33,212 bases of DNA, from positions 1 through 33,212 of the forward strand of contig JAQTZZ010000046.1 in the NCBI GenBank assembly GCA_028687545.1. Reading direction: 5' to 3'. Of the stretch, positions 1-33,212 are shown piece by piece. Under the pieces are notes generated by a model. It was not told the DNA's origin and did not search any database. It saw only the letters and a program-made list of their open reading frames with translations. The stretch is from Candidatus Wallbacteria bacterium (GTDB lineage Bacteria > Muiribacteriota > JAQTZZ01). The translations under genes were made by a program, and so were the position numbers. Position 1 is the first letter of the stretch, and each line of letters opens with the position of its first letter.

Positions 1-1
1 A

Positions 2-739
2 GTCTGTTCGTTCTTTGCCCTGGCCGGGATTGTTGGTCTGGCTGCAGCCAATCGCGCCCGCCGCAATCTTGTGACACTCGCGCGCCTGCAGATGCTCCGC
101 CAGTATGTGCATGAAGGAGCAGTTGAGCGGGTGCTTGATGAAAATGTCGACCAGGCGCTGGCTGTCGGAGGACGGAGTGTAGCGGTCACTATTCTCTCCA
201 GTGATCTGCGGGGCTTTACTGCGATGAGTTCCGGGATGGCCCCTGAAACGGTCGTGGCACAGCTCAATGAATTCCATGGTGCAATGCTGGAGCAGGTAAA
301 GCTCCATGGCGGTATTCTGGACAAGTTCATCGGCGACGGCATGCTGGCTGTTTTCGGCCTTTCCAGAAGCGATGCAATACCTTCTGCCGCCGCTTCAGCA
401 GCCATTTCCTGCGCCAGAGGGATGATCACTGCCCTTGAAGAACTGAACAGGAAACGCTCAGCCCGTGGCGAAACTCCGCTAGCGATCGGCATCGGCATCC
501 ATAGCGGCCAAGTGGTTGCTGGAGCTATCGGTGCTCCAGGGCACCGCCTTGAGTTCACAGTCCTGGGTGACACCGTCAACACCGCTTCACGTCTGGAGTC
601 CGCGACCAAGCAGCTCAAATCACCCATCGCGGTATCAGGGGACACAGCCTTTCTCGCAGGCATCTCCAACCTGCGGCCGCTTGGCAAAGTGGAATTGCGG
701 GGAAAGCCTGAGCCGATAGAGGTGTTCACAGTATCCTGA
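2..739 (+). CDS. Class III adenylate cyclase, membrane-anchored (5' end outside window)
   Basis: Makes cyclic AMP from ATP. The reading frame is open from base 2, so the gene begins upstream of the window. The first codons encode a hydrophobic stretch (FFALAGIVGLAAA) followed by basic residues, i.e. the end of a transmembrane helix with the catalytic domain on the cytoplasmic side. A GTG at 71 could be mistaken for the start, but the helix before it argues against that. Counting from that GTG, the two metal-binding aspartates are D45 (SSDLRGFT) and D89 (KFIGDGMLAVFG). K85 just before the second, and the LGDTVNTASRLE block with its Asp, Asn and Arg, are the substrate and transition-state residues expected for an ATP-specific, active enzyme. 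The sensor part is not visible. The gene converges on the next one with a 16-bp gap and no clear terminator. Confidence 0.9.
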   Translation, partial: VCSFFALAGIVGLAAANRARRNLVTLARLQMLRQYVHEGAVERVLDENVDQALAVGGRSVAVTILSSDLRGFTAMSSGMAPETVVAQLNEFHGAMLEQVKLHGGILDKFIGDGMLAVFGLSRSDAIPSAAASAAISCARGMITALEELNRKRSARGETPLAIGIGIHSGQVVAGAIGAPGHRLEFTVLGDTVNTASRLESATKQLKSPIAVSGDTAFLAGISNLRPLGKVELRGKPEPIEVFTVS

Positions 740-755
740 CAGATCTCAAACAATA

Positions 756-1526
756 TTAAGACTTCGCTTCAGGAAGATAAACCAGCCTTAACCCGTACAT
801 CTGGCTCCAGACGCGGGCAGGGGAATGGTTCCTGAGCTGGGCTCTGCAGAAGTACGGATAACACCAGAAAGAGCCGCCCCGCAGGACTTTGTCGATCCCG
901 GCAGCCTGGTTGAGCGGGTTTTCCACAGGCGATCTCTGGTAATAGTCGGCTTCGAAGCTGTCCCGGCACCATTCCCAGACATTGCCAAGCATGTCATAGA
1001 GACCCCAGGGATTGGGTTTCTTCAATCCTACCGGATGAGTCCGGTTTTGACCGTTGTCGTAATACCAGAGATAATCAGGCTCCGCGAAAGTTCCCCACCA
1101 GTAACGTGAATCAGTACCCGCCCTGGCTGCATATTCCCATTCCGCTTCAGTGGGGAGTCGGAAGATCCCGATTTTCCTGGACGTCAGGGTTCCGGCAAAT
1201 TCGCAGCACTCGTCCCAGTTCACCTGCTCCACTGGAAGCGAATTTCCCTTGAAAAGCGAAGGGTTTGTACCCATCACTGCCTGCCACTGTCCCTGGGTGA
1301 CTTCAAACTTTCCCAGATAAAAATCTTTAGAGATTTTCACCGTGTGCTGCGGGGTTTCCTCGCTGAGATCTGATTCCAGGCAGCCCATCTGGAATTCTCC
1401 TGCTCTGATCAGCACAAACTGCATCACAGCTCCGTCGATGTTTATTTCAAGGGTGGGTGGGCTTTCGGCTCCAGCCTGAAAAGGGAACAGAACTGACAGC
1501 AAAAGCAGAAGATTAATATAAAACAA
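756..1526 (-). CDS. Secreted formylglycine-generating-enzyme (SUMF1) family protein
   Basis: The protein has a signal peptide (MFYINLLLLLSVLFPFQAGA) and then one complete FGE-sulfatase domain: GEFQMGC near the start, FEVTQGQW, FRLPTEAEWEYAARAG, WGLYDMLGNVWEWCRD and RGGSF near the end. The start is TTG at 1526: it has GGAG five bases upstream and a good promoter 30-60 bp upstream, while the longer in-frame extension lacks a signal peptide and a ribosome site. In true formylglycine-generating enzymes two cysteines spaced C-x4-C after the GGS motif bind copper and carry out the reaction. Here C222 and C227 (GGSFWCYPYFCR) have that spacing, whereas many family members keep only one. No sulfatase gene is in the window. 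The protein could modify an exported sulfatase, or be a non-catalytic relative; family assignment is firm, activity is not. Confidence 0.86.
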   Translation of the reverse strand: MFYINLLLLLSVLFPFQAGAESPPTLEINIDGAVMQFVLIRAGEFQMGCLESDLSEETPQHTVKISKDFYLGKFEVTQGQWQAVMGTNPSLFKGNSLPVEQVNWDECCEFAGTLTSRKIGIFRLPTEAEWEYAARAGTDSRYWWGTFAEPDYLWYYDNGQNRTHPVGLKKPNPWGLYDMLGNVWEWCRDSFEADYYQRSPVENPLNQAAGIDKVLRGGSFWCYPYFCRAQLRNHSPARVWSQMYGLRLVYLPEAKS

Positions 1527-1559
1527 TTGTTCTCCATGCGCATCAAGTAAGGTTGTTTC

Positions 1560-1588
1560 ATTATACTTCCAATCACATGGAGCTTCAA
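1560..1588 (-). promoter_or_regulatory. Sigma70-type promoter of the SUMF1-family gene
   Basis: Read on the minus strand, TTGAAG (1583-1588) and TATAAT (1560-1565) are separated by 17 bp. Transcription would begin near 1553, leaving a short leader with GGAG before the TTG start at 1526. This is the only promoter in the window with both boxes close to consensus, in contrast to the activator-type promoters described elsewhere. Confidence 0.65.
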
Positions 1589-1612
1589 CTTTTCGCCTGC
1601 ACCTCAAGTGTC

Positions 1613-1646
1613 CATAAAATAAAAGGGAGAGCAGATCCGCTCTCCC
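1613..1646 (-). terminator. Rho-independent terminator
   Basis: An 8-bp perfect stem, GGGAGAGC (1625-1632) with GCTCTCCC (1639-1646), and a 6-nt loop. On the minus strand it is followed by TTTTATTTTA. It would end transcripts from the C11 peptidase genes and the short ORF at 1682-1750. Confidence 0.8.
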
Positions 1647-1861
1647 AAGGGGAGGGTTAATTAAACTGATCAGAACATCAATTAATCGCCTTGATACTGG
1701 GGCTTACTGAAATATTTTGAGACCATGTTTCTTTTCTGTTGATTCTTCATACTGCCCGCCTCAATCCGCTTTCACAGATTCAGATAGTTGAATTATTGCC
1801 TGAACTTCAGTGCTTTTCCAGCTGCAGTCAGTGACAAATTGTGACAATTCATGAGATGATT
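1647..1861. other. Intergenic region with short ORF, leader relic and direct repeat
   Basis: Between the C11 operon and the terminator. It holds a 22-codon minus-strand ORF (1682-1750). On the minus strand, CAACTATCTGAATC is shared exactly with the promoter region at 15060-15075. There is also a direct repeat of GTGACAA/GTGACAA at 10-bp spacing (plus strand, 1831-1847). Compared with the leader at 14978-15085, roughly 50-60 bp including the -10 seem to be missing, so this looks like a decayed copy. Confidence 0.4.
1682..1750 (-). CDS. Possible 22-residue peptide, basic, unrecognised
   Basis: A minus-strand ORF starting ATG at 1750 (MKNQQKRNM...) and ending at TAA 1682-1684, 35 bp before the terminator. 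The bases before the ATG (GAGGCGGGCAGT) match the leader preceding the ATGs at 14982 and 18081 (GAGGAGG-cAGT type), which suggests a real or once-real translation start. The peptide has no hydrophobic stretch or recognisable motif. It may be an active small peptide, a leader ORF or a relic of a deleted gene. Low confidence. Confidence 0.3.
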   Translation of the reverse strand: MKNQQKRNMVSKYFSKPQYQGD

Positions 1862-3361
1862 CTATTCACCGACAGTCACATTCCGGACTGAGCTGAGTTC
1901 TCCCTGGGTGGTGGCTGCGCTGATTTCCAGCCTGATTACATGCCCAACGGGACAGTTTTTGGCAACTTGCGCCTTGAGCCCTTTGAGAGTTTCGGAACCG
2001 CCGGCTTCTATCCTGAGGATCGAACCGCCTGAAGCAGATGACAGTGAAAGATATTCGTCCTGGCAGAGCATTTTCACGATGATCTTTCCGCAGGCTGTGC
2101 TTCCAATATTGGAGAATCCGGCTGTCAGGTTGAGTTCGTCACCAGCGTCGATCCTGTATTCCCCGTTCTGGTCGCAGATATACAGCATGTCAAAGGACAG
2201 GGAAATCCCTTGCGGATGATACAGGCTGTCCAGAAATTCGTCCCAGCCTGAAATTTCCGAGAATTTGAGCTGCCTGTATGTTTCCCGGTTACCGTCCCAG
2301 TCAACCCTGGTCGGTATGTAAACCGAGAGGCCCGTAGCCCTGGACACACTCCCGCCGGTATTGCCATTGGAGATTATCGCGCCTTCGCTTCCTGATAAGG
2401 TTTTGAGCAGGTTTTCAGCCCTGATTTTAAGAGTACCGCTGGAGTCGGTTTTGAGGCAGACGGCGAAATCGCCCAGGTCTATATAGTCCCTGATCATGAA
2501 TTCCTGGGAATGTTCGATCAATCCCTGAATCCGGTCGTTATAGAACGATGACGCGGTGAGGTCGGCAGTGAAATCATTCAAAGCCTTGATCATGCCTGGA
2601 AGTGCGCTGCTGTTTATTGCCGAAAGTGTCACTTCTGCAGAACCCTGGCTTCCACCGCTGTATGACTGCTGATAAAGCCTGACGATTTCCCCGGCCAGTT
2701 TGCCGGATTTGATTCCCGGTTCTGCCGTAATGGACGAGAGGATAAGGTCATAGGGCCAGCCTGCTACAGGGATGGTTTCTTCCGAACCGACTGTATAGTC
2801 CACATAGTCTCCGGTCTCACAGATCACTTCAGCCATGGCCATCAGGCAGGCGTCATAGCCGAGGATGTCGATTTTCCGGCCGATGTAATCATTCATTTTT
2901 TTGGAAAGCAGACCCAGCTGAGGCGTTGAGATGTGGCTGTTGTTATAGAAATCATAAGAAATACCTCTCAGGGGGTTGGCTGGATTTTTCCGCCAGCCGT
3001 CGCCATGATTCCAGATTACATAGAGATAGTGTTGAGCAGGGTAATTGTCTACGCTCCATTTGAAGAAATCAAAGGCCTGATTCCAGTCCCCCATGTCTAA
3101 TTCAGGCAGTTTCTCAATTTCAGCAGTGCCACATCCGATCACCAGTCTGCGGGTGTTGTCAGGACCATAACCATCCTGGAGCACGACTATATTCAAAGCG
3201 CTGCTCCCGCCGACTTTCATCATTTCCTGCACATCCTTTTTTCCGGCACTGTCCAGATCATTGTCGCCATTCAGAAACACCATCACTGTCCAGGGTTTTT
3301 CAGCGAACAGCGGGACAGCTGCCAGGAAGAAAAACAAGCAAAATAATCCGAACTTGATCAT
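1862..3361 (-). CDS. Secreted clostripain-family cysteine peptidase (C11), 499 aa
   Basis: Family C11 enzymes cut proteins, typically after basic residues. The signal peptide (MIKFGLFCLFFFLAAVPLFA) is followed directly by the family's opening strand WTVMVFLNGDNDLD. The His-Cys dyad is visible: H119 in VIWNHGDGW and C172 in LGYDACLMAMAE. The catalytic domain runs to about residue 365; a WDEFLDSLY segment leads into a C-terminal Ig-like domain (residues about 380-499), which may bind substrate or surface. The ATG overlaps the stop of the upstream C11 gene (TAATG) and AAGGAGG lies just before it, so the two genes are translationally coupled. It resembles the upstream gene closely through the catalytic domain and probably arose by tandem duplication. 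The terminator at 1613-1646 closes the unit. Confidence 0.92.
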   Translation of the reverse strand: MIKFGLFCLFFFLAAVPLFAEKPWTVMVFLNGDNDLDSAGKKDVQEMMKVGGSSALNIVVLQDGYGPDNTRRLVIGCGTAEIEKLPELDMGDWNQAFDFFKWSVDNYPAQHYLYVIWNHGDGWRKNPANPLRGISYDFYNNSHISTPQLGLLSKKMNDYIGRKIDILGYDACLMAMAEVICETGDYVDYTVGSEETIPVAGWPYDLILSSITAEPGIKSGKLAGEIVRLYQQSYSGGSQGSAEVTLSAINSSALPGMIKALNDFTADLTASSFYNDRIQGLIEHSQEFMIRDYIDLGDFAVCLKTDSSGTLKIRAENLLKTLSGSEGAIISNGNTGGSVSRATGLSVYIPTRVDWDGNRETYRQLKFSEISGWDEFLDSLYHPQGISLSFDMLYICDQNGEYRIDAGDELNLTAGFSNIGSTACGKIIVKMLCQDEYLSLSSASGGSILRIEAGGSETLKGLKAQVAKNCPVGHVIRLEISAATTQGELSSVRNVTVGE

Positions 3362-5652
3362 TAACCCTCCTTGGGACGATTCAATCTGATTTCAAGAATT
3401 TTATCCAGGATCAACCGCTGATTGGCTGTTCCGCATTGCAGAGAGCCTGTGCTGTTTCCTGCGGCACTGGATGCGGCGATCGATTCAATCAGGGATTCTT
3501 CGCAGAATCCGGTTTCGGACCGATCAGGAGATAATTCCAGCCTGCTGAGATTTTTCAGCATTGAGGAAACGTCCGGCAACAACAGCCTGACTGCTTTTGA
3601 CAGGATCAATATGCTGACTGTTTCAGATGAAAGTGTTTCCAGTCCAAAGGCTAAGTAAATCGTTTTATACGAACTTCCAGCGTGAAAAAGGCCGGCCGGA
3701 TTTCCCCCAGTGTATCTGAAAACAACTTCAGCATTCGCTGATTCGATCTGGTCAGGACTTTGGGAGCCTGAAAGCGCACCTGAAATTCCGGAGAATTCAT
3801 TGCAACCTGAGATGGCATTTTCTCCTGCATCATCAGAGAGGTATTTTGCACCCAGATATTCTTGGTAGAATGCGGTTGTCCCCTTGTACCTGCCCCAGTC
3901 CTGTCCGCATGCCAGCAGGGAGCCTCCTGCATCCAGATACTTTGTGAAAATGGCTAATTTAAGATCGACCAAGTCTGAGCCGCTTGTCTCAGCCAGGATC
4001 ACAGCACCGCCTGTATATTTTCCAAGAGTATCAAAGGTTATTTTTCCATCGATAGAGGGGTCCCAGAGGTCGAATTTTATTCCTGCTGATGACAATGCGG
4101 CACGATAAACCGATGCAGGAACTGTATCCGACTTTTTCAGGATCAGCAGCACCCTGTTTTTCACAGCAAAACTGTGATGCACCCGCAGACTGTATTTTTC
4201 ATGCATGACACGGCCATTGAACGACAAATCGATCCCGAACTTCAGATTTCCTTCAGGGCAGTCAGGAGCGATCCTGGCAGACAGGGATTCGCAGATAGCC
4301 TCTCCCCCTGCGGAAATCTCCAGATAGGTTTCTGAGTTTTGAATCACAGCCTCTGAGGAAGCTGAGAGCATTATTTTCAAGCTCGCAGCCTGCAGCCCCT
4401 TGTTGGAAAGCGTGATTTTGAATCTGACAGATTCGGAAGGCGCAACTGACCCGTCTCCATTTTCATCAATAAGCTCGATTTTATCGATCACAGGAATCGG
4501 AGATTTTGGATAATAAAGGGTCTCCAGGAATTCGTCCCAGAGTGTGTCCCCGCAGAATTTAAGATTTTTATAGGCTTTTTTATGTTTCTCATATTCGTCT
4601 CTGTCAGGCAGGTAAATAGAGAGTCCGGTTGCTTCTTCCACACCAGCTCCTGTATGACCAGAACAGATTATCAGCGGATACGGGCTGACCTCCAGTCCAT
4701 GGATAAGGTCCAGATCTGTGCCCTGCAGATCCATATCAGCCACAGTCCCCATTTTTTTCACCACATCGCAAAGATCACGATACCAGAGATAAGCGAAACT
4801 CTGGGTTTGCGAAATCGCAATCCTGTAACGTTCTCCAAGATGAGGATTATTGATTAGCAAGGTCAGGAAGCTTTCAAATTTTCCTGCTGCATCAGTCAGT
4901 TTGCTGCAATCTACTGCCGACAAGGTAGCTTTCGCCTGTATGCTCTGGTAATACTCGGTGTTTTTCAGCACGCATTGGATGGAGATTGCTTCAGGCTCAG
5001 TTTCCGGATGCTCAACCAGCAGTGGAAAAATCATGTGATAGGGCCAGCTCCGGGCTGATTCGATTTCCTCTGAAAAGACTATGAAATCCGTATCTCCGGC
5101 CGTTTCCCAGGCCACCTCGAGGTTGGCCATCAGGCAGGCGTCATAACCAAGCACATCGATCTTGCGGCCGAGTATGCCATGCATGCCGCTGGAAAGCTCC
5201 CTGAGATCCGGGGTGCTCATGCAATGCCCGCTGGTGGCATCCAGGGAGATGTCGCGGGAAAACTTATTTTTCCCGCTCAGCCAGTCGATCCAGCCCATGC
5301 CATGGTCCCAGATGATATAGAAATAGTGCCTGGCCGGGTAATTCTGTACGCTCCATCTGAAGAAATTCAGCGCTTCGTGCCAGTCGCCCATGTCGATTTC
5401 GCCGACTGATTCGGTGATTAGACGGCCTTTTTCCACAAAATGCCGCTCAGTGTCACCGTTTCCGGCGTGATCCTGCAGGGCGACGAAATTCACCAGAGGT
5501 GTTGAACCGACCTTCATCAGATTTTTCAGGCTTTCGCCTGCCGCAAGGTCCAGGTCATTATCGCCGTTCAGAAAAAGCATCACAGTCCACTGTGATTCAG
5601 CCCGGCAGAGAGTCACTGAAATGAGAAAAAGAAGTACTGGAAGTCTAATCAT
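3361..5652 (-). CDS. Secreted clostripain-family cysteine peptidase (C11) with large C-terminal extension, 763 aa
   Basis: The chosen start is ATG 5652, which gives a clean signal peptide (MIRLPVLLFLISVTLCRAES). A TTG at 5706 would add 18 residues that spoil it; neither start has a strong Shine-Dalgarno. The mature protein opens with WTVMLFLNGDNDLD; the catalytic pair is H118 (IIWDHGMGW) and C173 (LGYDACLMANLE). After the peptidase domain come an Ig-like domain (about 400-510), a region resembling a class I glutamine-amidotransferase-like fold (about 520-710, with FTKYLDAGGSLLACGQDWG) and a charged tail. The second fold probably does not act as an amidotransferase, because no catalytic triad is evident. 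It is coupled to the downstream C11 gene and follows the metallopeptidase gene by 143 bp, a gap that contains an SBP relic. Confidence 0.9.
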   Translation of the reverse strand: MIRLPVLLFLISVTLCRAESQWTVMLFLNGDNDLDLAAGESLKNLMKVGSTPLVNFVALQDHAGNGDTERHFVEKGRLITESVGEIDMGDWHEALNFFRWSVQNYPARHYFYIIWDHGMGWIDWLSGKNKFSRDISLDATSGHCMSTPDLRELSSGMHGILGRKIDVLGYDACLMANLEVAWETAGDTDFIVFSEEIESARSWPYHMIFPLLVEHPETEPEAISIQCVLKNTEYYQSIQAKATLSAVDCSKLTDAAGKFESFLTLLINNPHLGERYRIAISQTQSFAYLWYRDLCDVVKKMGTVADMDLQGTDLDLIHGLEVSPYPLIICSGHTGAGVEEATGLSIYLPDRDEYEKHKKAYKNLKFCGDTLWDEFLETLYYPKSPIPVIDKIELIDENGDGSVAPSESVRFKITLSNKGLQAASLKIMLSASSEAVIQNSETYLEISAGGEAICESLSARIAPDCPEGNLKFGIDLSFNGRVMHEKYSLRVHHSFAVKNRVLLILKKSDTVPASVYRAALSSAGIKFDLWDPSIDGKITFDTLGKYTGGAVILAETSGSDLVDLKLAIFTKYLDAGGSLLACGQDWGRYKGTTAFYQEYLGAKYLSDDAGENAISGCNEFSGISGALSGSQSPDQIESANAEVVFRYTGGNPAGLFHAGSSYKTIYLAFGLETLSSETVSILILSKAVRLLLPDVSSMLKNLSRLELSPDRSETGFCEESLIESIAASSAAGNSTGSLQCGTANQRLILDKILEIRLNRPKEG

Positions 5653-5719
5653 GGTTCTAGTTAAAGATATCCTAAAACAGGCGTTCCACAAGCAAACAAC
5701 CTGCAATAAAATTGTTACA

Positions 5720-5776
5720 GGGATTTTCTACAACAGCGGGAAATGGTATGTAACTGCGGAGCTGCAGAAGTATTGA
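5720..5776 (+). pseudogene. Fossil 3' end of a substrate-binding-protein gene
   Basis: Eighteen codons and a stop on the plus strand read GIFYNSGKWYVTAELQKY. They match the last codons of the SBP gene at 9892-11481 (GIFYNIEKWYVPAELQKY) with about 50 of 57 identical bases. Nothing upstream continues the match. This is a clipped end of an SBP gene of the AELQKY subtype, lying between two minus-strand peptidase genes and opposite to them. Confidence 0.75.
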
Positions 5777-5795
5777 AGAGCGATACCATGCCCTG

Positions 5796-7778
5796 TCAAA
5801 AGACCGGAACCAGCCTGCCCTCGTCAGTTAGATTCAGGCAGGTCCCGTCTGAGGATTCCAGCCTGATGAAACACCCATAGTCATTAGTCACTCCCATGCA
5901 TCTGACCAGCAGCCGATTTTCTCCGACTTTGAGATGAGCCTGATATGGAGCAAACTGCGGGGAGGGCTCCCCTGGAGTGCAGGCAGAAATGAAGTGACCG
6001 CCATTGAACCAGGCCATTATTGAACTGCATCCGCAGGTATAGACATTCAGATTCCAGGGCTTCTCAGTGGTGATCGTTCGCAGCAGATATCTGGTTCTGC
6101 CTGCCTCTATAGAATTTTCACAGGGGCAGATTTCAGCCCAGTCTCTCAACTGCGAAGTTGCTGTCGCATCTTCGATTTTTTGCACTTCATCGGTAGTCAG
6201 GGATACTTCTTCTGTGAAATCCGTGTCATTGCAGGGATGATCAACTGATGCTGTCTGCCAGCGGCGCAGCCAGGGTTTGTGCAGCTCATCCAGGAGTTGT
6301 TTGCGATCAAAGCTGAAATCTCTATAGACAGCGTAGTTACCACAAAAATCCTGTGCAGACAGCGACAGACACGCACCAGGACCGCCCGCCGGATCGATGA
6401 CCCAGCGGCCGATGCTGAAAATCGGAATTTTAACTTCCTGGGAATTTGAGTCGGAATCATGAAATATCAGGCACCCTGAAGATGATTTATAAAACCCCGC
6501 GTTTACTGCTCTAACCCCGCTCCCGCTTTTAACCGTTATAGTCCATTTATTGTCAAGGGATATGACCGGCATGGTCTGCCAGATGCTGGAGCTGTGCTTT
6601 GCCTGGTCCAGGAAAAAAAACTTGCTTCCTTTCAGCCAGAATGCGCTTTCAGGTGACCAGCAGGGTGTGAAATATCCGGGGAAATGTATGAACTTGCCGG
6701 TCAGGGACGATGGCGGATCTGCTACTGAAAAAAAACGGTTGAAATGGTCTATTCCCCAACTGTTCATGATATCGAAAACCCAGCTCGAATGATTGAGCCC
6801 GAAAGTATGTCCGAGTTCATGCAGTGAAATTCCCATGGAAGTAGAAGCCGCAGCCCAGAAAGTATCTTTGTAGCCGGATGTACTGTAGGGAAGAGAGTTC
6901 TGGTCATCGCGTTTAAAGATCCTGCATTCAGTACTCAAAGCTGTGGAGTCGGAAAAAACTTTCTGGACGTCCTGCAGCCTGCCCGGCCAGGTGAAAAGAT
7001 CTGGGTGTGAATTCAGTGCGTAGTTCATGCCTCCGCGCGCAGAGTATGCCCTGAGCAGCCCGGACTGCTTGTCTATCCAGGCGAATGTAGTGAAAATCAG
7101 GGCATTGTATTTCTGGTTGCAAAGCTGTTTATCCAGTTCCTGACCAATTTCATAACTGAGATCCGTATCACAGAGTTTACGATAATATTCTACCGGATGG
7201 GAACCTTTCACTACTATTACCGGCACTTTTCCATCCTCTCCAATTTCCAAGTTGAAAGTGGCGCGGCCGTATCCCTGATCATTGAGACTTTCTGCTGTGA
7301 ATGTCTGCATCAATTTCATCGCTGTATCGAGCTTATCCCGGAAATTTTGAGCGTCATGGCCGAGCGGTGTCTGGTATTCAGTGCTTCCTGAGGAATCGGT
7401 GAAGTAGATTACCGTGACCCTGTAAGGATTAGTCTGTGGGGTGTAAGTCAGATTCAAGGTCAGTTCAGCAGTTCCTGCTCGGATCAGAAGCCTGTTTTTA
7501 CCCGGAACAAGCTCAGTGAGCGCTTTGAACTGCCCCTGGTATGCCTCAGCAGGCATTATGCGAGTTTCTCTGGTCGAGGATTGGTTGATCACTGTAACTG
7601 AATCAAGATCAATATTGGCCAGTATCCCTCTGAGCAGGGGAGCTGGAAAACGGATTTCTGTTCCGTCGGCATAGTTCGTAAGCACAATCGACGGTAGAAC
7701 ATTTGATTCAGATTCATGCAGCGCCCAGGCGCAGGGAGTGAACATTGATATGATCAGGATTACTGTGATTTTCCTCAC
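5796..7778 (-). CDS. Secreted metzincin-type zinc metallopeptidase, 660 aa
   Basis: The start is GTG 7778 with GGGGGA shortly upstream; the signal peptide is MRKITVILIISMFTPCAWA. An N-terminal beta domain (about 25-115) precedes the catalytic domain. The zinc motif HELGHTFGLNH gives H320, H324 and H330 as ligands and E321 as base, and the following DIMNSWG supplies the methionine turn (M338). The stretch IMNSWGIDHFNRFF recalls the Metallopep (PF12044) family of putative peptidases rather than classical M6, but this is from memory of motifs. Many cysteines and a C-terminal beta-sandwich-like module (about 550-660) suggest a secreted, multidomain enzyme that binds protein or polysaccharide. It lies 102 bp downstream of an SBP gene in the same direction and upstream of two C11 peptidases, a probable protein-degradation operon. 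Confidence 0.85.
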   Translation of the reverse strand: MRKITVILIISMFTPCAWALHESESNVLPSIVLTNYADGTEIRFPAPLLRGILANIDLDSVTVINQSSTRETRIMPAEAYQGQFKALTELVPGKNRLLIRAGTAELTLNLTYTPQTNPYRVTVIYFTDSSGSTEYQTPLGHDAQNFRDKLDTAMKLMQTFTAESLNDQGYGRATFNLEIGEDGKVPVIVVKGSHPVEYYRKLCDTDLSYEIGQELDKQLCNQKYNALIFTTFAWIDKQSGLLRAYSARGGMNYALNSHPDLFTWPGRLQDVQKVFSDSTALSTECRIFKRDDQNSLPYSTSGYKDTFWAAASTSMGISLHELGHTFGLNHSSWVFDIMNSWGIDHFNRFFSVADPPSSLTGKFIHFPGYFTPCWSPESAFWLKGSKFFFLDQAKHSSSIWQTMPVISLDNKWTITVKSGSGVRAVNAGFYKSSSGCLIFHDSDSNSQEVKIPIFSIGRWVIDPAGGPGACLSLSAQDFCGNYAVYRDFSFDRKQLLDELHKPWLRRWQTASVDHPCNDTDFTEEVSLTTDEVQKIEDATATSQLRDWAEICPCENSIEAGRTRYLLRTITTEKPWNLNVYTCGCSSIMAWFNGGHFISACTPGEPSPQFAPYQAHLKVGENRLLVRCMGVTNDYGCFIRLESSDGTCLNLTDEGRLVPVF

Positions 7779-7880
7779 TCTTCCCCCTTATCCTTTTTTA
7801 AAACTCGGCATGAGTATGTTCTAATGATGGCATACGAATTCAAGATACAGGAACCGGTTATTTTGACACGAACGCCAGAC

Positions 7881-9527
7881 TTATTTATACTTCTGCAACT
7901 CCTCCGGCACATACCAGTGCCTGAAATTGTAAAAAATGCCGGCAGGAGCTGCTTCGATGCCGTGGAAGCGCTTGCTGACTGTAAAAATATCATCAGTGGA
8001 AAAGAGAAATGTGTATGGCTGGTCTTCATGAATGATAGCCTGGAGTTTGTAATAAATTTCCTTTAATTTAATCCTGTCAGGAGTGATTCGGCCAAGCTCA
8101 CACAATCTGTCTACTTCAGGGTTACGGTAAGAAATGAAATTATCTCCTGAATATCCATTTTTTTCATCCGGTATTTGTGAAGAGTTCCATGTCTCAAATG
8201 GATCATAGAGCAGATTTCCCTGCAGCCAGCAGCCAATGTTGGCTTGAAAGTTATGATGATATTCCTGCTCTAAAAAGTTCGTCCATTCAAGCACTCGGAT
8301 CTTGACTTCGATTCCCGCTACTTTCCAGCAGTCTCTTATGATGTCGGCCATCAGTTTGGCAGTGGGACTTGCATTGTAGATGGTAAGCTCCAGCGAAAAT
8401 TTCATTCCATCACGCTCCAGGATCCCGTCCCTGTCTATGTCTTTCCACCCGGCTGCGGAAAGGATTTTCCCTGATAGTACTGGATCATAGGGATAGGGAG
8501 CGATCGACTTGTCGCAAGCCCAGCTGGTAGGCAGAAAATCAGTTGCAATAGGCTTTCCGAATCCATAGCGCACGTTGTCGATCATGCTCTGGCGGTCAAT
8601 GGCGATTGTCAGGGCCTGCCGGATATTTCTGTCTTTCAGGATCGGGTGATCCAGGTTGTAAGCGATATAAAAATAGCTGAATGCCGGGCAGCTGTAAATG
8701 TTGAATTTATCGTGGAATTCCTTTGACTTGGCCTGTTTCGTATATTGATCAGGAGTGAGCGTCATCAAATCCAGTTCACCTCTCAGCAATGAAAGCAGGA
8801 CTGCTGAGTCATCAGGAATGATTTTAAAGATCACCCGGTCCAGAAACGGCCTTCCTTCATGATAATCCTGATTTGCTACCAGTACGACCTGTTCGGCAGG
8901 CTGCCATTCCAGAAATTTGAACGGACCGGTTCCGATCGGGTGCCTGTTGTATTCAGAGGTCTTGAAATTTTCCCGCTCATAGATATGTTTGGGTATTATC
9001 TGTGAATCTATTTTCAATGGGATATCCTGAGTCGGGGTTTTCAGGATTACTTTAACTTCATGAGTGTTGACGACTTCGATTGTTTTCACTTCTGAAAAAG
9101 ACCACCTGAGAGAGCTTCCTGATTCAGGGTCCATGATCTTTTCAATTGTGAACTTGACATCATCCGCTGAAAAGTTCACGCCATCATGCCAGCGGACACC
9201 TTTTTTCAGGTAAAAGGTGATTGCCATGTTATCAGCTGATACTTCCCAGGAATCAGCTAAGCAGGGAGACAGTTTCAGATCACCATTGACCTGGGTCAAC
9301 GAGTCGAAAATTAAATTTATTACCTGATCAGAGCCGGTATCCTGCGATAACAGGGGATTGAGTGTAGCCGGATCGCTGAGTGCTTGTTCAATAATACTAT
9401 CCCCGTATGACGGGGATAGTAAAATCTCACTGGTTTGCCCCTTTGTCATGATTTCATCCGTAGCGTTTGCCCAAAAGATCGGAAGCATCAGACAAATTGT
9501 AAGCAGTTTCAGGCCTGAAGCATTCAT
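7881..9527 (-). CDS. ABC transporter substrate-binding protein, family 5 (peptide type), 548 aa
   Basis: Family 5 SBPs (DppA/OppA-like) capture peptides or similar ligands for an ABC importer. The start is ATG 9527, after AAAGGGAAAG; the first 20 residues are a Sec signal peptide without a lipobox. Typical family blocks follow: SPSYGD..I..AL.DP.TLNPLL, LADSWEVS, FYLKKGVRWHDGV.FSADDVKFTIEKIMDPESG, IGTGPFKFLEW, and the end RFHGIEAAPAGIFYNFRHWYVPEELQKYK. Unlike the SBPs at 20823, 24136 and 30425, it lacks the roughly 50-residue insert between the signal peptide and QTSEI. No permease or ATPase genes are near. It may feed a distant transporter or serve as a periplasmic peptide sensor. It lies upstream of the metallopeptidase gene in the same direction. 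Confidence 0.92.
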   Translation of the reverse strand: MNASGLKLLTICLMLPIFWANATDEIMTKGQTSEILLSPSYGDSIIEQALSDPATLNPLLSQDTGSDQVINLIFDSLTQVNGDLKLSPCLADSWEVSADNMAITFYLKKGVRWHDGVNFSADDVKFTIEKIMDPESGSSLRWSFSEVKTIEVVNTHEVKVILKTPTQDIPLKIDSQIIPKHIYERENFKTSEYNRHPIGTGPFKFLEWQPAEQVVLVANQDYHEGRPFLDRVIFKIIPDDSAVLLSLLRGELDLMTLTPDQYTKQAKSKEFHDKFNIYSCPAFSYFYIAYNLDHPILKDRNIRQALTIAIDRQSMIDNVRYGFGKPIATDFLPTSWACDKSIAPYPYDPVLSGKILSAAGWKDIDRDGILERDGMKFSLELTIYNASPTAKLMADIIRDCWKVAGIEVKIRVLEWTNFLEQEYHHNFQANIGCWLQGNLLYDPFETWNSSQIPDEKNGYSGDNFISYRNPEVDRLCELGRITPDRIKLKEIYYKLQAIIHEDQPYTFLFSTDDIFTVSKRFHGIEAAPAGIFYNFRHWYVPEELQKYK

Positions 9528-9573
9528 GTTCTTTCCCTTTCTGCTCAGTGAAAGCTGAGTATGACCTGTTTTT

Positions 9574-9607
9574 ATTATATCAAAAATAACAGCTCGCATT
9601 TCGAGTT
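9574..9607 (-). promoter_or_regulatory. Probable promoter with palindromic operator for the SBP gene at 7881-9527
   Basis: Minus strand TATAAT (9574-9579), preceded by TTTTTGA, exactly as in the promoter at 32246-32251 and similar to 22647-22652 (TTGATATAAT). Upstream lies the inverted repeat CTCG-N5-CGAG (9593-9605). No -35 consensus is present, so an activator or repressor may act at the palindrome. Confidence 0.5.
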
Positions 9608-9811
9608 GGATTTTATTTGGAAAAAACAGTCTTTCGCCGCCACTTGCATAATACATCTTTTACTGAGCTTTTACCTGGTCAAAGAAACATTTTGAATTGC
9701 AATTTCATTCAGCAGTGCCGCTTACATTGACCAGTTAAAGATCATCGAAGACTGTTATCAGCCTGAGTTTACCCGCACGAAGGATGATTACAGGACTCGA
9801 TCCCCTTGAGG

Positions 9812-9838
9812 GATTATTGATTGCAAAGATCAATAATC
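9812..9838. repeat. Perfect 10-bp inverted repeat, possible operator or hairpin
   Basis: GATTATTGAT (9812-9821) and ATCAATAATC (9829-9838) are exact reverse complements around a 7-nt loop. There is no T-run immediately after it on either strand, so an operator for a dimeric regulator 40-70 bp before the SBP gene is at least as likely as a terminator. Confidence 0.5.
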
Positions 9839-9879
9839 ATTTGACGACCTTGAAACACGGGGTCATTCCAGCTTTGGTG

Positions 9880-9885
9880 TATAAT
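9880..9885 (+). promoter_or_regulatory. Possible -10 hexamer directly before the SBP lipoprotein gene
   Basis: TATAAT at 9880-9885 would place the transcript start at or next to the ATG at 9892. The gene has no clear Shine-Dalgarno site, so a leaderless mRNA is possible. No good -35 lies 16-18 bp upstream. Confidence 0.35.
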
Positions 9886-9891
9886 GTAGAA

Positions 9892-11481
9892 ATGAAATTT
9901 ATGCTCATGATCTGCTCAGCACTGCTCTTAATCGGCTGCGGAATGGCTCATCAGAAACTTCAATTTTTAGGTACCACCGAAGTTTCGGAAAATTCTGCAG
10001 ATCTGTCTCCGGCATATGGTGACTGTATCATTAACACTCTTTCCTCAAATCCGATTACTCTTAATCCCCTCACAGCTACTGAAGATGAAGCACAATGGGT
10101 AATCGGGCTGATGTTCAACGGACTCTTGAAAAAAGACCGCAACGAAGAGTGGACAGGGGATCTTGCCGAGCGCTGGGAACAGACTGCTGAAGGGAAAATC
10201 CTGACAATTCATCTGAAATCAGGTGTGAAATGGCATGATGGAATCGGATTCGATGCTTCTGACGTGATGTTCACCTATCAGAAAATCATGGATCAGAGCA
10301 GCGAGAGTTTCAACCAGATTAAAACAGTTGAGATTCTTGACCCTCTGACAATCAGGATCACTTATGACACTCCTTTGGTATCAGCTTTGTCCCAGTGGAG
10401 TTTCTGGATACTTCCCAGGCATTTGTTAGAGCAGGAAAACATGGATAGTCCCCGCTGGAACCGGGCTCCAATCGGCACAGGGCCATTCCGCTTTTCAGAG
10501 TGGATTCCTGATGAGCGCATTATTCTGACCGGCAATGACAGTTATTTCGATGGCCGTCCTTTTTTATCCCAGTACATCTTCCTCATCCAGCCGGACGAAT
10601 CAATGAAATTCCTTGCCCTGAAGAAGGGAGAAATCGATGTTTTATGCCTGAACGGCGATCAGATCACAAAGCAGGCGGGTGAGGAAAGATTCAGGAATCG
10701 TTTCAATATTTATCAATTCCCGGTCAACAGCTTCTGTTCAATAGCTTATAACCTGGCTTTGTCGAAATATCAGGACAAAAGAGTACGCCAGGCTTTGACC
10801 ATGGCGATCGACAGGGAACAGATTATCCGGGAAATCGAGTATGGTTACGGCCAAGTGCACAGCGGACCATTTTCCCGGACCTGCTGGGCCTATGATGAAT
10901 CTGCGAACCCCCTTCCTCACGACCCTGCCAGAGCCAGGGCATTGCTGCTGGAATCCGGCTGGCAGGAGACTCAGGAAATTATCTTTTCCTATACAGCCAA
11001 CGCAACAGTTAAACTGATCGCCGCCTTGGTGCAGAAGGGCTGGAATGATATCGGCCTGAAAGTCAGGGCTGAATGCCTGGCGTGGCCGGTACTCTGGGAA
11101 AAATTGCAGAAACGCGATTTTGAAGCTGGATTTTTTTCCTGGAGCGGTTTTGGTGATCCTGACGATTATTCGCTGATCTGGGAATCCGGGAATATCCCTG
11201 ACAAGACCGGAAGCAATGGTTTCAACTTTTCATCCTATAAAAATCCTGAAGTGGACCGACTTTTTGAACTGGGCAGGATAACCATTGATCCGGCAAAACG
11301 GAAAGAAATTTACCAAAGAATTCACAAGTTGATCAATGACGATCAGCCATACACTTTTATCGAGAGCTACGAGGCGATCTGGGCGGTGGACAAGCGTTTC
11401 CACGGCATCGAACCGACCAGGAGAGGAATTTTCTACAACATCGAAAAATGGTATGTGCCTGCGGAGCTGCAGAAGTATTAA
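9892..11481 (+). CDS. ABC transporter substrate-binding lipoprotein, family 5, 529 aa
   Basis: The start is ATG 9892 rather than the longer in-frame ATG at 9784, because it gives a lipoprotein signal (MKFMLMICSALLLIGC) with lipobox L-I-G-C; C16 would carry the lipid. It is the only SBP here with a lipobox. The family signature is complete: SPAYGDCIINTLSSNPITLNPL, LAERWEQT, VKWHDGIGFDASDVMFTYQKIMD, IGTGPFRFSEW, and the end IEKWYVPAELQKY. It is the most divergent of the five intact copies and the closest relative of the fossil at 5720-5776. It is divergently oriented from the SBP at 7881-9527. Ligand probably peptide; no transporter partner is visible. Confidence 0.92.
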   Translation: MKFMLMICSALLLIGCGMAHQKLQFLGTTEVSENSADLSPAYGDCIINTLSSNPITLNPLTATEDEAQWVIGLMFNGLLKKDRNEEWTGDLAERWEQTAEGKILTIHLKSGVKWHDGIGFDASDVMFTYQKIMDQSSESFNQIKTVEILDPLTIRITYDTPLVSALSQWSFWILPRHLLEQENMDSPRWNRAPIGTGPFRFSEWIPDERIILTGNDSYFDGRPFLSQYIFLIQPDESMKFLALKKGEIDVLCLNGDQITKQAGEERFRNRFNIYQFPVNSFCSIAYNLALSKYQDKRVRQALTMAIDREQIIREIEYGYGQVHSGPFSRTCWAYDESANPLPHDPARARALLLESGWQETQEIIFSYTANATVKLIAALVQKGWNDIGLKVRAECLAWPVLWEKLQKRDFEAGFFSWSGFGDPDDYSLIWESGNIPDKTGSNGFNFSSYKNPEVDRLFELGRITIDPAKRKEIYQRIHKLINDDQPYTFIESYEAIWAVDKRFHGIEPTRRGIFYNIEKWYVPAELQKY

Positions 11482-11535
11482 GTTGAATCAATCAGAAAGA
11501 TTGTTGCAATCCGCGTTTCTGAAATCGAAAATTTT

Positions 11536-11580
11536 TACAACGCAATACAACTTTCGGAGCATATCCTGCCATTGTATTAT
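11536..11580 (+). promoter_or_regulatory. Type II activator promoter (two TACAAC motifs, -10 TATTAT)
   Basis: TACAAC at 11536-11541 and 11546-11551 are 10 bp apart. The second motif begins 29 bp before TATTAT (11575-11580), which is followed by TACTTTTAAG. The same spacing and a near-identical downstream sequence (TACTTTAAGG) occur at 15038-15082 and 18137-18181. It would drive the propeller protein at 11636. Confidence 0.7.
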
Positions 11581-11587
11581 TACTTTT

Positions 11588-11611
11588 AAGATCACAAGCT
11601 GACATGATCTT
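11588..11611 (+). other. 5' leader hairpin before the propeller-protein gene
   Basis: AAGATCA (11588-11594) pairs with TGATCTT (11605-11611) around a 10-nt loop. It begins just after the predicted transcript start and ends 25 bp before the ATG. It may stabilise the mRNA or take part in control. Confidence 0.4.
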
Positions 11612-11635
11612 CATTCCAGACACTAAGGGGTAAGT

Positions 11636-12541
11636 ATGAATAGAATCCTGATTTCTTTGAGTATGTTGCTGTATTGCCTGGCCTATGCTGGAACTCCGGA
11701 AACAGGAAACTGCATGGATGGAGATCGTCAGGCCAGGATCGTGTTTGTTTCCTTTCGCGACAACAATCACGAGATATACAGCATGAACGAGGACGGAAGC
11801 GATCAGACTAGACTTACCAGTACCAGCGCATCTGAGTGGGATCCCTGTTTTTCTCCGGACCAGAAATTGATCGCTTATGCGATCAATTATGTAAATGATG
11901 GAAAGAATTCTGAAATATACATTATGAACAGCGACGGCAGTGGAGTCCGGAAGCTTACAGATTTAACAACTGGTGTTTCTTCACCCAGATTCACTCCAGA
12001 TGGAAAAAAGCTGATTTTCAGTGAAGACATGGATGGGAAAACCAATATTTTTGCCCTGCCTCTTGAAGGCGGCAAGCTCGAAAAAATCACGGATATTGAA
12101 AGCGAACTTGCCCAGCCTTCTTTTTCCCGGGATGGCAAAAAAGTTATTTTTCAATACAGGGGTTTTGCGGGTGAGAATGATTTATACATTGGTACTGTTA
12201 TCTCAGATGGTTCGGGATTGCTAAAAATCCGTGATAGATCTTCATATCCCTGCTTTTCCCCGGATGGATCCAGGATTGCCTGCTTTGATTTCAGCAAGGG
12301 CCCTGATCAGACAGGATTCATTCTGATGGATTCAACTGGAAAAAATGAAAGCATGATGTTCAAGACATCAAATCCCGGTGGAATCTGCTTTTCTAGGGAC
12401 GGCAGCCGCTTGATATTCTCCAATGCAGATTATGTACAGCATTTGCATGGAACCGGCGAAATTTATTCAATCAAGCTTGATGGAACTGACCTGAAAAAAT
12501 TAACCTGCATTTCTGATAACCTGCTCCCTAACGCATACTGA
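11636..12541 (+). CDS. Secreted TolB-like beta-propeller protein (PD40 repeats), 301 aa
   Basis: Signal peptide MNRILISLSMLLYCLAYAG, then repeated blades of the WD40-like/PD40 type: IVFVSFRDNNHEIYSMNEDGSDQTRLT, FSPDQKLIAYA, EIYIMNSDGSGVRKLTDL, FTPDGKKLIFSED, FSRDGKKVIFQ, FSPDGSRIACFD, FSRDGSRLIFSN, GEIYSIKLDGTDLKKLT. Such propellers bind other proteins or peptides; TolB itself belongs to the Tol-Pal envelope system, but the N-terminal TolB domain is absent here, so it should not be called TolB. AAGGGG precedes the ATG. The type II promoter and a leader hairpin lie upstream. Function unknown; a binding or display role among the exported proteins here is an inference. Confidence 0.85.
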   Translation: MNRILISLSMLLYCLAYAGTPETGNCMDGDRQARIVFVSFRDNNHEIYSMNEDGSDQTRLTSTSASEWDPCFSPDQKLIAYAINYVNDGKNSEIYIMNSDGSGVRKLTDLTTGVSSPRFTPDGKKLIFSEDMDGKTNIFALPLEGGKLEKITDIESELAQPSFSRDGKKVIFQYRGFAGENDLYIGTVISDGSGLLKIRDRSSYPCFSPDGSRIACFDFSKGPDQTGFILMDSTGKNESMMFKTSNPGGICFSRDGSRLIFSNADYVQHLHGTGEIYSIKLDGTDLKKLTCISDNLLPNAY

Positions 12542-12591
12542 TAAGGGGAGGGTGCTTTAGTCCCTCTGCTTCTGGCGAAAAAGTGTGTCTT

Positions 12592-12696
12592 GAATTTCAC
12601 ACCACTCTTATCCAGAATCCCGTCTCCATCACAACCTTTCCAGGCATCATACTCCAGAAGTTTCAAGGCTGCTTGTTGATCAAAGAACAGGGGTGG
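12592..12696 (-). pseudogene. Internal fragment of a substrate-binding-protein gene
   Basis: Thirty-five minus-strand codons read PPLFFDQQAALKLLEYDAW and then KGCDGDGILDKSGVKF. They align with the intact SBP at 20823 (PYPFDPQAARKVLADAGW, then KDDDGDGILEQKGVKF). The match stops abruptly on both sides, so only a middle piece remains. It lies between the propeller gene and the proline-rich gene, which are on the opposite strand. Confidence 0.75.
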
Positions 12697-12752
12697 GATT
12701 TTATTTTGCCAGCAACATAAATCTGTAATAAAATAGGTTTATTGGAGGGAAA

Positions 12753-13622
12753 ATGAAATTTGTATTTTCAGTATTACTTTTCACTTTGAGCCTGTCCATA
12801 GCTCTGGCATCAGAGCAGCAGAATTTCCAACCTGAGAATTCATTCATACTGCGCAAGCCTCCAAAGCCACCGCTTCCTCCACCTCCTCCGCCTCCACCTC
12901 CGCTACCACATCCGCCATCTCCCTCTAACCTTCCGATTCTGCCCACGCCTTCGGATAATGATAATGATTCACAGCCCTCGGTTCAGCCTGCAGCGCACAA
13001 TGAAAACAATGAGCCTGCGCAACCTTCAGAACAGCCTTCACAGCCTGAACCAGGCGACTCCCAGGTAAAACCTCCTGCACCCGGCCCTGATGCGCAGCCT
13101 TCACCTGTGAAACCGGACTCGAGTTCTGATCCGCAAGGGATGTCTGCTCCCCGGACAGACAGCTCTGAAAATTCGATCAACTCCGAGGTAGATCCGAAAA
13201 AAAACAATCCTGGTAGTCAACCGAAGCCCACTCGTATCATGAAAGCCAATGTCAATACAGCTTCAGAGGATGAACTTGCCGTTGTCCTACCCAGATCGCT
13301 GGCTGAAAAGATTCTGGCTTTCCGCGCGAGAAACGGCGGGATCGGGAGTCTTGATGAATTAAAGATAATCTTTGGCGAAAAAAACTACCAGCAGCTGGCC
13401 GGCCTTCTCACTATTGACGACAAAGACAGAAGTATCAGGCTCAGAGTTTCCGTTCTTACAAGATATGAACTCAAAATCCTGGGCATAGCCGACTCTGAAG
13501 CTGCAAAAATCCTGGATATGATTGAGATTAGCAGAAAGAAGGACAGGGAATACACGAAAAAGGATCTTGATGCGGAATTCCCAGCAGCTTCTGCGTCGCT
13601 CAAGGACTATCTTGTTCCATGA
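12753..13622 (+). CDS. Secreted proline-rich protein with ComEA-type helix-hairpin-helix domain, 289 aa
   Basis: GGAGG lies before the ATG; the signal peptide is MKFVFSVLLFTLSLSIALAS. A polyproline tract (about 36-58) is followed by a Pro/Gln/Ser/Asp-rich linker to about residue 160. Then comes a helix-hairpin-helix unit, VNTASEDELAVVLPRSLAEKILAFR, followed by NGGIGSLDELK, like ComEA and the GspK family. A second, weaker helical repeat may follow (residues 225-289). In ComEA the domain binds DNA during uptake. In an exported protein of this layout it could bind DNA outside the membrane, or only mediate protein contact. The long disordered linker suggests it spans cell wall or periplasm. The neighbours give no direct hint of a competence operon. 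Confidence 0.75.
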   Translation: MKFVFSVLLFTLSLSIALASEQQNFQPENSFILRKPPKPPLPPPPPPPPPLPHPPSPSNLPILPTPSDNDNDSQPSVQPAAHNENNEPAQPSEQPSQPEPGDSQVKPPAPGPDAQPSPVKPDSSSDPQGMSAPRTDSSENSINSEVDPKKNNPGSQPKPTRIMKANVNTASEDELAVVLPRSLAEKILAFRARNGGIGSLDELKIIFGEKNYQQLAGLLTIDDKDRSIRLRVSVLTRYELKILGIADSEAAKILDMIEISRKKDREYTKKDLDAEFPAASASLKDYLVP

Positions 13623-13685
13623 TTCAAGGCAACCCGGCAGCAGGACAAGCGCGGCCTCGGCATCGAATTGTTAGATTACTGAATG

Positions 13686-13712
13686 AAAAAAAAAGGGGCC
13701 TTGGACAGCCCC
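13686..13712 (-). terminator. Rho-independent terminator of the repeat-linker gene
   Basis: On the minus strand, GGGGC (13708-13712) pairs with GCCCC (13695-13699) around an 8-nt loop and is followed by nine T (13686-13694). It lies about 30 bp after the stop of the gene at 13741-14931. Its arm resembles the terminator at 24064-24096 (GGGGCTGT). Confidence 0.85.
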
Positions 13713-13740
13713 GATGGAGGGAGTTTTGAAATTCAGTGTT

Positions 13741-14931
13741 TTATTTAGCGTGTTTATGGCTGCTCTTTTGGGCTTTCACCATCAGTTCAAGTAATTTTTC
13801 GGAATTTTTACAAATCCCTTGAAAATCATTTTGCGAGAATGCCTGTCCCACTGAATAGCCCTGCTGGAACGCCGCATAGGGCTTGTACACCTTAGCCAGG
13901 GCATAGTCCAGGACTTTTCCAGCCCCAATTCCAATGTCGGCCAGATCCTGATCTGTACCCAGTTCATGATGCGCTGTAGCAATTATGGCAGCGCAAACTT
14001 TTCCATTATTGTCATCGAGTTTTTCCAGGAATGTATCTGCAATTTCGATCAACTTATCAGCATCATTCGGGACTGGGTCTGCAGGCGTCCAGCAATGTGT
14101 GTTACCATCCGTAGCTCCGCCTGAAGTCCACCAGGTCCCAGAAAGATCTTCGGCAGTGGGTGGGTCGCTGTCAGGTTCATCGGGAGTGACGTCAGGTTCA
14201 TCTGGAGTGACATCAGGCTCATCTGGAGTGACATCAGGCTCATCGGGAGTGACATCAGGCTCATCGGGAGTGACATCAGGTTCATCGGGAGTGACATCTG
14301 GCTCATCGGGAGTGACATCTGGCTCATCGGGAGTGACATCAGGTTCATCGGGAGTGACATCTGGCTCATCATCTCGAATTAGATCACCTTTCTGCATAGC
14401 CCGGCAGACAGCCATGTATTTATTGTTTCCTGACAAGCATGAAGCTTCAGCAGCGAAGCCAAAATAGCTGATCTCACCTGCTCCCCATTTCCAGGCCTTA
14501 ACTGCAGTTTTAATTCCTTTCCGCAGATTCTTGCCAGACCAGCCCAATGCAATGGCACTTTCAATCGCAGGCCTGAGAATCGAGCTCTGGGTTTTGAAAT
14601 CGCGATAGCTGGCCGGGGTCAGGATCAGCTTTCTGCCTTTCTGTGAAATAGCGAAGCAGACCACTGAAGATCTTAAATCATTTGCCTGTGCATTCCATGC
14701 CATTCTGGCCTGAATCAGTGAATTTTTCACCACTTCTTTGGCATTGATCTGGGTTACTGCCAGAACTTCGGCCATGTTCTGAAATCCGCAGGCCGTTGTT
14801 TCGCAGAATGAGCTTGTCAGGATCTTGCCGCCCTTGTCGGTTTCCACCTGTACTCCGATCACCCCGACCAACTTATCTTTTGATTTTGCATCTGCCGCTG
14901 AAACCATCAGTAAAACGAACAGGATTACCAT
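13741..14931 (-). CDS. Secreted two-domain protein joined by an acidic DEPDVTP repeat linker, 396 aa
   Basis: I do not recognise a family. ATG 14931 begins a signal peptide (MVILFVLLMVSAADA). Domain 1 (about 16-185) contains four conserved-looking cysteines and an alanine-rich alpha/beta pattern. Nine 21-bp repeats encode DEPDVTP units (about 188-253). Domain 2 (about 260-396) includes TWWTSGGATDGNTHCWTP and a helical end rich in Lys and His. The linker is acidic and proline-bearing, as in surface proteins with spacers. In the same frame upstream lies a short ORF with a much better ribosome site (14935-14982), separated from this start by a TAG and one further codon. The type II promoter at 15038-15082 drives transcription, and a terminator closes the unit. 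Confidence 0.75.
   Translation of the reverse strand: MVILFVLLMVSAADAKSKDKLVGVIGVQVETDKGGKILTSSFCETTACGFQNMAEVLAVTQINAKEVVKNSLIQARMAWNAQANDLRSSVVCFAISQKGRKLILTPASYRDFKTQSSILRPAIESAIALGWSGKNLRKGIKTAVKAWKWGAGEISYFGFAAEASCLSGNNKYMAVCRAMQKGDLIRDDEPDVTPDEPDVTPDEPDVTPDEPDVTPDEPDVTPDEPDVTPDEPDVTPDEPDVTPDEPDVTPDEPDSDPPTAEDLSGTWWTSGGATDGNTHCWTPADPVPNDADKLIEIADTFLEKLDDNNGKVCAAIIATAHHELGTDQDLADIGIGAGKVLDYALAKVYKPYAAFQQGYSVGQAFSQNDFQGICKNSEKLLELMVKAQKSSHKHAK
14171..14370. repeat. 21-bp tandem repeat (nine full units) inside a gene
   Basis: Units of the form TCAGGTTCATCGGGAGTGAC plus one base repeat nine times with a few silent changes (TCAGG/TCTGG, CATCG/CATCT), then a partial copy. They encode DEPDVTP on the minus strand. 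Unit number is likely to vary between strains. Confidence 0.92.
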
Positions 14932-14934
14932 GAA

Positions 14935-14982
14935 CTACATACTCCATTTTCTTGACGAACATTCGCATACTTTAGACTTCAT
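14935..14982 (-). CDS. 15-codon leader ORF ending in an in-frame amber codon
   Basis: ATG 14982 follows GAGGAGG at ideal distance and encodes MKSKVCECSSRKWSM, then TAG (14935-14937). One codon later, in the same frame, is the ATG (14931) of the secreted protein. Either this is a regulatory leader with reinitiation, or a nonsense mutation split a longer N-terminus, or the TAG is read through. Confidence 0.5.
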   Translation of the reverse strand: MKSKVCECSSRKWSM

Positions 14983-15085
14983 ACTTCCTCCTCAGCGCCT
15001 GATTGACGCTCTTGTCTACTTTGCAATCCTTAAAGTAATCATAAAACCACCTGAACGATTCAGATAGTTGTATCAGGTTGTATTA
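14978..15085 (-). repeat. Duplicated promoter-leader segment, copy 1
   Basis: About 105 bp similar (roughly 80 percent by eye) to 18077-18184, including an exact 20-bp core in the leader (minus strand, ATTACTTTAAGGATTGCAAA). It covers the type II promoter, leader and Shine-Dalgarno. TACTTT and AAAGTA can pair in the leader RNA. Confidence 0.8.
15038..15082 (-). promoter_or_regulatory. Type II activator promoter of the repeat-linker gene
   Basis: Minus strand: TACAAC at 15077-15082 and again at 15067-15072 (10 bp apart); the second begins 29 bp before the -10 TATGAT (15038-15043). No -35 consensus at 17 bp (TATCTG), so an activator bound to the repeats is likely. Confidence 0.75.
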
Positions 15086-15111
15086 TTGAATTGGTTTGGA
15101 TTTTTTCAATC

Positions 15112-15152
15112 TTCAATACCAATATGTGCCAAAGGCTCGCCTAAGTATTGAA
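15112..15152 (-). other. Inverted repeat after the regulator gene
   Basis: TTCAATAC (15112-15119) pairs with GTATTGAA (15145-15152), with a smaller GCC-TTT-GGC stem inside. It lies just after the regulator's stop on the minus strand. There is no strong T-run, so it is a weak terminator candidate or transcript-end structure. Confidence 0.3.
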
Positions 15153-15164
15153 ATGCGGTACTGA

Positions 15165-17843
15165 TTATTCCTTGAAAATTATGCAATGTTTCACTGAGGA
15201 ATTAAAATAATACCCTCCCCGGTCGTGAGAGGTGAGGATGAAACGCACACCTTTTTCATCGCCGAGTTTTTTCCGCAGCCTTAAAATGGTGGGTCTGAAG
15301 TTGTTCCCGTCAACAGCATAGTCAAATTTCCGTTTCCAGACCTGTTCAAAAAGCTTTGGAGTCCCGATAATGCGTCCCGGTTTTCTGGCTAAAGCAAAAA
15401 GCAGGGAAACAAGTATAGTCTTCCCGAAAAGGTCTACTGGCTTTCCGTCAACCAGCAGCTCAGATTCTGTAAAGTCGATGAAGATTTCAAAATCCATTTT
15501 TCTCTGCCGCAGGTCCCTGAGCGCACCCGGTTCAGCAAAGCGTCTGGTAACACCATTGCAGAGCACGCAGATGCCGGTTCTTTTCTGCTCTAACAGCCGC
15601 TCCACATCTGAGACATAACGACGGACTCCATCATCCAGACCTGAAGTGAGTTTGCTGAGAAGATCCTGAAACTCCCTGAAAGTTTTTTCCGCTTCCTGCT
15701 GCCTGTTTGTCAGTTGAAACGCTTTGAACAGACAGTATTTTACCCGTGCGACCGAGGATGGAGAAAGTCTATCCAGACTGTCACTGACTTGCATGATTTC
15801 CGAGATAGCTTTATCAGCCTGTCCCGCAGCCAGTAAGAAGGGTGAGCTCTTGATTATGAAAAGTAACCCATAATAAGAATTGTTCAATTTTATCATTGCT
15901 GCCTTCGCCTGCTCGAAGGCAGCCTCAGCTTCGGCAAAACGCTGCAGGCAGGTAAATAGATAGCCCTTCTCTGCATGTGTATCGAACTCATAATCGCTGT
16001 CTTTTACAATCAGGCTGATTTCCAGGGCTCTGTTCTCATAATCCAATGCCTCTTCATAATTCCGGGTAAGGACTTTCAGATATCCGAGCGAAGAATATGC
16101 CCCGAGCTGCCTAAGAAGGTTGCCGCGTCTTTGGCCCATTTCCAGCCCATCCAGCATAAGTCTTTCCGCTTCTGGGTATTCACCCATCCGGCAGAGGGCC
16201 ACCCCCTGACGGCCGATGGCGATGTTCAAAAGGCTTTCAGTCCTGTTCTTCCGGCAGAGTATCTCAGCTTTCCGGGCGTAATCCAGTGCCTCGTCGGGCT
16301 TCTCTGTATAGAGCTTGATCACTGATCCCCAGCAGTAGAACTTGATTTTCAGGATCTCGTTTTCTTCCAGAAGCCGCTCTTGAGCCATGGATTTCAGAAT
16401 ATTTTCTGCACCAGGATTGTCACCGCAGAGAGTAAGGCAGATGGCGATCTGGAGCCTGGCAAGCAATCTGTTTTTTTCCGAGTCGCAGCAGGCGAGTGCT
16501 TTTTCAAAGTGCTCCCTGGCATGCGGAAAATCAGAACGATTGTAGCAGACGACACCTGACAGATCATGGCGCCTCCACCCGCTGATTCCATGGATGATCT
16601 TCTCTGCCTCATCCTGGTTTAACATGGCCAGTTGCTTGACATAAGCGTAATTCAGTTCCTCGCTTCTGATCCCCAGGGTTTCTATGGCGTCACGCAACAG
16701 AGGCAGCAGATCCTGGGGCTGGTCCTCAGTCAGATGGTTGACTTCCACAAGCTCCACAAGCATCTGAGCGGCGCGGTCCAGTTTCCCTGATCTCACGAAC
16801 TGATAATAAGCCTCGCGCAGCATTTCCATGCTCGCCTGACCTGCCGAATGCAGTGATTCTCCTATCCGGCCATGCAACTTACTGATTTCCGCCTGCGTCA
16901 TCTTGTGACTGACGAATTGCCTGAGCACATCGTGCATCCAGTAATTTCCCTCCAGGTCGAATTCCAGCAGTCCCTGCTTTCTGAGCGAAGCGAGGATAAC
17001 ATGGTCTGTTTCAGGGTGCATTTCAAGGATAGAATCCTGATTGACCGGAATCCTTAGCAGACTGAAAGTTCTAAGCAGAGAAACCGAGTGTACATCCAGT
17101 CCAGCCCAGAACATGGAATTGAAGTATTCCTCAGATTTCTCCTGCATGGCGTGCTCCAGCAGGTCCAGATTCCGGACTGTGTTTTTCCCTGAAACCACCA
17201 GTCCGATCAGGAGCTTCACCAGCAGTGGATGTCCTCCTGTCAGTCTGAACAGCACTTCTGTTAATTTTCCTGCCCCTTGCTCGTATCCGTGAAAAGACAA
17301 AAGCCTTGTCACCATGGAGCCCGATTCTTCACGATCCAGATACTTAAGAATGTGGGTATAGACACCGGCTGAAGCCAGGGTTCCCAGCTCCGGCACGATC
17401 CGCGAGGCGATGATAAGCTTCCCGGACCGCATTTCATGGGTTGCTTCCACCAGGCTCCTGGTCAGGCTGTCTTCCACATATTGAAAATCATCGATCAGCA
17501 GGGCCATCGGAAGTTCGTCGATCCTCTCAGCGATCTGCTGGGGATCGATCTCTACTCCATTGTTTTCCATCTTACCTGTCAGTGAATTCAAACGGTCCAG
17601 GATTGCGGCATAGAAATCCCCTGCATTCCAGCCATTCCTGCAGTGGATCAGGCTCACCTGATTCGGGAATTTTCCTTCCACCTGGAGATGAATGGCGAGC
17701 TCATTGAGCAGCACGGATTTTCCCATCCCTGGAAGCCCTACGATGAACACGCAGCCAGTGCAATTGACCCGATTCCTTAAAATCTCGAAATCCCGGCTGC
17801 GGTCGGTGCGGAAGGAGTCGTTTTTATTTCCCTGATCCGGCAT
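15165..17843 (-). CDS. STAND-type ATPase/TPR transcription regulator with C-terminal OmpR-type winged helix, 892 aa
   Basis: Probable signal-integrating transcription activator. Walker A is GLPGMGKS (36-43); Walker B is ALLIDD (114-119); KLIIASR follows as the sensor strand. Residues about 330-740 form TPR-like helical repeats (for example EALDYARKAEILCRKN, EAEAAFEQAKAAM), the usual ligand or partner platform. The C-terminus (about 785-885) matches Trans_reg_C: LLVDGKPVDLFGKTILVSLL, GRIIGTPKLFEQVW, ILRLRKKLGD and ILTSHDRGGYYF. MalT has the same ATPase-repeat-DNA-binding order but a LuxR helix-turn-helix; SARP proteins have the OmpR-type domain at the N-terminus. This permuted combination is unusual. 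It lies 49 bp after the small membrane-protein gene and likely shares its type II promoter. The ATG has no strong Shine-Dalgarno site, suggesting low or coupled translation. Confidence 0.85.
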   Translation of the reverse strand: MPDQGNKNDSFRTDRSRDFEILRNRVNCTGCVFIVGLPGMGKSVLLNELAIHLQVEGKFPNQVSLIHCRNGWNAGDFYAAILDRLNSLTGKMENNGVEIDPQQIAERIDELPMALLIDDFQYVEDSLTRSLVEATHEMRSGKLIIASRIVPELGTLASAGVYTHILKYLDREESGSMVTRLLSFHGYEQGAGKLTEVLFRLTGGHPLLVKLLIGLVVSGKNTVRNLDLLEHAMQEKSEEYFNSMFWAGLDVHSVSLLRTFSLLRIPVNQDSILEMHPETDHVILASLRKQGLLEFDLEGNYWMHDVLRQFVSHKMTQAEISKLHGRIGESLHSAGQASMEMLREAYYQFVRSGKLDRAAQMLVELVEVNHLTEDQPQDLLPLLRDAIETLGIRSEELNYAYVKQLAMLNQDEAEKIIHGISGWRRHDLSGVVCYNRSDFPHAREHFEKALACCDSEKNRLLARLQIAICLTLCGDNPGAENILKSMAQERLLEENEILKIKFYCWGSVIKLYTEKPDEALDYARKAEILCRKNRTESLLNIAIGRQGVALCRMGEYPEAERLMLDGLEMGQRRGNLLRQLGAYSSLGYLKVLTRNYEEALDYENRALEISLIVKDSDYEFDTHAEKGYLFTCLQRFAEAEAAFEQAKAAMIKLNNSYYGLLFIIKSSPFLLAAGQADKAISEIMQVSDSLDRLSPSSVARVKYCLFKAFQLTNRQQEAEKTFREFQDLLSKLTSGLDDGVRRYVSDVERLLEQKRTGICVLCNGVTRRFAEPGALRDLRQRKMDFEIFIDFTESELLVDGKPVDLFGKTILVSLLFALARKPGRIIGTPKLFEQVWKRKFDYAVDGNNFRPTILRLRKKLGDEKGVRFILTSHDRGGYYFNSSVKHCIIFKE

Positions 17844-17892
17844 AACAGGATTCTACTAATTAGAATGAACATTTTGCAAGGTCCCCCTGAAT

Positions 17893-18081
17893 CTACAATG
17901 CTTCCAGGCTCAGCAGACCATCGTCATCCATCTTCAGCTCGATCCGGTTGTGAACCCACTGCCTGAACTCAATTTTATGCTGATTGACCTGGCGGGAATC
18001 CCTGTAGCTCCAGAGCAGCAGAAAAATACTTGCTATTCCGAGAAAACTGCCTCTCAAAGCCATTGGAAGGTTATACTCCAT
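17893..18081 (-). CDS. 62-aa single-pass membrane protein upstream of the regulator
   Basis: ATG 18081 is preceded by GAGGAGG at good distance and by a type II promoter and leader, so it is a real gene. The sequence begins MEYNLPMALRGSF, has one hydrophobic segment (about 13-27, FLGIASIFLLLW) and then a charged tail (SYRDSRQVNQHKIEFRQWV) ending DDDGLLSLEAL. No family recognised. Being first in the operon with the large cytoplasmic regulator, it may tether, sense for or inhibit it. The positive-inside rule is ambiguous. Confidence 0.65.
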   Translation of the reverse strand: MEYNLPMALRGSFLGIASIFLLLWSYRDSRQVNQHKIEFRQWVHNRIELKMDDDGLLSLEAL

Positions 18082-18184
18082 ACTGCCTCCTCAGCGCTTG
18101 ATTGACGCGCATGTCTACTTTGCAATCCTTAAAGTAATTATAAAAAGATCAGATCGGTTCTGACAGTTGCATCAGGTTGTATTA
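18077..18184 (-). repeat. Duplicated promoter-leader segment, copy 2
   Basis: Counterpart of 14978-15085, carrying the same promoter spacing, leader core and Shine-Dalgarno. It precedes the small membrane protein and regulator. Confidence 0.8.
18137..18181 (-). promoter_or_regulatory. Type II activator promoter of the regulator operon
   Basis: Minus strand: TACAAC (18176-18181) and TGCAAC (18166-18171), 10 bp apart; the second begins 29 bp before TATAAT (18137-18142). Since it precedes the winged-helix regulator's operon, autoregulation is plausible. Confidence 0.75.
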
Positions 18185-18244
18185 ATGATGAAATTAGAAG
18201 AGATTTGATCTCAGATGCGGGGATCCAAGGTGAAATATATTGAA

Positions 18245-18289
18245 TGCAACAAGATGCAACTGACATTCCGTTGCTATGATGACTATAAT
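18245..18289 (+). promoter_or_regulatory. Type II promoter facing away from the regulator operon, no obvious gene
   Basis: TGCAAC at 18245-18250 and 18255-18260; the second begins 29 bp before TATAAT (18284-18289). TGACAT, 17 bp before the -10, could act as a -35. TATAATGAAATCAG is identical to the -10 and start region of the type I promoters at 28103 and 32370. Downstream there is only a micro-ORF before the convergent ankyrin gene. Confidence 0.65.
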
Positions 18290-18318
18290 GAAATCAGTAT
18301 TAAGCTGGGAGGTACAAC

Positions 18319-18336
18319 ATGTGGTCTTTAATATGA
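18319..18336 (+). other. Five-codon micro-ORF with consensus Shine-Dalgarno
   Basis: GGGAGGT lies five bases before ATG 18319; the frame is MWSLI then TGA, and a second ATG overlaps the stop (ATGA) but ends after three codons. It may be a remnant of a deleted gene, a leader peptide or part of a small RNA. The rest of 18082-18387 holds only the two promoters. Confidence 0.3.
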
Positions 18337-18387
18337 AAAGCTGAATTCATCAAATGCAATGTATCAGAAAACTCGATCATGAGTTGA

Positions 18388-20736
18388 CTATTCCAGCATT
18401 TTAGCGATCTCCGCAACCTTGCCGACAATAGCTATTTCTTCTTCCTGGCAGCTTTTCCTCAACATATCCAATGCTGTATCCCCGTCTCTGTTTTTTGCCC
18501 TGGGGTCTGCACCTCCGTCCCGCAGGACTTTCAGAATCTGAAGCGCTTCGTCAGCAAGGGTTCCGTAATTATCTGCTGCCATATCCCGGCAGTAAAAATA
18601 CACCGCATAATGCAGTGGAGTTAACCCTGATCCGTCAGCCAAGTTGATATCTGCACCTGCTGCGATCAGTTTTTCTGTTTTCTGAAGGTAGCCCGGATGA
18701 TAAAACATTTCCACTGCGTAGGTTAATGGGGTCATGCCGAAATCAATTGCGTCAGGTGAAAATCCGGCTTGGACAAGCATTTCAATATATTCAGGCAGGC
18801 ACAACGTCAATGGAATAATTCTGTGGCTTGTGCCGTTCGGATAGACTTTTTCAGCCTCTCTGAGCCCGAGTCCGCCTTTTTTCAGAAGATAACGCACAAA
18901 ATCCTCATTCCCGTTTTCCTGTACTGCGTTGTCAAGCACCAGGCCGATCGTGCTTCTAAAATTGAATCCCTTTTTTTCTAGCATTCTGGCGGCTTCGATC
19001 CTGGGGCAGAGTGCCAGCAGAGTCCGGCCTTCTCTATCAGTGATCTGCGGATCTCCGCCCTGATCCAGGAATTTCTGGATCAGGGTGAAATAAACCTGAT
19101 CGCAGCAGAAGCTTTCTCCATGATCTATATTACAACGGCGATTTTTAAGCAGTTCGAGCAGAGGCAACAGCCCATCCCGTTTTTGAAACCATTCATCCTT
19201 TTCAGCGCTGAAATCAAAAGGCTCCAGGATATTAGCTCCGTTTGCCACTGCTTCCTGGAAAGCAAAGGGATTGCAAGTTATGCATATGTTCCGGGAAAAA
19301 GGCGGAGTTTCTTCTCTGCAGAATTGTTTCAGATATTCCTGGCATTCAGCATCCAGATGCATTTCCATCACACCCGCACCTTTGCTGTTTTTCGCTTCTG
19401 GATCTGCTCCATACTTGATCAGGCATTTGAGACCAGCAAGATTCAGTGCTCTGTTGAAAATCGGGGTATCTCCAAGGCTGTCTCTGGCATTTACATCAGC
19501 TCCGGCTTCGATCAGCGCTGACAAAGCTCCAGGATCAGTAACAGTATGCAGCGGAGTTTCGCCGTATTCTCCACCCCGCACATTGGGATCAAGACCTGCC
19601 TCCACTATCAGGCGGACAAAATCGCCGTTTCCCGCGCAATGCAGCAGGGTGTATCCTGGTTTTTCAACTGCATTCCTGTCCTGTTTCCGGGATTCGTATG
19701 ATTTTATATGTGCTGAAATTTCAAGAGTTGAGCTGTATTGTTCGGAAATGTCTATATTCCAGCGTGACTTTCTGAGCATCGGGTCAGCCCCGTGGGATAG
19801 AAGAATCCGCGCTTTTTCCGGCTGGCTGGTAAAATAAAAAAGAGGCGGAATCCCGAACCCGTCAAGAAGATCCGGAGATAGTCCCAGTTCAAGCAGCAGT
19901 ATGAGTACAGTTGGAGTGATGCTTCCACAATGGATTGGATAATAACCAGTGTAATCCGGAAAATCGTATCTGCAGCCTCTCTCGATCAGCAGTTCTGCGA
20001 TTTCCCTGGTTTTCACATGCGGTAGAGTTTGACTCGACCAGTGCTTCCAGTGGCAGACTTCTCCTGTTTGATCCATTGGTGCGGGAAACTGGAACCTGTA
20101 TTCCGCACCGTTACTGATCAGTACTTCCGCCACATCCACTCTATCCACCTCGGTCAAAGGACTGGATGACGGATAATCCGTTTTTGGCGAATATCCGTGA
20201 TCAATTAAATACTGGGCCACTTCAGGACTTTTTACATAGCAGAGAGGACTATAATGATTACTTTTTTTCCACGAATCCAGCTTCAGCTCAGCCGCCAGAT
20301 CGATGCTGTGGATTGCAGGCACGATTTCGCGATGGAGCTTGACAGCCCCTTTTTTCAGCATCAGCCTGAGCAGTCCTTCATCCTGTGAATCGTTAAGTAA
20401 GGAGTAAAGATCAGAGTCACTTTCCTTGCTGAAATCTCTGGCCGGGAATTCTGCTCTTCCCAGCAGATATTTCAGCACATCAAGTCTTCTGGCTTGGATC
20501 CCTGTATTAAATGCAGACAGGAGAACTTCAGTTGTCTTATCTGCAATCCTGTCGATCAGGTTTCCGAGCAGGGTAGTTTCGCCTGTTATCATGGCCAGAC
20601 GGATCTGTTCCTGCAGCGGAACTTCCAGGGTCAGACCGGCAGTTTCCAGAACAGCACAATCAACCCTCAGCGACATGAGCAGCACTGGCAGGAGTGGAAT
20701 GAACCGGCTGAATCCAATGAATTTATTGTTATGCAT
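18388..20736 (-). CDS. Exported ankyrin-repeat protein, 782 aa
   Basis: The signal peptide (MHNNKFIGFSRFIPLLPVLLMSLRVDCA) is followed by a long ankyrin solenoid. Well-formed repeats include GYTLLHCAGNGDFVRLIVEAGLDPN, GETPLHTVTDPGALSALIEAGADVN, GDTPIFNRALNLAGLKCLIKYGADPE, GMTPLTYAV..., and GLTPLHYAV... with GADPRAKNRDGDTALDML near the end. Many intervening repeats are eroded, so the whole protein may be one solenoid. Ankyrin repeats bind other proteins; export suggests a periplasmic or extracellular scaffold or inhibitor. The best Shine-Dalgarno (GAGGG) is better placed for a 4-codon ORF (ATG GCA TAT GCA TAA) overlapping the ATG at 20736, so initiation may be coupled. A type I promoter lies just upstream, in the gap after the SBP gene. 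Confidence 0.88.
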   Translation of the reverse strand: MHNNKFIGFSRFIPLLPVLLMSLRVDCAVLETAGLTLEVPLQEQIRLAMITGETTLLGNLIDRIADKTTEVLLSAFNTGIQARRLDVLKYLLGRAEFPARDFSKESDSDLYSLLNDSQDEGLLRLMLKKGAVKLHREIVPAIHSIDLAAELKLDSWKKSNHYSPLCYVKSPEVAQYLIDHGYSPKTDYPSSSPLTEVDRVDVAEVLISNGAEYRFQFPAPMDQTGEVCHWKHWSSQTLPHVKTREIAELLIERGCRYDFPDYTGYYPIHCGSITPTVLILLLELGLSPDLLDGFGIPPLFYFTSQPEKARILLSHGADPMLRKSRWNIDISEQYSSTLEISAHIKSYESRKQDRNAVEKPGYTLLHCAGNGDFVRLIVEAGLDPNVRGGEYGETPLHTVTDPGALSALIEAGADVNARDSLGDTPIFNRALNLAGLKCLIKYGADPEAKNSKGAGVMEMHLDAECQEYLKQFCREETPPFSRNICITCNPFAFQEAVANGANILEPFDFSAEKDEWFQKRDGLLPLLELLKNRRCNIDHGESFCCDQVYFTLIQKFLDQGGDPQITDREGRTLLALCPRIEAARMLEKKGFNFRSTIGLVLDNAVQENGNEDFVRYLLKKGGLGLREAEKVYPNGTSHRIIPLTLCLPEYIEMLVQAGFSPDAIDFGMTPLTYAVEMFYHPGYLQKTEKLIAAGADINLADGSGLTPLHYAVYFYCRDMAADNYGTLADEALQILKVLRDGGADPRAKNRDGDTALDMLRKSCQEEEIAIVGKVAEIAKMLE

Positions 20737-20761
20737 ATGCCATTCTTCACCCTCTAATTTG

Positions 20762-20815
20762 ATTATAATGTGCTGTTGTAAAGGACTAATGAGGAACCTG
20801 TAAAATGAATGTAAA
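20762..20815 (-). promoter_or_regulatory. Type I four-repeat activator promoter of the ankyrin gene
   Basis: On the minus strand the 11-bp units are TTTACATTCAT (20805-20815), TTTACAGGTTC (20794-20804), CTCATTAGTCC (20783-20793, degenerate) and TTTACAACAGC (20772-20782). Then 4 bp and TATAAT (20762-20767). Same spacing as the four plus-strand copies although the sequence is diverged, which speaks for selection on spacing. Confidence 0.72.
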
Positions 20816-20822
20816 ATCCGGC

Positions 20823-22622
20823 TTATTTATACTTCTGCAATTCTTCAGGCACGTACCAGTGGGGGAAATTATAGAAAATACCGGCAGGAGCCGGTTCTAT
20901 CCCTTGGATGCGCTTGGCTACAGCCCAGATTTCATTTGGGATGTAGAGGAATGTATACGGCTGATCTTCATGTATCACGGCCTGTAACCGGCAAAAAATC
21001 TCCCTGAGTTTTTCCCGGTCCATGGTGGCGTGTCCCAGTTCACAGAGCCTGTCTGCTTCAGGGTTATTATATGAAATAAAATTGAATCCTGAAAATCCAT
21101 TCTTTTTATCTGGGATCTGTGAGGAATGCCATATCCCATAAGGATCATGGGTGTTGGACAGCCCCCATCCTCCTATGTGGACCTGGAAGTTCTTCTCAGT
21201 TGATCGTTTCAGGTATTCTTCCCATTCCAGTATATTGATCTTCGTCTCGATTCCGATCGTTTTCCAGTAATCCCTCACCATCTCTACAATGAGTTTTCTT
21301 ACAGGATTGCCAACATTGATGTTTATTTCCAGGTTGAACTTCACTCCTTTCTGCTCCAGGATTCCGTCTCCGTCATCATCTTTCCATCCGGCATCAGCCA
21401 AGACCTTCCTTGCTGCCTGTGGATCAAATGGATAGGGGATAAGCGATTTGTTGCAGGCCCAGTGGGAAGGCGCGAAATCACCACAGGTAAGGGTTCCGAA
21501 ACTGTAAAGCACCTTATCGACGATTTCCCTGCGGTTGATTGCGAGAGTCAAAGCCTGTCTTGTTTTCTTGTCCTTCAAGACCGGATGGTTCAAGTTGTAA
21601 CCGATGAATGAATAGGAAGAATTCGCAGGATAGGTGAATACCCTGAACCGTTCGAGGAATTCCTTGGAACTGGCCTGCTTGAAATATTGATCCGGGGAGA
21701 GTTGCATCAGGTCCAGATCCCCGCGCAGCAGTGAAATCAAGGTCGCCGAATCATCAGGAATGGTTTTGATGATTATCCGGTCAAGAAAGGGTCTTCCCCC
21801 AAAATAGTCCGGATTAGCCTCCAGCACGATTTTTTCTCCCTTGCTCCATTCAACGAATCTGTAAGGGCCAGTTCCGACCGGATGCAGATTATTGGCCGAG
21901 GACCCGAAATCCTCTTTATCAAAAAGATGCTTGGGAATGATTGGGGGATTGATCCAATCTGCGAGATATGGGCTCGGTTTCCTGCAGGAGATTTTGATCG
22001 TGTAAGGATCAATGGTTTCAAAAGTTGCTGCATCTGTTAAATCCGTCAAATAAACTCTCAGGGGGCTCTCGACCTTAGGATCCAGGATTTTTTCCAGGGT
22101 GAACCTGACGTCCTCTGCGGTAAAATCCACCCCATCCTGCCAGCGGACTTTTTTTCTCAGGAAAAAGGTGATGACTGTGCAGTCCGATGAAATCTCCCAG
22201 GATGCCGCAAGGCTTGGAGTAAGTTCTAAATTTTTCCCCAGGTTCGTCAGGGTATCGAAAATCATGTAACTCACATCTGTGGAAGCATCGTCAGTTGAAA
22301 GCAAGGGGTTGAGGGTGATCGTTTCAGCAATAGTAGACTCAATGATAGTATCCCCATAAGACGGGGACTGTGAAATTTCGCTTGTCTGGTTTTTCAGCAG
22401 TTCATTGAAACTATTCTCAGCTTTCTCCAGAATGCTGTCCCTGTTTTTTTTCGAATCATTGAGAAAGGTCTTGTAGTCTGCGCTGGCTGAGGCAGTATCC
22501 TGGAGCACATAATGCTCGAACAGGGCTTTATACAGCGGGTCAGCATCAGTAGTTGCAGCCAGAAGGACCGGAAACAGCAGAAAAACCGTCAATAATTTCA
22601 GTCCGGGAGCTATCAGAATCAT
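20823..22622 (-). CDS. ABC transporter substrate-binding protein, family 5, with N-terminal insert, 599 aa
   Basis: Signal peptide (MILIAPGLKLLTVFLLFPVLLAA) without lipobox, then the insert shared by three SBPs here (KALFEHYVLQDTASASADYK, FLND.., up to QTSEIS), then the family core: SPSYGDTIIES, LNPLLSTDD, LAASWEIS, FFLRKKVRWQDGVDFTAEDV, VGTGPYRFVEW, DAGWKDDDGDGILEQKGV and the end HWYVPEELQKYK. Probably binds peptides in the periplasm. GGAG lies only one base before ATG 22622, unusually close. It is divergent from the repeat protein at 22756; the shared interval holds a type I promoter. The downstream ankyrin gene has its own promoter. Confidence 0.92.
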   Translation of the reverse strand: MILIAPGLKLLTVFLLFPVLLAATTDADPLYKALFEHYVLQDTASASADYKTFLNDSKKNRDSILEKAENSFNELLKNQTSEISQSPSYGDTIIESTIAETITLNPLLSTDDASTDVSYMIFDTLTNLGKNLELTPSLAASWEISSDCTVITFFLRKKVRWQDGVDFTAEDVRFTLEKILDPKVESPLRVYLTDLTDAATFETIDPYTIKISCRKPSPYLADWINPPIIPKHLFDKEDFGSSANNLHPVGTGPYRFVEWSKGEKIVLEANPDYFGGRPFLDRIIIKTIPDDSATLISLLRGDLDLMQLSPDQYFKQASSKEFLERFRVFTYPANSSYSFIGYNLNHPVLKDKKTRQALTLAINRREIVDKVLYSFGTLTCGDFAPSHWACNKSLIPYPFDPQAARKVLADAGWKDDDGDGILEQKGVKFNLEININVGNPVRKLIVEMVRDYWKTIGIETKINILEWEEYLKRSTEKNFQVHIGGWGLSNTHDPYGIWHSSQIPDKKNGFSGFNFISYNNPEADRLCELGHATMDREKLREIFCRLQAVIHEDQPYTFLYIPNEIWAVAKRIQGIEPAPAGIFYNFPHWYVPEELQKYK

Positions 22623-22646
22623 TCTCCATCGGTATTATTATTACAT

Positions 22647-22652
22647 ATTATA
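22647..22652 (-). promoter_or_regulatory. -10 element of the SBP gene at 20823-22622
   Basis: Minus-strand TTGATATAAT. The same sequence occurs before the SBP genes at 7881 and 30425. No -35 is evident; upstream lie the type I repeats read in reverse, so both divergent genes may depend on the same bound protein. Confidence 0.5.
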
Positions 22653-22660
22653 TCAAGGAT

Positions 22661-22714
22661 TTTACATTTGTTTTACATTTCCCTGACAGGTTTTTGACAG
22701 GATTTTTTTATAAT
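22661..22714 (+). promoter_or_regulatory. Type I four-repeat activator promoter
   Basis: Units TTTACATTTGT (22661), TTTACATTTCC (22672), CTGACAGGTTT (22683), TTGACAGGATT (22694), then TTTT and TATAAT (22709-22714). No -35 box at 17 bp. The sequence after the -10 (AAAATCAG ... AGTATAA-G-run) also matches the copies at 28055 and 32322. Confidence 0.82.
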
Positions 22715-22755
22715 AAAATCAGGACTACAAAAGCATCAAGTATAAAGGGGGAAGT

Positions 22756-24042
22756 ATGAAGTGTAAATTTATTCTCTTTCTGGCACTGAGTGTAGTGTGC
22801 ACCGCTGCCTCTTATGCAGAAGATTATAGAGGCGCCCAGGATTTTCAGGCATACATGAATCTGGTGAAGAATTATCTGCAGCTTCCGGCAACAGTCCCTG
22901 CGCAGGCCAAGCAAATGATTCGTAATGCCCTGATCAATTCCATAAATGCAGCTGTGAAAGCAAAAACGCTGACACAGGCGCAAGGTGCTCAACTGCTTAA
23001 GTTACTTAATGCGAATCCCAATCCTGCACCTAATCCCAATCCTGCACCTAATCCCAATCCTGCGCCCAATCCCAATCCTGCACCCAATCCCAATCCTGCG
23101 CCCAATCCTAATCCTGCGCCCAATCCTAATCCTGCACCTCATCCCAATCCTGCGCCTCATCCCAATCCTAATCCTAATCCTAATCCCAATCCTAATCCTG
23201 AACCCGATCCTGAGATTGAACCCGATCCTGAGATTGAACCCGATCCTGAGATTGAACCCGATCCTGAGATTGAACCCGATCCTGAGATTGAACCCGATCC
23301 TGAGATTGATCCTGATCCTATTGATCCCGGTCCTGACAATGACAGCGATGGCATAGCTTCCATTATGAGTGGAAGCTGCCATTTGAGTGAAAATGTCAGT
23401 TGCTCCTTCAAGGTTAAAAAAGATTTCACTATACAGGAAATGCCTGTGCTGACAGAATCGACAGCATCATCTCTCAATATCGGAATTGAAATCAGTTCAC
23501 CTTCCAATGCTGGAAAAGCTGACACGAGACCAATGAAAATGAGCCGCAAAGACTCTTATGTCGGGGTTCTGCAGTTCATCGAAAATCACGGCGGGCTGCC
23601 TGCGGATGCTGCTCTATCTTTCATCAGACCGATCTATGGAACTGACGGAGAAGGGAAGAAGGAAATACTCTATTATTACTTCCATTTCTGCAGGGTCTGG
23701 AACGGATTCAGAATCGCAGGGCATAATTGCGACAGCATCAACGTTCTGTCAAACGACAGTGGTGTAATAGCCTGCTGCCGCATCTGGAGAGTCATAACGG
23801 AAATGCCGCCTCAGGGTTTTAAATTGCTTTCCCCTGCACAGGCATTAAGCAAATCGGCTGGAGCGATCGGTTCAGCCTTGAAAAACGGCAGAAAGATAAA
23901 CTACAATCACTGGAGTCTTGGCTACTGCTCAGTTTCCTGCGGATCCAGCGTCGGCAGTGCACTCGTTCCCTGCTACACGTTCAGGAGCGGAAGAAGATTT
24001 GCAGTGCGGGTGAATGCAGTGACAGGTGAATTGTTGAAATAA
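22756..24042 (+). CDS. Secreted repeat-linker protein with C-terminal PepSY-like region, 428 aa
   Basis: AAAGGGGG precedes the ATG; the signal peptide is MKCKFILFLALSVVCTAASYA. Residues 22-86 form a helical head (VKNYLQLPATVPAQAKQMIR). Residues 87-184 are NPNPAP/HPNPAP repeats followed by six EPDPEI repeats, forming an extended and increasingly acidic spacer. Residues 200-428 contain about eight cysteines. The end (LLSPAQALSKSAGAIG ... YTFRSGRRFAVRVNAVTGELL) resembles the PepSY-like pattern of domains often attached to secreted peptidases as inhibitors or propeptides, but no peptidase motif is present. Possible peptidase inhibitor or surface protein; function unproven. A strong terminator follows. 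Confidence 0.72.
   Translation: MKCKFILFLALSVVCTAASYAEDYRGAQDFQAYMNLVKNYLQLPATVPAQAKQMIRNALINSINAAVKAKTLTQAQGAQLLKLLNANPNPAPNPNPAPNPNPAPNPNPAPNPNPAPNPNPAPNPNPAPHPNPAPHPNPNPNPNPNPNPEPDPEIEPDPEIEPDPEIEPDPEIEPDPEIEPDPEIDPDPIDPGPDNDSDGIASIMSGSCHLSENVSCSFKVKKDFTIQEMPVLTESTASSLNIGIEISSPSNAGKADTRPMKMSRKDSYVGVLQFIENHGGLPADAALSFIRPIYGTDGEGKKEILYYYFHFCRVWNGFRIAGHNCDSINVLSNDSGVIACCRIWRVITEMPPQGFKLLSPAQALSKSAGAIGSALKNGRKINYNHWSLGYCSVSCGSSVGSALVPCYTFRSGRRFAVRVNAVTGELLK
23014..23307 (+). repeat. 18-bp tandem repeats encoding NPNPAP and EPDPEI
   Basis: About seven units of AATCCCAATCCTGCRCCY, a degenerate middle of AATCCY repeats, then six exact copies of GAACCCGATCCTGAGATT (23200-23307). Both 18-bp arrays keep frame. 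Long open frames on other strands here are by-products of the repeat. Confidence 0.92.
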
Positions 24043-24063
24043 CAAATTTTTTAATAAATTATC

Positions 24064-24096
24064 GGGGCTGTCCGACTTTTTGAACAGCCCCTTTTT
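24064..24096 (+). terminator. Rho-independent terminator
   Basis: GGGGCTGT (24064-24071) pairs with ACAGCCCC (24084-24091), loop 12 nt, then TTTTT. It lies 22 bp after the stop of the repeat-linker protein. Confidence 0.9.
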
Positions 24097-24135
24097 CATT
24101 TTCGCATTACGAACAAAGATTTCAGCGAGTTCTTC

Positions 24136-25929
24136 TTACTTATACTTCTGCATACCCTCAGGTACATACCAGTGGGGGAAATTGTAGAAAATGCCGGCAG
24201 GAGCGATCCCGATCCCTTGGATGCGCTTGTCAACAGCCCAGATGATGTCGGGGGCATAGAGGAAAGTATAAGGCTGATCTTCGGATATTATGGCCTGCAG
24301 CCTGTAATATATCTGCTTGAGCTTTTCCCTGTCAAAAGTGGAACGGCTGAGCTCGCAGAGCCGGTCTACCTCAGGGTTAACATAGGAAATGAAATTGAAT
24401 CCACCATAATTATTCTTTTCATCAGGAATTCGAGAGGAATGCCAGTATTGGTTTGGATCACTGTTAGTATCAAGAGTCCAGCCGGCTAAGCAAACCTGAA
24501 ATTTTTTCTCATCCATCTGTTTAATGTATTCCGTCCATTCAAGTGTCAGGAGAGTCACCTTGATCCCAACTGTTTTCCAGTAATCCCTGACCAGTTCGGC
24601 GACTAACTTTCTGGTTGAGAGGTTGTTGAAAGTCAATCTCAAGTCAAATTCAGTACCATCTTTTTCCAGGATCCCATCCTGATCCTCGTCTTTCCAGCCT
24701 GCTGCAGCCAGGATTTTTCTGGAGAGCGCAGGATCGTACGGAAATGGGGGGAGCGCTTTGTCACAAGCCCAGTGGGAAGGAAGAAAGCAGCTTGCAATAG
24801 GTACTCCAAAGCCATACAGCACCTTGTCAATGATCTCCTGGCGGTTAATGGCCATAGTCAAGGCCTGCCTGATGTTCCTGTCTTTTAAAAGAGGCAGATT
24901 CAGGTTATAGGCGATGAAGTCATAATCATGTGTTGAAGGATAAGCGAACAAGTTGAACTTTTTTTTAAATTCTTCTGTATTAGCCTGCTTCGTGAATTGG
25001 TCTTGAGTCAGCCCCATCATATCAATATCACCCCTCAGCAACGACAAAAAAGTCATGGAATCGTCTGGAGAGATTTTGTAGATTACACGGGTACAAAAAG
25101 GTCTTCCTCCGTAATAATCAGGATTTGCTTCCAGCACTATCTGTTCGCCTGCCTGCCACTGTAAAAATCTGAACGGACCTGTACCTATAGGATGGCGGTT
25201 ATATTCCGAGGTCCTGAGATTCACTTTTTCATAGATATGTCTGGGAATAATCACAGGAGAGAGGTGGTCAATCAGATATATATCCGGTTTGCTGCAGGCG
25301 ATCCTGACAGTATGAGAATCAATTATTTCTACTGTGATTACATCAGCGAAGAAGCTTCTATAGACACTTCCTACTGCTGGATCCATTATTTTTTCGCAGG
25401 TGAATTTGACATCTTCTGCGGTAAAAATGGTTCCGTCATGCCAGCGGACATTTTTTCTCAGATGGTAGATGACCGCAGCATGGTCAGCTGATATTTCCCA
25501 TGATTCTGCCAGTTCGGGAATCAATTCATTGTTTTTGTCATAGTCAGCCAGCCCGTCCATGATCAAATTACAAATATCCTGAGATGGAGTGTCATCTGCA
25601 ATCAGAGGGTTAAGAGTGACAGGCTCAAGTGATGGTTCAACGATTGTATCCCCGTAAGACGGAGACAATGCAATCTCACTGGTCTGCTTCTTCAGTAATT
25701 CATTGTAGCTGCCCTCGACCTTCTCAAGAACCCTTCCATCACTGGATTTTTTCGGGTCATTGAGAAAGGACTTGTAATCAGCGCTGGCTGAGGCAGTGTC
25801 CTGGAGCACATAATGCTCGAACAGGGCTTTATCCAGCTGGTCAGCATTTGTGGCGGCAGCCAGAAGGGCAGGGAGCAGCAGGGAAATAGTCAGTAATTTC
25901 AGGCCAAAAGCATTCAGACTTTTCCACAC
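24136..25929 (-). CDS. ABC transporter substrate-binding protein, family 5, with N-terminal insert, 597 aa
   Basis: The start is GTG 25929 (MWKSLNAFGLKLLTISLLLPALLAAA), with AAAGGA 11 bases upstream; overlapping out-of-frame ATGs after the same AAAGGA encode only a short peptide. It carries the same insert as the SBPs at 20823 and 30425 (KALFEHYVLQDTASASADYK), nearly identical at the DNA level. Core motifs: SPSYGDTIVEPSLEPVTLNPL, LAESWEIS, YHLRKNVRWHDGTIFTAEDV, IGTGPFRFLQW, AAGWKDEDQDGILEKDG, and the end HWYVPEGMQKYK (GM replaces EL). Probable periplasmic peptide binder; no import partners are visible. Divergent from the HExxH peptidase at 26114 across a type I promoter. Confidence 0.92.
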   Translation of the reverse strand: MWKSLNAFGLKLLTISLLLPALLAAATNADQLDKALFEHYVLQDTASASADYKSFLNDPKKSSDGRVLEKVEGSYNELLKKQTSEIALSPSYGDTIVEPSLEPVTLNPLIADDTPSQDICNLIMDGLADYDKNNELIPELAESWEISADHAAVIYHLRKNVRWHDGTIFTAEDVKFTCEKIMDPAVGSVYRSFFADVITVEIIDSHTVRIACSKPDIYLIDHLSPVIIPRHIYEKVNLRTSEYNRHPIGTGPFRFLQWQAGEQIVLEANPDYYGGRPFCTRVIYKISPDDSMTFLSLLRGDIDMMGLTQDQFTKQANTEEFKKKFNLFAYPSTHDYDFIAYNLNLPLLKDRNIRQALTMAINRQEIIDKVLYGFGVPIASCFLPSHWACDKALPPFPYDPALSRKILAAAGWKDEDQDGILEKDGTEFDLRLTFNNLSTRKLVAELVRDYWKTVGIKVTLLTLEWTEYIKQMDEKKFQVCLAGWTLDTNSDPNQYWHSSRIPDEKNNYGGFNFISYVNPEVDRLCELSRSTFDREKLKQIYYRLQAIISEDQPYTFLYAPDIIWAVDKRIQGIGIAPAGIFYNFPHWYVPEGMQKYK

Positions 25930-25960
25930 TGATACATCATTCCTTTAATATTCAGTTTTA

Positions 25961-26014
25961 TTTACATTTATTTTACATGTTTTTGACAGCTTTTTTAAAG
26001 TCCTGAATCATAAT
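25961..26014 (+). promoter_or_regulatory. Type I four-repeat activator promoter
   Basis: Units TTTACATTTAT (25961), TTTACATGTTT (25972), TTGACAGCTTT (25983), TTTAAAGTCCT (25994, weaker), then GAAT and CATAAT (26009-26014). Same spacing as the other copies but the sequence after the -10 differs. It drives the HExxH peptidase with a leader of about 95 nt. Confidence 0.75.
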
Positions 26015-26113
26015 TATTTTATAGAGAAATATAGGAAGTTGAAGCACACCCGGTCTGAACCAGGGAAAGGGTTGGAGCAGGCGGGGGAAGATTTCTTAAA
26101 AAGGGGGGGCAGT

Positions 26114-27847
26114 ATGCGAGTATCCGGGTTTGCTGTTGCTCCCTTCACAGCTTTGTTGTTTTTTGTTAAAGTCCTTCAAGCTGAGACCATCTCAGAAAAT
26201 ATTCAGTTCTTTTCCAATATCTATCAGCAGGCCATTTCTGCGACTGAAAGTCTGAATCTGCAGACTATGGAGTTGGAAAACCGATCTGAAACCCAGATTG
26301 AAAAAATCTGCCGGAAAATAACGGAATGCGATCAGAACTTTTCCTGTTTCCAGGATTACATCTCGATCCATGCTGCAGATGATTCCTTGAGACCGATTCT
26401 GGAAAATCTCACTGCTGCAGTCCTCAATTCACAACTGACCGGAAAAAATTTCAAAGTCGATTACATAAAACATCAGCTGTCCAGAATCGAAACAGCCAAG
26501 ACCAAGTATCTTTCCAGAGAAGAACAGAAGCGGATTTTGCTTACAGTCAGATCGATCTATGGTGATGCTGACAGGAGCTTCTGCCATAACATCCGGCAAG
26601 GTTCACTGACCTGCTTCTTCCTGGAAGTCGCAAGGTCCTGGAATAAACTTTATCCTGCAGTGCAGGAAGACATTCTGAAATACAGCAGAGGCAATATCTA
26701 CCAGCTTGCCGGCAGAGGCAGCAGGGCAGAAGATGCAGTGATTTACAGGACTTCTCATTTTGAAATTCACTACACCATGTCCGGTGAGGACGCGCCAGCC
26801 GAAACTGACCTGACTGTCGTAGGAGTCGACGGCATGGAGCACCCTGAATTTGTGGTCAATGCTGGTCTGTTCCTGGAAAAATCCTGGTCGGATGAAACCG
26901 GAAAGCTGGCCATGAAAGCGCCGAAAATCCCTTATCAGATATTCATCAAAGATCTGGGAGATGGGGCCTGTGGAGTGACTAAAGTTGAAGACTTAGCTGA
27001 CGGATCTACTGACTCCTATATAGAAATTGACAATGATTTTAGCGGGGAATATTACATGCCGAATGATGATTGTGACAGAGAGACAGGTGATCTCAAGGTG
27101 ACATGTGCGCATGAATTCATGCATGCCTGTCAGCTCATGTATTTTCTGGCCGGAAGGGACTACAGCACCTGTATCTGCGAACCAACTGCCACTTGGGCGG
27201 AAGAGTATGTGTATCCTGAGGTCAACGGCTATCTTGGCTTCCTCTCATATGAAAACTCTCCATTAATAGAGCCTCAGCTTGATATTGCCTGCAGAACATA
27301 CGGTTATGTCGTTCTACCGCTCTTCCTGAGCGAGAAATTCAATCCTGCCATGGTTAAATCCCTCTGGGAAAGGTTTGAAATAGACCAGGATCAGACTCTT
27401 GCTCTTGTAAATACACTTGGCGACAAGCTGGAAAAATTTTATGGTGATTTCGCTGTATCCCTTTATCTGAAAAAGGAAAATTACGAGGACGGAAGCAGAT
27501 TTCCGGATCTGAAAATTCTGAAAAAAATCTCTGCCGGCAGCACTGCAAGCGAGGTGATCGATACAGACACACCTGGATATCTGGGTATCAATTATCTGGA
27601 AATCGATGCCCAGGCTCCGGGAACCCTGAATCTGAAATTCCGCTCAAATTACGCCTATCCCGTGCGCCTGATCCTGCTTGGTGACTCTGAAAACAAGGTT
27701 GTGGAATTCAAAAAAAGCACCTGGGAATTTAGTCTGGAGCATTTCAAAGGCACAGTCAAGAAAGTGGTGATTGTTGCATATTGCCTGGATGCAACTCAAG
27801 CGAATACAGAATACTCCCTGGAAACAACCTGCAGTCCATCTATCTGA
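26114..27847 (+). CDS. Secreted HExxH metallopeptidase, 577 aa
   Basis: ATG 26114 follows a seven-G ribosome site and begins a signal peptide (MRVSGFAVAPFTALLFFVKVLQA); an in-frame TTG at 26039 would bury it. The N-terminal 200 residues are helical and cysteine-bearing, probably a propeptide. The catalytic domain has CAHEFMHACQ (H333, E334, H337) and downstream ATWAEEYVYPE, whose glutamates (363-364) are candidates for the third zinc ligand, as in gluzincins. It resembles the secreted metalloproteases annotated after Myxococcus MXAN_6640, an attribution from motif memory. A C-terminal beta domain (about 490-577) follows. Driven by a type I promoter; the truncated SBP relic overlaps its downstream side. 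Confidence 0.82.
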   Translation: MRVSGFAVAPFTALLFFVKVLQAETISENIQFFSNIYQQAISATESLNLQTMELENRSETQIEKICRKITECDQNFSCFQDYISIHAADDSLRPILENLTAAVLNSQLTGKNFKVDYIKHQLSRIETAKTKYLSREEQKRILLTVRSIYGDADRSFCHNIRQGSLTCFFLEVARSWNKLYPAVQEDILKYSRGNIYQLAGRGSRAEDAVIYRTSHFEIHYTMSGEDAPAETDLTVVGVDGMEHPEFVVNAGLFLEKSWSDETGKLAMKAPKIPYQIFIKDLGDGACGVTKVEDLADGSTDSYIEIDNDFSGEYYMPNDDCDRETGDLKVTCAHEFMHACQLMYFLAGRDYSTCICEPTATWAEEYVYPEVNGYLGFLSYENSPLIEPQLDIACRTYGYVVLPLFLSEKFNPAMVKSLWERFEIDQDQTLALVNTLGDKLEKFYGDFAVSLYLKKENYEDGSRFPDLKILKKISAGSTASEVIDTDTPGYLGINYLEIDAQAPGTLNLKFRSNYAYPVRLILLGDSENKVVEFKKSTWEFSLEHFKGTVKKVVIVAYCLDATQANTEYSLETTCSPSI

Positions 27848-27888
27848 ACAGACCGGTTTCAAAACCGGAAAATATGGATAAGCCTGAT

Positions 27889-28056
27889 TTATTTATACTT
27901 CTGCAATTCCTCTGGCACGTACCAGTAAGGCAAATTATAGAAAATTCCTGCAGGAGCGATCTCGATTCCGTGGATACGTTTGCTTACCGCATAAACATCA
28001 TCAGGGGTATAGAGGAATGTATAGGGCTGGTCTTCATGAAGGATGGCCTGAATCTT
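27889..28056 (-). pseudogene. Truncated substrate-binding-protein gene (last 55 codons)
   Basis: The minus strand encodes KIQAILHEDQPYTFLYTPDD, then VYAVSKRIHGIE..APAGIFYN and HWYVPEELQKYK-like LPYWYVPEELQKYK, with a normal stop. It equals the C-terminus of the intact SBPs. The homology ends at the KIQ codons, where the sequence runs straight into the type I repeats, and the next codons are stops. About 90 percent of the gene is missing. The intact copy at 30425 reads GCCTGAATCTTGTAATAT at this point; here it reads GCCTGAATCTTTACATTT, so the breakpoint used a short CTT/TTA microhomology. Confidence 0.9.
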
Positions 28057-28108
28057 TACATTTATTTTACAATTCCCTGACAGGATTTTGACAGGATTTT
28101 CCTATAAT
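28055..28108 (+). promoter_or_regulatory. Type I four-repeat activator promoter
   Basis: Units TTTACATTTAT (28055), TTTACAATTCC (28066), CTGACAGGATT (28077), TTGACAGGATT (28088), then TTCC and TATAAT (28103-28108). The last 33 bp and the leader are almost identical to 32344-32418. It drives the deiminase and papain-like genes. Confidence 0.85.
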
Positions 28109-28147
28109 GAAATCAGAGCCCAGGAGTATTGAGTATAAGGGGGGGGC

Positions 28148-29281
28148 ATGAAAAAAGCAGTCTTACAGTTCCTGTTTATTTCCGTAGTGCTTTACGGCTC
28201 CCAGATCGAGAACCACGCTGATTTTCTAAAGAAAGTCGGGCTTACAGGCCGGATCAACCCCCAATTCAGGTCGCTCAGCGTTCCACAGGGGAACTTCTAC
28301 ACTGCAGCCGAGTTTGATACGGCTGAAGGCGTGATCCTCTGCTACAACCAAAGCACCGAAGACCTGCAGCTTGCCATGACCGCCTTTATCGCTGAAGATA
28401 CACTCGTGTATTTCTGCTGCGAAAACCAGGCTGACATGAAAGGAAAGATGGAGCAGAAAGGCATTAATCTGGCCAATGTCCGTTTCCTGACCGGGAACTA
28501 TTTCATCTGGGTAAGGGACTGGGGTGCACAGTGGGTCGTGCATGATGACGGCACATCAGAGAAGATCCTGGTCGACTACATGGGGGAGGACTGCGCCCTG
28601 GCCCTCTACAACCAGCTCCCGGGCGGTCTTCACATAATGGCATTCAGCGAAGCGGGCGGGAATCAGATGTTCGACGGACACGGCACAGCTTTCAGTTCCT
28701 GGTACGAGGAGTATCCGTTCTCCGAAAGCGAAGAGGAGATCAGGAATGTGTACCGCGATTTCTACAATGTGGAACAACTGGTTTTTTTAAAGCCCTTGAA
28801 AAAGGAAATGACCGGGCATATCGATCTTTACTGCAAGCTGTTAGGTTACAACCTCCTGCTCCTGGGTGAATACAGGAATGATGCCGATGCGGTCCAGGGA
28901 AACCGGGAAATATTGGAGGAAAACTGTAAAACCCTGGCAGAAGTGAGGGACTTGGCAGGTAAAAAATACCGCATTGAACGGATCGTCATGCCCCAGTATA
29001 AGGAAAGTCAATTTCAAGGTTATGTTACCACCCTCAGTTACGTGAACTCTCTGATCGTGAACAGGAAGATCCTTGTGCCTGTGTATAACATACCCACTGA
29101 CGAGGAAGCGCTTGAAACTTACCGCAGGCTCATGCCAGGTTATACGGTAAAAGGCTTTGATTGCAGCAAGATCATCGAGGGGGGCGGGGCCATCCATTGC
29201 ATTACGAATAACGTGTATTCAGGCAACACGGCCATGATTAATGAGCTGGAACGCCTCTCGGTACGGGCCACCGGCCTCTGA
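28148..29281 (+). CDS. Exported peptidylarginine-deiminase / agmatine-deiminase family enzyme, 377 aa
   Basis: Members convert arginine side chains in proteins to citrulline, or agmatine to carbamoylputrescine. A signal peptide (MKKAVLQFLFISVVLYGSQ) points to the exported, protein-acting branch typified by Porphyromonas PPAD; agmatine deiminases are cytoplasmic. Active-site blocks: YFIWVRDWGAQWVV (D124), EAGGNQMFDGHGTAFSS, MTGHIDLYCKLLG (H224, D226), and GGGAIHCITNNV with nucleophile C351. The substrate cannot be deduced from motifs alone. ATG 28148 sits one base after an eight-G run. The papain-like peptidase gene follows 59 bp downstream in the same direction, likely one operon under the type I promoter. 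Confidence 0.88.
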   Translation: MKKAVLQFLFISVVLYGSQIENHADFLKKVGLTGRINPQFRSLSVPQGNFYTAAEFDTAEGVILCYNQSTEDLQLAMTAFIAEDTLVYFCCENQADMKGKMEQKGINLANVRFLTGNYFIWVRDWGAQWVVHDDGTSEKILVDYMGEDCALALYNQLPGGLHIMAFSEAGGNQMFDGHGTAFSSWYEEYPFSESEEEIRNVYRDFYNVEQLVFLKPLKKEMTGHIDLYCKLLGYNLLLLGEYRNDADAVQGNREILEENCKTLAEVRDLAGKKYRIERIVMPQYKESQFQGYVTTLSYVNSLIVNRKILVPVYNIPTDEEALETYRRLMPGYTVKGFDCSKIIEGGGAIHCITNNVYSGNTAMINELERLSVRATGL

Positions 29282-29340
29282 CCGGATGTTGATAACTTTT
29301 TTCCGGAAGATATCTTGGAAGTATGGAGTAGGGAGGGTGC

Positions 29341-30411
29341 ATGAAGAACAGTATCTGTTTTCTCCTGTTTTTCTCTTTTTCACTCAATGCTCTTCAAGCA
29401 GAAACTCAAACCTTATGTCTTTCATACAGCCAGAAAATGGATATCTATGCCAGGGCACTTCAGGAAGCCACTCTGGACGGCAATTCCTACCGCGTCTCAG
29501 TAAAAGCGATACCGCAGGCCCTGATTGATGACACAGCATTGCAGGACAGGAAAGATAATCTGGCCAGGGAGGCCAGGGAATTCTCTGCCCGGCTGGCGGA
29601 AGATTACAGGAAGTCAGGACGGCAGACCTTCACCCCGGTGCTCCCGAAGCCAGTCCAGCTCCCAAAAGAGTTCGATCAACGGGATGCAGGGATCATTTCC
29701 ACTCCCAAAAACCAGGGTAACTTCGGCAACTGCTGGTACTTTGCCCTGGCCGGCATCTGCGAGGCTGCAATCGCCAAAGGCTCAGGAAAAATGTACGACC
29801 TGTCCGAGCAGTTACTGGTCAACTGTGTGCAAGTCCAGGGCAGTGTGGGCGACGACAAGATATCCCCCTGGGATCTGGTGGTAAACAGGGGCTTCGTGCT
29901 GGAATCCGAGTTACCTTATGTGGGAAATGTCGAAACATGCAAAAACCTGCCCTGCATCGAAAAGAATGATTATCTGTTCCGCTTCGTTTTCCCGCTGGAC
30001 AAGGAAACCCAGGCCCTGCTGGAATCATGGGGTGCAGTCATCGAAGGTAACGGAGTAGTCTGGTACACCAATAAAGGCGAATACGGCATGGTCAACACGA
30101 CCGGCGAAGACTTCATCAAGCGGGTGATCTTCAATTACGGCGGATGCTGTGTCTATCTCATCTGCGACGAAGCGATCATGAGTTATGAAGGCGGAATTTT
30201 CAATCATGTTCCTGACGACTCTGTTCACACTGACCATGCAGTTATGCTGATTGGCTGGAATGACCGGGAAGGATACTGGATCATAAAGAACTCCTGGGGG
30301 ACAGACTGGGGTGAAGAGGGATACATGCGCCTGAAATACGGATCAGCGAAGATGGAACTCAATGGCGATGGTACGATTTACCGCAGAAGCCAGTTTGACT
30401 ACAATTACTGA
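29341..30411 (+). CDS. Secreted papain-like cysteine peptidase (C1A), 356 aa
   Basis: GGGAGGG lies before the ATG; signal peptide MKNSICFLLFFSFSLNALQA; propeptide to about residue 105, including the VSVKAIPQ block it shares with the C1 enzyme at 32415. Catalytic residues: Q125 (KNQGNFGN), C131 (CWYFALAG), H299 (TDHAVMLIGWND) and N317 (IIKNSWGTDWGEEGYMRL). The usual QGxCGSCW motif is QGNFGNCW: the catalytic Cys stays but the disulfide Cys three positions after Gln is Phe, and Ser is Asn. Likely digests proteins outside the cell or in the periplasm, together with the deiminase upstream. It converges with the SBP at 30425 with a 13-bp gap. Confidence 0.92.
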   Translation: MKNSICFLLFFSFSLNALQAETQTLCLSYSQKMDIYARALQEATLDGNSYRVSVKAIPQALIDDTALQDRKDNLAREAREFSARLAEDYRKSGRQTFTPVLPKPVQLPKEFDQRDAGIISTPKNQGNFGNCWYFALAGICEAAIAKGSGKMYDLSEQLLVNCVQVQGSVGDDKISPWDLVVNRGFVLESELPYVGNVETCKNLPCIEKNDYLFRFVFPLDKETQALLESWGAVIEGNGVVWYTNKGEYGMVNTTGEDFIKRVIFNYGGCCVYLICDEAIMSYEGGIFNHVPDDSVHTDHAVMLIGWNDREGYWIIKNSWGTDWGEEGYMRLKYGSAKMELNGDGTIYRRSQFDYNY

Positions 30412-30424
30412 GATCAATTGAAAT

Positions 30425-32200
30425 TTAATATTTCTGCAGCTCTTCCGGCACATACCAGTGAGGAAAATTATAAAAAATGCCTGCAGGAGCCGCCTCGATG
30501 CCGTGAAAGCGTTTGCTTACTGCATAAATAATATCAGTGGTATAGAGAAAAGTATAAGGCTGATCCTTATGAATAATAGCCTGAATCTTGTAATATATTT
30601 CCTTCAGTTTTATTCTGTCAAATGTGATGCGGCTGAGTTCGCATAACCGGTCAATTTCAGGGTTGCGGTAAGAAATGAAATTAGCTCCTGAGTAACCATT
30701 GTTTTTCTCAGGTATCTGCGAAGAATGCCATAATCCGTATGGATCATAACATAAACAGTTTTGCACCCAACCCGAAATGGAAGCTTGAAAGTTATGCTGA
30801 AATTCTTGTTCTAAATATTTCGTACCTTCAAGTAATCGGATCTTCACGTCAATCCCTACTGCCTTCCAGTAATCTCTGATGATATCCGCCAAGAGTTTAC
30901 CACTGGGAGGGACGAGAAGTTCCAGCGTGAATTTCATTCCAGCCTGCTCCAGGATCCCGTCGCCATCTTCGTCTTTCCATCCGGCTGCTGCCAGATTTTT
31001 TTTTGATAGTCCCGGATCATAGGGATATGGAGCAAGCGATTTGTCGCAAGCCCAGTGTGTAGGCAGAACTTCAGTTAAGACAGGCTTTCCAAAGCCATAG
31101 CGCGCTTTGTCGATGATGCTCTGACGGTCAATGGCGATTGTCAGGGCCTGACGGATATTCCTGTCCTTCAGGATCGGATGGTTCAGGTTATATGCGACAC
31201 ACGAAAAGGCAAACGAAGGGCAGCTATATATATAGAACTTATCTCTGAATTCCTTTGAGCTGGCCTGTTTCGTATATTGATCAGGCGTGAGCATCATCAC
31301 ATCCAGTTCACCTCTCAACAAAGAAAGAAAGGCTGATGAATTATCTGGGATAATTTTATAGATCACCCTGTCCAGAAATGGCCTCCCTGCGAAATAATCC
31401 GGATTAGACACCAGTACGACCTGTTCGCCGGGCTGCCATACCAGGAATTCGAACAGGCCTGTTCCAATGGGACGCCTGTTGTATTCAGAGGCCTTGAAAT
31501 TCTCTTTTTCAAAAACATGCTTTGGAATTATCATGGTATCTATGCTCACCGGGAGATCCATAGTGGGCTTTTTCATGAATATTTTTACTTCATGGGAGTC
31601 GACGACTTCGACTGTATCTACATCCTGATAAAAATTTTGCAAAGGACTTCCCGATTCCGGATCAAGAATCTTTTCAAAAGTGAACTTGACATCATCTGCT
31701 GTAAAGGGTGCTCCATCATGCCAGAGAATGCCTTTTTTCAAGTAATAGGTAATTTCCATGTTGTCTGCCGATGTTTCCCATGAATCAGCTAAGGCTGGAG
31801 ATATTGTCAGATCACCATTGATTCGAGTCAAGGGGTCGAAAATCAAGGCCAGCATGTCGACTGTGTTTGAACTAACCAGCAGCAAGGGGTTTAATGTCTC
31901 TGGATCACTGATGATTTGTTGAACAAAGGCGTCCCCGTATGATGGAGACGGTGAAATCTCGCTGGTCTGGTATTTCAGGAGTTCATTATAACTTTCTTGA
32001 GCCTTCTCCTGAAACCCGTCGCTCTTCTTTTTTTTCGTGTCATTGAGAAAGGTCTTGTAATCTGCGCTGGCTGAGGCAGTATCCTGGAGCACATAATGCT
32101 CGAACAGGGCTTTCTCCAGGGTGTCCGGATTCGCGGCTGCAGTCAGGAGAGCCGGGAGCAGCAGAAAAAAAGTTAACAATTGCCATAAAGGAGCTTTCAT
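30425..32200 (-). CDS. ABC transporter substrate-binding protein, family 5, with N-terminal insert, 591 aa
   Basis: AAGGGGG lies just before ATG 32200; signal peptide MKAPLWQLLTFFLLLPALLTAA. It carries the insert KALFEHYVLQDTASASADYK and FLND, then SPSYGDAFVQQIISDPETLNPLL, LADSWETS, YYLKKGILWHDGAPFTADDV, IGTGLFEFLVW (the usual GTGPF has Leu for Pro), AAGWKDEDGDGILEQAG, and the end HWYVPEELQKY. It is closest to the SBP at 7881 in the core but keeps the insert that one lacks, a mosaic that suggests recombination among copies. Probable periplasmic peptide binder without visible transport partners. It is divergent from the C1 peptidase at 32415. Confidence 0.92.
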   Translation of the reverse strand: MKAPLWQLLTFFLLLPALLTAAANPDTLEKALFEHYVLQDTASASADYKTFLNDTKKKKSDGFQEKAQESYNELLKYQTSEISPSPSYGDAFVQQIISDPETLNPLLLVSSNTVDMLALIFDPLTRINGDLTISPALADSWETSADNMEITYYLKKGILWHDGAPFTADDVKFTFEKILDPESGSPLQNFYQDVDTVEVVDSHEVKIFMKKPTMDLPVSIDTMIIPKHVFEKENFKASEYNRRPIGTGLFEFLVWQPGEQVVLVSNPDYFAGRPFLDRVIYKIIPDNSSAFLSLLRGELDVMMLTPDQYTKQASSKEFRDKFYIYSCPSFAFSCVAYNLNHPILKDRNIRQALTIAIDRQSIIDKARYGFGKPVLTEVLPTHWACDKSLAPYPYDPGLSKKNLAAAGWKDEDGDGILEQAGMKFTLELLVPPSGKLLADIIRDYWKAVGIDVKIRLLEGTKYLEQEFQHNFQASISGWVQNCLCYDPYGLWHSSQIPEKNNGYSGANFISYRNPEIDRLCELSRITFDRIKLKEIYYKIQAIIHKDQPYTFLYTTDIIYAVSKRFHGIEAAPAGIFYNFPHWYVPEELQKY

Positions 32201-32245
32201 TTAGTCCCCCTTGATTTGTAAAGAGGCGAATTCTACTTATCTGTC

Positions 32246-32251
32246 ATTATA
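32246..32251 (-). promoter_or_regulatory. -10 element of the SBP gene at 30425-32200
   Basis: Minus strand TATAAT preceded by TATTTTTGA, the same as at 9574-9579. Upstream AAATGaGA-type bases also resemble that copy. No -35. It lies back to back with the type I promoter at 32322-32375. Confidence 0.55.
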
Positions 32252-32321
32252 TCAAAAATACTTGATCTCATTTTGCTGCATTCGTGAAGTCTTTTTTCTG
32301 AAACTTTATCAGACCTGAATA

Positions 32322-32375
32322 TTTACATTTGTTTTACAATTCCCTGACAGGATTTTGACAGGATTTTCCTATAAT
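32322..32375 (+). promoter_or_regulatory. Type I four-repeat activator promoter
   Basis: Units TTTACATTTGT (32322), TTTACAATTCC (32333), CTGACAGGATT (32344), TTGACAGGATT (32355), then TTCC and TATAAT (32370-32375), followed by GAAATCAG and a leader ending in a seven-G run. Confidence 0.85.
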
Positions 32376-32414
32376 GAAATCAGGGCTGCAAGAGTATCGA
32401 GTATAAGGGGGGGC

Positions 32415-33212
32415 ATGAAATTTATCTGCTTTCTGATTCTGATTTATTCCGTCTGTATTCTGGCAAGTGAAAACGACAGCGGCTCTTATAGATATTCTGA
32501 AAGCCAGAAACAGGCTATTTTTACCAATGCTGTGAAAATCGCCGCAGAGCATGGCGGGGCTTTCCATGTGTCCCCAAAAGCGATTCCTCCCTATCAATAT
32601 TCCAGCCAGGTTGATTATGAGGAATACAGGAAGGAAACCTGTGCTGAAATCAGGAAGCAGATCAGGTGGCGGGAGAAAAACCAGCACAGCGGTCTGACGA
32701 CCTCCCTGAACGCTGCCGACCGGGTTCAACTGCCCAAAGAAGTCGACAGGCGCGCTGACGATGTGGTGACTCCTGTAAGAAACCAGGGGCAGTGCGGCAG
32801 TTGCTGGGCCTTTGCCTTATTGGCCTGCATGGAGACTGCAGTGGCAATCAATTGCGGAAAACTGGAAGACTTGTCTGAGCAGGACCTGATGAACTGCAAC
32901 CCTAACGGGGATAACTGCTATGGAGGCTATGTCAGCGATTTGGAGCTTTACCGCACTCAGGGAGCTGTGCTGGAGGTCGACGAGCCATACCAGGCCGCAG
33001 CCGGAACCTGCCGCGACAATCCCAGGCAGTATAAAATTTCTTCCTGGAGAGAGTATATGTTCGACCAGAATTCGGTCTGTGTTTACGGCCCGGACGGATT
33101 GGCTGAAGATACGGTAGAAGATATGGACACCATCGTCAAGGAGTCTATAATTAAATACGGTTCCTGCTTTGTGACGACGACTATTGACGATTCGTTCAAG
33201 GCATACTCGGAC
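32415..33212 (+). CDS. Secreted papain-like cysteine peptidase (C1A), 3' end outside window
   Basis: ATG 32415 lies one base after a seven-G ribosome site; the frame stays open for 266 codons to the window edge. The signal peptide (MKFICFLILIYSVCILASE) is followed by a propeptide with the VSPKAIPP block shared with the enzyme at 29341. The mature domain begins near residue 107 (LPKEVDRRADDVVTPVRNQ), and the active site QGQCGSCWAF is canonical, with Q124 and C130. The His and Asn blocks would lie beyond the window. The Cys-rich segment MNCNPNGDNCYGGY is typical of family C1A. Driven by a type I promoter, it is the fourth plus-strand secreted gene controlled this way in the window. Confidence 0.9.
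   Translation, partial: MKFICFLILIYSVCILASENDSGSYRYSESQKQAIFTNAVKIAAEHGGAFHVSPKAIPPYQYSSQVDYEEYRKETCAEIRKQIRWREKNQHSGLTTSLNAADRVQLPKEVDRRADDVVTPVRNQGQCGSCWAFALLACMETAVAINCGKLEDLSEQDLMNCNPNGDNCYGGYVSDLELYRTQGAVLEVDEPYQAAAGTCRDNPRQYKISSWREYMFDQNSVCVYGPDGLAEDTVEDMDTIVKESIIKYGSCFVTTTIDDSFKAYSD

Follow-up and report, generated by a model that had tools for sequence, protein, structure and literature searches.

The four paired TRCAAC sites in the DNA analyzed here (the window, 33,212 nucleotides from a Candidatus Wallbacteria genome) are probably activator-dependent promoters of the resident MalT-like winged-helix switch encoded at 15165-17843, one of 26 paralogues with clade-specific operators. 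More broadly, our analyses support a lineage-specific expansion of MalT-like regulators that have an OmpR-type output and act on secreted-protein genes through operators particular to the paralogue.

Four TRCAAC Promoters Are Confined to One Locus

The four predicted promoters are as follows.

11536-11580, plus strand: promoter A; TACAAC 11536-11541, TACAAC 11546-11551, -10 TATTAT 11575-11580; predicted to drive 11636-12541
15038-15082, minus strand: promoter B; TACAAC 15077-15082, TACAAC 15067-15072, -10 TATGAT 15038-15043; predicted to drive 13741-14931
18137-18181, minus strand: promoter C, predicted to be autoregulatory; TACAAC 18176-18181, TGCAAC 18166-18171, -10 TATAAT 18137-18142; upstream of 17893-18081 and 15165-17843
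18245-18289, plus strand: promoter D; TGCAAC 18245-18250, TGCAAC 18255-18260, -10 TATAAT 18284-18289; divergent from promoter C

The initial annotation had placed paired TRCAAC hexamers at these positions, and all four were recovered there, on the same strands and with no mismatches. It had also given a distance of 29 bp from the start of the second hexamer to the -10, which is exact at 4/4 sites (TATTAT, TATGAT, TATAAT and TATAAT), and had described the hexamers as overlapping the position of a -35. This last description needs correction: counted from the start of the -10, the second hexamer occupies -29 to -24 and a -35 with a 17-bp spacing would occupy -23 to -18, so that the hexamers instead abut the -35 on its upstream side. 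In dinucleotide-preserving shuffles of the window, with up to two mismatches allowed, the mean number of matches was 0.15 and none of 100 shuffles reached four.

A search of the genome (4.54 Mb in 108 contigs) with the pattern TRCAAC-N4-TRCAAC-N23-TANNNT, as proposed in the initial annotation, returned exactly four matches, all in the window. The bare pair TRCAAC-N4-TRCAAC likewise occurs exactly four times genome-wide, all in the window, and reversed-pattern controls for the bare pair and for the pair with a -10 gave no matches across the genome. Base composition predicts ∼2.4 bare pairs and ∼0.04 pairs with a -10, an expectation to be read in light of the pattern having been derived from these same four sites. 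Because the pattern was read off these sites, its absence from the rest of the genome is the telling fact. The full promoter pattern had no match in the 39 other genomes of the phylum.

Two other readings of the motif were discarded. A third, degenerate half-site downstream of the pair (TGAATC at 15038, AGAACC at 18137) is missing from the other two sites, and its distance of 19 bp from the -10 sets it apart from the promoter class described below. A -35 for an ECF σ factor does not fit either: the motif is a tandem repeat at too great a distance from the -10, which is itself TATAAT-like. Searches of the window for Rfam families and tRNAs gave no matches.

Kinship of the Four Promoters

Promoters B and C have in common a duplicated leader of ∼110 bp that includes the ribosome-binding site, and they evidently represent a recent duplication of promoter plus leader. 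Only 1 of 16 half-site positions and few leader positions differ between them, whereas the 23-bp spacer is strongly diverged, a comparison which suggests that the half-sites are under selection. By eye, the start of the promoter A leader (TTACTTTTAAGATCACAAGCTGACA) is similar to TTACTTTAAGGATTGCAAAGTAGACA of B and C, and promoter A may be an older copy of the same promoter. Promoter D has no flank in common with promoters A to C. Owing to duplication, the sites do not count as four independent events, and three of them may descend from one promoter. The two leaders themselves (14958-15082 and 18071-18181, both on the minus strand) are nearly unchanged, reading TTACTTTAAGGATTGCAAAGTAGACA..GCGTCAATCA.GCGCTGAGGAGG, and short hairpins may form close to the ribosome-binding site.

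Genes Downstream of the Window Promoters

The genes assigned to these promoters, and a further promoter of the window, are listed below.

11636-12541, plus strand: secreted TolB/PD40 β-propeller protein, 301 aa (Pfam PD40, 2.5e-18; signal peptide by sequence); predicted target of promoter A
13741-14931, minus strand: exported protein with tandem TPDEPDV repeats, 396 aa (ORF with a hydrophobic N-terminus); predicted target of promoter B
17893-18081, minus strand: small protein with one hydrophobic segment, 62 aa (ORF); first gene of the regulator operon
1792-1846, minus strand: promoter E, of the same class with another half-site type; TGTCAC 1841-1846, TGTCAC 1831-1836, TGCAGC 1821-1826, -10 AATAAT 1792-1797

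As annotated initially, promoters A and B precede genes for secreted proteins, promoter C precedes the regulator operon and promoter D faces away from it; D, however, has no evident target gene. The predicted target of A matched the NCBIfam TolB model at 4e-36, which is below the cutoff, and neither the 396-aa nor the 62-aa protein had a Pfam match. Downstream of D are a ribosome-binding site, a 5-codon ORF (MWSLI, then stop) and the 3' end of a convergent ankyrin gene (18388-20736); this region (18245-18420, plus strand) possibly specifies an antisense or small RNA, or it could be the remnant of a deleted gene. Promoter E lies upstream of an FGE-sulfatase-type gene at 756-1607 (Pfam FGE-sulfatase, 6.4e-50).

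Two further features of the window were observed. The 396-aa protein contains ∼10 tandem TPDEPDV heptapeptide repeats, and its frame (13741-15006, minus strand) extends above the ATG at 14931 to an earlier ATG with a strong ribosome-binding site, broken by one TAG between MKSKVCECSSRKWSM and FMVILFVLLMVSAADAKSK. The TAG falls between the n-region and h-region of one apparent signal peptide, and a nonsense mutation, re-initiation or read-through are all possible. The 33-kb window also encodes four family-5 extracellular solute-binding proteins (SBP_bac_5; 7881-9656, 9784-11481, 20823-22622 and 24136-25929), an unusual local expansion with perhaps further copies among the remaining ORFs.

The Window Regulator Is a STAND-TPR Protein with a Predicted OmpR/PhoB-Type Winged Helix

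15165-17843, minus strand: regulator, 892 aa; STAND/NB-ARC ATPase at residues ∼15-330, TPR superhelix at ∼425-740, OmpR/PhoB-type winged helix at ∼785-885

The regulator matched Pfam AAA_22, NB-ARC, TPR_12 and Trans_reg_C (PF00486), the last over residues 812-876 at 9.8e-9 and 35.6 bits against a curated cutoff of 26.2. PDB profile matches were to SaeR, PhoB, AfsR, MalT and PH0952; the winged helix is similar to RstA, VicR and PhoB, and the rest of the protein to the PH0952 sensor, AfsR and MalT. The order of the Pfam domains, together with the matches to PH0952, AfsR and MalT, is that of a MalT-type protein, and the N-terminus is a STAND/NB-ARC ATPase and not the receiver domain of a response regulator. 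The GxxGxGK Walker A motif is invariant in the family alignment. An AlphaFold model of the winged helix (pLDDT 90) displays the N-terminal β-sheet, three helices and C-terminal β-hairpin of the OmpR/PhoB-type fold, and its best Foldseek matches were RstA (top), BaeR, VicR, YycF and PhoB.

OmpR/PhoB-type domains bind tandem direct repeats (PMC3264566), and the WalR/VicR operator is TGTWAH-N5-TGTWAH (PMC4168254); because of these kin, TGNNAC repeats fit the winged-helix domain. Repeats of a kind that suits such tandem binding adjoin the regulator gene, and the regulator is predicted to bind them.

A Wider Promoter Class with a 10-bp Period

Promoters with TGNNRC tandem half-sites 10 bp apart, the last copy starting 28-29 bp before the -10, were found both in this genome and in its sister G001 (Ca. 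Wallbacteria STB_16, a family-level relative). The pair at exactly 29 bp therefore describes the four window sites well and is too narrow as a limit for the class, in which the distance is 28 or 29 bp and there are often three copies elsewhere. Triple TGNNRC sites with a 10-bp period numbered 24 vs. 1 in the reversed control in this genome and 14 vs. 1 in G001; the 38 other genomes of the phylum together had 77 matches vs. 60 in the control, with no clear excess. At an 11-bp period, which is the SARP, PhoB and WalR spacing, there was one triple match in each of the two genomes (controls, 0 and 1), hence no excess, and by this analogous triple pattern the two genomes do not have the 11-bp architecture of a WalR/VicR regulon.

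The triple sites were collected without reference to a -10. Among 29 nonredundant sites, 11 have a TATAAT-like hexamer with at most one mismatch 28 bp after the point where the last half-site begins, 9 have it at 29 bp, and any other offset from 6 to 54 accounts for at most two. In most cases a T comes directly after the last half-site, and next to it is a weak -35-like stretch such as TGGA, TTGA or TTCA. An agnostic scan for repeated hexamers found chance pairs at most loci too; thus, only the TGNNRC frame with its phasing, or genome-wide uniqueness, was trusted.

The Regulator Family Is Expanded in Two Genomes and Pairs with Operator Types

A winged-helix profile identified 26 members of the regulator family in this genome, 9 in G001 and 0 to 3 in each of the 38 other genomes of the phylum, and a search with the full-length alignment yielded, apart from distant STAND proteins, matches in Ca. 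Wallbacteria STB_16 alone. Identity of the paralogues to the window regulator is mostly ∼25%. Its closest paralogue (L039:7995-10757) is 35% identical and has no TRCAAC pair in the flanking stretches that were read, and the exact cognate motif was not traced to a relative. Separately, one regulator gene appears to be split over two contig ends, L086 (C98) and L045 (C86), in which case three family regulators would stand in a row.

Co-occurrence of motif and regulator in relatives, which the initial annotation had anticipated, was seen for the class in general, its clear excess being limited to the two genomes with an expanded regulator family. The exact TRCAAC form has no counterpart in the 39 genomes; since no orthologue of the window regulator was found in the relatives (the best match in the sister genome has 28% identity), the narrower comparison is uninformative. 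Several half-site types were found at the loci of family regulators.

L042: TGTAAC, three promoters
L044: TGATAC/TGATTC, two promoters
L047, L086 and, in G001, L062: TGAAAC
L039, L049 and L050: TGCNGC with a proximal TGCAAC or similar
L089: possible ATTCAC pair

Stretches up to 3.5 kb from a family regulator make up 4.4% of this genome and contain 7 of its 20 distinct triple sites (binomial P = 1.4e-5). TGATNY-N4-TGATTC promoters occur only twice in the genome and not in G001, one before the operon of the L044 regulator and the other before a gene for a papain-like protease ∼3.2 kb away; TGATAC/TGATTC is a second locus-private operator, beside TRCAAC. Operator type also follows the regulator tree. 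The L047 pair and L062, from different genera, form one clade (support 99), both with TGAAAC operators divergent from the regulator, and L039B, L049 and L050 form another (support 100), all with TGCNGC-type promoters directly downstream of the regulator. A recognizable operator is nearby for only ∼10-11 of the 26 regulators. TGTAAC promoters are scattered genome-wide, many far from any family regulator, and cannot be assigned to one regulator by position alone.

Genes for Secreted Proteins Follow Promoters of the Class

From the fetched loci, 42 promoter-like sites were collected, 36 of them with a gene close downstream. By a crude hydropathy test, 34 of these 36 genes specify a signal peptide, compared with 40% of the remaining genes at those loci (Fisher P = 3e-11); the loci had been picked partly for the motif and not for secretion. 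Many of the downstream genes encode hydrolases, identified here by Pfam.

L039, L042, L096, L098: Amidase_2 with SH3
L044, L089, L092 (twice): papain C1
L042: clostripain C11
L113: thermolysin M4
L117: M6 peptidase
L093: alpha-amylase
L101: GH10
L049: 3D domain
L127: beta-lactamase-type

In G001, promoters ∼110 bp apart with differing half-sites (TGTAAC, then TGTTGC/TGATAC) are stacked before one secreted-protein gene.

L112: stacked promoters at 1625 and 1735
L121: stacked promoters at 4524 and 4411

A Model for Local Activation, and Its Alternatives

The initial annotation proposed that the regulator at 15165-17843 activates the four promoters and itself. Local activation is well supported by the co-occurrence of class and regulators, the enrichment within 3.5 kb and the match of clade to operator, from which we infer binding and activation; the proposal is modified in that the regulator proves to be one of 26 paralogues, the sites are partly duplicates and D is without a clear target. 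In our model, the four sites would be σ70-type promoters whose operator is the 10-bp-spaced TRCAAC pair just upstream of a degenerate -35. The STAND ATPase and TPR sensor would keep the winged helix inactive until a ligand binds, upon which the regulator would oligomerize and its winged helices dock head-to-tail on the tandem half-sites, the 10-bp period placing successive domains on about the same face of the DNA. The bound winged helices could then assist RNA polymerase at the weak -35; with the last half-site directly before a poor -35, an activator would be well placed to aid σ region 4. The regulator would in this manner switch on its own operon and the adjacent secreted-protein genes, and other paralogue clades would use their own variants of the common TGNNRC half-site, most often in front of genes for hydrolases or secreted proteins. 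Binding of TRCAAC, activation and ligand gating are all predictions. There is precedent in AfsR, which couples an OmpR-type domain to STAND and TPR modules and activates at a weak -35, and in MalT, where ligand and ATP gate the STAND module (PMC10936776).

We considered whether ordinary OmpR-family response regulators, similar to WalR/VicR, run the tandem-repeat promoters while the STAND regulators are neighbors that act elsewhere. The WalR/VicR TGTWAH half-sites do resemble TGTAAC (PMC4168254), TGTAAC promoters are found at several loci that have no STAND regulator, and both genomes encode OmpR-type response regulators (L046:11450-12142 and L123:148-837). We nevertheless regard this as unlikely: WalR has an 11-bp period, for which there is no excess here, the clear excess of the class is restricted to the two genomes with the STAND expansion, the TRCAAC and TGATAC types are each confined to the locus of a single STAND regulator, and operator type tracks STAND regulator clade.

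Repression can also work through operators near a -35, and autoregulators are often repressors. It is on such general knowledge that one might take the protein to bind the TRCAAC repeats as a self-limiting repressor module, which we find very unlikely given that the sites stop short of the -35 position on its upstream side and cover neither the -10/-35 nor the start site, that the fixed 28-29-bp phasing to the -10 with a weak -35 is as expected for activators and that the nearest STAND analogues, MalT and AfsR, are both activators (PMC10936776). Least plausible, and in our judgment highly improbable, is that local duplication of a single promoter and its leader left the four sites as relics, with no common regulation by the resident protein. 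The duplicated leader of B and C, and the leader of A, which looks like a third copy, are what such relics would leave. Against this, divergence between B and C is much greater in the spacer than in the half-sites or leader, promoter D retains the pair and its phasing in an unrelated flank and unrelated loci repeat the architecture with different half-sites.

Beyond activation by the resident regulator, it is quite possible, if tentative, that ∼26 STAND-TPR-winged-helix activators have mutually orthogonal operators within the TGNNRC frame, each linking a different ligand to its own exported hydrolases, and that stacked promoters place some genes under two regulators at once, as at L112 and L121 of the sister genome. 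If true, this would amount to a readable regulatory code for an uncultured phylum, in which promoters, regulators and targets are paired from sequence alone, and would offer a natural set of regulator/operator pairs, of one fold and in one cell, in which to study the avoidance of cross-talk among paralogous activators. A further suggestion is that the group senses several substrates or prey signals, each answered by its own secreted proteases, amidases and glycosidases.

Comparison with Known Regulatory Systems

MalT, the maltose activator of E. coli, has the same plan of STAND ATPase, TPR-like sensor and C-terminal DNA-binding domain, and the family profile matches the MalT TPR structure 1hz4. 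MalT operators are direct repeats upstream of a weak promoter. The DNA-binding domain, however, is a LuxR-type (GerE) HTH in MalT and an OmpR/PhoB-type winged helix here, where Pfam gave no GerE match, and here there are 26 paralogues with differing operators.

AfsR and the large SARPs of Streptomyces similarly combine an OmpR-type domain, a nucleotide-binding oligomerization domain and TPRs in one protein, use direct-repeat operators and match the regulator in sequence across the TPR region. In SARPs, an N-terminal DNA-binding domain is followed by a BTA domain, and the operators are 11- or 22-bp repeats with the 3' copy 8 bp from the -10 (PMC10936776). In contrast, the DNA-binding domain here is C-terminal (812-876), Pfam detected no BTA domain, and the repeats have a 10-bp period with 22-23 bp between the end of the last copy and the -10. 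The AfsR model scored the regulator at 24.9 bits against a cutoff of 1430, which places it outside the SARPs.

With WalR/VicR and other OmpR/PhoB response regulators, the regulator has in common the winged-helix fold and tandem direct repeats (PMC4168254, PMC3264566), and the TGTWAH half-sites closely resemble TGTAAC (PMC4168254), but it has no receiver domain, the period is 10 bp rather than 11 bp and there are often at least three half-sites. Our literature search returned nothing on regulators in Wallbacteria, nor on STAND-TPR proteins that end in an OmpR-type domain, and the papers found do not describe MalT-like sensors with a winged-helix output in comparable numbers. The parts are of known kinds; their combination, their number and the divergence of their operators appear to be new.
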